DNA from: Lachnospiraceae bacterium
GTDB lineage: Bacteria; Bacillota; Clostridia; Lachnospirales; Lachnospiraceae
NCBI GenBank assembly: GCA_017476665.1
Contig: JAFUZJ010000067.1
Coordinates: forward strand, 1 to 61,946
Length of the DNA: 61,946 bases
Direction of reading: 5' to 3'
Shown in pieces: positions 1 to 61,946 of the stretch (the stretch's first letter is position 1; each line of letters begins with the position of its first letter). Below the pieces are notes generated by a model. It ran no database searches. It was given only the letters and a program-made list of their open reading frames with translations, and had not been told where the DNA came from. A program made the position numbers and the translations under genes.

Positions 1-31
1 ATCCTGAGCCAGGATCAAACTCTCATGTTAA
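1..31 (-). rRNA. rrs: 16S rRNA, 5' end only (partial)
   Basis: The reverse complement of the first bases reads GAGTTTGATCCTGGCTCAG, the universal 16S 5' segment (primer 27F site). The gene is on the minus strand and runs off the left edge of the window, so only about the first 30 nt are present. The exact mature 5' end near position 31 is estimated by analogy with other Firmicutes. It is preceded by a leader of about 200 nt and a strong promoter at 245-273. Confidence 0.95.
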
Positions 32-244
32 ATGATTGTTTTTCCTCGCCAGTGTTATCTGGCTTTCCGGATTTGATTCCGCCCTTTCCTTTCGGTTCAG
101 GCTTCCTCAATCTTGGTTCGTTGTTCTCTGAATTTTCTTTTCGCTCTGACCCTCAGAGGGGGATCAGAACGTTTGGAATTTTCAGGGTTGCATTGCTGTT
201 TATTTGTCAAGGTTCTTGTTGTCGTTTTGAGCGACAGCTTTAGT

Positions 245-273
245 ATAATATCATATGCATTTTGCGTTGTCAA
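245..273 (-). promoter_or_regulatory. rRNA operon promoter and leader
   Basis: On the minus strand a perfect -35 (TTGACA, 268-273) and a -10 (TATTAT, 245-250) are separated by exactly 17 bases. An A/T-rich tract at about 274-310 lies just upstream and looks like an UP element. Transcription would start near 238, giving a leader of roughly 200 nt (32-238) before 16S. I see no gene in this leader, and only this one promoter, not a tandem pair. Confidence 0.8.
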
Positions 274-321
274 TAGCATTTTAAAAATATTTTTAAGATT
301 TTTTTCTCATTCCATCATGTC

Positions 322-1518
322 TTATTTCAATTGGATCGTATCAATGGAAGTCGCCGTCACCATGGTGTATCTGTAGGTTCCGTTCGTCGGAATCAACAGC
401 TCCGCGGGTTTTGAAAACATTCCGTTAAATTTCTCTGTACCGCCGTAGGTTATGATCCTGCATTCGCTTTCATTATAAATTACAAAATCTTTTTCCTCAA
501 AGAAAATGTCTGTATAATCCAGGTCAAAATAATAGGTGGTGACTTTTTTGCCATCCGTATTATAGATTTCCAATTTATAGGTATGTTCCGCATCATCCGA
601 CCCGAAGATCAGGCCCACGTATTTTTCCCCATAAAAAACAGCCTGAATTTCCTTGTCAAATATGTGTCCGGCGCCGTCCACCGGGGTCTGATTTCCCTTG
701 AATACAGTCAGACGATTATCTCCCACCGCAAAGGCTGTTTCATCATCCGCAAAATAAATCTCGGGAATCAGCAGATCGGAATAGGAGTACGCGCTGACGA
801 TCAGGTCGCTCATATTCTCGCCCACCGGTCCCAGATTATAAAAGACCACATTGTTCTTCATCTCGCCTGCATCCAGATACACATAGCTTACGGCAAGAAG
901 AATCCCGTTCGGAGACAGGCTGACATCCACCGGATATCCCGTCTCCTGCATATGTACCTGACCGGTAAAGCGCATCTTGCCGTCCGTGTCATAGGTATTG
1001 ATCCATATGACGTCACTGTCAGACAACACAGCCGTCACATCTCCGTTTGCAGACACGGCAACATCACGGATCGGCATGTTGGTCGTGATCGTTCCCAACG
1101 GCTTCTCCGTGTTCTGCACGTAAATCTCTCTTCCGTTATAACTGGCAATAGCCGCCACATTCTTATTGATGGCAAGCTTAATATCCTGAATCTGATAGGT
1201 CTGGTTCCAGTTTACAATTCCCTTTGCCGTGGTGCAGTGCGCGCCATCCTTACTATAAGTAAGAATACAATTCTGCAGTCTCACATCTATCGTTCCCGAC
1301 GTCAGATCCAGCGGAATACTGGAAACCACGTCATACCCGGTGTAAAGATGTCTGTTGTATTGCAAGATCACAATTCCGATCACCGCCAGAACCACAACCA
1401 CAATCAATAGGATCCGGTATACATTTTGTAACTTGTGGCGCATGATCTTGTCCTTGTAATTCAGACGTTCCTGATCCCTCTTTTGTTTTTCCTTCATATA
1501 GCTTCTGATTTCTGTCAT
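322..1518 (-). CDS. DUF5711 family membrane-anchored protein
   Basis: This 398-residue protein has a short charged cytoplasmic N-terminus (about residues 1-33), one transmembrane helix (about 34-54, a Leu/Ile/Val run) and a large extracytoplasmic part. The soluble part is made of repeating short beta-strand blocks in the style of a WD/YVTN propeller, for example IAINKNVAAIASYNGREIYV. The overall pattern matches the clostridial family DUF5711, whose function is unknown. It starts 15 nt after the LysM gene stop, so the two are probably co-transcribed and both probably act at the cell envelope. The gene ends just upstream of the rRNA promoter. Function cannot be inferred beyond a membrane-tethered propeller-like protein. 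Confidence 0.75.
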   Translation of the reverse strand: MTEIRSYMKEKQKRDQERLNYKDKIMRHKLQNVYRILLIVVVVLAVIGIVILQYNRHLYTGYDVVSSIPLDLTSGTIDVRLQNCILTYSKDGAHCTTAKGIVNWNQTYQIQDIKLAINKNVAAIASYNGREIYVQNTEKPLGTITTNMPIRDVAVSANGDVTAVLSDSDVIWINTYDTDGKMRFTGQVHMQETGYPVDVSLSPNGILLAVSYVYLDAGEMKNNVVFYNLGPVGENMSDLIVSAYSYSDLLIPEIYFADDETAFAVGDNRLTVFKGNQTPVDGAGHIFDKEIQAVFYGEKYVGLIFGSDDAEHTYKLEIYNTDGKKVTTYYFDLDYTDIFFEEKDFVIYNESECRIITYGGTEKFNGMFSKPAELLIPTNGTYRYTMVTATSIDTIQLK

Positions 1519-1533
1519 AAATTACCTCGTACT

Positions 1534-2694
1534 TTACCGAGGCAGCATAAGCACCTGCCCCTGCTTTATATTATTAGGATCCGTAATTTTATTTCTTTCA
1601 CAGATATCCTGCACTCTGGTATCCGTTCCGTATTGTCTTTTGCTGATTGCGATCAGGGTATCCCCCGGTTGGATCACATAGGCTACTGCTTCCGAGACAG
1701 CCGCTTCCGCAGCCTGGGACTGGGTTGCCTGGGTTTCCGCCTCCTGCGAAGCTGCTTCCTGGGACTCCGCCTCCTGCGAAGCCGCCTCCTGGGACTCTGC
1801 TTCCTGCGAAGCTGCATCCTGGGACTCGGTCTCCTGGGAAACCGCCTCCTGAGACTCTGCCTCCTGCGCTTTGCTGTCCGCCCCGTCTGTCTGGTTTTCC
1901 GCCTGCAGCGCCTCATCCAGCTTGTCCTCTATGACGAGTTTATCCTTTGGCTCGGATTTCTGCAACTCCTCCGGATCGGACACGGACGCATTCACTGCCA
2001 GCAGACTGCCCTGTTCCTGCGCCGTTCCCGTTTCCTCCTTGAAGGTTGCGATCCCAAACAGGCATAAAAGCGCAAAAACAGCCACGGCCGCCAGACGCAT
2101 TCTCTGCAAATTCTGCGACGTGGGCAATTTCAGTATTTTCCGATCCGCGTCTGCCGTATAGGAAACATTTTTCTCTGTGGCTTCCGCCGCGGCACGCCGT
2201 TCCTCCTGACGCTGCTTTACTTTCTCATATTTTTCCTGATCCACATACTCCGGTGGAATTTCTTCGCGCACATCCAGCATATACGCAAGCATGGCATCAT
2301 TTTTTTCGTAAAACTGCGCGTATCCCGCAACATATCTGCAGATATCCCGATCACATATGTAAAAGCCCTCTATCATCTCACCGTTCAGCAGACGATATCC
2401 GGCAAAGGTTGTCTCCGGAAAATATTTTCTTCGAAAGCGCTCAATCTCCTGCATTTGTGCCTGGGAAAGATGCCGCACTTCCTTGGGCAGCTGATCCACT
2501 TTGCAAGCGCCGTATATAAAATGGTAGTCAATCCCGTTTTCCAGTTCATGCTTTCCGTACAGCGCCACGGAAATTTCTTTGTTTTCCGCCTGCCTGTTCA
2601 GCTGCTTTATGTAAGAAACCACATAATCCTCTACATAGACCTTGCAGGTCTTGTCCACTTCTCCGATCTGCGTAATATTTTTTGGTAATTCCAT
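1534..2694 (-). CDS. LysM-domain protein with a low-complexity Ser-Gln-Glu-Ala linker
   Basis: I chose the start at 2694 (MELPKNITQ) because GGAGGT lies 6 nt upstream; an in-frame ATG further out has no such site. The 386-residue product has an N-terminal globular domain (about 1-160) of unknown type with a charged linker, a hydrophobic segment (about 200-218, LAAVAVFALLCLFGIATF) that would be a membrane anchor, a repetitive S/Q/E/A-rich stretch, and a C-terminal LysM domain (last about 47 residues, with YVIQPGDTLIAISKRQYG). LysM binds peptidoglycan glycan chains, so the C-terminus should face the wall. It forms a two-gene unit with the DUF5711 gene. The N-terminal domain vaguely resembles an MPN/JAB fold, but I see no JAMM metal motif. 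Confidence 0.75.
   Translation of the reverse strand: MELPKNITQIGEVDKTCKVYVEDYVVSYIKQLNRQAENKEISVALYGKHELENGIDYHFIYGACKVDQLPKEVRHLSQAQMQEIERFRRKYFPETTFAGYRLLNGEMIEGFYICDRDICRYVAGYAQFYEKNDAMLAYMLDVREEIPPEYVDQEKYEKVKQRQEERRAAAEATEKNVSYTADADRKILKLPTSQNLQRMRLAAVAVFALLCLFGIATFKEETGTAQEQGSLLAVNASVSDPEELQKSEPKDKLVIEDKLDEALQAENQTDGADSKAQEAESQEAVSQETESQDAASQEAESQEAASQEAESQEAASQEAETQATQSQAAEAAVSEAVAYVIQPGDTLIAISKRQYGTDTRVQDICERNKITDPNNIKQGQVLMLPR
1741..1860 (-). repeat. 30-bp tandem repeat in the LysM protein gene
   Basis: Four adjacent 30-bp units (starting at 1741, 1771, 1801 and 1831) differ at only a few positions. They encode the S-Q-E-A/T/S pattern between the membrane segment and the LysM domain. 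Such in-frame repeats usually form an extended wall-spanning spacer and can change in number by slippage or recombination. Confidence 0.85.
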
Positions 2695-2799
2695 ACAAAC
2701 ACCTCCCATGTCTAAGCACCGATTTTGCTTCATCATAGCATTGATATGAGAGGTATTTTATCGTATTTTGTCACGGTATTCAGAAAATTTCTCGACAAA

Positions 2800-3846
2800 C
2801 TATTCGAAACGATAGACCGTTACGGAATCATAGTCCCTGCCCTCGCCGAACACGCAGGAGGGAAAATTCTCATGGTGAATGCTGTCGGGATAATACTGCG
2901 TCTCCAGGCAGAAACCATATCGTTTGTTGTAAACCACGCCATCCTTACCGGCCTGCTCCCCGATAAAGTTTCCGGCATAAAACTGTACCCCGGGCAACGT
3001 GGTGTACACTTTCATCACTCTGCCGCTCACCGGCGCCTTCGCCGTGGCAATATGCTGCAGAGTCCCATCCGCGCCTGTGATCACAAAATTGTGGTCATAC
3101 CCGCCGGTCAGCTTCAGCTGTTCCATGTCTGCGTTGATCTCTTTCCCCATCGGCTTCTCTGTCGTAAAATCCATAGGGGTTCCTTTTACCGGAGCGATCT
3201 CACCGGTAGGAATCGCTCCCGCCACCACCGGCGTATAATGATCCGCCTTCAGCCAGAGCGTGTGATCCGCGATTTTGCCGAACCCATGCCCCTCCAGATT
3301 AAAGTAACTGTGATTGGTGGGATTGAACAGCGTCCGCTTGTCACTGCTGCCGTGATAGTGCAGCGTCAGACCGTTTTCCTCATCCAGCGTATAGGTGATC
3401 TGCATCTTCTTGTTGCCGGGAAATCCCATATTTCCATCCGTGTCTTCCAGAGAAAAGCATACGCCGTCTTTGACAATCTCGGCGTTCCAGAGGCAATTCT
3501 GGTAACCCTTTTTATAATCACTGTGCAGGTTGTTGGCATTATCATTCTGCGCCAGCTGATACTCCACGCCATCCAATACAAACGCCGCGCCGCCGATCCG
3601 GTTCGCATGGGGGCCCACCACAGCGCCGAACACACTGCCGTTGTCATTGTATGCATCCCCATTGTCAAAGCCCAGCACCACATCCGCGATCTCCCCGTTA
3701 GGCGCGGGTACTTTCAGCATGGCAAGGATCGCCCCCAGATTGATCACAGCCGCCTCCATCCCCTTGCTGTTTTTCAGATTGTAAAGAATGATATCGTCGC
3801 CCGCCGATGTTTTCCCAAAGGGGCGCGTTTCTACGGTAATTGACAT
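2800..3846 (-). CDS. galM: Galactose mutarotase (aldose 1-epimerase)
   Basis: The enzyme interconverts alpha and beta anomers of galactose and glucose in the cytoplasm, feeding the Leloir pathway. The start at 3846 (MSITVETRPFG) has GAGGTGA a few bases upstream. The 348-residue length fits the family. Expected residues are visible: Arg in HANRIGGA (about 83), His in NNLHSD (about 108), His in NPTNHSYFNLEGHG (about 179) and the catalytic-base Glu in FCLETQYYPDS near the C-terminus. It follows recR by 32 nt in the same direction. The galactosidase operon at 17-24 kb supplies galactose that would use this enzyme. Confidence 0.92.
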   Translation of the reverse strand: MSITVETRPFGKTSAGDDIILYNLKNSKGMEAAVINLGAILAMLKVPAPNGEIADVVLGFDNGDAYNDNGSVFGAVVGPHANRIGGAAFVLDGVEYQLAQNDNANNLHSDYKKGYQNCLWNAEIVKDGVCFSLEDTDGNMGFPGNKKMQITYTLDEENGLTLHYHGSSDKRTLFNPTNHSYFNLEGHGFGKIADHTLWLKADHYTPVVAGAIPTGEIAPVKGTPMDFTTEKPMGKEINADMEQLKLTGGYDHNFVITGADGTLQHIATAKAPVSGRVMKVYTTLPGVQFYAGNFIGEQAGKDGVVYNKRYGFCLETQYYPDSIHHENFPSCVFGEGRDYDSVTVYRFE

Positions 3847-3878
3847 ATATGTCACCTCGTTTTCTGTTGATTTCCACA

Positions 3879-4475
3879 CTACAGCTCAATTCTGCCTTCC
3901 AATGCGCGCAGCAGCGTCACTTCGTCAATGTATTCCAAGTCTCCGCCTACCGGCACGCCGCTGGCGATGCGGGTCACTTTGATCCCCGTGGGTTTGATCA
4001 GTTTGCTGATGTACATAGCCGTGGTCTCGCCTTCCAGACTGGAATTGGTAGCAATGATCACTTCCTCCACATCTCCTCTGAGGCGTTCCATCAGCTCTTT
4101 AAGCTTGATATCATTAGGTCCGATCCCCAGCATCGGTGAGATCGCGCCGTGAAGCACATGATAAACGCCCTCATACTTGCCGGTTTTCTCGTAAGCCGCC
4201 AGATCACGGGTATTCTCCACCACCATGATCAGCTTATGATCTCGCTTTTCATTGGCACACACCGGGCAGATCTCCCTGTCTGTCAGGGTATAGCATTCCT
4301 TGCAGTAACGCACATTTGCCTTGGCTTCCATCATCACATTCGCCAGACGGTTCACTTTGTCCGCCGGCATATTGATCAGGTGAAAAGCCAGTCTCTGCGC
4401 GGATTTGCTGCCGATGCCCGGCAGCGCGGCAAGCTCCTCTATTAACTTGTTGATATGTCCGCTGTAAAGATCCAT
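3879..4475 (-). CDS. recR: Recombination mediator RecR
   Basis: RecR works with RecO/RecF to load RecA on SSB-coated gaps. The 198-residue protein shows the helix-hairpin-helix near the start ([19 protein letters not shown]), a four-Cys zinc site (Cys 58, 61, 70, 73), and a Toprim domain (about 80-175) with [11 protein letters not shown] and the GGDLEYIDE region near the end. The start codon overlaps the ybaB stop (TAATG), a classic translational coupling. The dnaX-ybaB-recR order is conserved across Firmicutes. Confidence 0.97.
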
Positions 4476-4828
4476 TAGAACGGAAGACCTCCCAGACCGC
4501 CAAATCCGCCGGTCAGCGCACTCATCATCATCGCATTCTCGTCATCCGCCTGCTTGATGGCCTCATTGGCCGCTGCCATGATCGCATCCTGCAACGTTTC
4601 GATATCCTCAGGGTCCACGATCTCCTCCGCCAGCTTGATACTCACAATGTTTTTCTTGCCGGTCACGGTCACTTCCACAGCACCGCCGCCCGCCGTCGCG
4701 GTAAACTCCTTGGTCTCAAAATCCTTTTGCTGCTCCTCCATCTGGCGCTGCATTCTCTGCGCCTGCTTCATCAGATTGTTCATGTTGCCGGGCATTCCGC
4801 CTCCCGGAAATCCTCCACGTTTTGCCAT
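4475..4828 (-). CDS. ybaB: YbaB/EbfC family nucleoid-associated protein
   Basis: This 117-residue DNA-binding dimer has the typical layout: a Gly/Met-rich N-terminus ([27 protein letters not shown]), a long helix, a small sheet ([16 protein letters not shown]), and a second helix followed by a Gly-rich tail ([11 protein letters not shown]). It lies between dnaX (48 nt gap) and recR (1 nt overlap), the standard neighbourhood. Its role in nucleoid organisation or repair is known only in outline from homologs. Confidence 0.95.
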
Positions 4829-4876
4829 TGTAATCCTTCCTCCACTCTTATACTTTATGATACTTTTGGGGATTTT

Positions 4877-6487
4877 TCAACTGTCTTCCTCCTCAACTTC
4901 CATATGGATGACCTGAGAAAGATCCACATAATGGTCTTCAAAATCTCTTTCCCCATTCACCGTCTGAATCGTCACCGCCACTTCCTTGCCGGAGAAATCC
5001 GCCAGCATCCGCTCCAACAGTTCCTTGTTCGCTTCGTTCTGATTAAAATAATCCGCGGCAAGCCCGTCCTCCAAAACCACCTGCAGACTGTCATCCGCTC
5101 CCAGACTAAGGCGTGCACTCTTCAAATAAGTGCGCATGGGATTATCGGCGTTTCCGATGATGGAAGCCCACTTAGCAACGATTGCCCTGATGTCATCCGG
5201 AATTGCCTTGGGAAGCTGCGGGCGGGAATATCCTCCGCCGACGCCGTTTCCGCCGCCAGGACTGCTGCCATCCGAGGCACCATACGCCCCCATACCCGGA
5301 GCGCCCATGCCGGCTGCCCCTTGCACAAAAACACCGCTTTCCAGTTTATCTTCCAGCTGACGAATGCGATCCAACAGAGAATCCTTTGTCGCTTCCATAT
5401 CCGGTCTGCAGAGTTTGATCAGCGCAATCTCCACCAAAATCCTCTTCTGGGCGGCATATCGGATCTGCCCGGACAGTTCGGAAAAGATGCGGATATACCG
5501 AACCACTCGATCCATATCCACCATCTGCGCTTCTTCCTTCAGTCTGACCAGATTATCTGAGGACATATCAATCACATCCTCCAGATTGTCTGAGGACTGC
5601 ACCAACATCAGATTGCGCAAATACCAGGTAAAATCCGTAACGAACTGTGTCAACTCACGCCCCTGCATCACGATTTCTTCCAACAGTTCCACGCAGCCTG
5701 TCACATTTCGATCCAGCACATGCCGGAGCAGCCTGCTGAACACTTCCGTATCCACTGCTCCCAGCACATCCAGGGTCTTATCATAGGTCAGTTCCTGCCC
5801 TAAATTAAAGGCAATGCACTGATCCAATAAACTCAGGGCATCACGCATAGAGCCGTCCGCCGTCTTCGCAATATAGCGGAGAGCCTTCTCCTCCACCTGC
5901 ACCTGCTCCGCTGCGATCAGCTCCTGCATGCGTCCCACGATCGTATCAATTGAAATTCTTTTAAAATCATATCTCTGGCATCGGGACAAAATGGTGATCG
6001 GCAACTTATGCACTTCCGTAGTTGCCAGAATAAAAATCACATACGAGGGCGGCTCCTCCAGCGTTTTTAACAGTGCGTTAAATGCGCCGATGGAGAGCAT
6101 ATGCACCTCGTCTATGATGTAAACCTTATATTTTCCCTCTGCAGGCGAATAGGACACCTCATCCACGATCTCACGGATATTGTCCACACCGTTGTTGGAC
6201 GCCGCATCAATCTCGATCACATTCATGCTGGCGCCGGAAGCAATCGCCTTACAGGTACGGCACTCTCCGCAGGGTCCGTCATCTGTAGGGTTCTCACAGT
6301 TCACGGTCTTCGCCAGGATCTTTGCCACCGTTGTTTTACCCGTGCCTCTCGTCCCGGTGAACAGGTACGCATGACCGATGCGGTTCGCCTTAATCTGGTT
6401 ACGCAGCGTGGTCACAATATGATCCTGTCCCTTCACATCCGCAAAGGAATCCGGACGAAATTTACGGTATAATGCTGTGTATGACAT
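4877..6487 (-). CDS. dnaX: DNA polymerase III subunit gamma/tau
   Basis: This is the clamp-loader ATPase subunit. The 536-residue protein shows the N-terminal YRKFRPDSFADVKGQ signature, Walker A (GTRGTGKTT, about 45-53), the four-Cys zinc module (Cys 64, 73, 76, 79), Walker B DEVHML (about 125), and sensor 1 in ILATTEVHKLP. A Gly-rich linker (about residues 385-415) separates the AAA+ core from a small C-terminal domain. I saw no slippery A6G-type frameshift site, so a separate gamma form is not predicted. It is followed by ybaB and recR. Confidence 0.97.
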   Translation of the reverse strand: MSYTALYRKFRPDSFADVKGQDHIVTTLRNQIKANRIGHAYLFTGTRGTGKTTVAKILAKTVNCENPTDDGPCGECRTCKAIASGASMNVIEIDAASNNGVDNIREIVDEVSYSPAEGKYKVYIIDEVHMLSIGAFNALLKTLEEPPSYVIFILATTEVHKLPITILSRCQRYDFKRISIDTIVGRMQELIAAEQVQVEEKALRYIAKTADGSMRDALSLLDQCIAFNLGQELTYDKTLDVLGAVDTEVFSRLLRHVLDRNVTGCVELLEEIVMQGRELTQFVTDFTWYLRNLMLVQSSDNLEDVIDMSSDNLVRLKEEAQMVDMDRVVRYIRIFSELSGQIRYAAQKRILVEIALIKLCRPDMEATKDSLLDRIRQLEDKLESGVFVQGAAGMGAPGMGAYGASDGSSPGGGNGVGGGYSRPQLPKAIPDDIRAIVAKWASIIGNADNPMRTYLKSARLSLGADDSLQVVLEDGLAADYFNQNEANKELLERMLADFSGKEVAVTIQTVNGERDFEDHYVDLSQVIHMEVEEEDS

Positions 6488-6505
6488 AAGTTTCCGTTCC
6501 TCTTT

Positions 6506-6925
6506 TTATAACTTTTGTTTTTGCAATCTGTTCTCTATCAAAATCACGTTTGCTTCCTGTACTTTGACGTCACGCAAAAATTTCGGCGCATTAAATTTAA
6601 TTTTAGCCTTTTTCTTGATCCCCCTAAATTCTATATACACTGATAGCATCTTGAACACTAATGTTCGTTTCACTTTGATCTTAATCACATCCATTAGACT
6701 GACACTAAAGTCGTTTGCGCCCGTGATGTCAACCAAATGTCCCACGATCCTATCTCTATCCGTTATGACAAAATATCCCGGGAATGTTCCGCTGGAAATA
6801 AAGGTTCCCGCATTTTTATAAATGCAATAAATGGACGCAATCGCATTTTCTCCGGGCTGCAATACCGTTTCAAGCCATTTTGTCATATTTTCATCGTTAA
6901 AGGATTCAAAAAAGCCGCTCCCCAC
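6506..6925 (-). CDS. Hypothetical protein, possible bacterial PH-like domain
   Basis: I do not recognise this 139-residue protein with certainty. It starts at a GTG (MGSGFFESFND) close after pfkA. The middle part has alternating beta-strands of the kind seen in short bacterial PH/GRAM-like proteins: YFVITDRDRIVGHLVD, then FSVSLMDVIKIKVKR, then VYIEFRGIKKKAKIKF. A basic amphipathic C-terminus follows. No signal peptide or membrane segment is seen. It is visibly more A/T-rich than pfkA and dnaX on either side. It sits 18 nt from each neighbour, so it should be co-transcribed. An ATG 13 codons downstream (MTKWLETV) is an alternative start. Confidence 0.6.
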   Translation of the reverse strand: MGSGFFESFNDENMTKWLETVLQPGENAIASIYCIYKNAGTFISSGTFPGYFVITDRDRIVGHLVDITGANDFSVSLMDVIKIKVKRTLVFKMLSVYIEFRGIKKKAKIKFNAPKFLRDVKVQEANVILIENRLQKQKL

Positions 6926-6943
6926 CTATCCTGACCCCCTTTC

Positions 6944-8017
6944 TTAATCTCCGAAAGAGATGCCAAGCAATTTTGCCTCCTGCACAATAGTTGCGTCGGG
7001 AGACAGATATTTGAGTTTTCCTGCCACATCCTCCAAAGGCACTTTCACGATCTCACGATTCTTGTATCCCACCATGAAACCATACTCACCTTTCAGGATC
7101 AGCCTGCCAGCTTCAGCGCCAAGACGGCTTGCAAAAACGCGGTCATACGGGCAGGGACTTCCGCCTCTCTGGGTATGTCCGGGCACGGTCACGCGCACCT
7201 CTCTGCCGGTCTTTTTCTGGATCTCATTCGCAATCTCATAGGATACGGACGGGAAAGTGCGGCTCTCTACCTTTTTCTTGTAATCCTTCTTGGAAAGTTT
7301 CGCGTCTTTCTTGGAAATTGCGCCTTCTGCCACGGCAATGATGGTAAACTTGCTGCCGCTGGCCACACGCTCATCGATCTTTTCGATCACCTTGTCAATA
7401 TCATACGGAATCTCAGGGATCAAAATAATGTCGGCGCCGCTGGCCATACCGGCATTCAGCGTCAGCCAGCCAACCTTATGCCCCATGACTTCCACGATAA
7501 ACACTCTGTTGTGGGAAGCCGCGGTGGTATGAATACAATCGATCGCTTCCGTCGCAATATTCACGGCACTCTGGAAACCGAAGGTCATGTCCGTGCCCCA
7601 CAGGTCATTGTCAATGGTCTTGGGCAGCGTCACAATATTCAGCCCCTTCTCGCGCAGCAGATTCGCCGTCTTATGGGTACCGTTTCCACCCAGGATCACC
7701 AGACAATCCAGTTTCAGCTTATAATAGTTCTGCATCATGGCGTCGACTTTGTCCAGACCGTTCTCATCCGGATCCTGAATGGTCTTAAAAGGAGTACGGG
7801 AAGTGCCCAGGATCGTGCCGCCCTTTGTCAAAATACCGGAGAAATCTTTTCCTGTCAGTATCTGAAAATCGCCGTAGATCAAACCTCTGTAACCATCCAA
7901 AAAGCCGTAAAGCTCTACCTTTTCCTTGCTGTTCAAAAGCGTCTTCGCCACGCCTCTCATCGCTGCATTCAGTGCCTGGCAATCGCCTCCGCTGGTCAAC
8001 ATTCCGATTCTCTTCAT
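6944..8017 (-). CDS. pfkA: 6-phosphofructokinase, mixed Gly/Lys subtype
   Basis: The enzyme phosphorylates fructose 6-phosphate in glycolysis. The 357-residue protein has the family motifs TSGGDCQALNAAMRG (10-22), LGGNGTHKTANLL (110-121), PKTIDND (132-138, catalytic Asp in TID), HNRVFIVEVMGHK and PGHTQRGGSPCPYDR. The phosphoryl-donor markers are mixed: Gly-113 (equivalent to E. coli Gly-104) suggests ATP, while Lys-133 (equivalent to Gly-124) is seen in PPi and group III enzymes. The residue equivalent to E. coli Asp-103 is Asn-112. ATP is the likely donor but this is inference. It has its own promoter and a structured leader, and probably leads the dnaX string. Confidence 0.93.
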   Translation of the reverse strand: MKRIGMLTSGGDCQALNAAMRGVAKTLLNSKEKVELYGFLDGYRGLIYGDFQILTGKDFSGILTKGGTILGTSRTPFKTIQDPDENGLDKVDAMMQNYYKLKLDCLVILGGNGTHKTANLLREKGLNIVTLPKTIDNDLWGTDMTFGFQSAVNIATEAIDCIHTTAASHNRVFIVEVMGHKVGWLTLNAGMASGADIILIPEIPYDIDKVIEKIDERVASGSKFTIIAVAEGAISKKDAKLSKKDYKKKVESRTFPSVSYEIANEIQKKTGREVRVTVPGHTQRGGSPCPYDRVFASRLGAEAGRLILKGEYGFMVGYKNREIVKVPLEDVAGKLKYLSPDATIVQEAKLLGISFGD

Positions 8018-8096
8018 AGTACGGTCCCTCCTTATGTGTTTTCATGTGATTGATGTGTTTCCTGCATTTATGTTTTAATCCCTTATGTCCGCAATG

Positions 8097-8174
8097 TAAG
8101 ATGATGCTTCGCCGGGCCAGACTCGAAAAACGCTTCGCGTTTTCCTCGTTAAGATGATGCTTCGCATCATCTTA
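8097..8174 (-). repeat. Repeated hairpin element in the pfkA leader
   Basis: A 16-base unit (TAAGATGATGCTTCGC as read on the plus strand) occurs twice, at 8097-8112 and 8150-8165. The second copy is directly followed by its inverted arm (8164-8174), forming a perfect 11-bp hairpin with a 3-base loop. Between the copies is another perfect 7-bp hairpin (8127-8133 with 8137-8143), also closed by a TTC loop. Copy one can also pair with the same arm, so alternative folds exist in the leader RNA. Confidence 0.8.
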
Positions 8175-8175
8175 C

Positions 8176-8204
8176 ATTATACCTCAAAATGGGGCGTCAC
8201 ACAA
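8176..8204 (-). promoter_or_regulatory. pfkA promoter
   Basis: On the minus strand -35 TTGTGT (8199-8204) and -10 TATAAT (8176-8181) are spaced 17 bases. Transcription would begin near 8168, inside the hairpin element, giving a leader of about 150 nt before the pfkA start at 8017. Confidence 0.7.
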
Positions 8205-8245
8205 CATGGGAAAACAGAAAGAAACTTTATTGCAAATTTCTGCTT

Positions 8246-8440
8246 TCATCCTAAATAATCCGCCGTGATATCCTGAAACGATCTGGTTCCGTTTATATAG
8301 TCTCGGTACACAAGCACAGGATCCGCATTATGATACATCGCACATATCCCGCAGCTGTCACAGTCACTGATGCATTTGAAACGATTTTCTATATACAAGT
8401 TTCGCTCTTCCTTTGTCGAACTGTTAATATCCGGAATCAT
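8246..8440 (-). CDS. Cys-motif miniprotein, copy 2
   Basis: This 64-residue protein of unknown function contains a CDSCGIC cluster (C-x2-C-x2-C) preceded by another Cys (KCISDCDSC), followed by a conserved YRDYINGTRSFQDITADYLG tail. It is clearly a paralog of the gene just upstream (8445-8669), sharing the KEER/REER helix, the Cys cluster and the tail. The start has AAAGGA 7 nt upstream. The Cys spacing suggests metal or Fe-S binding, but this is inference. It lies between the superoxide reductase and pfkA. Confidence 0.7.
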   Translation of the reverse strand: MIPDINSSTKEERNLYIENRFKCISDCDSCGICAMYHNADPVLVYRDYINGTRSFQDITADYLG

Positions 8441-8444
8441 TGTC

Positions 8445-8669
8445 TTATCCTTTCACCCTTCCTGCTATATATTCCGCATTGATCTCTCGGAGTTCCTTTT
8501 CCCCGTCTATATAAGGTTGATAAAAGGTCTCAACCCTTCCGCCGCCTATATTATCACACCCATTGCAAAATTCGCATTCCTGACCGCAAACCTCCAATGA
8601 CTTATTCACGATCTGAATTCTCTCTTCTCTGGTCGTATCTTTGATCAGGACGGATTTGATCTCTTCCAT
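8445..8669 (-). CDS. Cys-motif miniprotein, copy 1
   Basis: This 74-residue protein carries a CGQECEFCNGC cluster and the tail YQPYIDGEKELREINAEYIAG, matching its downstream neighbour at the same positions. I placed the start at 8669 (MEEIKSVLIKD) because AGGGGA lies 8 nt upstream; in-frame ATGs further out lack a proper site. It is 4 nt ahead of copy 2, so the pair form one unit driven by the promoter at 8715-8742. No signal peptide. Function unknown. Confidence 0.7.
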   Translation of the reverse strand: MEEIKSVLIKDTTREERIQIVNKSLEVCGQECEFCNGCDNIGGGRVETFYQPYIDGEKELREINAEYIAGRVKG

Positions 8670-8714
8670 GCACAACATCCCCTTTCCCATGGTTGGCTTT
8701 TCAATCATACTTAT

Positions 8715-8742
8715 ATTATATCAACCGCAGGTTCTTTCGCAA
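8715..8742 (-). promoter_or_regulatory. Promoter of the Cys-miniprotein pair
   Basis: Minus strand: -35 TTGCGA (8737-8742) and a perfect -10 TATAAT (8715-8720), spacer 16. It lies between the terminator of the superoxide reductase gene and the first miniprotein, so the pair is an independent transcription unit. Confidence 0.65.
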
Positions 8743-8798
8743 GGCTTTTCAGTCTCTGCCAAGCATGGAGAGATCCTTCGTAAAACAGTTTGAAACAA

Positions 8799-8825
8799 AC
8801 GGCCCCGAAAAACTTTCGGAGCCGT
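8799..8825 (-). terminator. Terminator after superoxide reductase
   Basis: A 12-bp stem (8799-8810 with 8814-8825, one mismatch that becomes G-U in RNA) with a 3-base loop is followed on the minus strand by TTGTTT. It sits about 40 nt past the desulfoferrodoxin stop. Confidence 0.8.
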
Positions 8826-8864
8826 CTTAGCTGTTCTCTATTCCATTTGTTATTACATTTTCCG

Positions 8865-9239
8865 TTATGACTTCCAAAGGCTGTGCAGATTACAGTATGC
8901 GTATGCCGCCTCCACTTCGTCACCTTCGCAGATTGCAAAACATGCCTTAGGCTCATCACCGGGCTTCAGCGCTTTCCTCTGATTTCCTGCCTTTGTCTTC
9001 AAAGCGATCCACTCGATATAGTGTTCGGCCACCATCGGGTGTGCCACAGACCCCACTGTAACAGTGACAAGGTTGTCTTTTACTTCAACCACGGGCACAT
9101 GCTTCTCTACTGCCGCGTCCGTCGTACCGGGCTCAATCTTCTGCATACGCTCGCCACAACAGATGATGGGCACCCCGCAATTTTTAACCACCGCGACAAT
9201 TTGTCCGCAGTGAGCACAACGATAAAACTCAAGCTCCAT
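8865..9239 (-). CDS. dfx: Desulfoferrodoxin (superoxide reductase, two iron centres)
   Basis: This protein reduces superoxide to hydrogen peroxide without making oxygen, a key defence in anaerobes. The 124-residue protein has the N-terminal rubredoxin-like centre I (Cys 8, 11, 27, 28) and the catalytic centre II: the EKHVPV motif (Lys-46, His-47), His-67 in SVAHPM, His-73 in AEHYIEW, and Cys-116/His-119 in the C-terminal CNLHSLW. Two extra Cys (100, 104) are present. It appears to be a single-gene unit, ended by the hairpin at 8799-8825. Confidence 0.96.
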   Translation of the reverse strand: MELEFYRCAHCGQIVAVVKNCGVPIICCGERMQKIEPGTTDAAVEKHVPVVEVKDNLVTVTVGSVAHPMVAEHYIEWIALKTKAGNQRKALKPGDEPKACFAICEGDEVEAAYAYCNLHSLWKS

Positions 9240-9330
9240 ACTCCATTTCCCCTTTCGTATTAATTTGCCTTACCGGCCTTCTCTCTTATATTCTACATCA
9301 GATTCGCTCATATTTCTACATAAAAGAAAA

Positions 9331-10005
9331 TCATCCCTCATACAAAAACCTCACTTCCGCATAAACTTCCACAAAATCCACCTCGCATCTGCCGTCCCAA
9401 ATGCCCACAGGTACTTTATCCGCAAAGGTATACTCCTTTGGCTCCACAGTCTCCGGTATACAACTCTCCTCATAACGATAGACCTGTACCTTTTGGTCTT
9501 TCGGGAAAACCAGCCAATACTCCCGCACCCCCGCCTCCATATATTGTTTCTTTTTGAGGTAGACATCCATTTTCCAATTGCCGGGAGAAACCACTTCCAC
9601 AATCAGGTCAGGCGCCCCCACCAGCCGATTAGGCGTGATTTTATCTCTGTCGCATACCACAAATACATCCGGGCGAACCACCGTCCTGTCGTCGCCAAAG
9701 AGCTGCACATCCACATCCTGATATGTCTTACATTGACCATGATTCTTCTTGATATAGGAGCTAAATACCCCCCTGATTTCTCCCGAAATGCCCTGATGTC
9801 CAAAGGACGCGGATGCCATGTCGTAAAACACCCCGTCAATCATCTCCACCCTTGTTCCTTCCGGCAACGCCAGATAATCCTCCAACGTCCTGTCTCCGAT
9901 CCGGTCGAACTGATACGCAAACGCCGGCTCCATCACCATGTTCGGCATTGTTTTATCTTTCGTCTCCAAAATCTTATCCTGATCATAAACATTGTCTTTT
10001 CCCAT
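9331..10005 (-). CDS. Uma2 family (DUF820) PD-(D/E)XK endonuclease
   Basis: The 224-residue protein has the Uma2 pattern: an N-terminal TLEDYLALPEG helix, VEMIDGVFYDM, a catalytic-type Asp in VVRPDVFVV, Glu in LIVEVVSPGN, and the helix KKKQYMEAGVREYWLV with the conserved Lys/Tyr. These match the restriction-endonuclease fold, but the biological role of the family is poorly known. The family is abundant in cyanobacteria and scattered elsewhere. A strong RBS (AAAGGAG) precedes the ATG and it has its own promoter at 10141-10169. No methyltransferase or partner gene is adjacent. Confidence 0.88.
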   Translation of the reverse strand: MGKDNVYDQDKILETKDKTMPNMVMEPAFAYQFDRIGDRTLEDYLALPEGTRVEMIDGVFYDMASASFGHQGISGEIRGVFSSYIKKNHGQCKTYQDVDVQLFGDDRTVVRPDVFVVCDRDKITPNRLVGAPDLIVEVVSPGNWKMDVYLKKKQYMEAGVREYWLVFPKDQKVQVYRYEESCIPETVEPKEYTFADKVPVGIWDGRCEVDFVEVYAEVRFLYEG

Positions 10006-10140
10006 AAAAAATCTCCTTTCTGAATTTGATTACTGCGTTTGAGCACTACACTTTCATCATAGTTTCTGCACAAAAATTTTCCGTATTGGAATATCGGGCG
10101 AGCTGCCCACGATAAAATATACACTTATAGAAGTATTTTT

Positions 10141-10169
10141 ATATTACTATTTTATATGCCAAATATCAA
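10141..10169 (-). promoter_or_regulatory. Promoter of the Uma2 gene
   Basis: Minus strand: TTGATA (10164-10169), 17-base spacer, TAATAT (10141-10146), in a very A/T-rich stretch (10130-10200). The implied leader is about 130 nt. I see nothing else in 10006-10237. Confidence 0.6.
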
Positions 10170-10237
10170 CCATATTTAATTCAAAATATACATCCAAAAT
10201 TTACAGATCAGTAAATACACAAAAACCGCCAAACGAA

Positions 10238-10271
10238 AAGGGACTGTTCAGAAAATCCCGAACAATCCCTT
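10238..10271 (-). terminator. Terminator of the feo operon
   Basis: A 12-bp stem (10238-10249 with 10260-10271, one mismatch) followed on the minus strand by TTTTCGTTTGG. It overlaps the last codons of the HMA-protein gene and closes the operon running from fur. Confidence 0.75.
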
Positions 10272-10505
10272 CTTTTTCTCATATTCTGTTGTTTCCGCCG
10301 AAAGCACCTGGTAACCGGTTTCAGCGATGGCTTTCTGCAGCCCTGCTGGATCAGGCTTTTCCTCCGTGAGAAACGAGGACTCCCCTTTTGCGTGGGAGGT
10401 ACTCAGCTTCTTCACGGCAGGCAGCGCCTTTCGGATGGCGTCATTGACATGCGCCTCGCACATGCCGCACATCATACCGTCAATCTTTAATATGGTTTTG
10501 TACAT
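10248..10505 (-). CDS. Small HMA-domain metal-binding protein
   Basis: This 85-residue protein has the ferredoxin-like heavy-metal-associated domain with metal ligands in GMMCGMCEAHV (C-x2-C) and the expected LQKAIAETGYQVLSA second half. It is CopZ-like, but its place at the end of a ferrous iron operon suggests a role tied to Fe(II) or to metal sorting after uptake (inference). The ATG overlaps the 3' end of the FeoB-associated gene by 26 nt in another frame, with GGGGGAG within that gene as RBS. Confidence 0.85.
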   Translation of the reverse strand: MYKTILKIDGMMCGMCEAHVNDAIRKALPAVKKLSTSHAKGESSFLTEEKPDPAGLQKAIAETGYQVLSAETTEYEKKKGLFGIF

Positions 10506-10665
10506 GACACGCTCCCCCCATGGGGCAGCAACCGCAGTTGCCGCCGCATGACGATTTTCCTTTTTGTTTGTCCCGGATCATTCCCCGGATGATCAGCGCT
10601 ACAATAAGCACCAGCACCAGGCTCACCAGGATTGTTCCCAGATTGGAATAAACCCAAGTCAACAT
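10480..10665 (-). CDS. FeoB-associated Cys-rich membrane protein
   Basis: A 61-residue protein with one N-terminal membrane helix (about 8-27) and a Cys-rich cytoplasmic tail (SSCGGNCGCCPMGGACH). This is the layout of the FeoB-associated family found next to feoB in Firmicutes, in the position where gammaproteobacteria have FeoC. It probably contacts FeoB or ferrous iron at the membrane. It starts 18 nt after feoB. Confidence 0.88.
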   Translation of the reverse strand: MLTWVYSNLGTILVSLVLVLIVALIIRGMIRDKQKGKSSCGGNCGCCPMGGACHVQNHIKD

Positions 10666-10683
10666 TATCCTATCACCTTGCTT

Positions 10684-13176
10684 TTATTTGACTTTCACAT
10701 CTGTCTTGAGCTTGGTTGCCTCTTCATATCTCTTGATAAAGAGCATATACAGCATACCGATCAGAAGCGCTGCCGCCAGGATCACACCGATGATGTTCGC
10801 ATGTCCGGTGAACGCACCGCCGAACTGGTTGATCATAAAGGAGATCACATAGGCAAATCCGCACTGATAGCCGATTGCAAACCAGGTCCACTTCGCATTG
10901 TTCATCTCTCTCTTGATGGCACCGATTGCCGCAAAACAAGGCGCGCACAGCAGATTAAATACCAGGAAGGAGTATCCGGTCACGCCGGTAAACGCCGCAT
11001 GCAGTGTCTGGTAGACACTCTCCTCTCCGCCTCCGTAGAGGATACCCATGGTGCCTACGATGTTCTCTTTTGCAACCAGGCCGGTGATGGACGCCACCGC
11101 TGCCTGCCAGTTGCCCCAGCCGAGCGGCATAAAGATCCAGGCGATCGCCCCGCCGATCTTGGCCAGAATCGAGGAATCCAGCTGATCCTCCTCCAGCATC
11201 TGGAACGCACCGTCTACCACGCCGAAGTAGGTAGTAAACCATACAATGATGGTGGACAGCAGAATAATGGTACCTGCCTTTTTGATAAAGGACCAGCCTC
11301 TCTCCCACATGGAGCGGAGCACATTGCCCAGTGTCGGCATATGATACGCCGGAAGCTCCATAACGAACGGCGCAGGCTCGCCCGCAAACATCTTGGTCTT
11401 CTTCAGCATAATACCGGACACCACAATGGAGGCCATACCGATGAAGTACGCCGAAGTTGCAACCCATGCGGAACCGCCGAAGATGGCGCCTGCCACCATG
11501 GCGATGAAAGGAACCTTCGCACCGCAGGGGATAAAGGTCGTAGTGATGATCGTCATACGCCGATCTCTCTCGTTCTCGATCGTACGGGAGGCCATGATAC
11601 CGGGCACGCCGCATCCGGTTCCCACCAACATCGGGATGAAGGATTTACCGGAAAGTCCGAATTTTCTGAAGATACGATCCAGCACAAACGCGATACGCGC
11701 CATGTAACCGCAGGCCTCCAGGAATGCCAGCAGCAAGAACAGCACCAACATCTGGGGCACAAAGCCAAGCACCGCGCCCACGCCGGCCACGATACCGTCC
11801 AGGATCAGACCCTTCAGCCAGTCAGCCGCGCCGACTGCATCCAGCAGCCCCTCTACCAGCACAGGCACACCGGGTACCCACACACCGTAATCCGCAGGAT
11901 CGGGCTCATCAAAGCCGTTTGCCTCAAAGTAGCTCACCGCATCCGTATAGGACATGGCGTTGGTTGCTTCCTCGTCCGCGTCCGCAGGAATGCTGTCAAA
12001 ATACACATCTACCTCATAATCTTCCAGAGTTTCCTCATCTTCCAACGTATAACTTACGCTCTCCTCGTCACTGGTAAACGCCTTTATGGCAGCCAGCATC
12101 GTATCCGCATCAAAATCCTCCTCCGTATCCAGGCCGATATAGGCATCCACCGCATTGAAAGCTGCCCCATACTCCTCGGCCACTTCCTCATATTCGCCGG
12201 TTCCCATGCCGAACAGATGCCATCCGTCTCCGAAAAGTCCGTCATTCGCCCAGTCCGTCGCAGCTGCGCCCACGCCCACCATGGAGATCCAATATACCAG
12301 GAACATGATCAGTGCAAAGATCGGCAATCCCAGCCATCTGTTGGTCACGATCCGGTCGATCTGATCCGATGTGGTCATGCCGCCTGCATTGTGTTTTTTG
12401 TAGCAGGCCTTGATGACCGATGCAATGTACACATATCTCTCGTTGGTGATGATGCTCTCCGCATCGTCATCCAGCTCCTTCTCTGCAGCTTTGATGTCAC
12501 CCTCGATATGCTCCATAGTCTTTTGGTCAATATTCAGTTTCTCCAGCACCTTGTCATCCCGCTCGAAGACCTTGATGGCATACCATCTCTGCTGCTCCTC
12601 CGGCATATTATGTACACAGGCTTCCTCAATATGCGCGATAGCATGCTCCACCGGGCCGGAAAAGGTATGCTGGGGAACCGTCTTGGTACCCTTTGCCGCC
12701 TTGATCGCCTCCTCGGCAGCCTCCATGATGCCGTTTCCTTTCAGCGCGGAAATCTCCACGATCTTACAGCCCAACTGTCTGGAAAGCTCTGCGGTGTTGA
12801 TCTTGTCGCCGTTTTTTTCCACCAGATCCATCATGTTGATGGCAATGACCACAGGAATCCCCAGCTCCGTGAGCTGCGTGGTCAGATACAGGTTTCTCTC
12901 CAGATTGGTACCGTCAATGATATTGATGATGGCGTCCGGCCGCTCCTCGATCAGATAATTCCTGGCTACTACTTCCTCCAGCGTGTAGGGGGAAAGGGAA
13001 TAGATTCCGGGAAGGTCCGTGATCGTCACATCATCATGTTTTTTTAACTTACCTTCCTTTTTCTCTACCGTTACGCCCGGCCAGTTTCCCACAAACTGAT
13101 TTGAGCCGGTCAGCGCGTTGAACAGGGTTGTTTTACCGCTGTTGGGATTTCCCGCAAGGGCTATCTTCGTACTCAT
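10684..13176 (-). CDS. feoB: Ferrous iron transport protein B
   Basis: FeoB is the membrane Fe(II) importer with an N-terminal G domain. Seen: G1 GNPNSGKTT (9-17), G3 DLPGI (54-58), G4 NMMD (114-117), helical insertion domain, then Gate segments with conserved GFVPQMLVLF, GTGCGVPGIMASR and IPCGAKVPFIA. At 830 residues it is longer than many FeoBs because of an acidic insertion between about 330 and 435 (many Asp/Glu, predicted outside the membrane). The RBS (AGGAG) is about 13 nt from the ATG, longer than usual. It is preceded by two feoA genes. Confidence 0.96.
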   Translation of the reverse strand: MSTKIALAGNPNSGKTTLFNALTGSNQFVGNWPGVTVEKKEGKLKKHDDVTITDLPGIYSLSPYTLEEVVARNYLIEERPDAIINIIDGTNLERNLYLTTQLTELGIPVVIAINMMDLVEKNGDKINTAELSRQLGCKIVEISALKGNGIMEAAEEAIKAAKGTKTVPQHTFSGPVEHAIAHIEEACVHNMPEEQQRWYAIKVFERDDKVLEKLNIDQKTMEHIEGDIKAAEKELDDDAESIITNERYVYIASVIKACYKKHNAGGMTTSDQIDRIVTNRWLGLPIFALIMFLVYWISMVGVGAAATDWANDGLFGDGWHLFGMGTGEYEEVAEEYGAAFNAVDAYIGLDTEEDFDADTMLAAIKAFTSDEESVSYTLEDEETLEDYEVDVYFDSIPADADEEATNAMSYTDAVSYFEANGFDEPDPADYGVWVPGVPVLVEGLLDAVGAADWLKGLILDGIVAGVGAVLGFVPQMLVLFLLLAFLEACGYMARIAFVLDRIFRKFGLSGKSFIPMLVGTGCGVPGIMASRTIENERDRRMTIITTTFIPCGAKVPFIAMVAGAIFGGSAWVATSAYFIGMASIVVSGIMLKKTKMFAGEPAPFVMELPAYHMPTLGNVLRSMWERGWSFIKKAGTIILLSTIIVWFTTYFGVVDGAFQMLEEDQLDSSILAKIGGAIAWIFMPLGWGNWQAAVASITGLVAKENIVGTMGILYGGGEESVYQTLHAAFTGVTGYSFLVFNLLCAPCFAAIGAIKREMNNAKWTWFAIGYQCGFAYVISFMINQFGGAFTGHANIIGVILAAALLIGMLYMLFIKRYEEATKLKTDVKVK

Positions 13177-13217
13177 CGTTTGTCATTCTCTCCTTCCTGT
13201 TACTCTTCCTTGATCTG

Positions 13218-13439
13218 TTACTCTACCTCAATCATTTCCGCATCGGCTTTGCGCAGGGACAACTCATAATTGCGCACCGTCACCTCGATGGGATCGCCCA
13301 GGGGCGCCACCTTGCGCACATAAATCTCCACGCCTTTCGTAATACCCATGTCCATAATGCGGCGCTTTACCGCACCCTCGCCGTGCAGTTTTACCACCTT
13401 CACGGTGGAACCGATGGCCGCTTCTCTCAATGTCTTCAT
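13218..13439 (-). CDS. feoA: FeoA domain protein (second copy)
   Basis: A 73-residue SH3-like protein that modulates FeoB. I set the start at 13439 (MKTLREAAIG) from the GGAGGAGA just upstream. The FeoA pattern is clear: VVKLHGEGAVKRRIMDMGITKGVEIYV and ALSLRKADAEMI-type ending. It lies 41 nt before feoB and a few tens of nt after the other feoA. Confidence 0.93.
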   Translation of the reverse strand: MKTLREAAIGSTVKVVKLHGEGAVKRRIMDMGITKGVEIYVRKVAPLGDPIEVTVRNYELSLRKADAEMIEVE

Positions 13440-13471
13440 AATCTCTCCTCCTTGGATTATATAATTGCGCA

Positions 13472-13684
13472 TCAGATCATGATCCTGCGCGCCAGATCGT
13501 CATTGATCGCCACGCGGGATTCCTTTACCCGCACGATCACATTTCCGCCCAGACTGCTCACAACAGTGGCGCTGCCGCCGACCACAAACCCCAGATCCTC
13601 CAAATGCTTCCGAACCTCCGGGCTGCCGCCGATCTTCCTGATAATATTTTCTTCTCCAATCGTCGCTAAATTTAATGGCACCAT
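13472..13684 (-). CDS. feoA: FeoA domain protein (first copy)
   Basis: A 70-residue FeoA-type protein, start at 13684 (MVPLNLATIG) with AGGGGG 7 nt upstream. It shares the GGSPEVRKHLEDLGFVVGG core with other FeoAs, but differs from the second copy in sequence, as in many Firmicutes with paired FeoAs. It follows fur with a gap of about 50 nt, and contains VIVRVKESRVAINDDLARRIMI at the end. Confidence 0.93.
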   Translation of the reverse strand: MVPLNLATIGEENIIRKIGGSPEVRKHLEDLGFVVGGSATVVSSLGGNVIVRVKESRVAINDDLARRIMI

Positions 13685-13735
13685 ATGTATTCCCCCTGTT
13701 TTGAAACGAATCCACAAATAAATGCATGCCTGCAT

Positions 13736-14161
13736 TCATGTCTCCTCACACGCACAGGGCATAATGGACACGCTCTGAATCCGCTCATTCTTTATGTAAC
13801 CGCACTCTTTCAAACCTTCGCTGATCACCTCATGCCAGGCACTCGCAGCCAGCTCCACCCGGGATCCGTTGTCCATCTCTACCTGACATGCCCGAACCAT
13901 ATCACACTCCTCTCCGCAGGCGATCTTATACATGTTTCTCCGATTGATTGCTCCCACATCCTCCAGCGTGTTGATCATGCGGTAAACCGTGGCGACACCA
14001 ATGTTTTTGTCCTGTTTGGAAGCCTTATAAAAAATCTCCTTGCAGCTGGAACAGTTTTCCTCCAGGATGATATCCAGCAGCATCAGCCGCTGCTTGGTGA
14101 TCCGGCAGCCTCGTTCCTTTAATTTCTGCACAATAATATCCTTTTGCATATTGGCAACCAT
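13736..14161 (-). CDS. fur: Fur family metalloregulator
   Basis: The 141-residue protein has the winged-helix DNA-binding part (RITKQRLMLLDIILEE, then VATVYRMINTLEDVGAINR) and a reduced C-terminal dimer domain. The canonical HHHDH stretch is absent: where most Fur proteins have HHH, this reads ECDMVRA, and a CAC motif ends the protein. So it is a divergent Fur-like regulator that may sense metal differently. It is the first gene of the feo operon. Its start has AGGAGAT 11 nt upstream; a second ATG lies 4 codons in. Confidence 0.88.
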   Translation of the reverse strand: MVANMQKDIIVQKLKERGCRITKQRLMLLDIILEENCSSCKEIFYKASKQDKNIGVATVYRMINTLEDVGAINRRNMYKIACGEECDMVRACQVEMDNGSRVELAASAWHEVISEGLKECGYIKNERIQSVSIMPCACEET

Positions 14162-14194
14162 TTGCTCTGCACATCTCCTATGTCCTTTAAATGA

Positions 14195-14217
14195 TTAATG
14201 ATTTTCTTTATCATTAA
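14195..14217 (-). promoter_or_regulatory. Candidate Fur-type inverted repeat
   Basis: TTAATGAT, 7-base gap, ATCATTAA: an 8-bp perfect inverted repeat, located between the promoter and the fur start codon. The NAT-rich pattern resembles Fur boxes. It suggests autoregulation of the fur-feo operon; binding is not proven. Confidence 0.55.
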
Positions 14218-14229
14218 CGCCTAACCGTA

Positions 14230-14261
14230 GTTAGTATATGCTAACGCTCATTAGAAGTCAA
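14230..14261 (-). promoter_or_regulatory. fur-feo promoter with overlapping operator
   Basis: Minus strand: -35 TTGACT (14256-14261), 17-base spacer, -10 TATACT (14233-14238). A palindrome GTTAG-N6-CTAAC (14230-14245) lies directly over the -10. The half-sites GTTAG/CTAAC are reminiscent of iron-dependent DtxR/IdeR operators. Metal-loaded repressor on this site would block RNA polymerase. Confidence 0.7.
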
Positions 14262-14333
14262 TAACTTTTTTAGAAAATATTTGGGCTTTTGCAGGAAAAT
14301 TAAGGCAAATTGAAAAAAGTGTAAGGAAAAGAC

Positions 14334-14362
14334 TTGCCAAGATTTGTTTTTTTCGATAGAAT
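14334..14362 (+). promoter_or_regulatory. tRNA-Ser promoter
   Basis: Plus strand: TTGCCA (14334-14339), 17-base spacer, TAGAAT (14357-14362), ending 10 nt before the tRNA 5' end. Confidence 0.7.
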
Positions 14363-14372
14363 AGACACGTTC

Positions 14373-14458
14373 GGAGACGTATCGAAGCGGTCATAACGGG
14401 GCGCACTCGAAATGCGTTTGCCCTCCGGGGCACGAGGGTTCGAATCCCTCCGTCTCCG
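14373..14458 (+). tRNA. tRNA-Ser (anticodon CGA)
   Basis: The acceptor stem GGAGACG pairs with CGTCTCC, followed by discriminator G. The anticodon loop is CTCGAAA, giving anticodon CGA (reads UCG, serine). A long variable arm (GTTTGCCCTCCGGGGCAC region) and T-arm GGGTTCGAATCCC confirm a class II tRNA-Ser. CCA is not encoded. It is a lone tRNA on the opposite strand to its neighbours. Confidence 0.95.
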
Positions 14459-14499
14459 CTCGTCACATTATTATTTGTCTGTTTTTCCTCAAACTGCAA

Positions 14500-14535
14500 G
14501 CAGCAAGCCGCACCACTTTCGGTACAGCTTGCTGC
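14500..14535 (+). terminator. Hairpin terminator after tRNA-Ser
   Basis: GCAGCAAGC (14500-14508) pairs with GCTTGCTGC (14527-14535), with partial extension outward. An A/T-rich tail (ATTATTTTTC) follows within 15 nt. It also lies just past the end of the convergent Rpn gene and may serve both. Confidence 0.6.
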
Positions 14536-14549
14536 CCAATTTGAACTTA

Positions 14550-15848
14550 TTATTTTTCTGCCCTAAAATTCCCAACTGCCTCTTTCGCAGCCGTATACGT
14601 CTCCACAGTCGTCCCCAATCCTGCGCATGCGGTCTGCAAGTCAACATGAAAATTTTTCATGACATTATCAACATTTTCAACCAGCATCTGCCGTTTTTCA
14701 TCCTTCAGTTTCGCGTTCCGGCCTGCCAGTTCCTCGTTCCGGCCTGCCAGTTCCTCGTTCTGACCTGTCAGTTCCTCGTTCTGCTCCGTCAACTCTGCCA
14801 ACTGACCGACTTTTGTATCCAGTTCTTCCTGCAATCTGTCGATCATCAGCTGGAAAGAGCCCTCATCCATCATTCGTATCGCTTCCGGTACCATCGTCAT
14901 CAACTCCTTTGGATTATATCGAAACCGGATAATCTCCTGATACAGATTCATAAATTCAGGATATTTTTCAATCACCCGCTTTACATCTTCCGGCTTATCC
15001 GATGCCAGAAAATACATCCACGCCTCCAATTCTGTTAATTCATTATGTTCCATTTTCCTGAAAATATCAAGTGAGACATAGATGTAATTCTTTAGGGATC
15101 GCTCTGTCAAACCTGTGTCAAACCGCATTTCATCTATGCTCTTATGTATATAGTCATCAGGATACCGATCGAACTTCTTCGATCTGCTGTTCATCAGCAC
15201 GATCACATATACGGGGTGCATCTGCCGATAATCAAATCTTATGATCTTCTCCTTCTCCTCATCCTCTCCTTTCTCCGCATTTCGCTCCTTGATCCTCCGA
15301 TTCAAAACTTTGTTCTCGATCTTTAACTGGTCATATTGGTACACCATGATATCCGATGCATAGCACTCCGCCCGTTCAAACGGAAAATCATGTGTATTCC
15401 GCTGTATCTCCAGATTGACATAGGCCCCGCTCTCCAACTGCACGACCAGATCCATGATCATCAGCGACGCATCGTCTCCCCGCCTGGTGACTTCAAGCGG
15501 AATATCCTTCACGATCGTAACCTTTTGTCCCATGATCAGGGACAACAGCTTCTCCAGGCGCTCCATCTTCTCCTCTCTGAAGATCTGTTTAAAAAAAGGA
15601 TCATATAAAATACTCATACCTCGGTTGCCCATGCAAAACTGTACGACGGCTTCCTGATACTCCTGCGCCAGCTTCTGGAAAACCCCTAAAGTCACCGGAT
15701 CCTTCTCTATATCCGCCATGACTTCTTCCCGCAGTCTCCTGCTGCGCAACGCTTCCGGCAACTGCTCCCTGTCAATGAACGGAAACAATTTCAGGCTCTG
15801 CAGCTGCCTTTCATCGGGCGTAAGTTTCCATTTCGTAAAATTTGTCAT
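14550..15848 (-). CDS. Rpn family / PD-(D/E)XK nuclease transposase-like protein
   Basis: The 432-residue protein begins with a region typical of Lachnospiraceae Rpn/PDDEXK-transposase proteins (GNRGMSILYDPFFKQIF), with the nuclease core at about residues 105-200: DIPLEV, an Asp in LMIMDLVVQLESG, and ExQ in VNLEIQRNTHDFPFERAECYASD. Rpn proteins in E. coli are DNA endonucleases that promote RecA-independent recombination. After the core comes a helical part and a heptad-type repeat (NEELAGR/NEELTGQ) forming a coiled coil. GGAGG lies 6 nt before the ATG. A related C-terminus occurs at the right end of the window. Confidence 0.85.
   Translation of the reverse strand: MTNFTKWKLTPDERQLQSLKLFPFIDREQLPEALRSRRLREEVMADIEKDPVTLGVFQKLAQEYQEAVVQFCMGNRGMSILYDPFFKQIFREEKMERLEKLLSLIMGQKVTIVKDIPLEVTRRGDDASLMIMDLVVQLESGAYVNLEIQRNTHDFPFERAECYASDIMVYQYDQLKIENKVLNRRIKERNAEKGEDEEKEKIIRFDYRQMHPVYVIVLMNSRSKKFDRYPDDYIHKSIDEMRFDTGLTERSLKNYIYVSLDIFRKMEHNELTELEAWMYFLASDKPEDVKRVIEKYPEFMNLYQEIIRFRYNPKELMTMVPEAIRMMDEGSFQLMIDRLQEELDTKVGQLAELTEQNEELTGQNEELAGRNEELAGRNAKLKDEKRQMLVENVDNVMKNFHVDLQTACAGLGTTVETYTAAKEAVGNFRAEK
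14714..14790 (-). repeat. 21-bp tandem repeat encoding a coiled coil
   Basis: Three to four copies of a 21-bp unit (CCGGCCTGCCAGTTCCTCGTT and variants) encode seven-residue units of the NEEL(A/T)G(R/Q) type in the Rpn protein. A 7-residue period fits a coiled-coil heptad. Confidence 0.8.
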
Positions 15849-16019
15849 AACATGCCTCCTTTGTTCCTACGCATTTTTTCTCTGTCCCGGCAAATTTTGC
15901 CATAATGATATCTTTTGTAAGTCATATCCGCATGTTTTTTCTTTTGTTTGCTTGGAATTGGGGGGCGAAATGCCCGCTGAGCTTTGGATAGCAATATGCA
16001 CTTAATCTGAAGTAATTTT

Positions 16020-16048
16020 ATATTATAATATATCGAGAAATTTGTCAA
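16020..16048 (-). promoter_or_regulatory. Promoter of the Rpn gene
   Basis: Minus strand: perfect TTGACA (16043-16048), 17-base spacer, TAATAT (16020-16025). It begins immediately downstream of the CPBP terminator. The implied leader of about 160 nt holds no other gene that I can see. Confidence 0.7.
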
Positions 16049-16056
16049 TCAAAAAA

Positions 16057-16075
16057 CCCCGCCGAAAGGGCAGGG
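16057..16075 (-). terminator. Terminator of the galactoside operon
   Basis: CCCTGCC pairs with GGCGGGG (7 bp, loop of 5) followed by six T on the minus strand (AAAAAA at 16051-16056 on the plus strand). It lies 12 nt after the CPBP gene stop. Confidence 0.9.
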
Positions 16076-16087
16076 TCTTGTAGAATA

Positions 16088-16972
16088 CTAACAGGCGTTT
16101 TTCCACTCCATTTTCCTCCCGATCACTGCCGTCACCGCGCCAAACACCACCGCCATCAGCGCATACACGATCACATACTCGAACGGATCGAGCAGACTGC
16201 CGATAACCGTACCCAGGAGATTGTTCAGCATATGGCAGATCATGCAGGGTACCACGGAATTGTACCGATACCCTACATACGCCCAGAAAAGTCCCATGGG
16301 CAGCACATAGACCCCCTGAATGATGTTCATGTGGAACAGACCGAAAAGCAGTGCGCTCAGGATCATGCAGCCCACGATACCATGGACCCGTTTGGAATGC
16401 TGCAGGATGATCCCCCGCATGACCAGTTCCTCATGAATCGGCGCCAGTAGGACCACTGCCATCATTCCGATGAATGCGTCCCCTCCCAGCATCAGATCCA
16501 TATTTTCCTCCAACGCCTGCGCCGTGCCCGGAAACAGCAGGCTGATCCCGACCTGAAGCAAAGCCGCCACGGAAAAGCAGGCCAGACTTCCCATCAGCAG
16601 GAAAAGAACACTCTTTCCACGCTTCAGCGCGGGCCACACGGACCGGTAACATCCCGCCTTTTTGGCTTTGCGTACATACCCAAAATAGTACCAGATGCCT
16701 GCCACAGTGATCCCTACGATCACGTAGATCAGTTCCAGGTAAGTCATAAGCGAAGATGTAGAGATATATTCCGTGTATTTCTCCATGTACACGGTCATAC
16801 TGTCCTTATTTTCCAGATAAATCTTAACTGCTACCGGGATCATGCCGGCCACCACCACGCCAAACTGCAGTAATACCATTGCAACGACTACACCGAGGCA
16901 GAAAAAGAAATTGCCTACCTTGCCGGGTTTGCGCTCCGTTTTTTCCGCTTCCCGCATCACTTCACTGTCCAT
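16088..16972 (-). CDS. CPBP family intramembrane metalloprotease
   Basis: The 294-residue membrane protein has about 8 hydrophobic helices and the three CPBP (Abi/CAAX protease) motifs: EExxxR in IHEELVMRG, FxxxH in FGLFHMN, and HxxxN in ICHMLNNLL. The catalytic Glu pair and His residues are kept. In bacteria such proteins cleave membrane substrates or protect against self-made bacteriocins; the target here is unknown. It is the last gene after the alpha-galactosidase (42 nt gap) and may be co-transcribed with sugar genes without sharing their role. Confidence 0.9.
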   Translation of the reverse strand: MDSEVMREAEKTERKPGKVGNFFFCLGVVVAMVLLQFGVVVAGMIPVAVKIYLENKDSMTVYMEKYTEYISTSSLMTYLELIYVIVGITVAGIWYYFGYVRKAKKAGCYRSVWPALKRGKSVLFLLMGSLACFSVAALLQVGISLLFPGTAQALEENMDLMLGGDAFIGMMAVVLLAPIHEELVMRGIILQHSKRVHGIVGCMILSALLFGLFHMNIIQGVYVLPMGLFWAYVGYRYNSVVPCMICHMLNNLLGTVIGSLLDPFEYVIVYALMAVVFGAVTAVIGRKMEWKNAC

Positions 16973-17014
16973 GTCACATACCTCTTTCCACTGTTATTCT
17001 GTTCTATTTCCGTT

Positions 17015-19399
17015 TTATTCCCGCACCTGCTCCATCACAAACAGCTTCGCGGAAAAATCCTGGTCATAGCGCACATTCTCATTGTACCCTGTGCCGGAAT
17101 AATTCTGTTTCAATTGCACACCCGCATCACACAACAGGCTCCCGTATGCGGTATAATCCTCCTTCTCCGCAGGGAGCTTGACCTTTTTCGCCACAAGGTT
17201 CTGCAGCAATGAATCCGGCCGGATATGGATCGGCGCCACCGTGTTTACTAGGTCGCCGAAATCCCGGATATCATAGGGCGCTTCCCGGTTTGTGAAGTGA
17301 TACCTTGCATCCGCAAGCAATCCCTTAGGATGATACACCGCGCTCTGTGTATTCGGCGTCACCAGCTTTTTTAACATCATTCCCACCGCCTCGGCGCCGT
17401 CCTCGGATACCATGGTCCACTCCACCAGATTGCCGTTGCCGCCCCGATAAAACCGGCCATGCTGCATCAGGCTGCGGTATTTTTTATAAAAAGCAATATC
17501 CGCCTTCACTTCCTCCATCTGCTCCCTGGTAAGATCACAGAAATTGCACTCATACCCCAGACTGCCAAACGCTGCCACCGCAAAGCGGGTCTTCATCGGT
17601 GTCCGACGCAGGGTCTGATGATTCGGACTCGCGGACACGTGGGCGCCCACACATTCCGGCGGATATCCGTAGCTGTAGCCGGTCTGAATGTCCGCCCGGC
17701 AGATCGGATCGGTATTATCCGAACCCCAGATCTGCGGAAAATAGCACAGGATACCCAGATCAAACCGATTTCCGCCGGAGGCACAGCCTTCGAATAAAAT
17801 GTCCGGAAACCGCTCCGTCAATTTCCCCATAATCTCATAGAGCCCCAACACATACCGGTGCGCAATCTCTCCCATCTGCTCCGGGTATGACGTCTGCGAA
17901 AACACATCTGAGAAGATCCGATTCATGTCCCACTTCACATAAGAAATATTGGCAGAGGAAAAGACCTTTGTCATGGCCTCCAACACATACTCCCGGACTT
18001 CCTCTCTTGTCAGATCCAGGATCCGCTGGCTGCGCCCCTCGGAATGCGGTGTCTCAGGATTGCTCAGGCACCAGTCCGGATGCGCCTCATAGAGTCTGCT
18101 GTTTACATTCATCATCTCCGGCTCCACCCAGATGCCGAAGGAAAGTCCCAATGCATTGATCTTATCTGCCAGCCCCTTCAGACCGCCAGGAAGCTTTTTC
18201 TCATTGACCTCCCAATCCCCCAGGGATCTGGTATCGTCATCCCGTTCTCCGAACCAGCCGTCGTCCATGACAAAGAGTTCCACTCCTGCTTCCGCCGCCT
18301 TTTTCGCCAGCTTTAACAGTTTTCCTTCATCAAATTTAAAATAGGCCGCCTCCCAACTGTTTAAGAGAATGGGTCCGTCCTTCGCCTTCCAGTTTCCGCG
18401 AATGATATGTTCTCTGACAAAGGCATGAAAATGACTGCTCAGTCCGTTCCACCCCCGGTCCGAATAACTCATAACCGCCTCGGGCGCCTCAAAGGATTCC
18501 CCCGCATCCAACCGGTATCGGAACCCCTCGTCGTTGATCCCGCTCAGGATTCGTATTTTTCCAAAGGAATTGGCATCCACGATCTCCGCATGATTCCCAC
18601 TGTAGACCAGATTAAAGCCGTAGCACACCCCTGCATCCTCTGTGGTATTATGCTCCGTCACCATGAAAAACGGATTGGCGCGGCTGGAGCTTGTCCCCGT
18701 CACACTGCGGTTCACATGCATACCGTGTCCCAGCGGCACGCGATAGGGCTGCATTTCCCTGGCCCAGGCACCGTCAAAAAATATGGCGTCATAGGCACTT
18801 TCTGTCCCCGGCGCCAGATCCAGCTGCAGGCTGAGGAACCGTTCGATCACCGCATCTTCCTCGCTCTCATTGGTCAGATCCGCATACCGGGCGATCACAT
18901 CCTCCGCTTCAAACACGCTATAATACAGATCCATCCGGAACTGGTAATGGACTTCTTTTAAGACCAGATGGAGTGTTTCACAATTTCCGTTCCCGCCGGA
19001 TGTACCATCGCCGCCCACATAGGAACCGGGCAATGTCTTCCGCTCCGGTTTTCCCGGCTCCACCGTATAAGAATCAAACCGAAAATCCGATGTGCGCCCG
19101 CCGTCCCCATGGCAGATTGTCACAAGGGGCGACCGCAGATCCCCTTTTCCGTAGGAAGAAACCTCCAGACAGGTGTCCTCCATGGCAAACGCCGGGTGTT
19201 CCGCGTCGTATGCGATCGTATTGCCCGGCGCGAACTCCCGCTTGGGCAGAAGCACTTCCAGATCCAAAAAATCTTCCCGAAAGCGCAATTTTTTCCCGTA
19301 ATACAGATGCTCCAGCTGTCCTGTAGGCAGCACCCGGAACACATACCCGGTGGTATTTGTAGATAGAATAAATTCTTTGTTGGGAGTGACTGTTATCAT
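17015..19399 (-). CDS. GH36 alpha-galactosidase
   Basis: The enzyme hydrolyses terminal alpha-1,6-galactose from melibiose and raffinose-type sugars. The 794-residue protein has an N-terminal beta domain, then the (beta/alpha)8 barrel with DDGWFG, the nucleophile Asp in YVKWDMNR (about residue 490), and the acid/base Asp in GSDNTDPICR (about 562). No signal peptide is present, so it acts inside the cell on imported sugar. AGGAGG precedes the ATG by 5 nt. It follows the GPH symporter by 30 nt. Length and motifs match the long tetrameric GH36 enzymes of Firmicutes. Confidence 0.95.
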   Translation of the reverse strand: MITVTPNKEFILSTNTTGYVFRVLPTGQLEHLYYGKKLRFREDFLDLEVLLPKREFAPGNTIAYDAEHPAFAMEDTCLEVSSYGKGDLRSPLVTICHGDGGRTSDFRFDSYTVEPGKPERKTLPGSYVGGDGTSGGNGNCETLHLVLKEVHYQFRMDLYYSVFEAEDVIARYADLTNESEEDAVIERFLSLQLDLAPGTESAYDAIFFDGAWAREMQPYRVPLGHGMHVNRSVTGTSSSRANPFFMVTEHNTTEDAGVCYGFNLVYSGNHAEIVDANSFGKIRILSGINDEGFRYRLDAGESFEAPEAVMSYSDRGWNGLSSHFHAFVREHIIRGNWKAKDGPILLNSWEAAYFKFDEGKLLKLAKKAAEAGVELFVMDDGWFGERDDDTRSLGDWEVNEKKLPGGLKGLADKINALGLSFGIWVEPEMMNVNSRLYEAHPDWCLSNPETPHSEGRSQRILDLTREEVREYVLEAMTKVFSSANISYVKWDMNRIFSDVFSQTSYPEQMGEIAHRYVLGLYEIMGKLTERFPDILFEGCASGGNRFDLGILCYFPQIWGSDNTDPICRADIQTGYSYGYPPECVGAHVSASPNHQTLRRTPMKTRFAVAAFGSLGYECNFCDLTREQMEEVKADIAFYKKYRSLMQHGRFYRGGNGNLVEWTMVSEDGAEAVGMMLKKLVTPNTQSAVYHPKGLLADARYHFTNREAPYDIRDFGDLVNTVAPIHIRPDSLLQNLVAKKVKLPAEKEDYTAYGSLLCDAGVQLKQNYSGTGYNENVRYDQDFSAKLFVMEQVRE

Positions 19400-19429
19400 A
19401 CGCGCCTCCTGTCATACAGCGTGTTGGGG

Positions 19430-21283
19430 TTAATCTGTTGCGGATCTCTGCTCCGCCAGCTGCGCGGAAATCTCCGCCAACTTCTCATCGTTCAGGCTGT
19501 ATTTTTTGCGGAATACCAGCAATGCCACCGCCAATACGCCCACCGGCAGCACCGTCATCACAAATCGCAGCCCAATCACCGAACTGTTCGAAACCACGGT
19601 GGCACCGTTTCTTATGATCTCATCAATGGATGCCAGCAGCCCCTTCACCAAGCTGCCGTCAACCGCCCCATAAGAGTTTCCGGACTCGCTGATATGGAAC
19701 ACGGAAAGGCTGATGGATGCCGCTAGCGCCGCGATCCCGGAAGCCAGCTTCACCACAAAAGTCTGCATGGAAAAGATCACCGACTCATCCCGGCGGTGAT
19801 TCTTCAACTCACCATAATCTACCGTATTGGCTAAGAAGATCGTCACCAGCACATTCAGGATACCCACCGCACCCATGATAAAGAATCCGGGTACCAGGAA
19901 CGGATACACCACATCGGTTCCCGCAAGCGCCATCACCAACAGGATGACATATCCGCCGATGGCGGAGGCAATACAGAGATAAAAAATCTGAATGGTGTCA
20001 AAAAATTTCCGCAGGATCGGGAAGAAAAGCATCATGGCCAGGATCTGGATCCCGCCGCTGAACGTATTGAACAGCGTGTAATTCGCCTGCCAGTTTGCCC
20101 CGCCCAGATCATATTTGAAGAAATAAATCAGCAGATTGGAGGTCACATACACCGCGGAGTTCACCAACACGATCGTGATCACCATTGCCATCGCCTGATC
20201 GTTTTGCAGCAGCGCCTTAAACATATCGCCCACCTTGGCAGTCTGCACATCCACGGTGGATTTCTCCTTGATCAGGGTACAGGTCACCAGGGTAAACACA
20301 ATAAACAGCACCGCCACGACCAGCGAGAAATACTTGAAACCCAGCCGCTCCACCTCCTTGGTGGAGGAAAGGCTGCCGCTCACTGCCACACTTGCCGATC
20401 CGGTCTCCGATGTCGCTGCTCCGAATGCCGCTGCATAGGATTCTTCCGGAAGATACAGCGCCAACACATGATTGTACGCATCGGACAGCTCCGGATCAAA
20501 CGCAAAATTCATGGAACTGTTGTCATTGTTAAAAACGGTATCACCGATGGTGATCTCATATTTACAATTGCTCTCTGAAAAAGAGAGCGCATGGGTAAAC
20601 TGTGTGCGGTCTGCCGTGATCTGCAGAGAGGTCACCGCTCCGGCATCGCTCCCAAGCGTCTTCACATTTCCAGTTGCCGCTCCCGTTTCATCCATCTCCA
20701 CCAGATAGGTCACCACACTGTCAAAGCTCCGGGTCTGATTATCCGTGCTCTTCCCCACGGCCGCGTTCCCTAACGCCGACACCGCCAGCACCGTAATGAT
20801 GGTGACAATGGCCGAACCCACACCGGCACAGGTACGCCCCAGAGCCGACATATTTTCCCGCTCTTTACCGCCCTCAGTAAACGCCGGTACCATGGACCAG
20901 AACGGAATATCCATCATCGTATAGGTCACGCCCCAGAGGATATAAAATGCCGCCGCGTATGCCACCAGACCGCTGCCGGTCAGCGCAGGCGGTGCCGCAA
21001 ACATCAGGAAAAGCACAATGGCATTCGTCACCGTTCCAATGAACAGCCAGGGTCTGAATTTTCCCCACCTGGTCTTGGTCTTTGCCACCAACACCCCCAT
21101 CAGCGGATCGTTGAACGCGTCAAACACCCGCGCGATCAGCAGAATGATACCCATGATCCAGGCGGATACCCCCATGATATCCTGATAATAATACAGAATA
21201 TAGCTTGCGGAAAGCATGTAGACCATGTCTTTTCCCACTGCTCCCAGCCCGTAGGCAAATTTTTCCTTTTTCCCCAGTTTCAT
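19430..21283 (-). CDS. GPH-family sugar:cation symporter with an inserted domain
   Basis: Member of the glycoside-pentoside-hexuronide (MelB-like) family of the MFS. Seen: N-terminal YGLGAVGKDMVYMLSASYILYYYQD, the cation-site region RVFDAFNDPLMG, WGKFRPW, and the loop NHRRDESVIFSMQTF in the second half. Typical members have about 450-500 residues; this one has 617. The extra length is a mostly hydrophilic segment of about 130 residues (about 170-310: VGKSTDNQTRSFDSVV through SLSSTKEVERLG) between hydrophobic helices. It is flanked by beta- and alpha-galactosidase genes, so galactosides are the likely cargo. Confidence 0.9.
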   Translation of the reverse strand: MKLGKKEKFAYGLGAVGKDMVYMLSASYILYYYQDIMGVSAWIMGIILLIARVFDAFNDPLMGVLVAKTKTRWGKFRPWLFIGTVTNAIVLFLMFAAPPALTGSGLVAYAAAFYILWGVTYTMMDIPFWSMVPAFTEGGKERENMSALGRTCAGVGSAIVTIITVLAVSALGNAAVGKSTDNQTRSFDSVVTYLVEMDETGAATGNVKTLGSDAGAVTSLQITADRTQFTHALSFSESNCKYEITIGDTVFNNDNSSMNFAFDPELSDAYNHVLALYLPEESYAAAFGAATSETGSASVAVSGSLSSTKEVERLGFKYFSLVVAVLFIVFTLVTCTLIKEKSTVDVQTAKVGDMFKALLQNDQAMAMVITIVLVNSAVYVTSNLLIYFFKYDLGGANWQANYTLFNTFSGGIQILAMMLFFPILRKFFDTIQIFYLCIASAIGGYVILLVMALAGTDVVYPFLVPGFFIMGAVGILNVLVTIFLANTVDYGELKNHRRDESVIFSMQTFVVKLASGIAALAASISLSVFHISESGNSYGAVDGSLVKGLLASIDEIIRNGATVVSNSSVIGLRFVMTVLPVGVLAVALLVFRKKYSLNDEKLAEISAQLAEQRSATD

Positions 21284-21293
21284 AAGCTACCCC

Positions 21294-23687
21294 CTACGCC
21301 TCTCCCAAAATTTCCGTCTGAAACTCCACACAGCCCAGCAGATTGCCTGCCCCGTCCGTCACCCTCAGCTCCGCTTTGCCGCTCTCACCGACGGTACGCA
21401 CATAGGTACCGCCCATGCCGCCGCTCAGCCCGATCACAGCCGGGCCGATGAGCTCCGCCGCGCCCGTCAGCTGCAATACCAGCGGATCGTTGTAATAGTT
21501 CAAAAGGTTGCCGTTCTCGTCCACAGCCCGGAAACGGATACAGGCCACATCGTAGGTATGTGTCTCCTGTAACGTCGTATGATCTGCCAGAATCTGCAGA
21601 TTCACTTTGGTCATCGGCGCTTTCCGCAGCTCCTTGACCACCTTGCCGTCTTTGACAGCTTCAAAGCGATAGGTCGTCGCCGCGCCGCCCCAGTCGCCGA
21701 TATATTTGTTGTAAAGCGTCACGGCGTCATCCATCTTCATGTGATAGACCGCCATCAGTTTCAATGCTTTCAGATAGGTGGTCCTGGACATCTTATACAG
21801 TCCGAATTTTGCCACCTCATTCAGGATCTCCTTCACATCCTTTGCCTGTGCGGCAGGCATGTTTTCCCCTTTTTCCAGCAGATCGCCAATATAGTCGTCA
21901 ATGCGGATCGGCGGATTCTTCAGATAAGGAAATTGTGTGGCTTCATGCCGGTACTCTTTGATCAGATGATCGTTTTTGTACATCCGTACACTGTCGGCAT
22001 TGGTGAAGATATAAGTTTCGTTGCGGTTACAGCCCGGATGTTCCCCGATATCCATGGAGGAAGACAGTTCCAACACCGGTACTTCATCCTGCATTTCCGC
22101 ATAAACATAAGCTGCCAGTTTCTCATTGCGGAACATATCCATCACGCCGTGATAGCAGATCCGATCCCCGCTGCCGAAATCCTTGTGCGTATTGTAGTCA
22201 AACATGCACCAGCCAAAGCTTCCGGCAATATCGGTCTGCTTCCCCACTTCATTCAGCACGTTGGCATGGCGGATCGCATCCTCCAGCCTGTGCTCCTCCC
22301 AGTCAAAAGCCTTGGTGGGAAACATGTGTCCCATGTACTCACTGATGAGATAGGCCTTTCCCATGTCGGAAGTGACCGCACTCTTTTTGTCACAACCCTG
22401 ATTGTCTCCGCTGTGCACAAAGTCATTGTAGGTATAAACATCCTCGAAAAGATGGGATTTTTTGTAACAGCGCACACCGCCGGTCTGTCTGGTGGGATCC
22501 AGCACCCGAGCCGCTTTATTGGTGCGTCTGTAGAAGGCGTCGTCATCCACAGATTCATTGATCCGCACGCCCCAAAGGATGATGGATGTATGGTTGCGAT
22601 ACTGTCTGACCATATCCTTCACGTTCTGTACGGCCCTGTCCTTCCAGGCATCGTCTCCAATGTGCTGCCAGCCGGGCAGTTCCGTAAATACCAGCAATCC
22701 CAGTTCATCGCAGGCATCCAGGAAATAATGAGACTGCGGATAATGTGATGTGCGGACCGCATTCAGGCCCAATTCCTTCTTCAGCAGAATCGCGTCGTTC
22801 CGCTGAGGATTTTCCGGCATGGCGTAACCCACATAAGGATAACTCTGGTGGCGGTTCAAACCACGGATCTTGTATTTTTTACCGTTTAAATAAAATCCGT
22901 CCGCCCGGAAGATTGCCGTGCGGAAACCGAACCTCACCCATTTTTCGTCCAGTATGGTGTCTCCGCTCTTTAACAGCACGCGGAGCAGATAAAGATTCGG
23001 GGTCTCCGGCGACCAGACCGCCACATCTTTCATGGAATAATAGAACAGCATGTTGTTTTTGTTGCCCGACGGTGCAAAGACGGTCTGTCCCAGCGTTGTC
23101 TTAACCCCTTGATCCTGCACGCCTCCTTTTTCAACCGGATACACCTCGCTCACCAGCGTCATCCCCAATGCCGGTTTCGTGGCGGAGATCTGCAGTCGGA
23201 TCTCTCCCCGCATATTGCCGCTCACAAACACATCGCGAATGTGTGCTTTTTCTTTCACTTCCAGATACACATCCCGATAGATTCCGCCATAGGTCATATA
23301 ATCGATCACAAAGCCAAAGGGCGGAATATTCTGATCTTCCCTGCTGTCGACCTTCACCATAATGCGGTTATCCGCATCGTAGGTCACATATTTTTCAAGG
23401 TTGACTGTAAATGCCGTATAACCGCAATGATGCTCCGCTGCCTTGTTTCCATTCACATATACCTCCGCAGAATGCGCAACCCCTTCGAAGGTCAAGAGCA
23501 GATCCTTTCCCTGCCACTCCTTCGGAACAGAAAGCACTCTGCAATAAGTGGCAACTTTCTGGTAGGCATGCTCATCAAAATAATGCAGCGGCGTTTCCTG
23601 CACCGTATGCGGCAGCCGCACCGGTGTATCTGCCGTAAAATCATCGCTATAGAACCAGTCCTGATCCAAATAAATTCTTTGTTGCAT
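21294..23687 (-). CDS. GH2 beta-galactosidase
   Basis: The start at 23687 (MQQRIYLDQDW) has AAGGGG 8 nt upstream; extending further adds 31 residues with no RBS. The 797-residue enzyme has the GH2 sugar-binding, Ig-like and barrel domains, the acid/base Glu in WGVRINES (about 379) and the nucleophile Glu in LISEYMGH (about 448), plus NRHQSYPYVGYAM and RTSHYPQS. No signal peptide is present, so it is intracellular. The substrate could be lactose or another beta-galactoside; family-level assignment to beta-glucuronidase or mannosidase is less likely but not excluded. It is 10 nt from the symporter gene, a typical uptake-plus-hydrolysis pair. Confidence 0.9.
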   Translation of the reverse strand: MQQRIYLDQDWFYSDDFTADTPVRLPHTVQETPLHYFDEHAYQKVATYCRVLSVPKEWQGKDLLLTFEGVAHSAEVYVNGNKAAEHHCGYTAFTVNLEKYVTYDADNRIMVKVDSREDQNIPPFGFVIDYMTYGGIYRDVYLEVKEKAHIRDVFVSGNMRGEIRLQISATKPALGMTLVSEVYPVEKGGVQDQGVKTTLGQTVFAPSGNKNNMLFYYSMKDVAVWSPETPNLYLLRVLLKSGDTILDEKWVRFGFRTAIFRADGFYLNGKKYKIRGLNRHQSYPYVGYAMPENPQRNDAILLKKELGLNAVRTSHYPQSHYFLDACDELGLLVFTELPGWQHIGDDAWKDRAVQNVKDMVRQYRNHTSIILWGVRINESVDDDAFYRRTNKAARVLDPTRQTGGVRCYKKSHLFEDVYTYNDFVHSGDNQGCDKKSAVTSDMGKAYLISEYMGHMFPTKAFDWEEHRLEDAIRHANVLNEVGKQTDIAGSFGWCMFDYNTHKDFGSGDRICYHGVMDMFRNEKLAAYVYAEMQDEVPVLELSSSMDIGEHPGCNRNETYIFTNADSVRMYKNDHLIKEYRHEATQFPYLKNPPIRIDDYIGDLLEKGENMPAAQAKDVKEILNEVAKFGLYKMSRTTYLKALKLMAVYHMKMDDAVTLYNKYIGDWGGAATTYRFEAVKDGKVVKELRKAPMTKVNLQILADHTTLQETHTYDVACIRFRAVDENGNLLNYYNDPLVLQLTGAAELIGPAVIGLSGGMGGTYVRTVGESGKAELRVTDGAGNLLGCVEFQTEILGEA

Positions 23688-23730
23688 CTGCAATACCCCT
23701 TCCCGTTTCCCCTTTGGTATTGATATGAAA

Positions 23731-23769
23731 CAAGGATTCCCCGCATATTTTACCGTCAGAGAATCCTTG
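23731..23769 (-). terminator. Hairpin between surface-protein and beta-galactosidase genes
   Basis: CAAGGATTC (23731-23739) and GAATCCTTG (23761-23769) form a perfect 9-bp inverted repeat with a 21-base loop, 30 nt past the surface-protein stop. The tail after it on the minus strand is TTTCATAT, a weak T tract. It may be a partial terminator, or an operator or RNA structure in front of the galactosidase operon. Confidence 0.5.
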
Positions 23770-23798
23770 CATTTCATCATTACTTACTATTTACCCTA

Positions 23799-26700
23799 TT
23801 ACTTCTCTTTTTTCCGCTTGGACATCACATAAGCGGCTGCTCCCATAAAGAGTGCTGCCAACGAACTGCCAAACAGATAGTCAGGAACATTGGTTTCTCC
23901 TGTCTTCAGAGACATCGCGCTCTCTGTGATTGTTCTGCGTGCACCGCCGGTCAGAGACTTCTTGGTCGTCGCTGTCACAGTCTCCTCCTGGAGTACAGGA
24001 GTTTCCGTCGGCACATTCGCCGGTGTTTCTTCATCATCGTCATCATCGTCATCCTTGGTCACGATCTTGGCAATGTGCTCCACAACCTGACTGACAACAA
24101 CTGTTTCCGTACCGACAATTCCGGTATCCACGGAATAACCATCCGGAACCTTTGTCACACGGATCTTGTAAGTGCCAAGAGCCGCTTTGTAATGGCCTTG
24201 CTCATCCTTTTCCAGATACTTGTTCACACGCCCGTTGCTGTCGGTAGTATAAGTCTTCACAGAACCGTCAGGCTCGGTCACCTCGACCGTTGCATCGGGC
24301 ACTGCTCCACCGGTCACTTTATCCAGAACCACGATCGTCAATCCACCGGTCTTCGTGTTGGTCTTGGCAATTGCCTCGGTCACCTTATCCTTTACCACCT
24401 CAACCGTTTGCTCCTTATTGATCGTTACCGTGTATTTGTCGTCAGGTACGCTCTTGACGCGAATTCTGTATGTTCCAAGATCTGTACCCGTCTTGTATTT
24501 GGTAACCTCTCCGTTTTCATCGGTGGTATACTCTTCTACCGAACCATCAGGCTTTGTTACCTCCACCACCGCACCAGGCACATTCTCCTCTGTCACCTCA
24601 TCTACGACTTTAATGGTCAGTCCACCGGTAACCTTGATGGGATCATTCTTGAAACAGATCTTGTCTTCCTCTGCGTTGTATTCACCGGGACCCTCAAGAA
24701 TTTCCGTAGAAGGATTTCCTTCAGCGTCAAAATTCAGTCTGAATTTCACAAGCGTCTCCGCTTTGGTATATCCTTCCGGAGCAACCGTCTCCTGAATTGC
24801 GTAATCACCTGCTTCCAGGGTAAAAGTATATACCTCTGTTTCAGAAGATTTCCAGCTGGTCAGTTCCTCCTGCGTATTGTCTGCTTTCATTTTATAAAGT
24901 ACCAGCTCTGCACCGGCAATCTCTTTCGAATTAAGGACATCCACCTTGGAGAAAGAAATCGGCTTCTTCTTCAGCGCATCCAACATGATCACTGTATTGT
25001 CCGTTACATATTGTCCGTCTACAATAACCTTACCGTCTGCTGTCACTTCAAAATCAATGGACTCCGCAATCTCATAATTATTCGGTGCCTGGGTTTCCGT
25101 CAAGGTATACTTACCCATCTTAAGCTTCAATGTCTTCAGTGTCCCGTCAGAGATCCATTTTTCGTAGAAACTGCCGCCGTCGGAGGATCTCACCTCCAAC
25201 TTTGCATTGACCAGCTCATCTCCGCCGCCCACGGCTTTTTTACTGATATTGACATCAAATTTATCCAGCTTATCAACCATGGTGACAATGTTACTCGTAG
25301 CCGTAGTACCGCCAATCTCTACGGAACCCGAAGTCGTTACCTCAAAGGTAATGGGATCTGCAATGGCATATCCGTTCGGCGCCTCTGTTTCACTCAAGGT
25401 ATACTTTCCTGCCGCCAGCTGAAGTACTCTGATGGAACCGTTTGAAACCCATGAGATTTCATAATTTCCACCATCTGCCGACTTCACCTGCAGCGTAGCG
25501 CCTGCAAGTTCCGCTGTGCGGCCCTCTGCCTGCTTGCTGATCACAACACTGTACTTCGAAGGACCGGTTCCTACAGTCGAATAGGTATTGATTACATTTG
25601 CGATCTTTCCACCGGATACCATCTTGATCTTCACGGAAACGTCACCGGTCACATCCAGATCAAATCCAGATACCTTCGCCTGTGTCTCATCCTCTTCGAT
25701 AACATAAATCTGCCCGATTTCCAAACCGGTCACATTCACAGCGCCCTCATCGCCGGTTGTCACATCAAAGTAATGCTTTGCCGTACCAAATGTTCCGGTT
25801 GTATCCTGCGCGTATCTGTTATCCGCATCCCTCACCGCCACTTTGTAGCTGGAAGGAAGCGTAGCACCGTCCGGATTTATCACCGTCTTCTTCAGGGTCA
25901 AAGTTGCCGTCTGCTTCGTATAGGAATTATTCACCGTCGCAGTCGCCGGCGTCGTGGAAATGCTGCCGGTCGCATTTGTGATGGATCCTTTCGCATAACC
26001 TGCCGCTATATCTGCAGCGCTTAAATCTGCCTCCTCCACGGTATAATTTGTACCGGTAACGACCTTACTGATTTCAACGGTTTCACCGGCTTTTACTCCG
26101 AAGGATTGTGCCGTCCCTGCAGTAAATACAGTCGCCGTCGTTGTTCCGTTCTGTTTCACATCATAGACGCCGGACTTGTCAAAGGTTACTTTCACTTCAT
26201 AGGACTTGGTCGCATCGTAATTCAATGCTGAAGTATCTCCGGTCATCTTCTTGGTGATCCGCAGAACGCCAGTCTCTGCCGCGGTATAAGTATTGTTTAC
26301 GGTTGCCGTAGCAAGTGTCGCTGAAATGGTTCCGCTTGCATGACTGATGCTTCCCTTACTATAACCAAGCGCAGTCTCCTCCGCACTCAGATCTGCTTCC
26401 GTCACTGTATACTGCACACCATTCGGAATATTGCCAATGACAACACTCGCACCGTTCTTTAACAGATAAGACTGTGCCACATCTTCTGCAAATCCGATCG
26501 CGCTTGTTGCGCCGTTATAAGTGACCTCATATGTTCCAGCCTTGCTAAAGCTTACGTTGACTGTATACTGCTTGGAATCGTCATAATTGGGGTCTGTCGT
26601 ATCCCCGCCCACGCTCTTTACTACCTTTAAACTGCCCGTTGCAGGAGCTGTGTAGGTATTCTTGACCGTAGCAGCTGCCGGAGTGGTTGAGATGGCTCCG

Positions 26701-29700
26701 GTTGCCCCGATGATGCTGTCCTTTGCATAACCTGCTACCACATCCGCCGCAGTCAGATCCCCTTCTGTCACAGTGTATTTCACACCTACCGGCACCTGAT
26801 CGATTACAACACTTGCATCGGATTTCAGCTCATAGGTTTTCACCTCTTCTGCCGCAAAAGCAACTGCTTTCGTAGAACCATCCACCGTTACATCATAAGT
26901 TCCGGCTTTGTCAAATTTCACACCGACCTTATAGGTCTTATCCGCATCATAACCGTTATCGGAACCTGTCAGTGTTACGCTCTTTGTCACTGTCAGTTTA
27001 CCCTTCGGTGCCGTATAAGTATTACCTACAATGATCTCCACCAGGGATCCTGCTGTGGTAATGGTGCCCTCACCGTTGGTAACCGTTCCCTTTGTATATC
27101 CTGCCGCAATCTGTGTAGCTGACAGGTCAGCCTCAGTTACGGTATATGCTACCCCTACCGGAATATTGCTGATCTCTATACTCTTGCCTGCCTGAATGGT
27201 ATAGACTTCCGCCACATCAGCCGCAAACACCTTGGATTCTTTCGTTCCATCCACCTTGACCACTTCATACGTGCCGGCGGTGTCAAAGCTTACATTAACT
27301 GTATAATCTGTAGCAGCCTCATAACTCGGATATGCGGTGTCACCGCTCACCTGCTTGACAATCTTCATACTGCCCGTCACAGGTGCCGTGTACGTATTAT
27401 TTACAGTAACACCTGTCTGTGCAATGGCAACACTGCCCGAACCGTTTACAATGGTTCCATTCGCATACCCTGCCGCCTTATCTGCTGCACTCAGGTCTTT
27501 TTCCGTCACGGTATAAGTCACACCTACCGGTACTTCCGTGATCAGAATATGCTCATTTGCCTTGATCTCATATGTCTTCGGTGTATCCGCCGTAAAACTC
27601 TCCGACTTCACAGCGGCAGTTCCCACCTTAACCTTATAGGTTCCGGCGGTTCCAAATTTCACCTCAACTTGGAACTTCTTGCTTGTATCATAACCGTCTC
27701 CGGTCACGTTTTTCACAATGTCCAGACTGCTCTTGGGCGCGGAATAAGTATTGCCCACCACAAGAGAAGCACCGGCTTTTACAATGGTACCCTTACCGTT
27801 GTTGGTGATAGAACCCTTTGCATAACCCGCATCCGTCTGTGCAGTCGTTAAGTCAGACTCCGTTACAATGTACTTGACACCTACAGGAACCTTGCTGATC
27901 TCTAAGGTTTCATTCGCCTTCAAGGTATAGGAGATTGCCGTGTCTGCGGTAAACGCCCTATCTGTTGTGGTTCCGTCCTTCTTGACGCCATAGGTTCCGG
28001 ATTCGTCAAACTGTACATTTACCGTAAATTCTGTATCTGCATCATAATTAACGTTTGTAGTATCACCGGTCACTTCCTTCTGTATACTCAGACTGCCGGT
28101 GGGCACCGTATAGGTATTTCCGACCGTTACATCGGAATTGGTGTTCTTCACAATACTGCCCGTTCCCTGATCCTCAATGGCTCCCTTTGCATAACCTGCA
28201 TCCGTGTATGCAGCGGTCAGATCGTCTTCTGTCACAGTATACTTCACGCCCTCCGGAATCTGCGTCACCACTACGCTCTCGCCTGCCTTCAGGCTGTATG
28301 TCTTCGCATTATTGGCCGTGAATGCAACATTTGTCTCTGCACCGTTTGCAACCTTCACTTTATAAGTACCGGCAGTATCAAAAGCGATCTTTATCTTATA
28401 GGTCTTGTTGCTGTCGTATCTGCTGTCTGTCGTATCGCCTGTCACACTCTTGGTCACAGTCAGGCTGCCCCTGGGCGCCGTATACTCATTCACCAGCGTT
28501 ACTTCTCCGCCTGCTGCCGTATCAATACGATCATTTCGAGCCGTCATCAGAGTATAATTCTCAGAAAGATTTTCCGTCACCTCTACCGCTTCAACGCTCC
28601 AGGAATCGTCCAGATCATCAAAAATCACAACCACTGTACCATTGTTCTTCATAGTAAAGGTTTCCGATGCGCCGCTGACAAATGCCAACTTGGTCTTCCC
28701 CTCAATTCCCTCTACCGTAAAACTGCGGGTTGCTCTGGCATCGGAAGTCACCTGCTTCTGATCCCCATCCAGGATCAGGAGTTTCATTGTGAAATCGGGA
28801 TTCGTGGAATCGGTATCTCCCGTCACTTTCTTCTTTAACGTAAATGTATTCAATTTTGTTGTATTTTTAAACGTAACATTGCTTCTGGAAACAGCACCGG
28901 AAAGTGTACCCGTTGCAGCATCAAAGTTCTTATAATAAGCCGCCGCACTTGCAACCTTTACAGGAGTCGATCCGACAAGCACCACGTTCACATTAAATTT
29001 CGCATAGTAAACCGTCTCATCGCAATCAAACGCACCGGCCGTCGTATCTGCCTTTCCGATCTCATAGATCTGGAAAATATTCTCTCCGTCCGTCATCTCC
29101 GTAACAGGGAATTTTACCGTGTTTCCGTTATTTAACAGCACATACGGAATCTTCACATTGATATCGTCAGGATCGGTTACCTTCACCACATCAAAATTCT
29201 TTGTGGCAGCATTATACTTTTTGATCCCGAACTGAAATACCTGCCCGTCTGCGGGATATTTATTGTCTACCAATTTACGCGCTGCAAGCTCAACCGTCTG
29301 ATCCTGCTTCAGTTTTCTGTATACAAAGTGGAACTCACCGCCCTCACCAAGCTTGGTCAGGCCTGCACTGATCCCCCATCCGCAGGAAGTTCCGCCCAGA
29401 TTCAGGGTGGAATCCGTGCGAGGCATCATAAAGATACCGCCTGCAATATTCGTGGTAGCTGTCTTTGCACTCGCCATATTCCAGACAACCTGCTGTGCCA
29501 CCAAATCTGCCGCCGTGTTCTGCTCACTGCCAAATTGTCCGGTCTCCGTGTTGGTATTCTTATATCCGGAACCGCTGTCCACCTGGATCTTACCAATGGT
29601 AAGTTCTTCTGTACTGTCAAAGTTGAACACGATCAGCTGGTTGGGATTCTTCTTAATGGAGACACCCAAATCCTGCTTGATCGCATCCACATAATCGTCA

Positions 29701-31253
29701 CCATCAAGATAAATCGTCACACCGTCCGGGAAATTGGTGGTATCAATCTCTACCTTGTTGTTTACCATAGTGGGGTGAATCGTTGCCTCATGAGTCAGCA
29801 TCTCCGCAGATACATCCTGTATATCACTGATCATCTGCGCCACGGTAGCATTGATCTCATCTTTCGGCATCGTCACCTTGACACTGGTGTTGGAACCGTC
29901 ATCCGTGATCTTGCTGGTATCGCTGGTAATCACGATCGCTGTGGCAGGCGTATTGCCGCCCAAACGCAGATTGGAGCCTGTGATCTCGCCCACAAGGAAA
30001 GTTCCCGGCACCTGTGTATCACCGTCACCGGACAGGTCGGGGTCAAGGTTATTGCCGCCTGCTTCGTATGACTTGGTTGCCATATTGGTCTCGCTGTGTC
30101 CGGTCTGGATAATATGATCCGAAACCACACCGTAGTTCACTGCATTGCCTAAAACAGACAGATAAGTATAGTCAGCTACAGGCTGAATTTTGGTCAATTT
30201 GATCACATCATAGTCAGTGGTGGTATACCGCTCCGCACCTGCTGCAGTAATAAACTGACTGTCAATCCCTTCATATGTCACGGTATAACCGCTCACATCC
30301 CCGCCATCCGCAATATCATAGCAGTTCGTATGGTTCAGCAGCATATTCATATTGGGTGTTGTACCTGCATTCACTTTAATGAGTTTTACACTGACGCTCT
30401 CCTCGGAACTGGAATATTTCTCGGAAGACTGCACATTTCCGTTACCGTCCATCCACTCCGTCACAGTGATATCCTGTGTCTTCTGGGAAGCGTTTGTGAT
30501 CAATTTCTCATAGTGATAGGTATAATTGCCTGATTTATGTTTTACGGTAGTGAGGGCATAAACATTATCCGCATCCGTAAAAGCGTATGCAGAGGGAGCA
30601 AACTCCAGGCGCACCTTGTACGCTGTGCCGTTATCCTTGGCAATATTCACCACCGCCCCCGTCGCCGTGGCCTCTGTTTTCACAGGGGGCGTATTCCGGG
30701 TCTGGCTTAAGAATTTATAGCCGTCAATGGTATCCTGCTGTTTGGTGATATCTTCGTAGGAAAGGCCACAGTTCCAGTCATCTATGTGATCCGGCTTCAG
30801 ACCATAATAGATTCTGACGGAAGTCTTATAATCAGCAAGCGAAAAATCCACTCCATTATTAAAATCATGCCATGCATTTCTCTCAACAGACCAGCCTGTA
30901 CCTCCCACTGTCACCGTGTCCATATTCCAAAATCTGGTTACGTTGACAGTCTGTGTGGCTTTGTTAATGTCAAAAATATTGGCAAAGCCCCAACCGACCA
31001 CCTCACCGGTGTTTTTGTCCTTCAGGGACACAACTGCGTGATAGGTCCAGTTGTAGTTATAGTTTGTGATGTTCGGTGCCAGAGCGGTCGCCTGATCCGC
31101 ATCATAGAAATTGACCGTCACAGGATAGCTCATAGCTGCCTCCGCCTTCATCACGAACGCGGGCTCGATCAGCCCCAGCGTCATGGCAAATATCGCCAGA
31201 TACGCCAACGCCTTTCTGAAACCTTTGAAACTGTTTTTTCCGTCCTTTTTCAT
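23799..31253 (-). CDS. Giant repeat-rich cell-wall surface protein (isopeptide-type domains)
   Basis: At 2484 residues this is the largest gene in the window. It has a signal peptide (basic MKKDGKNSFKGFRK, hydrophobic core, likely cut after KAEA), a unique N-terminal region (about 45-800), nine tandem beta-sandwich domains (about 800-1898; seven are strongly alike), three SpaA/CnaB-like domains (about 1899-2205), two carboxypeptidase-regulatory-like domains (about 2205-2395), an Asp-7 run, and a sorting tail with SLKTG (2448-2452), a hydrophobic helix (about 2457-2477) and KRKKEK. Each repeat has a Lys near VTGD, a Glu in YTVTEADL and an Asn in VxNTYT, the triad used for internal isopeptide bonds. 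It is 43 nt downstream of a class B sortase. Likely an adhesin; ligand unknown. Confidence 0.9.
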   Translation of the reverse strand: MKKDGKNSFKGFRKALAYLAIFAMTLGLIEPAFVMKAEAAMSYPVTVNFYDADQATALAPNITNYNYNWTYHAVVSLKDKNTGEVVGWGFANIFDINKATQTVNVTRFWNMDTVTVGGTGWSVERNAWHDFNNGVDFSLADYKTSVRIYYGLKPDHIDDWNCGLSYEDITKQQDTIDGYKFLSQTRNTPPVKTEATATGAVVNIAKDNGTAYKVRLEFAPSAYAFTDADNVYALTTVKHKSGNYTYHYEKLITNASQKTQDITVTEWMDGNGNVQSSEKYSSSEESVSVKLIKVNAGTTPNMNMLLNHTNCYDIADGGDVSGYTVTYEGIDSQFITAAGAERYTTTDYDVIKLTKIQPVADYTYLSVLGNAVNYGVVSDHIIQTGHSETNMATKSYEAGGNNLDPDLSGDGDTQVPGTFLVGEITGSNLRLGGNTPATAIVITSDTSKITDDGSNTSVKVTMPKDEINATVAQMISDIQDVSAEMLTHEATIHPTMVNNKVEIDTTNFPDGVTIYLDGDDYVDAIKQDLGVSIKKNPNQLIVFNFDSTEELTIGKIQVDSGSGYKNTNTETGQFGSEQNTAADLVAQQVVWNMASAKTATTNIAGGIFMMPRTDSTLNLGGTSCGWGISAGLTKLGEGGEFHFVYRKLKQDQTVELAARKLVDNKYPADGQVFQFGIKKYNAATKNFDVVKVTDPDDINVKIPYVLLNNGNTVKFPVTEMTDGENIFQIYEIGKADTTAGAFDCDETVYYAKFNVNVVLVGSTPVKVASAAAYYKNFDAATGTLSGAVSRSNVTFKNTTKLNTFTLKKKVTGDTDSTNPDFTMKLLILDGDQKQVTSDARATRSFTVEGIEGKTKLAFVSGASETFTMKNNGTVVVIFDDLDDSWSVEAVEVTENLSENYTLMTARNDRIDTAAGGEVTLVNEYTAPRGSLTVTKSVTGDTTDSRYDSNKTYKIKIAFDTAGTYKVKVANGAETNVAFTANNAKTYSLKAGESVVVTQIPEGVKYTVTEDDLTAAYTDAGYAKGAIEDQGTGSIVKNTNSDVTVGNTYTVPTGSLSIQKEVTGDTTNVNYDADTEFTVNVQFDESGTYGVKKDGTTTDRAFTADTAISYTLKANETLEISKVPVGVKYIVTESDLTTAQTDAGYAKGSITNNGKGTIVKAGASLVVGNTYSAPKSSLDIVKNVTGDGYDTSKKFQVEVKFGTAGTYKVKVGTAAVKSESFTADTPKTYEIKANEHILITEVPVGVTYTVTEKDLSAADKAAGYANGTIVNGSGSVAIAQTGVTVNNTYTAPVTGSMKIVKQVSGDTAYPSYEAATDYTVNVSFDTAGTYEVVKVDGTKESKVFAADVAEVYTIQAGKSIEISNIPVGVAYTVTEADLSATQIAAGYTKGTVTNGEGTITTAGSLVEIIVGNTYTAPKGKLTVTKSVTLTGSDNGYDADKTYKVGVKFDKAGTYDVTVDGSTKAVAFAAEEVKTYELKSDASVVIDQVPVGVKYTVTEGDLTAADVVAGYAKDSIIGATGAISTTPAAATVKNTYTAPATGSLKVVKSVGGDTTDPNYDDSKQYTVNVSFSKAGTYEVTYNGATSAIGFAEDVAQSYLLKNGASVVIGNIPNGVQYTVTEADLSAEETALGYSKGSISHASGTISATLATATVNNTYTAAETGVLRITKKMTGDTSALNYDATKSYEVKVTFDKSGVYDVKQNGTTTATVFTAGTAQSFGVKAGETVEISKVVTGTNYTVEEADLSAADIAAGYAKGSITNATGSISTTPATATVNNSYTKQTATLTLKKTVINPDGATLPSSYKVAVRDADNRYAQDTTGTFGTAKHYFDVTTGDEGAVNVTGLEIGQIYVIEEDETQAKVSGFDLDVTGDVSVKIKMVSGGKIANVINTYSTVGTGPSKYSVVISKQAEGRTAELAGATLQVKSADGGNYEISWVSNGSIRVLQLAAGKYTLSETEAPNGYAIADPITFEVTTSGSVEIGGTTATSNIVTMVDKLDKFDVNISKKAVGGGDELVNAKLEVRSSDGGSFYEKWISDGTLKTLKLKMGKYTLTETQAPNNYEIAESIDFEVTADGKVIVDGQYVTDNTVIMLDALKKKPISFSKVDVLNSKEIAGAELVLYKMKADNTQEELTSWKSSETEVYTFTLEAGDYAIQETVAPEGYTKAETLVKFRLNFDAEGNPSTEILEGPGEYNAEEDKICFKNDPIKVTGGLTIKVVDEVTEENVPGAVVEVTKPDGSVEEYTTDENGEVTKYKTGTDLGTYRIRVKSVPDDKYTVTINKEQTVEVVKDKVTEAIAKTNTKTGGLTIVVLDKVTGGAVPDATVEVTEPDGSVKTYTTDSNGRVNKYLEKDEQGHYKAALGTYKIRVTKVPDGYSVDTGIVGTETVVVSQVVEHIAKIVTKDDDDDDDEETPANVPTETPVLQEETVTATTKKSLTGGARRTITESAMSLKTGETNVPDYLFGSSLAALFMGAAAYVMSKRKKEK
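24031..24053 (-). repeat. Trinucleotide run encoding poly-Asp
   Basis: A run of (CAT/CGT)-type codons, read on the minus strand as GAT/GAC, encodes seven consecutive Asp just before the wall-anchor region. It may bind cations or simply space the anchor; it is a likely slippage site. Confidence 0.8.
25915..28470 (-). repeat. Seven tandem ~105-120-residue coding repeats
   Basis: Inside the surface-protein gene, seven units of about 340-370 bp encode domains starting at (S/K/V)L-x-V-x-K and ending in VxNTYTAP. Protein identity between units is high in the motifs (GTY, YTVTEADLSA, GYAKG, GTI) and lower elsewhere, so they are old duplications with divergence, not recent identical copies. Confidence 0.85.
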
Positions 31254-31296
31254 AACCCTTTTCCTCTCCTTTTCACCGTTCTTCCGTGATCGGTGT

Positions 31297-32223
31297 TTAA
31301 TACCAATGCGTAAACAACCATTTTGCCACTGTCACAACCCGCACTTTGCTCGATCCGCACGTGGACAGGACAATACACTTGTCCGCCTCCGTCAGCGGGT
31401 CCTCCGCAAAATATGCCCTGCTGTCTCCATAATCCTTCAATGCCTCCCACAGCTGTACCGGATCCTGCGGCTCACTGTGTGTGTAAACAAACTCTCCGGA
31501 GTCATCCTTCACAAAATTATCCGCCAACAGATGCACGTCCGAGTACGACGTGCAGGCGACAATCTCGTAAAGACTGACCGAATCTTCCTCATAGGTAAAT
31601 ATATATTTATGTGACTCCCTGAACTGTGCACTGCCTCGATAATCATGCACCTGGGCAAACATAGTGCCGTTCTTCATGTTGTGCCCGTATAGGATTGTCA
31701 CAGGATCATCCAGATCGGGTGAATTAATATTTTCCATGAAAATACAACCGGGATACCCTGCGCTGCCATCCAGATTGCGTTTCAGATAGTAATCTCTCTG
31801 CGACGCATTTCTGAGGATGGGATAATCAATCTTGGTGTCCGGGATCATAATATATCCCACCACATCGCTGTTGACCTCCCGGTAAGCCGCGAAATCCGGT
31901 CCTCCGCTCAGATACTGCCTGTAGATTTCCGGCTTCTCACAGGTTTCCAGAAAATCTTTCATTTTCTGTTCATTCGCCTCGCGGTAGGCCTGCTCCTGTT
32001 CCTTGGGCGTCTCCTGCTGGGGCTTCTGCGCCACATCCGTGATCCATGCTGTTCGATTCAGTTCCTCATACACTTCCTGCTGCTGTTCGTTCTGCCTGTT
32101 ATACCTAATCTGATAGACCACATAGACAAGAGTAATCAGCAAGGCCGCTATGATAATCCCCATCAGAGCCGGATATTTTTTGAAAAAATCCCGAATCGAA
32201 AACTGCTTCCATTTCTCCTTCAT
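31297..32223 (-). CDS. srtB: Class B sortase
   Basis: A membrane transpeptidase that cleaves a sorting motif and joins the protein to the wall. The 308-residue protein has an N-terminal membrane anchor (about 19-37), a Gln/Glu-rich stalk, and the sortase core: DTKIDYPILRN, the catalytic His in TILYGHNMKNGTMF, Cys-289 in VLSTCG and Arg-295 in KVRVVTVAK. The Cys-to-Arg spacing is shorter than in S. aureus SrtB. Class B fits the HNMKNGTMF and LSTC context. It sits directly upstream of the giant surface protein, its probable dedicated substrate. Confidence 0.92.
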   Translation of the reverse strand: MKEKWKQFSIRDFFKKYPALMGIIIAALLITLVYVVYQIRYNRQNEQQQEVYEELNRTAWITDVAQKPQQETPKEQEQAYREANEQKMKDFLETCEKPEIYRQYLSGGPDFAAYREVNSDVVGYIMIPDTKIDYPILRNASQRDYYLKRNLDGSAGYPGCIFMENINSPDLDDPVTILYGHNMKNGTMFAQVHDYRGSAQFRESHKYIFTYEEDSVSLYEIVACTSYSDVHLLADNFVKDDSGEFVYTHSEPQDPVQLWEALKDYGDSRAYFAEDPLTEADKCIVLSTCGSSKVRVVTVAKWLFTHWY

Positions 32224-32254
32224 TGTTAACTTACTCGCTCTTTATTATCAATAT

Positions 32255-32268
32255 ATTGTATATACAAT
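32255..32268. promoter_or_regulatory. 14-bp perfect palindrome upstream of the sortase
   Basis: ATTGTATATACAAT lies about 35 nt before the sortase start in an A/T-rich stretch. It overlaps a possible promoter (TTGTAT, 16 bases, TACAAT on the minus strand). It could be an operator for the sortase-adhesin operon. Confidence 0.5.
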
Positions 32269-32319
32269 TTGCAAAAATACAACATTTTGCGGTGCATTTT
32301 CCCGTTTTTGAGGACACAA

Positions 32320-32339
32320 AAAAGGCGTTCCTGCCTTTT
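32320..32339 (-). terminator. Terminator or attenuator in the sortase leader
   Basis: AAAAGGC and GCCTTTT (7 bp, loop of 6) are followed by six T on the minus strand (A at 32318-32323 on the plus strand). It lies about 90 nt downstream of the promoter at 32428-32455 and about 95 nt before the sortase, while the ABC operon already has its own terminator further up. It therefore looks like an early stop in the sortase leader or the end of a short RNA. Confidence 0.6.
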
Positions 32340-32427
32340 CTCAAGCTCAGAAATACCTTATCTTATTGTTACAAAGTAACTATGTGCTTTGACAATTCTC
32401 ATCATTCAAGCTAACATGCACACTTTT

Positions 32428-32455
32428 ATTATATCATGGTTTTTCCATAACGCAA
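32428..32455 (-). promoter_or_regulatory. Promoter upstream of the sortase leader
   Basis: Minus strand: TTGCGT (32450-32455), 16-base spacer, perfect TATAAT (32428-32433). It lies between the ABC-operon terminator and the leader hairpin at 32320-32339. Confidence 0.6.
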
Positions 32456-32466
32456 GTCATTTATTT

Positions 32467-32502
32467 AAAAAAATGCTGCCCATGACCTTTACCATGGACA
32501 GC
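32467..32502 (-). terminator. Terminator of the sugar ABC operon
   Basis: GCTGTCCATG pairs with CATGGGCAGC (32475-32484 with 32493-32502, one wobble) with an 8-base loop, then seven T on the minus strand (A run at 32467-32473). It lies 14 nt beyond the second permease gene. Confidence 0.92.
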
Positions 32503-32515
32503 ATCTTATTCTTAT

Positions 32516-33397
32516 TTAACCCTTCACACCGCCGAGCGCCACGCCCGATACAATGTATTTCGACAATATAAGATAGACAACAATTACCGGGAAGATAGAG
32601 AATGCGATCATCGCATAAACCTGCCCCATATCAAACTTTAAGAAATCCGCGGAACGCAGGTTCGCAATCAGGATCGGCAGTGTCTTCTTATTGTTTTCGT
32701 GCAGGATCAACTGCGGAGTAAAATAATTGTTCCAACTCGATACAAATGAGAAGATTGCCTGTACCGCCAACGCCGGCTTCATCAGCGGGATCACAATGCT
32801 GTTGAAAATCCGAATCTCGCCGGCACCGTCTATTCTCGCCGCCTCAAGTAACGCCAATGGCAAGGCGCTCTCCATATACTGCTTCATGTAGAAGAATACC
32901 ACCGGCGACGCAATAGCAGGAATAACCAACGGAATAAAATTATCCTCCAGCTTCATTCCTCTGATCAACTGCAGAAAACCAAGTGCAGTAACCTGTGTGG
33001 GGATCATCATGATGGCAAGTATAAATGTAAAGAGGAAATTCTTCAGTGCAAAATCATATGCATGCAATGCATATGCCGTCATCGCGGAAAAATATACGCA
33101 AAGCGCAGCTGTAAGCCCCGATACTAAAATACTGTTGACCATGCCGCGTAATACCGGTTGCGAACTATGGAACAGACTGTTAAGATTCTGAATCAAATAT
33201 CCGCTGGGAACTGCTGTAAATCCCTTTGTGGTCAAATCTCCGTGAGATCTGGTCGCATTAATGAGCAATACATAAAACCAGAACAGACACATAATGCTCA
33301 CCAATACCAAAACAATATAGCAAACCGTTCTTCTGGCACGCATATGTGCGCCGGCACTTTTGCGATTATTAATATTCATATTTGTTTGATCAGCCAT
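32516..33397 (-). CDS. Carbohydrate ABC transporter permease (MalG-type)
   Basis: The 293-residue inner permease has six hydrophobic helices and the EAA loop that docks the ATPase (EAARIDGAGEIRIFNSIVIP). It pairs with the MalF-type permease just upstream (19 nt gap). The operon has no ATPase gene, as is usual for Firmicute CUT1 importers that share an MsmX/UgpC-type ATPase encoded elsewhere. Together with the binding protein and the divergent cellobiose phosphorylase, the likely cargo is cellobiose or a short beta-glucan (inference). Confidence 0.93.
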   Translation of the reverse strand: MADQTNMNINNRKSAGAHMRARRTVCYIVLVLVSIMCLFWFYVLLINATRSHGDLTTKGFTAVPSGYLIQNLNSLFHSSQPVLRGMVNSILVSGLTAALCVYFSAMTAYALHAYDFALKNFLFTFILAIMMIPTQVTALGFLQLIRGMKLEDNFIPLVIPAIASPVVFFYMKQYMESALPLALLEAARIDGAGEIRIFNSIVIPLMKPALAVQAIFSFVSSWNNYFTPQLILHENNKKTLPILIANLRSADFLKFDMGQVYAMIAFSIFPVIVVYLILSKYIVSGVALGGVKG

Positions 33398-33416
33398 TTC
33401 TATTTACCCCCTTATC

Positions 33417-34343
33417 TCATTTCTTTTCTTTCTTTTCCTTCTGCGGTCCTGTGAGCTTAAAGACGATAAAGCTCAAAATTCCTGTCAGAATAAAGAGGTA
33501 AACCGAAAGCGCACCGGCCATACCGTAGTTCTTGCTGTACAGATGCTTATTCAAATACATGATAAGCGTCATGGAAGAACGAACAGGACTCCCTTCGCCA
33601 TTTGTCAAAATCTGCGGCACATCAAACATCTGCAGACCGCCGATCAGGGACGTGATCAACACATATACAAGGATCGGCCGAAGTAACGGAAGCGTGATCT
33701 TCCAAAATATCTGTCTCGGTGTCGCACCATCCACCTCTGCTGCTTCAAACAATGAAGGGTCGATTCCCATCATACCGGCCATCAAAAGGATGGTCGTATT
33801 TCCAAACCACATCACAAAGTTCATGAATCCAATCAATATCCTCGTTGCGGAAATGCTGGAGAAAAACTTGAACGGCTCGCTAAGGATGCCTGCCTGCACC
33901 AGCATGGAATTGATTGGTCCACCATCCGAAAACAATGTAAAGAACAACATGGAAAACGCCGATGCCATGATCAGATTCGGCAGATAAATAACAGTCTTAA
34001 AAAATCTCTGTCCTTTCAACCTTAGGCTCGGATCGGAAAACCATGCGCCGAGCAACAAAGATAAAATAATCTGTGGCACGAATCCAATCAGCCATACAAT
34101 AAGTGTGTTTGTGAAATATTTCCCGAGATCGCCCTCTGTAATAAGGGTCTTATAATTCTCGAGACCGATAAATGTAGGTCCTACCTGTTTCAGACCTGAC
34201 ATGTAATTTTCAAAGAAACTGTTGTAGATCGTCGTACATAGCGGTATTAACTGAAATATAATGAATGTCACCATAAAAGGAATTAAAAAGATATAGCCCC
34301 ACCGGTTATATCTCACAACTTTTCCCCGCTTCACCTTGCTCAT
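33417..34343 (-). CDS. Sugar ABC transporter permease (MalF-type)
   Basis: The start at 34343 (MSKVKRGKVV) has GGAGG 7 nt upstream. The 308-residue protein has six membrane helices and the EAA motif EAAEVDGATPRQIFWKITLP. It ends with a Lys-rich tail (GPQKEKKEKK). It forms the CUT1-type permease pair with the following gene. A strong hairpin separates it from the binding-protein gene. Confidence 0.93.
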   Translation of the reverse strand: MSKVKRGKVVRYNRWGYIFLIPFMVTFIIFQLIPLCTTIYNSFFENYMSGLKQVGPTFIGLENYKTLITEGDLGKYFTNTLIVWLIGFVPQIILSLLLGAWFSDPSLRLKGQRFFKTVIYLPNLIMASAFSMLFFTLFSDGGPINSMLVQAGILSEPFKFFSSISATRILIGFMNFVMWFGNTTILLMAGMMGIDPSLFEAAEVDGATPRQIFWKITLPLLRPILVYVLITSLIGGLQMFDVPQILTNGEGSPVRSSMTLIMYLNKHLYSKNYGMAGALSVYLFILTGILSFIVFKLTGPQKEKKEKK

Positions 34344-34389
34344 ACCCAAACCTCCGTGTTTCTTCCGGTTACCCGGTTATAAAGAAAAC

Positions 34390-34423
34390 AAAGTGTGCCT
34401 GCCTGTTCAGACAGGCACACTTT
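34390..34423 (-). terminator. Intra-operon hairpin after the binding-protein gene
   Basis: A perfect 12-bp stem (34390-34401 with 34412-34423, loop of 10) is followed on the minus strand by TGTTTTCTTT. It sits between the binding protein and the first permease and likely acts as a partial terminator or 3'-end stabiliser that gives more binding protein than permease. Confidence 0.8.
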
Positions 34424-34460
34424 GCAATGCCTAAGATCATCCTGACTTAAATCTGTTAAA

Positions 34461-35870
34461 TTAGTCAACCGTCAACTCAGGATATTTCTCCTTAACTGCC
34501 TTCTTGAATGCTGCAAGAGCTTCATCCTTAGTCTGCTTGCCCTCAAAGTAATCCTTGAACACAGTCTGGAAAGACTCGTTACATCCCTGATCATAAGCGG
34601 AAATCTTGCTCATATCAACAAGCTCAGCTCCCTTAGCAAGCATCTCATAAGGGTTCTGTCCGCCGAGGATTGCAAGGTTACCGGAAGCATCTGCTGCCAA
34701 CTCCTTCAGAACCTCTTTATTGTTTACACAATCGGAATCCTGCTGAGCGATTTCTTTCATAACTGCGTTGTCAGTTGTCATGGTAAGGATAATATCCTTA
34801 ACAAGAGTAGGGTTATCTGTACCCTGTGCTGCGCAGATCCATGTGCCGCCCCAGAAGAAGCCCTGCGGTCCGGTGGTCAGACCCCAACCGCCCTGGTTAG
34901 CGATGGATCCAGCCTGATCAGCACCCATGGAGAAGTTGAAAAACCATGCCGGTCCAAAGTAAGCAAATACCTTACCTGCAGGATAGAAGCCACCCTTCCA
35001 CGTATCACCATCCCAAAGAGGATCAGTGGTGGTATACTTTGCATCATACAAAACCTTGGAATCATCAACCCACTTCATGATATTGTTATCGATTGTGAGC
35101 TTCCCATCCTTTACCCAAGGAGATGTTACATTGTTAGAGTATACACGGAAAGAATCGTTTACACTTGCCTCAACCAGATATCCCTTCTCGCCGAGCTTTG
35201 CAGCAGTTGCATTGAAAGTATCCCAATCCTTCACAAACTCCTGAACCTTTGCAGGATCATCTGTTCCAAGAACTTCCTTAGCAGCTGCACGGTTGTAGAT
35301 CAATCCTGCGGAACATGCCTGCCAGGATGCACCGCGGATTGCGCCGTTTGCATCGGTAACGATGTCCTTTGTATATTGATACTGCTTGGAAAGATCAGCA
35401 TCGCTGATACCCAACTCAGACAGGGGCATTGCAACGTTTGCACTGGCATCAACATACTTCAAAGCATAGTCAGCCTCTACCAGGAAGATATCGGTCTTCT
35501 TGTCGGCATCCAGACTTGCATTGCCGGGAAGCACTGCATCCAACTGATTCTGGTATGCATTGTTCTGGTTAGCTGTAACAATAAAGTTTACCGTCACATC
35601 ACCAATCTTACCGCCCGCAGTAGGATTATTGGCATCGTTCGGCTCATATCCGGGATAGTGATTGGTAAGACGGCTTGCGAACTCTTCGTTCCAAACCTGA
35701 ATGTTCAGAACCTTGCCCTCTGCTGCGTCGTTGTTAACTGCTGTGCCAGACTGTGCAGGCTGTCCTGCGCTGCTGCTAGGTGCAGGGTTTGTGCCTCCGT
35801 TGTTACAGCCAGCCATCATGGATGCTACCATAGCGGAAGCAAGTAAAGCACTAAGTACTTTTTTCTTCAT
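34461..35870 (-). CDS. Sugar ABC transporter substrate-binding lipoprotein
   Basis: The 469-residue protein has a lipoprotein signal (MKKKVLSALLASAMVASMMAGC, lipobox MMAGC with Cys-22), then a Pro/Ser/Gln/Ala linker. The mature part is a CUT1-type extracellular solute-binding protein (family 1): FLVEADYALKYVD, AGLIYNRAAAKEVLG and WGLTTGPQGFFWGGTWICAAQG. A GGGAGG RBS precedes the ATG. It is the first gene of the operon, and adjacency to a LacI regulator and cellobiose phosphorylase suggests a cello-oligosaccharide ligand. Confidence 0.92.
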   Translation of the reverse strand: MKKKVLSALLASAMVASMMAGCNNGGTNPAPSSSAGQPAQSGTAVNNDAAEGKVLNIQVWNEEFASRLTNHYPGYEPNDANNPTAGGKIGDVTVNFIVTANQNNAYQNQLDAVLPGNASLDADKKTDIFLVEADYALKYVDASANVAMPLSELGISDADLSKQYQYTKDIVTDANGAIRGASWQACSAGLIYNRAAAKEVLGTDDPAKVQEFVKDWDTFNATAAKLGEKGYLVEASVNDSFRVYSNNVTSPWVKDGKLTIDNNIMKWVDDSKVLYDAKYTTTDPLWDGDTWKGGFYPAGKVFAYFGPAWFFNFSMGADQAGSIANQGGWGLTTGPQGFFWGGTWICAAQGTDNPTLVKDIILTMTTDNAVMKEIAQQDSDCVNNKEVLKELAADASGNLAILGGQNPYEMLAKGAELVDMSKISAYDQGCNESFQTVFKDYFEGKQTKDEALAAFKKAVKEKYPELTVD

Positions 35871-35918
35871 TTTTTGTTCCTCCCTTTAGAAAAATGAATA
35901 ATAGTAACTGCATTTATA

Positions 35919-35947
35919 ATTATACCACCGCTCTCGCAGTAATACAA
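35919..35947 (-). promoter_or_regulatory. Promoter of the sugar ABC operon
   Basis: Minus strand: TTGTAT (35942-35947), 17-base spacer, perfect TATAAT (35919-35924), between the LacI stop and the binding-protein start. Confidence 0.65.
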
Positions 35948-36002
35948 ATGCCTTTTTCAAAATTATCGGGTTCCTGCCGGCAGATTTTTGATCCCGCAGG
36001 CC

Positions 36003-37049
36003 TTACGTCCGCTTCCGTTTCCGCCCCGTCTCGCTGCTTTGCAGGTTCGCTACCGATTTGCCCTCAATCAGATGTCCCGGTATGGTGACCTGCTCGATCA
36101 GTGTGGATTTTGGTCTCTCAATCAGGCTGATCAGCTCTCTCGCAGCTGCCACGCCGATCTGCTCCGTGTCCTGCTGCACCGTTGTCAATTGCGGCTGCAG
36201 GTGTTTCCCCAGCGGGATTCCGTCGTATCCGGCCACCGAAATATCTTCCGGTATGCGTAAGTTTCTCTCCCGGATCGCATTCATCCCTCCGACCGCCGCA
36301 TAATCATCCGGATACAGGATACAGGTGGGCGGTTCTTTCAGATCCAGAAGTTCCTCCGTCACCCGATAACTTTTATCTGTGTTCCGGTAAGGCGCCTCCC
36401 GCACATATTCATCCGGGATCTCCAACCCGAATTCCTCGGCCGTCCGATAAAAACTGGCCAAGCGCTTCGTCGTCACGTTGGAAGCTGCGCCATGGATATA
36501 AGCAATCCGCTTATGTCCCTGCCTACAGACATATTCCATCAGTTCATGCATGCCGCCGGCATTGTCGGAAAGTACTGCGATATGGTTATCATATATGTAG
36601 TCGATCGTCACCACCGGAATATTGCTCTGCACCAACTCTGAGACCTCCGGGTCATCAAAATCGATACAGGCGATCGCCACTCCGTCAAAGCCCCGGTATC
36701 TGCTGTGTTCCAGATAAGTCATCCTGTCCTTGCGGTTCTTGCTGCTATTAATAAAAGTAATGTCATAACCGCATTTCTCGGCCATCCGTTTAAAACTGTC
36801 CAGTACACTGGCGAAATAATCATGCGTCAATCCGCTTCTCGCATCATCCACAAACAGGACTCCGATTCCGTGGGTCTTATTTGTCTTCAGCGCTCTCGCA
36901 GAAGAATTCGGAGAATACCCCATCTGTCTGGCAACCTCTCTGATATGCTGTTTGGTTTCCTCTCCGATATCGCTGTGATCATTCAGTGCCTTGCTGACCG
37001 TCGCCACCGATACGCCACAAGCTTTGGAGATGTCCTTCATCGAGACCAT
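36003..37049 (-). CDS. LacI family transcriptional regulator
   Basis: The 348-residue protein has the LacI helix-turn-helix and hinge (MKDISKACGVSVATVSKALN, then SPNSSARALKTNKTHGIGVLF) and a periplasmic-binding-protein-like effector domain (YIHGAASNVTTKRLASF, CILYPDDYAAVGGMNAIRE, ISVAGYDGI). AAGGAG lies 6 nt before the ATG. It is divergent from cellobiose phosphorylase and ahead of the ABC operon, so it very likely represses one or both. The palindrome at 37320-37331 is its best operator candidate. The inducer is probably the imported sugar or its phosphorolysis product. Confidence 0.93.
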   Translation of the reverse strand: MVSMKDISKACGVSVATVSKALNDHSDIGEETKQHIREVARQMGYSPNSSARALKTNKTHGIGVLFVDDARSGLTHDYFASVLDSFKRMAEKCGYDITFINSSKNRKDRMTYLEHSRYRGFDGVAIACIDFDDPEVSELVQSNIPVVTIDYIYDNHIAVLSDNAGGMHELMEYVCRQGHKRIAYIHGAASNVTTKRLASFYRTAEEFGLEIPDEYVREAPYRNTDKSYRVTEELLDLKEPPTCILYPDDYAAVGGMNAIRERNLRIPEDISVAGYDGIPLGKHLQPQLTTVQQDTEQIGVAAARELISLIERPKSTLIEQVTIPGHLIEGKSVANLQSSETGRKRKRT

Positions 37050-37259
37050 AACCTGCTCCTTGTCTGTCGTTGGGCATCCAGTGACACCGCGTCGTATTAC
37101 TTAATCGTTTTCGTAAGACAAATATATACCTTTTTGCCAACTTTTGCAACAGTTTTTAGACTTTTTTAATCATTTTGTCTATATTTTACAGATGTGCAGA
37201 CTTGTTTTTGTCTATTTTTTCAAACTTTGTCCGAAAATGCGAATTCTTTTTAGTTTCTA

Positions 37260-37288
37260 TTGCATTTTTGAATTTAGTTCGGTATAAT
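37260..37288 (+). promoter_or_regulatory. Cellobiose phosphorylase promoter
   Basis: Plus strand: TTGCAT (37260-37265), 17-base spacer, perfect TATAAT (37283-37288). Transcription would start near 37295, about 90 nt before the gene. The other part of 37050-37383 holds the divergent LacI promoter region (candidate TTGCAA, 17 bases, TATATT on the minus strand near 37125-37155). Confidence 0.75.
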
Positions 37289-37319
37289 TTTATCCAGGCA
37301 ATTCATTACTTAACGCTAC

Positions 37320-37331
37320 TTAAACGTTTAA
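37320..37331. promoter_or_regulatory. LacI-family operator
   Basis: TTAAACGTTTAA is a perfect 12-bp palindrome with the central CG typical of LacI/GalR operators. It lies about 30 nt downstream of the predicted start of cellobiose phosphorylase transcription, fitting a road-block repressor site. A similar half-site (TTAATCGTTTTCG, about 37098-37110) lies near the LacI gene start. Confidence 0.7.
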
Positions 37332-37383
37332 TTAATGCAGTCAAACGCGGTATCTAAAACTATACGAACGGAGGTTACAAGCT

Positions 37384-39819
37384 ATGAAATTTGGTTACTT
37401 TGATGATGCAGCGCAGGAATACGTCATCACCACCCCAAAAACGCCCCTGCCCTGGATCAACTACCTTGGCTCAGGGGAATTTTTTACCTTGCTGTCCAAC
37501 ACCTGCGGCGGCTATACTTTTTATAAAGATGCAAAGCTGCTGCGCCTGACCCGTTATCGTTACAACGATGTGCCCGGCGATGTGAACGGCAAATACTTCT
37601 ATATTAAAGAAGGAAACACTGTGTGGAATCCCGGTTGGAAGCCTACCAAGACCGAGCTTGACTCCTATGAGTGCCATCACGGCATCGGCTACAGCCGCTT
37701 CGTTTCTTCCAAAGACAAATTGAAAGCTGACCTCCTTGTGTTTGTACCCAATCAGGACAATTGCGAGATCAGCAAGCTGACTCTGACCAACGAGTCTGAT
37801 CAGACAAAAGATTTCTCCGTATTTTCTTATGTAGAGTGGTGTCTGTGGAATGCGGACGACGATATGAAGAATTTCCAGAGGAACTTAAGCACCGGCGAGG
37901 TTGAGGTGGTCGGCTCCACAATCTATCACAAGACCGAGTACCGCGAGCGCCGCAACCATTACGCGATTTATTCCGTGAACGCACCGGTTGCCGCTTTCGA
38001 CACCAGCAGAGATGCTTTCTTAGGTGCTTACAGAGGTGCCGACGAACCCGAAGCCGTGGAGAACGGCGCCTGCACTAACTCCATCGCCAGCGGCTGGTCG
38101 CCCATTGCAGCGCATCAGCTGAATGTAAAGCTGACTCCCGGCGAAAGCAAGACCTTTGTCTTCGTGCTGGGCTACATTGAGAATCCCCAGGAGGAAAAAT
38201 GGGAATCCTACGGCATCATCAATAAGAAACCCGCTGAGGCAATGCTTGCAAAATACAATACTACCGAGGCAGTGGACAAGGCATTCGCCGAGCTGCAGGA
38301 TTACTGGAAAGCTCTGCTCTCCAAGTACACCGTAAAGAGTGACAACGACAAAGTGAACCGTATGGTAAATATCTGGAACCAGTATCAGTGTATGGTAACC
38401 TTCAACATGTCCCGCTCCGCTTCCTATTACGAGTCTGGAATCGGTCGCGGCATGGGCTTCCGTGACTCCTGTCAGGATCTGCTGGGCTTTGTGCACCTGA
38501 TCCCCGACCGTGCGAGAGAGCGTATCATCGATATCGCTTCCACCCAGTTCCAGGACGGCAGCGCGTACCATCAGTACCAGCCCCTGACCAAGAAGGGCAA
38601 CGCCGACATCGGCAGCGGCTTCAACGACGATCCGCTCTGGCTCATCGCAGGCACCAGCGCTTATGTGCGTGAGACCGGCGATACTTCCATCCTAAACGAG
38701 ATGGTACCTTTTGACAACGATATGAGCGTGGCGACTCCTCTGATGAACCACTTAAAGCGCTCTTTGGATTACATCATCAACCACAAAGGCCCTCACAACC
38801 TGCCTCTGATCGGACGTGCGGACTGGAACGACTGTCTGAACCTGAACTGTTTCTCCGAGCATCCCGGCGAGTCTTTCCAGACTTTCGGTCCCAGCGAAGG
38901 GCCCGTTGCGGAGTCCGTATTCATCGCAGGTATGTTCGTCAAATACGGCGAGGAATATGCACAGCTGGCTGAACTGCTGGGCGACGATGCTGAGGCAGCA
39001 AGAGCCCGCGAGGAAGTACAGAAGATGTACGACGCTATCCTCAAAGACGGCTGGGACGGCGAATGGTTTGTCCGAGCCTACGACGCATACAGCCACAAGG
39101 TTGGTTCCAAGGAATGCAAGGAAGGTCAGATCTACATCGAGCCCCAGGGCTTCTGTGTTCTGGCAGGTGTCGGCGTAAAGGAAGGTCTGGCGGAGAAGGC
39201 TCTGAATTCCGTAAAGGAAAGACTGGACACCAAGTACGGCGTGATGATCCTGCAGCCTGCTTACACCGAGTATCACTTAGAGCTTGGCGAGGTTTCCTCC
39301 TATCCGCCCGGATACAAAGAGAATGCCGGTATCTTCTGCCATAACAACCCTTGGGTTTCCATCGCGGAAACCGTTCTGGGACGCGGCGACAGAGCTTTTG
39401 AGATCTACCAGAAGACCTGCCCCGCTTACACCGAGGAGATCAGCGAGATCCATCGCACCGAGCCTTATGTATATGCTCAGATGATCGCCGGCCGTGACGC
39501 CGTATTCCACGGCGAGGCCAAGAACAGCTGGCTGACCGGTACCGCCGCATGGACTTTCGTCAACATCTCCCAGTACATTCTGGGTGTGTATCCGACCCAC
39601 AAGGGTCTGTCCGTGAATCCCTGCGTACCGAAGGGATTCGGCGACTTTTCACTTACCCGTAAGTTCCGCGAGGGCACTTACAACATCACCGTGAAGAATC
39701 CGAACAATGTGGAGAAGGGCGTAGTTTCCCTGACCGTGGACGGCAAGGCTGTGGAAGGTTGTGTAATTCCTTACGAGAAGGGCAAAGAGACCTATGACGT
39801 TGTGATCACAATGGGTTAG
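37384..39819 (+). CDS. cbp: Cellobiose phosphorylase (GH94)
   Basis: The enzyme splits cellobiose with phosphate into glucose 1-phosphate and glucose, saving ATP. At 811 residues it has the length of clostridial cellobiose phosphorylase and shares its N-terminus ([21 protein letters not shown]) and many blocks: [49 protein letters not shown], the catalytic Asp in RADWNDCLN (about 480-483) and [11 protein letters not shown]. It has no signal peptide and acts in the cytoplasm. GGAGGT lies 8 nt before the ATG. Its codons look more uniform and C-rich (AAC, TAC, GGC) than flanking genes, suggesting high expression. Confidence 0.96.
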
Positions 39820-39852
39820 ATCAGACAGATCAAGAAAACAGATAAAACTTTC

Positions 39853-39890
39853 AAAACGGGGGTGCCGCGTCAATGCGACATCCCCGTTTT
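39853..39890 (+). terminator. Terminator of cellobiose phosphorylase
   Basis: AAAACGGGG pairs with CCCCGTTTT (39853-39861 with 39882-39890), and the inner part pairs further. The stem ends in TTTTAT. It is symmetrical and could work in both directions. Confidence 0.85.
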
Positions 39891-39950
39891 ATATACCTTC
39901 TGCTTGACAAATTAATTGAATAAGGGCCTGTATTATGGTAAAATATCACC

Positions 39951-40092
39951 AACGAAAGGCGATGATTTCTGACCTTCCACAAGATAAACAAGAAGAATAC
40001 AAAAGACAAAAAGAAGATATTTTGCTGAAGAAATAACCTAAAATGACCTAAGGTGCAGGCTCTTATTCAATCATTAAGAGCCTGCACCTTTT
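39951..40092 (+). ncRNA. Candidate small RNA or small-ORF transcript
   Basis: A plus-strand unit with its own promoter (TTGAAT 39916-39921, 17-base spacer, TAAAAT 39939-39944; a perfect TTGACA also lies at 39904-39909) and a strong terminator at 40050-40092. The transcript would be about 140 nt. It contains a 24-codon ORF (39962-40036, ISDLPQDKQEEYKRQKED core, very Lys/Glu/Gln-rich), but AAAGG is only 2 nt from its ATG, so translation is uncertain. Its 3' end is antisense to the last codons of the convergent GH43 gene. Confidence 0.4.
40050..40092 (+). terminator. Strong hairpin embedded in the 3' end of the GH43 gene
   Basis: A perfect 15-bp stem (40050-40064 with 40076-40090) with an 11-base loop and TTTT at 40089-40092 on the plus strand. 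On the minus strand it covers the last codons and stop (40067-40069) of the ankyrin-GH43 gene, where no T-run follows, so it serves mainly the plus-strand transcript. Confidence 0.8.
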
Positions 40093-42076
40093 CATATAAT
40101 TCCTCGGTAAAGTCTTCAAACTCCGCCCGATACGCAGCACCGTCCCCGGCATAGGCATACATTCCCACCATAGCGCCAGTGAACCGCTTGCCTTTCTTCA
40201 GTCCCTCATCACACAGATAATAGACATTCTCAAGGGCAGCACTTTCCTCCTCCCAATCTGTTCCGTCATCCGCGCAATAGGAAAATTTCCTCGCCAGCCC
40301 CTTTGTCGCCACCCGGAAAAGGATGCTCTTCCACGCGGTTACCTGCACTTTCTCAAAACCGGATCTTCGCACCTCATCTCCGATCTTCTCCAACACGCCT
40401 ATGTACACCCCATCTTCCTCCGCGAACAGACCGTACTTTACAAAGGTATTCTCATCATAATAGCACACCATGCCGCAGTTCTGTCCCGGCTGCAGCTTCG
40501 GAATCCGCATCCGCACCTGCGCCGTAAAATCAAACGCCGTCTGCCTGCGCACCAGAATATTTCTGGCGTCAATGGTATCCAGATCCGCTTTGCTCCCCTT
40601 GATCAGCACATGTCCGTCTGCAAAAGTAAAGCCGTCTTTTTCCGGAGCCCGCACAGACAGCCACTGTCTATACAGGGTATCCGCGGAAAATCCCGGGATT
40701 GCCTGGGTCTTAGTCATCCCTGCCTTGTCCGCCGCCTCTGCCGCAGCCACATCCGCCTGGGCATCAACCGCCCTCGCCGCCCCCGTTCGCGGCTTCACCT
40801 GCAGACAGGACGGTCCCTTCAAATCGTTCACAATAGGCCACCCGTCCGCCGTCCACGTGATCGGATCCAGTGCGGTTTCCCTGCCCAACATGCTGTATGC
40901 CGAACCGTCCGCCCCTACCAGCTTCCGCCCGCACAGATACACCATATACCAATCGCCTTGGGCGGTCTGCACGGGTTTTCCGTGCCCGCAGCGCTGGATC
41001 CCTGCACCGGCGTCCTCCTGACGCATGATCGGATTGTACGGACAGGGCTCGTAATTCCCCTTTAACGTCCGGCTCCTGGAAACCGTGATCCGATGCCCCG
41101 GTCCGGTGCCGCCCTCCGCCTCAAACAGATAATAATATCCGTCCTTCCGAAGCAAATGCGGTCCCTCCGGCGCCCGCTTGTTGTCCCCATAGTACAAAAG
41201 CTCCGCCTCGGAAATCTGCTTCGTGCAATCCTCATTTAATTCAAAAATCCGCGCGCCGCGATTTAACAGCATATAATGCCTGCCGTCCTCATCCGTAAAG
41301 ATGGACGGATCGATCCCGTCCTCATCAATGATCGCCGGCTTACTATACGGCCCCTCCGGCTTCTCGGAACTCACCACGATCTGCTTGCGGTACACCGTCC
41401 CGTCATCATTCAGCCGATAGGTGGCCGTGATATAAAATCTGCCGTCCGCATACGAAATATCCGGCGCCCAGTATCCTCTGCCCCCCTCAATGCCGTCCAA
41501 CATGCACCACTCCGGCTCCGTGATCGCATGCCCGATGATCTCCCAGTGGATCAAATCCTTCGAGTGCGACACCGGAATACAGGGAAAATACACAAAGGTG
41601 GAATTTACCATATAATAATCCTCCCCCACCCGCACAATGGACGGATCCGGGAAAAATCCCGTACGGATCGGATTTTTGTACATATCCTGGAGCGCCGCGC
41701 CCACGTACTGCTCAAAATAATCCACCAGCTCTCCGAATCCAAGCCGCGCCGCCAGCTCATAAGGCGTCTCCAGGTCAAAATCTCCCGTCACCGGCGACAT
41801 GCCCACCTTCTCCACAAGATACCGGCACACCTCCACACTTCCCGACAGCACTCCGTAATGCAGAATATTCCTGTGCTTATCGTCCACAATGTTCATGCTG
41901 GCTCTGGAATACTCCACCACATATTTCACCAACGCAAGATTTCCCGTCCGCGTCGCCAGGAAACTCATTAACGTCCCCGCTTCATCCTTCCGATCGATTT
42001 TCGACGGTTCCTCTTCCAGAATACGCCTGACCTCCGCCACATCTTCCTGCAAAATTGCCTGTTCTATATCCTGCAT
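40067..42076 (-). CDS. Ankyrin-repeat / GH43 fusion protein
   Basis: The 669-residue protein begins with ankyrin-like repeats (about 1-125: EAGTLMSFLATRTGNLALVKYVVE, KHRNILHYGVLSGSVEVCRYLVE, ETPYELAARLGFGELVDYF). A five-bladed GH43 catalytic domain follows (about 135-430) with the base Asp in FPDPSIVRVGEDYY, Asp in DGIDPSIFTDEDG and the acid Glu in APEGPHLLRKDGYYYL. A C-terminal beta-sandwich (about 475-660) resembles the GH43 accessory domain. No signal peptide, so it is cytoplasmic, probably cutting arabinosyl or xylosyl ends of imported oligomers. GGAGG precedes the ATG. The ankyrin fusion is unusual for a glycosidase. Confidence 0.9.
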   Translation of the reverse strand: MQDIEQAILQEDVAEVRRILEEEPSKIDRKDEAGTLMSFLATRTGNLALVKYVVEYSRASMNIVDDKHRNILHYGVLSGSVEVCRYLVEKVGMSPVTGDFDLETPYELAARLGFGELVDYFEQYVGAALQDMYKNPIRTGFFPDPSIVRVGEDYYMVNSTFVYFPCIPVSHSKDLIHWEIIGHAITEPEWCMLDGIEGGRGYWAPDISYADGRFYITATYRLNDDGTVYRKQIVVSSEKPEGPYSKPAIIDEDGIDPSIFTDEDGRHYMLLNRGARIFELNEDCTKQISEAELLYYGDNKRAPEGPHLLRKDGYYYLFEAEGGTGPGHRITVSRSRTLKGNYEPCPYNPIMRQEDAGAGIQRCGHGKPVQTAQGDWYMVYLCGRKLVGADGSAYSMLGRETALDPITWTADGWPIVNDLKGPSCLQVKPRTGAARAVDAQADVAAAEAADKAGMTKTQAIPGFSADTLYRQWLSVRAPEKDGFTFADGHVLIKGSKADLDTIDARNILVRRQTAFDFTAQVRMRIPKLQPGQNCGMVCYYDENTFVKYGLFAEEDGVYIGVLEKIGDEVRRSGFEKVQVTAWKSILFRVATKGLARKFSYCADDGTDWEEESAALENVYYLCDEGLKKGKRFTGAMVGMYAYAGDGAAYRAEFEDFTEELYEKVQALND

Positions 42077-42112
42077 ACACTTTCCTCCGCACAGACTTTA
42101 TCCACTAAAAAC

Positions 42113-42141
42113 AGTATACCATACGGATACCCCCCTGTCAT
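42113..42141 (-). promoter_or_regulatory. Promoter of the ankyrin-GH43 gene
   Basis: Minus strand: ATGACA (42136-42141), 17-base spacer, TATACT (42113-42118), about 40 nt before the start codon. It is divergent from the zinc-ribbon promoter. Confidence 0.65.
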
Positions 42142-42202
42142 TCAGCAAATGTACAAAATCAAATACAAACGCCATGTACTTGATTTCGTACATTCCATCA
42201 TG

Positions 42203-42231
42203 TTGACAACCCCAAAAGAATAAGATAGAAT
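42203..42231 (+). promoter_or_regulatory. Promoter of the zinc-ribbon membrane protein
   Basis: Plus strand: perfect TTGACA (42203-42208), 17-base spacer, TAGAAT (42226-42231), about 50 nt before the start at 42281. Confidence 0.75.
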
Positions 42232-42280
42232 GAACAACGTTTCGAGGAAAAAGATTAAACAAAGAAGAGGTAGATGAAAG

Positions 42281-42955
42281 ATGAATTGTCCGATCTGTAA
42301 TACTGAAGTAGGCGATAACTACAAATTCTGCACCAAGTGTGGCTTAAGACTTGCACCGGCTGTAAGAATGGCTGCCAAATCGGAAGTACAGGAAGCGCCC
42401 AAGGCCGCAGCTTCTGTGGAAGCTCCCAAGGCAACAGCTCCTCAGGCACAAGCTCCCGCTGCAGCGCCCGCGCCCCGCGCGATTCCGCCTGTACCTGTAC
42501 AGCCCTGGAAAACCGAGTCCGCTCCGGAACCCGCTACGCAGAAGTCCAAAAAGGCACCCAGCATTCTGGTTGCTGCTATCGCTACAATCGTTGTGGTTGC
42601 AGGCGGCATTTTGATCTTTGGCAAGGACAACGAGCCCGCCGTCAGCGCTGCACCGACTACACCGGCTGAAACCGCCGTTTACGATGCTTCCGAGGATACG
42701 GACGAAGTTTACGAAGCTTCCGAAGATCTGGACGAGGAAGAGTCTACCGCTTCTGTAAATACATCTGTAACATACGATGACGAGGAAGAAGATGAGGACG
42801 AGGATGTTGCTCCTGTAAGCACAACCTCCTCTGCAAGCTATGAGGACGAAGAAGATGAGGACGAGGATGACGGCTATATCGCTCCCGCGCCTGCAGCTTC
42901 CAAGACCACCGTTACCTCTTCCAGCTACGATGACGAGGAATGGCCGGAGGAATAA
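42281..42955 (+). CDS. Zinc-ribbon membrane protein with an acidic exposed tail
   Basis: The 224-residue protein has an N-terminal zinc ribbon (Cys 3, 6, 17, 20), an Ala/Pro-rich linker (about 25-90), one membrane helix (about 93-113) and a C-terminal tail of about 110 residues extremely rich in Asp, Glu, Ser and Tyr (DDEEEDEDED, YEDEEDEDED, SYDDEEWPEE). The zinc ribbon should be cytoplasmic and the acidic tail outside. Zinc-ribbon-TM proteins are common in Lachnospiraceae, but this tail is not a known domain. It is a single-gene unit with promoter and terminator. Confidence 0.8.
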   Translation: MNCPICNTEVGDNYKFCTKCGLRLAPAVRMAAKSEVQEAPKAAASVEAPKATAPQAQAPAAAPAPRAIPPVPVQPWKTESAPEPATQKSKKAPSILVAAIATIVVVAGGILIFGKDNEPAVSAAPTTPAETAVYDASEDTDEVYEASEDLDEEESTASVNTSVTYDDEEEDEDEDVAPVSTTSSASYEDEEDEDEDDGYIAPAPAASKTTVTSSSYDDEEWPEE

Positions 42956-42985
42956 TATTATACCTCATAACAAATATAAAGCATC

Positions 42986-43014
42986 CCCCGGAGTCGCAAC
43001 CTCCGGGGTTTTTT
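42986..43014 (+). terminator. Terminator of the zinc-ribbon gene
   Basis: CCCCGGAG pairs with CTCCGGGG (42986-42993 with 43001-43008, loop of 7) followed by TTTTTT. The first ATG of the kinase fragment begins directly after the T run (43015). Confidence 0.93.
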
Positions 43015-43386
43015 ATGATTGAAAAAGACAGACTGCGCATGGAACAGGCAATCGACAATGTTGTGAGCAACTCCTGTAAATATGCCGGAACAGATATTCA
43101 TGTCAGCTTCGACAGCTATTCGGTGGAAACCTCCATGGACCAGACCGCAGGCGGAATGAAAGCGGAATTCCTGCGTATCCACATCAAGGATGAAGGTCCC
43201 GGCGTCAGCGAGGAAAAGCTTCCCCTCATCACTGAGAAATACTATCGTGGCAGCAATTCAGCCAAAATAGCCGGTTCCGGACTCGGCTTCTATCTGGTGA
43301 AATACTACATGGAAAAACAGGGCGGCGGCCTGGAATACTACAATGATAACGGCTTTACCGTGGAGCTGCTGCTGAGAAAAGTGTAG
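43015..43386 (+). pseudogene. Remnant of a sensor histidine kinase (ATPase domain only)
   Basis: The 123 codons encode only a HATPase_c domain: N box (IDNVVSNSCKYA), G1 (DEGPGV), F region (EKYYRG) and G2 (GSGLGFYLVKYYMEKQGGG), ending in the usual LLLRKV. Sensor, HAMP and phospho-accepting His domains are absent. It has no RBS and begins right at the T-tract of the preceding terminator, and it stops 4 nt from the convergent VWA gene. No response regulator is adjacent. The best reading is a decaying or deletion-truncated kinase gene; a functional mini-ATPase is less likely. Confidence 0.75.
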
Positions 43387-43390
43387 TGTG

Positions 43391-44575
43391 TTACTGAAGA
43401 CCGGTCGTATCCAATGCCCTGTGCTTCAGTGCCTGTTCCAAAAGCTCCGGAAGTTTATCCGGCGGGCACCCGAAGCATGGAATATCCATCGCCGCAATTC
43501 TCTCTGCCATCTGATGATCATATACCGGCTTGCCACTGTCAGAGATCGCCAACAGCACCACTACCGTCACACCTGATCCCTTCAAGGTATCAAGGCGCTG
43601 CAGAAGTCCGGCGCGATTTCCGTTTTCACACAGATCTGTCACCAAAAACAATGTCGTCTTGGACGGATTCGCGATCAACTCACTGCAATAGGCAACCGAC
43701 TTTTCAATATCGGTTCCGCCACCGAGCTGAATTCCATAAAGAAGCTCCACCGGATCCTCACAGAGCTCCGTCAGATCCGTCACCTCCGTATTAAACGCTA
43801 CCACATAGGTTTTCACAGAACTGATCCCCGCAAGTATACAGCCCATGACGGAGGCATAAATTGCCGACTCTCCCATGGAGCCGCTCTGATCAATATCCAA
43901 AATGATGGTCCGAGAGTCACTCCGTGCAGTGGACGCATGCTCAAAAAAATAAAATTTCTCCGGATAGATTGTCTTGCTTTCTTTGTCATAATTCTTCATA
44001 TTTCTGCGTATGGTCAGTTTGTAATCCAGTGCACTCGCTGACGGAATCGGCGTATGCATGCGTCTGTTGACGGCTGCACTGACACATCTTTTTACATCAT
44101 CCGCCAATTTTTTGTTGATCTCTTCCACAATGCGCCGAATGTACTCTCTTGCCTGCTCCTTCGCCTTCTTCGGAATCTGATCCTTCATCAGCAAAAGCAA
44201 CGACGCCATAGACATATCCGGCGCCATATCCTTCAGCATCTCCGGCTCAAACAAAAGCTGCTTCATCCCCATGCGCTCGATGGCATCATTTTGGATCACA
44301 CGCACCTGCATGGGCGAAAACAGCGTGCGTAAGTCACCCATCCACTTCGTCAAAACAGGGGAAGTCATTCCCTTTCCGGCTCCACCGCCGTTTCCTGATC
44401 CGTCCCTATTTTCCCATCCGTAAATCTGAGCCAGCGCCTGGTCCATCAAAAGTTCTTCCTCCGAAAAAGGCACCTGCCCCTCTGCCGGGAACCCACTGTT
44501 GCTTTCGCTGCCGAGGATCAGCCTCCATTTTTTCAATTGTTCCGCCGCATCCCTCGTAATCCCTTCACCTTGCAT
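43391..44575 (-). CDS. VWA-domain protein (YehP-like)
   Basis: The start at 44575 (MQGEGITRDAAEQLKKWRLILG) has AGGTGA 7 nt upstream and matches the N-terminus of E. coli YehP (RWRLILG just after the start); an in-frame start at 44617 has no clear RBS. The protein of about 394 residues has an N-terminal helical part and a C-terminal von Willebrand A domain with the MIDAS: DIDQSGSMGES, Thr in GGGTDIEKS, and Asp in LVTDLCENG. PVELLYGIQLGGGT closely recalls YehP. VWA proteins encoded with MoxR AAA+ ATPases usually act as substrate adaptors for metal-dependent assembly or remodelling. It is last in the cluster. Confidence 0.9.
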   Translation of the reverse strand: MQGEGITRDAAEQLKKWRLILGSESNSGFPAEGQVPFSEEELLMDQALAQIYGWENRDGSGNGGGAGKGMTSPVLTKWMGDLRTLFSPMQVRVIQNDAIERMGMKQLLFEPEMLKDMAPDMSMASLLLLMKDQIPKKAKEQAREYIRRIVEEINKKLADDVKRCVSAAVNRRMHTPIPSASALDYKLTIRRNMKNYDKESKTIYPEKFYFFEHASTARSDSRTIILDIDQSGSMGESAIYASVMGCILAGISSVKTYVVAFNTEVTDLTELCEDPVELLYGIQLGGGTDIEKSVAYCSELIANPSKTTLFLVTDLCENGNRAGLLQRLDTLKGSGVTVVVLLAISDSGKPVYDHQMAERIAAMDIPCFGCPPDKLPELLEQALKHRALDTTGLQ

Positions 44576-44634
44576 CCCGTTTTCACCTTCTGTCCGTCCC
44601 ATATTCCTTAATCTCATTCCCTGATCCGCCGAGA

Positions 44635-46956
44635 TCAGATATCAAAATCAAAATCATCCACTTCACTGACTCCGCTGTTATCGGCACCACTTATCTCAAG
44701 ACTCTCCTCTTGGCTCAGCACCGCATTCACGTACGCCGCGCCTGCCGTCTGCGAGACGCCGAGCAGTTCACAGATATTCTCTGCGATATCCAGCTTCTCC
44801 TCGGCGGTAAAGGTGGAAAAGGTGCGCCTCAGACAAATGACCACCGACTTAAATTCTTCCTCATCCAAATCTCTGATATAGCCCGCAAGATGCTCCCAAA
44901 TACCCATTCTGGCAATCAGTGCCCTGCGATTTCTCCCTGCCAGTCCTTCAAACCAATACGCACCGTCCGATGCCCGCATCCCCTTTGCCAGATGGCGCTC
45001 CATCAGTGCATATAACTTTTCCGCAGCAATGTCGCCCCGCTCCGCCAAGGCACCGCAGGCAAAACCGGAAAGCAGCGGATTCGCCCTATCATCCTCTGCC
45101 AGCTGCAAATACGTTTTCAAAAGCCTCTCCCAATCAAGGAAATCATGGATCAGAGAAACATCCCACACTGTCCCAAGTACAGGCATGATCTCCTTTGCTG
45201 CCGACTCATCACAGATACATTCACCCGAAAGATTCAGGCAGAATTTCAAAAAGAGTTTCTCCATCAATGGCTGGATTTCCGAAAGATCCATCCTGCGGAT
45301 ATTTCCGAATCGCAATGTCATCGACAGATCCCCGAGGGCATTTCCGACATCCTGTGCTGCTTCCTTTCCGGCTGCACTCCTTTGCACAGCCCGGATCGCA
45401 TCCCGCACACACACGATCAGACCTGCCTCTAAAGATCTTGCCAGGATGGCAGCCGCCTCCTTGACATTCGTTGCCTGCCGCAGATATTCTCCGAGTACCT
45501 CTACCGCCGCTTCCTCTATTGTGTCTCCCTTCAAGGATGCCTCAACGATCCGAATCTCCGCCTCCGGCGTCCACTGAATGCTCCATTTTTCCGCCCATGT
45601 TGCATTGTCCTGCCGGCGCTTCTCCTGTTCACAAAAGCCGATGCCGAGAACGGAAAGCCTGTGCAGGAAAAAAGATCTGTTCAGATCCAAAAAAGCCGCT
45701 TCCTGTGACTTTACCCGCAAATTTTCACGAAGATCCAGCTCCAACTGAGTCCGTTCACTGCTTCTGTACTTTTCCAGCTTCAATTCCTTCAGTTGTCTTA
45801 TAAAGTCCTCCTGCACGGAGGTACATACCGTTCCGTCCGGCATTCTGCCGATTTTTGTACCGATTTCCGTAGCTGCCACAGCCGTCGCAATCTGCGAAAA
45901 GTATCCTTCCCCAATGCAGGTGACAGCCGCCGACCGCAGATCCGCAAGTGCCGGAACCCGTCCGCCGTTTAAAACTGCCAATTCTTTCGCCAGACGCAGT
46001 GCCTCAATCACCTGCGCCGAAGATGCCATATTTCCACGCGCTCTCTGATATGCAGCAATTCTTGTCAAATACTCCGCAGCCGCCATGTCCCCGCCCGATG
46101 CACCCGAAAGTGCATTCCGGCACCTCCACAGGATTTCATAATAAAAGGGGGCCTTTGCACCTGCTCCATATCCGGAATGTTCCGACAACCGATAATAGGA
46201 ATACGGCATCAACGTTGCATTGCTGTCTGACAGATTTTGTGCGCCATGCAGCACTTCATCCGTTCTTTTGATATCCTCCTGCGTACATGGCATCTGCACG
46301 GCGCTCGTGTGATACGCCCCCGTGACCACCACAATCCGGCGGTTCGGATCCTCTGCCACTGCCTCTGCGATCATCCGCCGCATATAACTTTCCCTGAGAG
46401 CCTCATGAACCGATTCTGCATCCCGCTTTGCCCTGTTTGAAAATTCCCTCAGCGATGCACCATACGTTTCCATTGCCTTCGCGAGTTCCTCTCCGTTTTC
46501 ACAGCTTTCGAAAGTATACTCCCAGAAAGCATCATGCGGAACGCCTGTGACCTCCTCGATCCGCTCATACACAGAACGATTCTCCGGAGTCGGCGCATCG
46601 CTTTCTTCCTCCGCATTTTCCTTAACCTGCCTGTAATACCCAAGCATTACACTCGAAGGCAGATCAAAAAATCTCGCCTCCCTGCCATTTTCCTTTGCCC
46701 AGAGAATCGCCTGATACTCCGGCGAAAACTCCGCAAAAGGGTAAAGAACCGTCTCAATCGGCGGTTCCTTTGTATACGCGAGAATTGCAGCAGGAAACTG
46801 TGCCTCCTCTGATACCAGTCCATCCATCAGACGATTTAAGTCGGACGGCCCCTCGATCAGCACAAGCTCCGGCTCCTCTCTGCGAAGGAGTTCCCGCAAA
46901 TAATATGCACATACCGGCGACAAATGCCGGATTCCGAAATAACTGATTTTCGTCAT
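44635..46956 (-). CDS. DUF5682 family protein (YehM-like)
   Basis: The start at 46956 overlaps the MoxR stop (TAATG) and has GGAG 9 nt upstream. The 773-residue protein begins FGIRHLSPVCAYYLRELL, then LVLIEGPSDLNRLMDGLV and YPFAEFSPEYQAILWA, close to the corresponding part of E. coli YehM. The N-terminal 270 residues look like a TraB/ChaN-type alpha/beta fold with conserved His and Glu (VVTGAYHTSAVQMP); the rest is helical. The biochemical function of DUF5682 is unknown. It is always seen with MoxR, VWA and SWIM partners. Confidence 0.88.
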   Translation of the reverse strand: MTKISYFGIRHLSPVCAYYLRELLRREEPELVLIEGPSDLNRLMDGLVSEEAQFPAAILAYTKEPPIETVLYPFAEFSPEYQAILWAKENGREARFFDLPSSVMLGYYRQVKENAEEESDAPTPENRSVYERIEEVTGVPHDAFWEYTFESCENGEELAKAMETYGASLREFSNRAKRDAESVHEALRESYMRRMIAEAVAEDPNRRIVVVTGAYHTSAVQMPCTQEDIKRTDEVLHGAQNLSDSNATLMPYSYYRLSEHSGYGAGAKAPFYYEILWRCRNALSGASGGDMAAAEYLTRIAAYQRARGNMASSAQVIEALRLAKELAVLNGGRVPALADLRSAAVTCIGEGYFSQIATAVAATEIGTKIGRMPDGTVCTSVQEDFIRQLKELKLEKYRSSERTQLELDLRENLRVKSQEAAFLDLNRSFFLHRLSVLGIGFCEQEKRRQDNATWAEKWSIQWTPEAEIRIVEASLKGDTIEEAAVEVLGEYLRQATNVKEAAAILARSLEAGLIVCVRDAIRAVQRSAAGKEAAQDVGNALGDLSMTLRFGNIRRMDLSEIQPLMEKLFLKFCLNLSGECICDESAAKEIMPVLGTVWDVSLIHDFLDWERLLKTYLQLAEDDRANPLLSGFACGALAERGDIAAEKLYALMERHLAKGMRASDGAYWFEGLAGRNRRALIARMGIWEHLAGYIRDLDEEEFKSVVICLRRTFSTFTAEEKLDIAENICELLGVSQTAGAAYVNAVLSQEESLEISGADNSGVSEVDDFDFDI

Positions 46957-48044
46957 TACAGCAGACTCCTGCATTCCGCATAAAGCGCGCTATACTCTTT
47001 GCCACGCTTCCGCATAACATTCTCCAGATACTCCTCCCAGACCTTCGCATCCTTTTTGTCATCTTTCACGATCGCGCCCTGCAATGCACTGGCAAGCTCT
47101 GCGTCCGTCACTTTACCGCTTCCGAAGCTACCGGCAAGCGCCATGCTGTTCACAATCAGTGAAATCTCCTCTGCTGTCGAGAGTACGCCGCTTGTCTGCG
47201 CCAGCTTTACCGTTCCGTCAAGCGTTTTTCCCTCGCGAAGTTCACGGAAGATCGTTACAACTTTTTCAACTGTCTTCGCCTCCGGCATAGCCGCGCGCAA
47301 TTCAAAATCATTTGCCAACCGTTTTGCCCTTGTCTGCACAATCTCCATCTCTGCCTCGATGGAAGCCGGCGCTGGCAGCACCACAATATTAAATCTCCTC
47401 TTCAGCGCGGAACTCATCTCATTCACGCCCTTATCCCTTGTGTTGGCCGTCGCAATGATGGAAAACCCCTTTTTTGCAGCCACTTCATCCGAAAGTTCCG
47501 GAATGGCAATGCGCTTTTCAGAGAGGATAGAGATCAAGGCATCCTGTACCTCACTTGCACAGCGCGAAATCTCCTCCACCCGTGCGATGGCACCTTCCTC
47601 CATCGCCGCATAAATAGGGCTCTTGATGATACTCTCATAAGACGGTCCCTTCGCAAGCAGCATCGCGTAATTCCACGAATAGCGAATCTGTTCCTCTGTG
47701 GTGCCTGCGGTTCCCTGGATCACGCGGGAGGAATTACCGTTGATTGCAGCCGTAAGATGCTCTGAGAGCCACGATTTCGCCGTACCGGGCTCTCCGATGA
47801 GGAGTAACGCCCGATCCGTTACCAGTGTGGCGATACAGATTTCCACCAACCGCTTGTCTCCGATATACTTCGGTGTGATCTGCATATTCCCCACTTTTCC
47901 GCCACAGATATAGGTGAGCACCGAACGCGGCGACATCTGCCATCCCGTCGGGATTGGGTCTTTCTCCGCATCAATCAACGCCCGAATCTCCTCTTTGTAG
48001 GTTTCCTCCGCGGCAATCCGCAAAATCTCTTTTTGATTCTCCAT
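46956..48044 (-). CDS. MoxR-family AAA+ ATPase (YehL-like)
   Basis: The 362-residue ATPase has Walker A GEPGTAKS (84-91), a Walker B region IARVEEISRCASEVQDAL in which the usual acidic pair reads EE, sensor 1 FSIIATANTRDKG, and the arginine finger ALKRRF, followed by the small lid domain. MoxR enzymes act as chaperone-like remodelers with VWA partners. Gene order next to VWA, DUF5682 and SWIM genes and the PRSVLTYICGGKV N-terminus fit the YehL subfamily. It is 12 nt after the HEAT gene. Confidence 0.92.
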   Translation of the reverse strand: MENQKEILRIAAEETYKEEIRALIDAEKDPIPTGWQMSPRSVLTYICGGKVGNMQITPKYIGDKRLVEICIATLVTDRALLLIGEPGTAKSWLSEHLTAAINGNSSRVIQGTAGTTEEQIRYSWNYAMLLAKGPSYESIIKSPIYAAMEEGAIARVEEISRCASEVQDALISILSEKRIAIPELSDEVAAKKGFSIIATANTRDKGVNEMSSALKRRFNIVVLPAPASIEAEMEIVQTRAKRLANDFELRAAMPEAKTVEKVVTIFRELREGKTLDGTVKLAQTSGVLSTAEEISLIVNSMALAGSFGSGKVTDAELASALQGAIVKDDKKDAKVWEEYLENVMRKRGKEYSALYAECRSLL

Positions 48045-48056
48045 AGCAACCCTCTC

Positions 48057-49997
48057 TTATCTCTTTTTATATAACCAATCGGCTCCCAGCATCCGGTAAA
48101 TCACATCCAAAACTTTCTGTGTATCTTCTTTTCTTGCCTTCAGCGCTCCCGACGAGATTTTTTTATCCGCAAAGTCATATTCTTTGATCATCTGTTCCCG
48201 ATTGGAATCCTCCACAAAATAGGAAAGATTCCAGCCTCCGCCCGGTGAAACCGATCTGTCAAGATTGTGCAGCTCAATATTCTTGCGGACAAACTCATAA
48301 TACAGATCATCTCTTCCCTTTCTGTCCGGAATCACTCTATGGATGAGAGCTCCGTAATATACGGACGGGTGCGCCTCAACAGCTTTTTCCAAAAACGGGA
48401 CTGCCATTTTGGCAATCTGTTCCCGATCCCAGCTCCCGACACTGTATATTCCCTGACCGTAATCCGCACAAAGCATTCTCGTCTCCGGTCTGCTGCTCAG
48501 GCAAAGCTTGGCCAAAGTCACGCAGCACTCTGCCGTTGCATGAAAATTCCGCAATGCTTCCTGACTCGTCAAGACTTCAAGCAAAACCTGCGGATAATGC
48601 TCTCCGAGCCATTTCGTGCCGAAATCATACCCTCTCGTCCACTCCAGACGATACCTGTTGATCACGGGGATCGCATGGATATGCCTTACCAGTTCAGACG
48701 CAAATCGATAATAGACCGGGCATTTTTTATCCTCTCTGAAAACGCCATACATACAGGTATTTACTTCCTTCAAATCAGCCGCTTGCAGCGTTCCGTTCAT
48801 AAAATTGCTATAGACATGTGCTTCCGCAAAAAACTTCGGCTCCTTTGCATACAGCCTGTTGAGCAGGTCTTCTGTTCCCTCGTAATTTTCAAACAGATTA
48901 CGAATCAAAACCTCCTGCACGCCACCGTCAGCTCCGTTATAGTTTCTCATGAATTTGCTGAGCGTCAGACAAGCCTCCTCCGCCTCCGATCCGGTTTTGT
49001 GATCCAAAAAGTTGAACCTGCCTGTCGGTTTTGACTGTTTTTTCAGTTCAAGAACTTTCTTTAAAGCGTATGTTTCACAAACCGAAGCCGATGAAATCCC
49101 GATCAGATCTGCCTCTGCCTGGGTAAGCACTTCTTTCTCGCAAAGCTTTTCCAAATAGGACTGTATCCCCTCGGAGTTGATCCGTACCAGCGATTCTATT
49201 GCCGCATTCTTGATCTTACCCTTCCCGGTCTGATAAAGTTCCAAAAGCACTGCATCATTTTCGGCACTACAGGCAAGCGCTGCAATCGCCTCCAGCCGCA
49301 CCTTCTGCGGCGCATTTTCATTCTGTGCCAATTCCAGATACCAGGCATTCTCCCTTGCGCCGTATTTTTGTGCAATCAACGCAACCTGCCTTCCCTTTGC
49401 AGCGGCATCCCTTAAATCTACACCCTCCTTATAAATCTTCGCGAGATCCGACCCGCAGATCTCCAACATGATCGCGGCCAGTCTGTCATATGGCTGTGAT
49501 GCCTTTCCGTTCAATCCCTCGGCCAGTCTGGTACAAAAACGGATATCCGTAAGAACCTCGGGATAGGTATCCGGTATCTCCAAAACCTTCTCGCTCGCCT
49601 TGCTGAGGATTTCGAAGACCTGCGTCATGACGGAAGCCGGAATATCCTTTACCGGACACTCCCTCTGCCAGATGCCGTCATCCTCCGCACCCGGCTCAGG
49701 CTCCGTCTCATCCGCCTGCATAACTTTATTCCCTGCAGCATTCGCCCGTCCAAGTGTGACAGCAATTGCATCCGCAAGCGCAATGCAGTCTGCAAGCTGG
49801 GAAGCCGCATCCTCTCCGGCAGTCAAAAGGTTTTCACACTTTTGCTTTAATGCCGCAAACACTTTTCCCTTCTCCGCCAGCGCGCCGAGTCCTTCAACTG
49901 CCCGCTTGAAACGAAAGTCCTCCGGGATAATCCCGCAGCCCGCAAGTGCCGCATTATATAATCTGTCCTGTAACTCATAAAAAACCGCAATATCCAT
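48057..49997 (-). CDS. HEAT-repeat-like scaffold protein of the MoxR/VWA cluster
   Basis: The 646-residue protein is almost wholly helical, with HEAT-type repeats visible at about residues 220-300 (ENAPQKVRLEAIAALACSAENDAVLLELYQ, then IKNAAIESLVRINSEGIQSYLEKLC). The C-terminal third (YRLEWTRGYDFGTKWLGEHYP, FVRKNIELHNL, YFVEDSNREQMIKEYDF) has no family I can name. No signal peptide. GGAGG precedes the ATG. It has no obvious counterpart in the four-gene E. coli yehLMPQ set, so it is an extra part of this version, probably a protein-interaction scaffold. Confidence 0.75.
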   Translation of the reverse strand: MDIAVFYELQDRLYNAALAGCGIIPEDFRFKRAVEGLGALAEKGKVFAALKQKCENLLTAGEDAASQLADCIALADAIAVTLGRANAAGNKVMQADETEPEPGAEDDGIWQRECPVKDIPASVMTQVFEILSKASEKVLEIPDTYPEVLTDIRFCTRLAEGLNGKASQPYDRLAAIMLEICGSDLAKIYKEGVDLRDAAAKGRQVALIAQKYGARENAWYLELAQNENAPQKVRLEAIAALACSAENDAVLLELYQTGKGKIKNAAIESLVRINSEGIQSYLEKLCEKEVLTQAEADLIGISSASVCETYALKKVLELKKQSKPTGRFNFLDHKTGSEAEEACLTLSKFMRNYNGADGGVQEVLIRNLFENYEGTEDLLNRLYAKEPKFFAEAHVYSNFMNGTLQAADLKEVNTCMYGVFREDKKCPVYYRFASELVRHIHAIPVINRYRLEWTRGYDFGTKWLGEHYPQVLLEVLTSQEALRNFHATAECCVTLAKLCLSSRPETRMLCADYGQGIYSVGSWDREQIAKMAVPFLEKAVEAHPSVYYGALIHRVIPDRKGRDDLYYEFVRKNIELHNLDRSVSPGGGWNLSYFVEDSNREQMIKEYDFADKKISSGALKARKEDTQKVLDVIYRMLGADWLYKKR

Positions 49998-50028
49998 GTT
50001 TCCTCCATGCTCCCCCGCGAGCAGATGC

Positions 50029-51489
50029 TTAAATAAGTCTCAGAATTTCGGACTGGGTTACCAAAGTGACCGGCACCAGATAGACAACCCTGTCTTCCGA
50101 TGCATAACGGATCTCACAGAAAAGCGCTCCTCCTGTGAGATACCTTTTGGGCAGAAAATGCAAGATTTCCAATGCTCCTGTTCCATCGGGATGTGACTTC
50201 AAAGTCATAGCTTCCTCGCCCTTCCAAAGCACTGCGTCGGCTTCCTCAGAAAACGAAATACGGTCAAAAGAGATCAGCATTGCTACCGCCTCATCAGACA
50301 GGGTATTTTTCAACTCATTCTTTGCTTCTTTCAAAGCAGCTCCCACTTCGTTTCTTGCCAGCGAAAGCACCTTGGCGGGAACGTCCTTCCCTCGCGGCTC
50401 ACTCACCGCGTCCTCCCAACGGATTCTCTTGTTGATCCCTCCCGGATAATGATACAGTCTTTTAATCTTATATAATTCAAATGCACTTTCATCTGCACGA
50501 ACATATTTTTTTGCCTTGACGGGGCGTATATTCTCTGTTTTGGAAATTTCCCCACTATCAAGATCGATCCAATACCCCGTGTCGATCTCTGCCTGCGCCG
50601 CCTCATCCCACAATACCCCAAAGGAAAGCTGCACAAGCCTTGCGTCATCCTGATACAGTCCGAGTGCATCCAGCTGATCCAATCTCCAGATTCCGCCCAT
50701 CTCTTCATACAGGATATCGTTCTTCGGTCCGAAATCTCCGCTTTCCAGTTGCTTCTCCAGCCAGAGTTTTCCCTTTTTCGCAGTCTGATCCAGACGGATC
50801 AGACACTCCACAAGTTCTCTCTCTCCGCTTGTCCCGCGATCAGCCTGCGCTGCAAGGATAAACCGTTGCAGCAAAAGCTGCGGTCCATTCAAATAATAAT
50901 CGCCCAACTGTTTTTCCAGATCCTTGTATCGTGCAATCGTAGCGCTGTTTATGGTTCCGAGTCCGGCGCGCAACATTTCCCGTGTAAAGTCCAAAACCAG
51001 TTCCAGTCCCTCCAGTTGACGGGCAACCTTTTTCTTTGCAGCCTGATCCGAAGCAGCCTTCTTTTTCTGTGCCGCCTTTTGCGAATTTGCTCCCGCCAGT
51101 TCCGATTCCTTACCGGTCGCTTCCTGTTTCGCATGCTCCGCCCGTTTTTCCAGTTTTTCTCTCTTTCGCGCCACATCCTCCGGCACTTCACCCTGCTCAA
51201 AAAACTTCCCCGCTGCATAATCCAGCATTAATGCCAGCGCATGCTTGCACGGAATCTGCCTGCTCGGACAACTGCACCTGCTGATTACCGTCTCCCCAGA
51301 CAAATCCACTGAAGTGTGATACGGTTCCTTCCCTGAACCCTGACAGTCTCCGTAAATTAATGTCCTGTCTGTCGTAATCTTCCTGCCGGAGCACTCATCC
51401 TTCGCCGATATCTTGCGCGCATTCGCAAGTGCCGAAGAATTCACTGCGCTGCGTTGTACATATTCTTCCGTAAGTCCTGAAATATCCAT
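50029..51489 (-). CDS. SWIM zinc-finger protein (YehQ-like)
   Basis: The 486-residue protein has a SWIM zinc finger near its N-terminus (Cys 72, 74, 81 and His 83 in RCSCPSRQIPCKHALALML), then a Lys/Ala/Gln-rich coiled-coil linker (about 105-165), a helical middle, and a C-terminal part with strands and the DAVLWKGEEAMTLKSHPDGTGALEIL segment. SWIM fingers bind DNA or proteins. Proteins of this design accompany MoxR/VWA genes, including E. coli YehQ. It is probably the first gene of the five-gene block (31 nt before the HEAT gene). Confidence 0.88.
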   Translation of the reverse strand: MDISGLTEEYVQRSAVNSSALANARKISAKDECSGRKITTDRTLIYGDCQGSGKEPYHTSVDLSGETVISRCSCPSRQIPCKHALALMLDYAAGKFFEQGEVPEDVARKREKLEKRAEHAKQEATGKESELAGANSQKAAQKKKAASDQAAKKKVARQLEGLELVLDFTREMLRAGLGTINSATIARYKDLEKQLGDYYLNGPQLLLQRFILAAQADRGTSGERELVECLIRLDQTAKKGKLWLEKQLESGDFGPKNDILYEEMGGIWRLDQLDALGLYQDDARLVQLSFGVLWDEAAQAEIDTGYWIDLDSGEISKTENIRPVKAKKYVRADESAFELYKIKRLYHYPGGINKRIRWEDAVSEPRGKDVPAKVLSLARNEVGAALKEAKNELKNTLSDEAVAMLISFDRISFSEEADAVLWKGEEAMTLKSHPDGTGALEILHFLPKRYLTGGALFCEIRYASEDRVVYLVPVTLVTQSEILRLI

Positions 51490-51531
51490 AAAAACCCCCT
51501 TATCACAGTGGTCTCTTCTCAGCTGTTCCCA

Positions 51532-53247
51532 TTATGGTTGATCATGATCCGGCAAAGGTCCGCAATACCTTACGTAATCGACAATCGCATAACCGCATGC
51601 TGCCGCGCTCCCCTCGCCGTCCTTATGCACGCAGAACACGCCGTTCTTCACACCGACCCAACGTCCGGCCTTAGCATCAATCTTCACCTCGCTGCCTTCC
51701 ACCACCTTGCCGTTCAATTCCATGTGCAGGATGATATCCTCTCTCGGGATATGTCTCACCCACACCTCCTTGTTCTGCCAGTCTTTGCGATCCATTTCAT
51801 CCACATATTCCCGAATCTGCACCCGATACTTCCAGATCACATCAAAGCCCGCTTCCGCAAGCGCATCCGCATCCAGCGCCAATACACTCTCCTCGCTCTG
51901 GGCAAAGGCCATCTGATGGTCAAACTCCTGCTTCCCTGTGGTCTTCACCAATTCGTAGCAAACACCATCACTTCCATTCTTGCACCGCACCGCGAGCCCG
52001 GCAAATGTCTGTCCCATAGACACCTGACCCGCCATATCGCCGGGGCACAGATCTCTCACATTCATCTTGATCTCACAGTTAAATTCCGGCGCCGGCCATT
52101 TCTGCAGGAGCAGATTCCGATAGTCGGGAAGCTGACGCATGCGATTTGCCTTTACTGCCTTCAGCCGGATCACCGACTCCTGCGGCTGCATTTGATACCA
52201 GTCGTCCTCAAAATTCGCATTCCACTGCCATTGCAGTCCCAGCGTATCCGACTCAAATTCGTCCGAATGGTCCGGCTCGCAGATTTCTACAGGTTTCCCT
52301 GTGACATCCAGCGCTCCCTGCTTCGCGGTGGCGGGCTTACGATACACCTCCACCGGCTCCCCGTACTCATTCCCGTCCTTTGCAGCGCCGATCACAGGCC
52401 ACCCGTCCTGCCAGCTCATGGGCTGCAGATGCACGATCCGCCCGCCCGCATACACATCCTGAAAATGCAGGAACCAGTCCTCGCCTGTCACCGTGTCCAC
52501 CCAGGCACCCTGGTGCGGTCCGTTTACCGGGGAATCCCCCTGTCTGAGCACAATCCTCCACTCATAGGGCCCCCAGATGTTCCGCGCCCGCAGCACCGTC
52601 TGATGTCCGCACTTCACGCCGCCCGCCGGGGCAAAAATATAGTACCAGCCGTCTTTTTTATAGATCTTAGGACCTTCAATGGTCTCATTCTCCGTATCCC
52701 TGGCGTCAAAAATGATCTTGGACTCCGACAGCAGATGCGTGCCGTCCGGTGCCATCTCCGCCAGTTTCAGCACGCTCTTGTACCCGACTCTCGCACCGGA
52801 CACCGCCGTCGCCAGGTAAGCTTTCCCGTCCTCATCCCAGAACGGACAGGGATCAATCACACCGTACTCCGGCATCATATTCACCGGCTCGCTCCACTCT
52901 CCCCGCGGATCCTTCGTTTTACTCATATACACGCCTTCATCCGGCATAGGGAAAAATACATAATATTCCCCCGCATGATACCGGATTGCCGACGCCCACA
53001 CGCCACAGCCATGCATCGGATTCACAAAACGATACGCCGGCACATGGGTACACACATAATTAACCACCTTCCAGTTTACCAGATCATAAGAGTGCAGAAT
53101 CGGAATCGCCGGCGCATTGCTGAAGCTGGAGGAGATCATGTAATAATCATCCCCCACCCGAATCGCATCCGGATCCGAGTAATCCCCATAGATCACCGGA
53201 TTCTGATAAGTACCGTCCCCCAAATCTGCATGATATAACATTGTCAT
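51532..53247 (-). CDS. GH43 glycoside hydrolase
   Basis: The 571-residue enzyme has the five-bladed GH43 propeller (about 10-320) with the base Asp in YGDYSDPDAIRVGDDYY, Asp in GVIDPCPFWDEDGK and the acid Glu in TIEGPKIYKKDGWYYIF, and a C-terminal beta-sandwich (about 345-565, SDEFESDTLGLQWQWNAN). This layout is seen in beta-xylosidase/arabinofuranosidase subfamilies. No signal peptide, so it acts inside the cell. AGGAGG lies 5 nt from the ATG. It sits between the TIR-propeller gene and the SWIM gene in the same direction, though its function seems unrelated to either. It is not a close paralog of the ankyrin-GH43. Confidence 0.92.
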   Translation of the reverse strand: MTMLYHADLGDGTYQNPVIYGDYSDPDAIRVGDDYYMISSSFSNAPAIPILHSYDLVNWKVVNYVCTHVPAYRFVNPMHGCGVWASAIRYHAGEYYVFFPMPDEGVYMSKTKDPRGEWSEPVNMMPEYGVIDPCPFWDEDGKAYLATAVSGARVGYKSVLKLAEMAPDGTHLLSESKIIFDARDTENETIEGPKIYKKDGWYYIFAPAGGVKCGHQTVLRARNIWGPYEWRIVLRQGDSPVNGPHQGAWVDTVTGEDWFLHFQDVYAGGRIVHLQPMSWQDGWPVIGAAKDGNEYGEPVEVYRKPATAKQGALDVTGKPVEICEPDHSDEFESDTLGLQWQWNANFEDDWYQMQPQESVIRLKAVKANRMRQLPDYRNLLLQKWPAPEFNCEIKMNVRDLCPGDMAGQVSMGQTFAGLAVRCKNGSDGVCYELVKTTGKQEFDHQMAFAQSEESVLALDADALAEAGFDVIWKYRVQIREYVDEMDRKDWQNKEVWVRHIPREDIILHMELNGKVVEGSEVKIDAKAGRWVGVKNGVFCVHKDGEGSAAACGYAIVDYVRYCGPLPDHDQP

Positions 53248-53305
53248 TTTCTCCTCCTGCTCTCTCTCTTTCTGACATTTCTCGCGCCTTACGATCTATC
53301 CATAC

Positions 53306-56300
53306 CTACCATTCCTTCCCCCATACGATTAGATCATCCAGCGTATACGCAGGAATACGCCACACCCCTTGGGTCTCGCCCACACTGCTCATACCGCGAT
53401 TGAGCGCATATACCGTATTTGTTGCCTCATCAAATGCTCCCAACTGATCATAATAGTGAATCTTACGCCATAAAGCAGTATCCACACACAGTGCGGCTCC
53501 GGACGGGAAACACAAATAGGTCCGATTTCGCCCCGGATCATCTATGGTATACAGATAATCTTTGCTCATGTAGTTGATTCCCTGTATACTCTCCTCATAA
53601 ACCAGTGCCCCGCTGTTCAGATCATAAATCTTATAATGATCCTTTTCATATACACAGACTGCCTGATCCTGATTACAGAAAGCGATCTCTTTCACACGCT
53701 CGATTCCACCCTCCAGCGTGATGGTCTGTTTCACCTCCTGCGTTTGCATATCATAAATCCGTAGTTTATCGTCCGAATCCAATGCTGCAAAAACAAGGTC
53801 TTTGTTTCCAAGCACGATATTACGATCCGCATTCTGAGGACAAGCATCCGATATGGTGCAGCTATTGCCGCTCTTCGTATCGTACACAAAGAAAGACTCC
53901 ATCAACTCCTGTTCTGCGTCCCCATACTGTCCCACCAGGATCATTCCGTTTTCTCCGACTTTCAGATAAGGCGTACCATCCCGGAAACCGTTGCTGCCCC
54001 AGAATTTACCGGTTTCGCAGGCCACAACCTGAACACTCTCTTCATTTTTCTTATAACACAATTGGTTCAACTGTTGTTTCCAGGTAACTGTATCCTGTGG
54101 CAGATTGGAATCCAGAGATGCATGGATCACGTCGCCGTCACGGGTCACCACGCCGGAATAGACAGCCACAGGATTTTCCGGCCTCTCTACAACCTCACCG
54201 CCATAGATACGCTCCCACTGTCTGCTCTCCAGATTAAGTACCTTCACCACATCCCTCGTCAAAGAAGACACTGTGTCAATATATGCCAAATGACTGCCAT
54301 CCGGATAAAACAGAAACTGATCCGTACCATAGATCAGGCTTCTCAACTCCCCATAATCCTCCAAAGCAAAACGATACTCTTTTTTTACTTCATCGGAACC
54401 CAGATCCACAATCCGGATCACCGCCTCGTCCTTCGTCAGCACACAAAAAGCCAGCATCCCGTCTTTCACCGGATACGTCCGGAAATTCTGTGCCTCCTCA
54501 TCTATGCTCCATGCAGCGATCTCCACATGGGAATCACTCTCCGGCACCATGAGATACACCGTATTATAATCGTCATCACATACCACAGCCGCTACAGCAT
54601 CCGGATTCATGGTATATCCAAAATCACAGTGAGAAGACACATACCCATCCGTCACATCAAACAGGGCAAAATGCTGCTTATCACAAAATGGACCGGCTTC
54701 AAAACCACCCTCATATCTGCAATGGAGCACGCCCTCATCTGTCAGCAGACCATAGGTCCAGACAGACCAATCTCCTTCACTCAAATACTGCACACCCATA
54801 ATACTGTTGGAATAATCTTCATTTCCGGCCAGTTTGCCATCCTGCTTGATGAACACTAAACGCGTATTGCAAAAAGTTGCCGTGATCGCAGTTGGATGCT
54901 CCGTAGAAAAGGTGGAATGCCATTCCGACTTACCCGAAACCCGCATCGGCAGTTCCTTGGTCATAGCCGTACACTCTCCCAGCCTGCCGTCCCAGAAGAT
55001 TTCATCCATGCGAAGCTCCTGCTCCCCTCCGTCATAATGGAAAACCAGTGTCCTTTTCTGCCCGGGATCCACATAGAACCCCAGTAAATACTGAGCCCAA
55101 GCCTCCCCATTGGCATACCAGACTGCCGATTCCGAATGAATCAATCTGGTCTCGCCCGCCTGCAAATCTGCCACAAAATAATACATTCTATTATCGTAAT
55201 CCTGATCCATGTCATATCCGTAGACTCCGCCAACGACAAAGTTTCCATCCTCCGAAAAAGCTCCCACCTGGGATCCTACAGATTGAGCATAAGCTTTGCC
55301 GGAAACCAACGCCTGAATCTCCTGCGGCATCGGAATCTGCTGTTCTACCGAACCGTCAGACGTGTTCAACACCGTCAGAACATAACCGCCCTGATCATAA
55401 TAGTCCTTGCCCCATGCTGACTGATACTCATCCTCCCCAAAAGCTTCCATCAACGCAAGCCTCTGTCCGTCAGCAGACAGACAACTGAAATCCACCTGCC
55501 CCGGATTATGGAACAGTATTTTTAAATCTTTCACCTCATGACGCCACAAAAGCGAGCCATCCTCCACAGAAAATGCCATAATGCCATTTCCATTCATGCA
55601 CAACAACCTGTCTGTGTCTGCAGGCGCCTCCTCTCCTGTCCCCGTGCCGTCCACTGTCGAGTGTTCCACAAACGCCATACGGTCTCTGCTCACGGCATCA
55701 TAAGAAACCTGTCCACTCATAGTATCCGCCTTCCAGAGCAGACCTCCGTCCTTTGTCCGATAACACCGCACAAGCCCCAGATAGTCTCTGGTAAAAAGGT
55801 ACTCTCCCGTCTCAGACAGCTTAATCTCCTGTATCTCATTGTCCTGGGTAATGCGCACCACTGTCCGTATCTTGTCCGAATACTGCCCTGCCGCCAGCGC
55901 CTCCTGCAAAAGCTCATAGCCATCCCCGCTGTAATTCTTCCGGCCTTCTTCCGAAGCAAGCGCCTGCACGAGCCGATCTACTGCTTTTCTGGAATTTCCG
56001 CTGTCGATCAATGCCGAACCCTCTCGGATCAACGCTTCCGATTCCCGCCTCTTGAGCTCGGAATTCTGCTCCTGGATCTCTTCATTCTGCCTGCTGATCT
56101 GTTCGTTCTGCGCCAAAATCTGCTCATTCTGCCTGGTGATCTCTTTATTCTTCAGATACACATACGAACTGAATGCCACCAGTCCACAGGTTGCCGCAGA
56201 CAGTGCCGTGATCACTACGCGCTGCTTGTGCCGTCTCTCCCGCTGCCACAACGAATCAAACGGGCACCCCAAGATTGCCGCATAAAGACGCATGATCTCC

Positions 56301-56782
56301 TTCTTAAAACGCTTCGCATCATACCGGTGATTTACATCTGTCAGATTCGCCGCCAACGGCTCCGTGATATGTACCACCGTCTTCCCGTCCTCCGCAAAAT
56401 CCGTCGTCAAAGGCACCGGAAAAGACTCCTCCGGCGTACCGTTCACCAATATCCCGATCACATGCTCCCTGCCATGCTTTTCCACAAAATATTTGATCTC
56501 CTGCTCCACCCAGATTGACTCCGGTGTGTCCGGCGTGCAGACCACCAGCAGAAACTTGCTGTGATCCAACGCTGTCTGGATGCTTGCCGTCAGATCGCTG
56601 GAAACCGGAAGTTCCTCCTCGTCCCGAAATACCCTGCCCAGCCTGGGACCGATCCCGTCCTTCTGCATCTCCTTCGGCACGTGATAGCGCTCCAGCATGG
56701 TATGTACCTTCTTCGCAATCTGCTTGTCCAGGTCCTTATGTCTGTAACTGATAAACGCAACATACTCGCGATGTTCTTCCAT
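53306..56782 (-). CDS. TIR domain - transmembrane - beta-propeller protein
   Basis: The 1158-residue protein starts with a TIR domain (about 6-135: YVAFISYRHKD, FRDEEELPVSSDL, KFLLVVCTPDTPESIWVEQEIKYF). Glu-95, in the W-x3-E motif, matches the catalytic Glu of NAD-cleaving TIRs. A membrane helix follows (about 188-210), then a coiled coil of NEQI/QNEE heptads (about 211-255), a short TPR-like helix pair (SGNSRKAVDRLVQALASEEG), and a long WD40/PQQ-like propeller region (about 290-1150). The TIR faces the cytoplasm and the propeller would be outside. It has its own promoter at 56832-56860. Candidate envelope sensor with TIR output; the ligand is unknown. Confidence 0.88.
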   Translation of the reverse strand: MEEHREYVAFISYRHKDLDKQIAKKVHTMLERYHVPKEMQKDGIGPRLGRVFRDEEELPVSSDLTASIQTALDHSKFLLVVCTPDTPESIWVEQEIKYFVEKHGREHVIGILVNGTPEESFPVPLTTDFAEDGKTVVHITEPLAANLTDVNHRYDAKRFKKEIMRLYAAILGCPFDSLWQRERRHKQRVVITALSAATCGLVAFSSYVYLKNKEITRQNEQILAQNEQISRQNEEIQEQNSELKRRESEALIREGSALIDSGNSRKAVDRLVQALASEEGRKNYSGDGYELLQEALAAGQYSDKIRTVVRITQDNEIQEIKLSETGEYLFTRDYLGLVRCYRTKDGGLLWKADTMSGQVSYDAVSRDRMAFVEHSTVDGTGTGEEAPADTDRLLCMNGNGIMAFSVEDGSLLWRHEVKDLKILFHNPGQVDFSCLSADGQRLALMEAFGEDEYQSAWGKDYYDQGGYVLTVLNTSDGSVEQQIPMPQEIQALVSGKAYAQSVGSQVGAFSEDGNFVVGGVYGYDMDQDYDNRMYYFVADLQAGETRLIHSESAVWYANGEAWAQYLLGFYVDPGQKRTLVFHYDGGEQELRMDEIFWDGRLGECTAMTKELPMRVSGKSEWHSTFSTEHPTAITATFCNTRLVFIKQDGKLAGNEDYSNSIMGVQYLSEGDWSVWTYGLLTDEGVLHCRYEGGFEAGPFCDKQHFALFDVTDGYVSSHCDFGYTMNPDAVAAVVCDDDYNTVYLMVPESDSHVEIAAWSIDEEAQNFRTYPVKDGMLAFCVLTKDEAVIRIVDLGSDEVKKEYRFALEDYGELRSLIYGTDQFLFYPDGSHLAYIDTVSSLTRDVVKVLNLESRQWERIYGGEVVERPENPVAVYSGVVTRDGDVIHASLDSNLPQDTVTWKQQLNQLCYKKNEESVQVVACETGKFWGSNGFRDGTPYLKVGENGMILVGQYGDAEQELMESFFVYDTKSGNSCTISDACPQNADRNIVLGNKDLVFAALDSDDKLRIYDMQTQEVKQTITLEGGIERVKEIAFCNQDQAVCVYEKDHYKIYDLNSGALVYEESIQGINYMSKDYLYTIDDPGRNRTYLCFPSGAALCVDTALWRKIHYYDQLGAFDEATNTVYALNRGMSSVGETQGVWRIPAYTLDDLIVWGKEW

Positions 56783-56831
56783 TGGTCATCCTTTCCTGTT
56801 GAGATTTTTCCGCTAATAGTATATTTCTTTC

Positions 56832-56860
56832 ATTCTATTCTTTTCCGGTATTTTTTTCAA
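56832..56860 (-). promoter_or_regulatory. Promoter of the TIR-propeller gene
   Basis: Minus strand: TTGAAA (56855-56860), 17-base spacer, TAGAAT (56832-56837), at the very end of the MATE gene and about 50 nt before the TIR gene start. Confidence 0.6.
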
Positions 56861-58313
56861 CCGGTTTCAGAGAATAGTCTTTGCTTTCCACACCTGCCGT
56901 CTGCCCGCTCACAATGTTGTTCAGCCACACGCCCTTCTTGACCAGCACATACCCGATCCCGCACTTGATCAGATCCAGCATCTGCACGCTGAAGTACAGC
57001 GGCACCACAGGCAGCGTCGTATACCGGCTCAGAACATAAGCCACCGGCGTGCTCACACACCACAAAAACACACTGTCAAACAAGAACGTGATCACCGTTT
57101 TCCCACCGGAGCGCAGTGTAAAATAGCAGGAATTCATAAACGCCGCGATCGGCATACACAGTGAGGCAATGCGCAGAAAAGAAGCCGCCAAAGCCCGCAC
57201 CTCATCCGTCGTATTGTATACCTTCGGAAATAGCGGCGCCGCCAAAGCCACCGCGCCGCCGAGCACCACACAGACCACCACGGAAAAAGCAATCATCCGC
57301 GCCGCCGTAAGCTTCGCCTCCTCCATTCTGCCAGCGCCCAGAATCTGGCCCACGATCACAGAAATAGCAGCTCCCAGCGCAATAAATACCACATTGAACA
57401 GATTGGAGATCGTAGTGGAAATGTTCAACGCCGCCACCGTTTGAAGCCCCCGCACAGAGTAGCACTGCATCAACGCCGCGATCCCGGCTGCCCACAGAAT
57501 CTCATTGATCATGAGCGGCACACCTTTGGTCACAATGTTGACCGTAAGCTGCCCCGGAATCCGCAGTTCTCTGTAAGCCCCGGTAATAAAAGGCATCCGA
57601 TTCGCATGCGTATGCGTCCACACGATCACCACCGCAGCCTGTACATACCGGGAGATCACTGTGGCAATCGCCGCCCCCACAACCCCCAGCATCGGAAAAC
57701 CGAATTTTCCGAAGATCAGCACATAATTCAGACCTAAGTTTACCGCCACAGCCACAATACCTGCCGTCATGGACACTTTCGTTTCACCGCACTCCCTGAG
57801 CGTCCCGGAATAGGCCTGCTCTATCGCAAACGGCGCCAGACCAAACAACATCACAAACAGATACTGTCTGCCATAATGTAGCGTTGACGCAAGCGCCGCC
57901 TCATTTCCCTCCCCGTGCAGATAAAGCCGGATCAGCTCCTCTCCCCCGACCGCGAAGATCAAAACTCCGGCCAGCACAATCGCCGCACAGATATATACCT
58001 TAAAGCGGAACGTATGCTGCACCCCCTTCGTATCCCCACTGCCAAAAAACTGCGCGCCAAAAATGCCCGCTCCGGAGATGGCACCGAAGATGGCAAGGTT
58101 AAACACCAGCATCAGCTGGTTCACAATGGCAATGCCGGACATCTGCTCCGTGCCCACCTGTCCCACCATGATATTGTCCAAAAGTCCCACAAAATTCGTG
58201 ATACCGTTCTGAACCATGATCGGCACAGCAATGCCGAACATCATTTTATAAAAGGCTTTGTCGCCCACCAATTTTTTCAATCCGTTCCGTCCCTGCACTT
58301 TGCTATTCCACAC
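56835..58313 (-). CDS. MATE family efflux transporter
   Basis: The 492-residue protein has about 12 membrane helices in two similar halves, with typical MATE stretches (FGIAVPIMVQNGITNFVGLLDNIMVGQVGTEQMSGIAIVNQ and VVFIALGAAISVIVGQILGAG). MATE proteins export cationic drugs or metabolites in exchange for Na+ or H+. The initiation codon appears to be GTG, within a 15-bp tandem duplication that spans the nrdG stop; the true start could be one of two GTGs. It begins 4 nt after nrdG. Confidence 0.92.
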   Translation of the reverse strand: MWNSKVQGRNGLKKLVGDKAFYKMMFGIAVPIMVQNGITNFVGLLDNIMVGQVGTEQMSGIAIVNQLMLVFNLAIFGAISGAGIFGAQFFGSGDTKGVQHTFRFKVYICAAIVLAGVLIFAVGGEELIRLYLHGEGNEAALASTLHYGRQYLFVMLFGLAPFAIEQAYSGTLRECGETKVSMTAGIVAVAVNLGLNYVLIFGKFGFPMLGVVGAAIATVISRYVQAAVVIVWTHTHANRMPFITGAYRELRIPGQLTVNIVTKGVPLMINEILWAAGIAALMQCYSVRGLQTVAALNISTTISNLFNVVFIALGAAISVIVGQILGAGRMEEAKLTAARMIAFSVVVCVVLGGAVALAAPLFPKVYNTTDEVRALAASFLRIASLCMPIAAFMNSCYFTLRSGGKTVITFLFDSVFLWCVSTPVAYVLSRYTTLPVVPLYFSVQMLDLIKCGIGYVLVKKGVWLNNIVSGQTAGVESKDYSLKPVEKNTGKE

Positions 58314-58325
58314 TTTGCTATTCCA
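58296..58325 (-). repeat. 15-bp tandem duplication at the nrdG-MATE junction
   Basis: CACTTTGCTATTCCA (plus strand) occurs twice, head to tail, at 58296-58310 and 58311-58325. The copies span the nrdG stop codon and the MATE start, so each copy carries a TAG and a GTG. Confidence 0.95.
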
Positions 58326-59040
58326 CCCCTCGCAGTTCCACCCGGGTCACATTTTTTCCCGCAAGCCTCACTATCTCCTGCAATTCCTCCGCGGAAAAAC
58401 CGGCCAGTCCTTCCCCGCAAAGGATCTCCCCGTCCGCTCTGTAATTCTGGATAAAATACGCCCTGCTGCCCGAAAGCCACTCACCGATCCGCTCAAATTC
58501 CTCCACCGTATGGATACCCTTTACCGTCGTGGTTCGAAATTCATAAGAAATGCCGCTGTTTTTCAGAAGATCCACAGACGCCTCGATCCTGCCGATGTCG
58601 AACCCGCCCTCCGCACCTTCCGCGCACTCTGCCAGTCCCACCGCCCGGGCGTAATTCTCCTTCGAAGCCTTCACATCCATAGCCACATAATCAAGCAGCC
58701 CTTCCTCCAAAAGCCTCCTCACCACCTCTGGTCGGTATCCGTTGGTATCCAGCTTCACCGCATACCCCATCTCTTTTACCTTCCGGATAAATGCCTCCAG
58801 ATCCGGCTGCAGCGTAGCCTCCCCACCGGTGACGCACACACCGTCCAGGATCCCTTTGCGCTTTTCCAGGTGCCGCCAAACTTCTTCCTCTGTCACCTCC
58901 CCATACTGCCCGGGGCAGAGCACAAGCCCTCCGTTCTGGCAATACGGGCAGCGAAAATTACAGCCACCCGTAAAGACGGTGGCTGCCACATGCTCCGGAT
59001 AATCCAATAAAGTTGTCTTCTGAAAGCCGTATATCTTCAT
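58318..59040 (-). CDS. nrdG: Anaerobic NrdG-type radical SAM activating protein
   Basis: This radical SAM enzyme uses a [4Fe-4S] cluster and SAM to make the glycyl radical on anaerobic ribonucleotide reductase. The start at 59040 (MKIYGFQKTTLLDYPEH) has AGGAAG 7 nt upstream. The 240-residue protein has the cluster motif CNFRCPYC (C-x3-C-x2-C), VTGGEATLQPDL (SAM-binding GGE) and KLDTNGYRPE. The N-terminus and length match the NrdG2 type. No nrdD gene is adjacent, so its partner is elsewhere, and activation of another glycyl radical enzyme cannot be excluded. Confidence 0.9.
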   Translation of the reverse strand: MKIYGFQKTTLLDYPEHVAATVFTGGCNFRCPYCQNGGLVLCPGQYGEVTEEEVWRHLEKRKGILDGVCVTGGEATLQPDLEAFIRKVKEMGYAVKLDTNGYRPEVVRRLLEEGLLDYVAMDVKASKENYARAVGLAECAEGAEGGFDIGRIEASVDLLKNSGISYEFRTTTVKGIHTVEEFERIGEWLSGSRAYFIQNYRADGEILCGEGLAGFSAEELQEIVRLAGKNVTRVELRGVE

Positions 59041-59080
59041 TGCACTGCTTCCTTTTTTAGTATCATTCTCGATATTTTTT

Positions 59081-59110
59081 ATTGTAACATGCATAATATA
59101 TGCCACACAA
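59081..59110 (-). promoter_or_regulatory. nrdG promoter
   Basis: Minus strand: TTGTGT (59105-59110), 18-base spacer, TACAAT (59081-59086), about 40 nt before the start codon and past the glgP terminator. Confidence 0.55.
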
Positions 59111-59145
59111 TACTTTTGTGTTTATATAAGGAATAAGAAACAAAT

Positions 59146-59171
59146 GGGACATAGACCACCATCTATGTCCC
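59146..59171 (-). terminator. Terminator of glycogen phosphorylase
   Basis: A perfect 10-bp stem (GGGACATAGA 59146-59155 with TCTATGTCCC 59162-59171), loop of 6, then ATTTGTTTCTT on the minus strand, 17 nt after the glgP stop. Confidence 0.88.
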
Positions 59172-59188
59172 ATAACCCTTTCCGTAAT

Positions 59189-61459
59189 TTATTGCAGTTT
59201 CCAGATATCCCTGTTATACTCCGCAATCGTACGATCCGAGGAGAAGAATCCTGCCTTCGCGATATTCACGAGCATCATCTTCTTCCACTTCTGCTGATCC
59301 TCATAATCCGCAAACGCCTGGTCCTTGGTCTTGATGTAATCCTCCAGATCCAGCAGCGTCATGAACCAGTCCTTATTTAACAGCTCCTTGTACAGCCGCT
59401 CCAGATTCTCCTTGTGACCGACCGCTAACGCCTGCTTGCTGACGATAAAGTCCACCGCCTCTTTGATCACAGGGCTCTTGTCATAATAATCCTTGGACAC
59501 ATAATCCGCCTTTTCATAATGCTTGATGACGGTGTCGCTCTTTTCGCCGAAGATGTAAATATTGTCGTCACCCACCAGCTCGTGGATCTCCACATTTGCG
59601 CCGTCACTGGTACCCAGAGTCACCGCACCGTTCAACATAAACTTCATGTTGCCGGTACCGGAAGCCTCTTTAGATGCTAACGAAATCTGCTCGGAGATGT
59701 CACATGCCGGGATCAGCTTCTCCGCATAGGTCACATTGTAGTTCTCCACCATCACAACTTTCATATAAGGACTCACGTCCGGATCGTTGTTCACGATCTC
59801 AGACAGCACCAAAAGCAGGTGAATGATATCCTGCGCAATCACATATGCAGGCGCAGCCTTTGCACCGAACAGGAATGTCAACGGTCTCACCGGCTTCTTT
59901 CCGCCCTTGATCTCCAGATACTTGTGAATGATGTAAAGCGCATTCATCTGCTGTCTCTTGTACTCATGCAGACGCTTGATCTGAATGTCAAAAATAGAAT
60001 CCACATTCAGCTCCACACCTTCATTCTCCTTGATATAAGCAGCAAGTTCCACCTTCTTCTCATGCTTAATCTGGGCCAGTTTGTCGAGCACTGCCTGATC
60101 GTCCTTCTTTTCCAGCAATTTCTCCAGCTCATCCGCATTCTTCTTGTAACCGTCCCCAATGGTCTCGGTCAGAAAAGCCGCCAGCTCTCTGTTGCAGGAC
60201 AAAAGCCACCGTCTGAAGGTGATGCCATTGGTCTTGTTGTTGAATTTCTCCGGGTACAGCTTGTAAAAATGATTCAGCTCCGTATCCTTCAGGATTTCCG
60301 TATGGATCGCCGCCACACCGTTTACACTGTACCCATAATGAATATCGATATGCGCCATATGCACGGTCTTGTTCTTGTCGATGATCTGCACCTTGGCATC
60401 CTTGTATTTTGCCTTCACCCGCTGATCCAGCTCCTTGATGATGGGCACAAGCTGCGGTACCACTTCCTCCAGGTACGCAAGCGGCCACTTCTCCAGAGCC
60501 TCCGCCAGGATTGTGTGGTTCGTATAGGCACAGGTCTTGCTCACCACATCAATCGCCTCATCCATGGTAAAGCCTTCCTGCTTGGTCAGGATCCGGATCA
60601 GCTCCGGGATCACCAGCGTGGGATGGGTATCATTGATCTGGATTGCCGCAAATTCGTTCATCCTGTGCAGATCCTGACCCTTTGCCTTCATCTCTTTTAA
60701 GATCAGCTGCGCGCCATTGCACACCATGAAGTATTCCTGATAGATACGCAGCAGATTGCCCGCCTCATCGGAGTCATCCGGATACAGGAACAGCGTCAGG
60801 TTCTTGTCCACCGCGGTCTTGTCAAAATTAATCCCTTTCTTCACCAGGCTCTCATCCACAGACTCCAGGTCAAACAGATGCAGCTTATTCACGCCGTTCT
60901 CATAACCAATGACATCAATGTCATAAAGCACAGACGTCACCTTTTTATCCCCAAAGCACACCTCAAACCTGGTACCTGTATTCTCCAGCCAGCACGGTTT
61001 CTCAATCCACTCGTTCCGCTCCGCGCGCTGCAGATGGTCCTTGAACACCTGCTTGAACAGGCCGAAATGATAATTCAGACCGATGCCGTCACCGGGCAGC
61101 CCCAATGTCGCAATAGAATCCAGAAAGCACGCCGCCAGACGTCCCAGACCGCCGTTGCCCAAAGACGGTTCCGGTTCGATATTCTCAATCTCCGCCAGAC
61201 TCTTGCCGTTGTTCGCAAGGATTTGATTTAACTCCTCATAGATTCCCAGATTGATCAGGTTATTTGACAACAGTTTCCCGATCAGGAACTCCATGGAAAT
61301 ATAGTAAACTTTCTTCTGACCGGTGATGGCAGGCGCATGCTTGCTCTGCTCTTTCACCAGCTGCAGGATCGACGAATAAAGCTGCACATGGGTACATGCG
61401 CTGATGCTCTTGCCGTAAGTTCTTCCTGTGATCTCGTTTAAATGCTGTTCTAGATTCAT
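59189..61459 (-). CDS. glgP: Glycogen/starch alpha-glucan phosphorylase (GT35)
   Basis: The enzyme releases glucose 1-phosphate from alpha-1,4-glucans using pyridoxal phosphate. The 756-residue protein (start ATG at 61459; a GTG 9 nt upstream is possible) shows [51 protein letters not shown]-type and the PLP Lys in [28 protein letters not shown]. Length is typical of clostridial phosphorylases. With pfkA and cellobiose phosphorylase it feeds hexose phosphates to glycolysis. It is a single-gene unit with its own promoter and terminator. Confidence 0.96.
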
Positions 61460-61503
61460 CGTCTTCACTCTTTCTTTTGTTGTGTTTATTTTTTAACACA
61501 CTT

Positions 61504-61532
61504 ATCATACCATAAGAAAGAGCGCAATGCAA
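61504..61532 (-). promoter_or_regulatory. glgP promoter
   Basis: Minus strand: TTGCAT (61527-61532), 17-base spacer, TATGAT (61504-61509), about 45 nt before the glgP start. Confidence 0.65.
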
Positions 61533-61558
61533 GCCAAAGTGGATTGGCCAGATTTCCC

Positions 61559-61946
61559 TTACTGTACCGCTTCCTTTGCGCGGTTATAGTCTTCCTCCGT
61601 TATACTCAGTGCCTTACACGCAGCCTCCAATGCCAATCCCAGGTTCTGCATGACGCTCTCCACGCTGCTCACTACATTCCGCTGCCGTTCCTCCTGCCTT
61701 CCTATCTGCACACCCTCCTGTCTGCCGTCCTCGATCATATCTTTTATTGCCTGGCACATATTGCTTCTCCCGCCTTTCTCTTCATGATACTTATCCCTGA
61801 TTTCCTGTAGCTCCTTCGAATGCCCCATGACGCTGATCATGTCGTAGGCATCCATACTCAGATTCTCGAACTTTTCTTCATTGGCTTCCAAATACTCGCG
61901 CAGTCTGTCCTTATCCTCTGCTCTTTGCAGGAAACCGAACACTTCC
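61559..61946 (-). CDS. Rpn family / PD-(D/E)XK nuclease transposase-like protein, C-terminal part (cut by window edge)
   Basis: The reading frame is open to the right edge, so the N-terminal nuclease core lies outside the window. The visible 129 codons include FGFLQRAEDKDRLREYLEANEEKFENLSMDAYDMISVMGHSKELQEIRDKY, a charged helix (DGRQEGVQIGRQEER) and an end (EAACKALSITEEDYNRAKEAV) that resembles the end of the complete Rpn-type protein at 14550-15848. The start codon is not in the window. Confidence 0.75.
   Translation of the reverse strand, partial: EVFGFLQRAEDKDRLREYLEANEEKFENLSMDAYDMISVMGHSKELQEIRDKYHEEKGGRSNMCQAIKDMIEDGRQEGVQIGRQEERQRNVVSSVESVMQNLGLALEAACKALSITEEDYNRAKEAVQ

Follow-up and report, generated by a model that had tools for sequence, protein, structure and literature searches.

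A clostridial form of the YehL-type MoxR system with a variable HEAT-repeat protein

What does a five-gene unit built around a MoxR AAA+ ATPase do in the genome of a Lachnospiraceae gut bacterium, and which of its proteins might choose what it acts on? The unit lies head to tail at 43391–51489 on the minus strand of the window, by which we mean the whole 61,946-nucleotide stretch analysed, and all open reading frames of the MoxR/VWA/DUF5682/SWIM/HEAT set named by the first-pass annotation are present there: first a SWIM zinc-finger protein of 486 residues (50029–51489; Pfam SWIM, E 7.8e-8), then a 646-residue HEAT-repeat protein (48057–49997), a 362-residue YehL-like MoxR ATPase (46956–48044; AAA_5, E 7.2e-38), a 779-residue DUF5682 protein (44635–46974; PF18934, E 2.1e-143) and last a 408-residue CoxE-type VWA protein (43391–44617; VWA_CoxE, E 7.7e-40). 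The gaps in that order are 31, 12, −19 and 17 bp, the MoxR and DUF5682 genes thus overlapping by 19 bp, and an Rfam scan of 40000–58000 gave no match at gathering thresholds.

Cohesion of the five genes

Fetching by MoxR similarity alone gave 80 loci. All five genes are present in 60 of them, 19 are cut short where the contig stops and a single locus is missing three genes; since the loci were found through MoxR alone, the grouping is not due to chance. Exact gene order is kept in 48 of the 80, and across 61 complete loci the five proteins co-vary (Mantel r 0.88–0.95). The first-pass annotation had read the tight spacing as one complex or pathway, a reading that an absence of co-occurrence across genomes would have undone; the genes do co-occur, the cohesive unit is upheld, and the five genes are inherited as one. 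Single reading frames join members of the wider family: SWIM and DUF5691 (see below) are fused in a 1009-residue frame of Hymenobacter sp. HDW8, the same families being split into overlapping frames in a related H. radiodurans record, and the DUF5682 and VWA profiles both match within one 1267-residue frame of Streptomyces atratus.

The ATPase, MIDAS, SWIM and DUF5682 motifs are retained across the family. Among the complete loci, the MoxR Walker A, GEPGTAKS (47772–47795), and the sensor ATANTRD are each kept in 60/61, with looser test patterns finding a Walker B-like motif in 50/61 and GGTD in 53/61. The D-x-S-x-S of the VWA MIDAS motif (DIDQSGSM, 43874–43897), the SWIM pattern C-x-C-x(5-8)-C-x-H (in the window CSCPSRQIPCKH, residues 72–83, 51241–51276) and the DUF5682 motif GxRHxSP are found in 61/61.

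Three forms of the YehL-type system

YehL-type MoxR systems are widespread, and this locus is their clostridial form; YehL itself is one of the seven MoxR subfamilies set out in PMC3893208. The window MoxR is assigned by its 37% identity to E. coli YehL and the motifs that they share, our MoxR tree covering members of this family. DUF5682 is 23% identical to YehM, five window-like VWAs score 199–211 bits against YehP, and hhalign relates the SWIM protein to YehQ across 68 C-terminal columns (87%). In E. coli, the MoxR, DUF5682 and VWA homologues of yehI-yehK-yehL-yehM-yehP-yehQ keep the order of the window, DUF5682 again adjoining MoxR, and a SWIM protein and one more large protein are encoded close by. 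Unlike in the window, however, the SWIM gene stands last, YehQ relatives carry two SWIM motifs rather than one, and the large protein is YehI, a DUF4132 protein of 1210 residues, instead of the HEAT protein; the YehI profile found no match in window-like loci. The match to yehLMPQ claimed earlier thus holds for MoxR, DUF5682 and VWA, while the SWIM protein resembles YehQ at its C-terminus alone.

A second set of relatives (Deinococcus, Rhizobium, Hymenobacter and, in part, Methylosinus) has the order SWIM-x-MoxR-DUF5682-VWA and the four other families as in the window, but DUF5691 fills the HEAT slot, with no detectable similarity between the two proteins: the idea that HEAT is a diverged DUF5691 was rejected (hhalign probability 0.1–0.4), and PF18944 (DUF5691) matches 2 of 38 HEAT proteins at E about 0.2 or weaker and even at E 10 finds nothing in the window genome. 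Some of these operons are not intact (VWA in pieces in Methylosinus, a short SWIM in Rhizobium Kim5, DUF5682 in three frames in H. radiodurans), and a small extra gene precedes DUF5682 in Deinococcus and Hymenobacter. DUF4132 and DUF5691 are both present in two genomes, and in the MoxR tree the HEAT, DUF4132 and DUF5691 forms separate, the E. coli type on its own branch. With yehI adjoining yehLMPQ, a large DUF4132 neighbour that relatives of E. coli have too, and DUF5691 in the HEAT slot of other phyla, the idea of an expanded system with HEAT as an extra fifth part falls away; we frame the YehL family instead as three forms that differ in their large repeat-type partner.

The HEAT and DUF5682 proteins

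The HEAT protein, which we propose as a target adaptor or scaffold, scores below the Pfam cut-off for HEAT_2 (18.3 vs 27.7 bits, E 0.003). Counting the window, 32 of the 38 members of its family match HEAT_2 at E up to 1 (best 5.8e-8), and structures of the designed alphaRep proteins resemble the HEAT protein at E 4.9e-9. It has a conserved front and a variable back: over 61 loci, with gaps scored as mismatches, mean column identity is 0.56 in the first 50 residues and 0.24–0.40 per 50 residues in the rest of the N-terminal 300 (49098–49997), and 0.09–0.21 in residues 301–646 (48060–49097), lowest after about residue 400. The profile is unchanged in 52 single-copy loci. Median pairwise identity is 0.28, against 0.47–0.78 for the other four proteins, and 7 of the 80 loci carry extra, diverged copies, 27–75% identical to one another. 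Between loci with near-identical MoxR, the C-terminal half is the less conserved in 32 of 37 pairs, in which multi-copy loci may match up different copies, but in only 11 of the 16 pairs that compare single-copy loci (four reversed, one tie). Positive selection was not seen: dN was below dS wherever both were computable, with synonymous sites often saturated.

Outside the family, the best matches of the HEAT profile are DUF4132 proteins (E 9.4e-6), and hhalign comparisons gave probabilities of 35–91% (E 4e-4 to 1.2e-6, 73–194 columns), falling to 20% with shallower alignments. This likeness may be generic HEAT similarity, because that to the designed alphaRep proteins is equally strong.

In DUF5682, the N-terminal domain (46150–46950; GIRH at 46924–46935, Glu41, GAYH at 46309–46320) is probably a TIKI-superfamily hydrolase. 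The GxRH, Glu and GxxH motifs are common to it and to ChaN, TraB and Ere; His17, Glu41, Arg194-Glu195, Gly219 and His222 are invariant in 45/45 proteins, as are GxxH and the His17–Glu41 spacing of 24, a spacing that is 28 in Bcr135 and RRSP as reported in PMC6254334. ChaN matches this N-terminus in 10/45 proteins at E up to 1 (best 6.9e-5) and TraB in 4/45 (best 0.027), all below curated cut-offs, the window domain scoring 14.9 bits against a ChaN cut-off of 27.7. Since the N-terminal profile matched no chain in the PDB, membership is argued from these sub-cut-off matches and the motifs. DUF5682 differs from RRSP in lacking the first Glu of its 2His/2Glu set, and from the superfamily in having a long C-terminal part.

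Possible modes of action and neighbourhood

MoxR-VWA pairs act as remodelers in the systems treated in PMC13036017 and PMC3893208. The reading we prefer, tentatively and at somewhat less than even confidence, is that the window encodes such a machine, with a TIKI-like hydrolase as its partner or substrate and the HEAT protein directing it as target adaptor. MoxR would form an ATP-driven ring; the VWA protein would be its coupling partner, gripping the target through the MIDAS metal as is thought for NorD with NorQ; together they would act on or with DUF5682, through its probable N-terminal hydrolase, with SWIM as a fixed zinc-containing subunit. The HEAT protein would dock via its conserved N-terminal part, and its variable C-terminal half would choose client proteins; such a fast-varying protein may pick the machine's targets. 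In this way, clients in the cytoplasm would be selectively remodelled or processed. NorQ-NorD, CoxD-CoxE and RavA-ViaA likewise pair an AAA+ MoxR with a VWA partner, the window VWA being of CoxE type, but they belong to other MoxR subfamilies and have other partners and known or proposed clients.

These precedents make it possible, if rather improbable, that the unit is instead a classical maturation factor for metal insertion into, or assembly of, one client (DUF5682 or an enzyme elsewhere), with SWIM and HEAT as scaffolds and no cleavage. CoxD-CoxE is linked to metal-cluster insertion in the account of PMC7159879 and NorQ-NorD to iron insertion in that of PMC13036017, the VWA is of CoxE type, and DUF5682 stays with MoxR like a dedicated client, sharing one frame with VWA in the Streptomyces record. 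The variable, multiplied HEAT protein is, however, left unexplained, and no metalloenzyme operon is consistently adjacent, since the most widespread flanking family recurs in no more than 10 clustered loci.

That the unit serves anti-phage defence or conflict, with HEAT as a sensor that evolves fast and DUF5682 as its effector hydrolase, is unlikely. Such a role would account for the variability and extra copies of HEAT and for a patchy presence in the genus (DUF5682 in 23/61 genomes). Sampling 29 loci turned up defence-type genes directly adjoining at least 3 of them, a raw count without a background frequency (Wadjet JetA and JetC in L056, type I specificity in L053, AbiLii in L073), AbiLii is also a neighbour in L059, and an HsdR-N domain gene sits inside the L109 operon. 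MoxR passes the bpMoxR cut-off (29.6 vs 27 bits; AAA_5 scores 130), and GEPGTAKS fits the GxxxTAKS P-loop variant that PMC7159879 describes for two MoxR-vWA conflict subsystems, those with FtsH and with a propeller; it is not diagnostic, because E. coli YehL has it too. The ternary conflict systems of that paper share the MoxR-VWA core and P-loop with the window, but their defining third components (VMAP, iSTAND, FtsH, propeller) were not found among the five genes, nor was an effector domain on the VWA. PADLOC gave the core genes no specific match; its similarities, to SWIM and AAA, were weak and partial, and one of 30 DUF5682 proteins has a weak Cas10 match. The flanks are varied chromosomal genes (as judged by eye and from 25 of 148 families); mobile carriage amounts to 36 of 72,556 plasmid records, one unannotated 14-kb record called phage and one weak viral-contig match. 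A survey proposed earlier, of whether HEAT and TIR genes accompany DUF5682, came out differently for its two parts: HEAT stands with the other four genes in the 60 loci above, whereas the TIR-propeller gene at 53306–56782 was rejected as a partner, its profile matching the window alone when the fetched flanks of 101 loci were scanned. Of the suggested defence or stress role, defence is not supported; given the defence-type neighbours, a conflict role keeps a low probability.

SWIM domains can bind nucleic acid. A machine in which SWIM and HEAT bind RNA or DNA while MoxR-VWA remodels a ribonucleoprotein, perhaps for RNA repair, is highly unlikely. In its favour, an RtcB RNA ligase gene separates DUF5682 from VWA in L114, and PNKP-ligase and Hen1 domains occur once each among 104 flanking proteins (by eye in L092); these are two loci only, and the other tested inserts are unrelated.

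Returning to the adaptor-directed remodelling machine, its products may in one clade pass to the ClpS/ClpA/Aat N-degron pathway. There clpS-clpA-aat lies behind the operon, clpS-clpA being so placed in 9 of the 63 loci whose contigs extend far enough to show it; the linkage is limited to this one shallow clade, whose member L090 lacks it, and in the window genome the three genes are on another contig. An N-degron link as a general feature was rejected on this ground. In the genus, 8 of the 11 ClpS genomes are among the 23 with DUF5682 (Fisher p 0.011; 0.022 without the window; kinship and genome size ignored), and ClpS is present in 2 of 7 window-like genomes, one of them (G027) classed by DUF5682 score alone, versus 6 of 16 other DUF5682 genomes. 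The fullest version, adaptor-programmed ATP-dependent processing in which variable, multiplied HEAT adaptors would bring clients to the MoxR-VWA motor, the motor would feed the DUF5682 hydrolase and cut products bearing new N-termini could go to ClpS-ClpA-Aat, we hold to be quite unlikely.

What is new here is a HEAT protein conserved at its N-terminus and highly variable beyond residue 300, with diverged extra copies; a TIKI-like DUF5682 N-terminus with invariant His/Glu/His; and clpS-clpA-aat behind the operon in one clade. A search of open-access literature, with subscription papers mostly outside it, found no function for a YehL-subfamily operon, for which we propose a candidate catalytic and a candidate specificity subunit. 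Because yehI to yehQ appear in the deletion list of the genome-reduced E. coli strain DGF-298 given in PMC10652928, the yeh genes are dispensable in E. coli K-12, where the candidates can be tested. If true, a HEAT-programmed processing machine would add a new kind of regulated proteolysis in bacteria and account for yehLMPQ.

The five-gene operon

In the window, five ORFs lie on the minus strand at 43391-51489 in the order SWIM-HEAT-MoxR-DUF5682-VWA, with intergenic gaps of 31 (SWIM-HEAT), 12 (HEAT-MoxR), -19 (MoxR-DUF5682) and 17 bp (DUF5682-VWA). Pfam supports SWIM, AAA_5, DUF5682 and VWA_CoxE and matches a HEAT repeat weakly in the window HEAT protein; in that protein's family 32/38 members match HEAT_2 at E ≤1, and the family profile matches the designed alphaRep proteins at E 4.9e-9. 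None of the five genes is above the NCBIfam cut-offs. The second GH43 gene of the window (51532-53247, minus strand, Pfam) stands directly before the SWIM gene, 42 bp upstream of the operon, and a search of that gap for a terminator-like site found none.

Further features of the window surround the operon. Downstream, a convergent 148-aa HATPase_c fragment (42940-43386, plus strand) ends 4 bp from the VWA gene end and resembles the terminal portion of a histidine kinase lacking everything else, and a 669-aa ORF (40067-42076, minus strand) appears by eye to be an unusual fusion of an ankyrin-like N-terminus and a GH43-like remainder. At 53306-56782 (minus strand) lies a 1158-aa protein with an N-terminal TIR domain, propeller-like repeats and, by eye, a likely membrane segment. 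A link between TIR genes and the operon, put forward for checking in the first-pass annotation, found no support within the flanks fetched: a profile of the TIR protein matched only the window among 101 loci examined.

The operon is real and cohesive. Searching the genome collection with a MoxR profile gave at least 593 matched stretches, 578 of them confirmed, and the best 80 loci were kept, mostly from Lachnospiraceae, Oscillospiraceae and other Clostridia. All five genes are present in 60/80, a count that applies to the window's branch because the loci were picked by likeness to the window's MoxR; in 48/80 each gene is present once and the order is that of the window. Of the 20 incomplete loci, 19 run into a contig end on the missing gene's side, L096 fitting this account only with HEAT before SWIM, an arrangement seen in L088 and L097 (L numbers denote fetched operon loci, G numbers genomes). 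Incomplete L095 has 1.25 kb spare before its contig end, occupied by an unrelated ORF, and L110 is without SWIM, HEAT and VWA despite room on either side. The pairwise-identity matrices of the five proteins were compared over 61 complete loci, made up of the window, five loci from its genus and 55 from the best 80 after removal of the duplicates L070 and L080. They correlate with Mantel r 0.88-0.95 (p 0.001), bearing out the earlier view of the five genes as one set.

Occupants of the HEAT slot

The operon represents one form of a family that has been catalogued before but not explained. In E. coli K-12, yehI (DUF4132) and yehK lie immediately upstream of yehLMPQ, and annotated plasmid records of Deinococcus, Rhizobium and Hymenobacter have the order SWIM-DUF5691-MoxR-DUF5682-VWA. 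A Methylosinus plasmid record has this DUF5691-type order with VWA fragmented; other imperfect copies have a short SWIM (Rhizobium Kim5) or DUF5682 as three ORFs (H. radiodurans). Agrobacterium vitis and Iodobacter carry DUF4132 forms, and in Streptomyces MoxR is preceded by a DUF4132 gene and another large gene. An Iodobacter plasmid locus carries two DUF4132 genes ahead of MoxR with a transposase between them (L168:351-2324, 3201-6854). In two genomes of the phylum of a Verrucomicrobiia locus, profiles made for this analysis detect DUF5691 as well as DUF4132, giving a form with six genes (L156:7309-17848, L157:7282-17697). Fusions are found as well: in Hymenobacter sp. HDW8, SWIM and DUF5691 share a single 1009-aa ORF, whose SWIM part is below Pfam's cut-off and scores 78 bits with the SWIM profile built here, and in Streptomyces atratus the DUF5682 and VWA profiles both match a single 1267-aa ORF.

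Within the window's genus, DUF5682 is found in 23/61 genomes. Neighbourhoods were fetched for 20 of these, leaving out the window, G020 and G027; five (L022-L026) have the window-like form and 15 the E. coli-like form, each of the latter with MoxR-DUF5682, and with VWA in 14/15, a YehQ-like SWIM in 13/15 and a YehI-like DUF4132 in 12/15. One genus locus, L030, is interrupted by a contig end. Across 299 genomes of the window's phylum, the window's included, eight have a match, five of them above the cut-off. The HEAT form also occurs in G279 of this phylum (L161), in Fusobacterium vincentii (L145) and in a Verrucomicrobiia MAG (L116, the same locus as L158).

In a quick MoxR tree of 54 hand-chosen rows, drawn from YehL-type forms alone and carrying long-branch warnings, the HEAT, DUF5691 and DUF4132 forms each fall on a single branch (SH-aLRT 91, 98 and 100, respectively). 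Since a regular slot is filled by DUF4132 or DUF5691 elsewhere and the tree has these three branches, HEAT is the local occupant of that slot rather than an addition. The first-pass description of an "expanded" yehLMPQ with an extra HEAT part is thus set aside, E. coli having a large DUF4132 protein next to its set and the slot holding DUF5691 in other phyla. Profile comparison gave no signal of homology between HEAT and DUF5691; between HEAT and DUF4132 the signal is weak to moderate (probability 20-91%) and may be generic HEAT likeness, because designed HEAT-like proteins match equally well.

The variable HEAT protein and neighbouring genes

Median pairwise identity over the 61 loci falls from 0.78 for MoxR through 0.68 (VWA), 0.56 (DUF5682) and 0.47 (SWIM) to 0.28 for HEAT. 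Along the HEAT protein, column identity is 0.56 in residues 1-50 and 0.24-0.40 from there to 300, then 0.21 up to position 400 and 0.09-0.15 in the remainder, values that shift by at most 0.01 without the loci having extra HEAT copies or pieces (52 loci). Among 37 pairs with near-identical MoxR, many of them from a single clade and some possibly pairing different HEAT copies of multi-copy loci, conservation is lower in the C-terminal half of HEAT than in its N-terminal part for 32, higher for four and equal for one; the 16 pairs in which both loci have a single copy split into 11, four and one. Two or three HEAT ORFs of >400 aa occur in 7/80 loci, adjoining one another in L079, L083, L098, L104, L120 and L121 and separated in L093; copies within a locus are 27-75% identical, the lowest values coming from a copy truncated by the locus edge. 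This variability would be consistent with an adaptor that docks through a constant part and binds through a changeable face. Predicted, possibly mobile AAA-ATPase/PD-(D/E)XK genes are inserted beside HEAT genes at L073:8270-9970 and L093:5578-7170, and ORFs similar by eye occur in L098 and L095.

Behind the operon and on the same strand, clpS and clpA are found in 9/80 loci, or in 9/63 when only loci that have VWA and extend 500 bp or more past it are counted. In eight of the nine aat is also present, and in eight the VWA-clpS gap is 5-105 bp, L095 having an intervening ORF; Pfam confirmed ClpS, the Clp ATPase and Aat in L079. In the MoxR tree the linked loci fall in a single ten-member clade, in which L090 lacks the linkage. 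Because the linkage is confined to this single clade, it probably arose as one event. In the window genome, clpS-clpA-aat is located elsewhere, away from the operon.

PADLOC found nothing specific on the core operon genes. From 29 loci, 109 flanking proteins were chosen and 104 scanned, five being left out; these gave 107 PADLOC families at E 1e-10 (25 listed), and their top Pfam families, among 25 of 148 listed, were chemotaxis, HAMP, ABC, radical-SAM and YebC. Among the PADLOC hits listed, defence-type genes, which may be no more than background, adjoin the operon: Wadjet JetA and JetC (L056:14632-17797), a type I specificity protein (L053:14597-15754) and AbiLii (L073:14644-15393); AbiLii also lies beside L059, outside the 29-locus sample.

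DUF5682 and a possible working of the operon

Within the first 270 residues of DUF5682, RH, Glu, Asp, Arg-Glu and GxxH are invariant in 45/45 proteins of all three forms. The N-terminal domains match ChaN, a Tiki superfamily member by its Pfam name, in 10/45 at E ≤1 (best E 6.9e-5) and TraB in 4/45 (best E 0.027); the next-ranking family, DUF5682 itself aside, reaches 2/45. Full-length proteins match ChaN in 7/30 at E ≤10, and the similarity of the window's domain to ChaN and TraB is below the curated cut-off. The spacing from His17 to Glu41 is 24 residues; the account in PMC6254334 gives a His-Glu spacing of 28 residues for Bcr135 and RRSP. Against PDB chains the N-terminal profile found no convincing match (best E 0.28). 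Judged from motifs and profile matches, the domain likely belongs to the TIKI superfamily. Two loci have genes inserted around DUF5682: a DNA gyrase B-like domain protein between MoxR and DUF5682 (L159:7414-8580), and, between DUF5682 and VWA, genes for an RtcB RNA ligase, an ankyrin protein and an unassigned product (L114:3499-6839).

The gene unit, its motifs, the fusions and the variability are observed, and all aspects of activity and clients are inferred. MoxR proteins are described as usually having VWA partners, and in the NorQD system a VWA finger inserts into the ATPase pore, for which the authors propose a twisting force leading to metal insertion (PMC13036017). By analogy, MoxR and VWA would serve as motor and grip; DUF5682, which shares an ORF with VWA in one record, may be the catalytic or client subunit, with SWIM as a fixed and HEAT as a variable adaptor subunit. 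The interest of this operon lies in its swappable slot, in the variability of HEAT and in a domain of DUF5682 that is probably a hydrolase.
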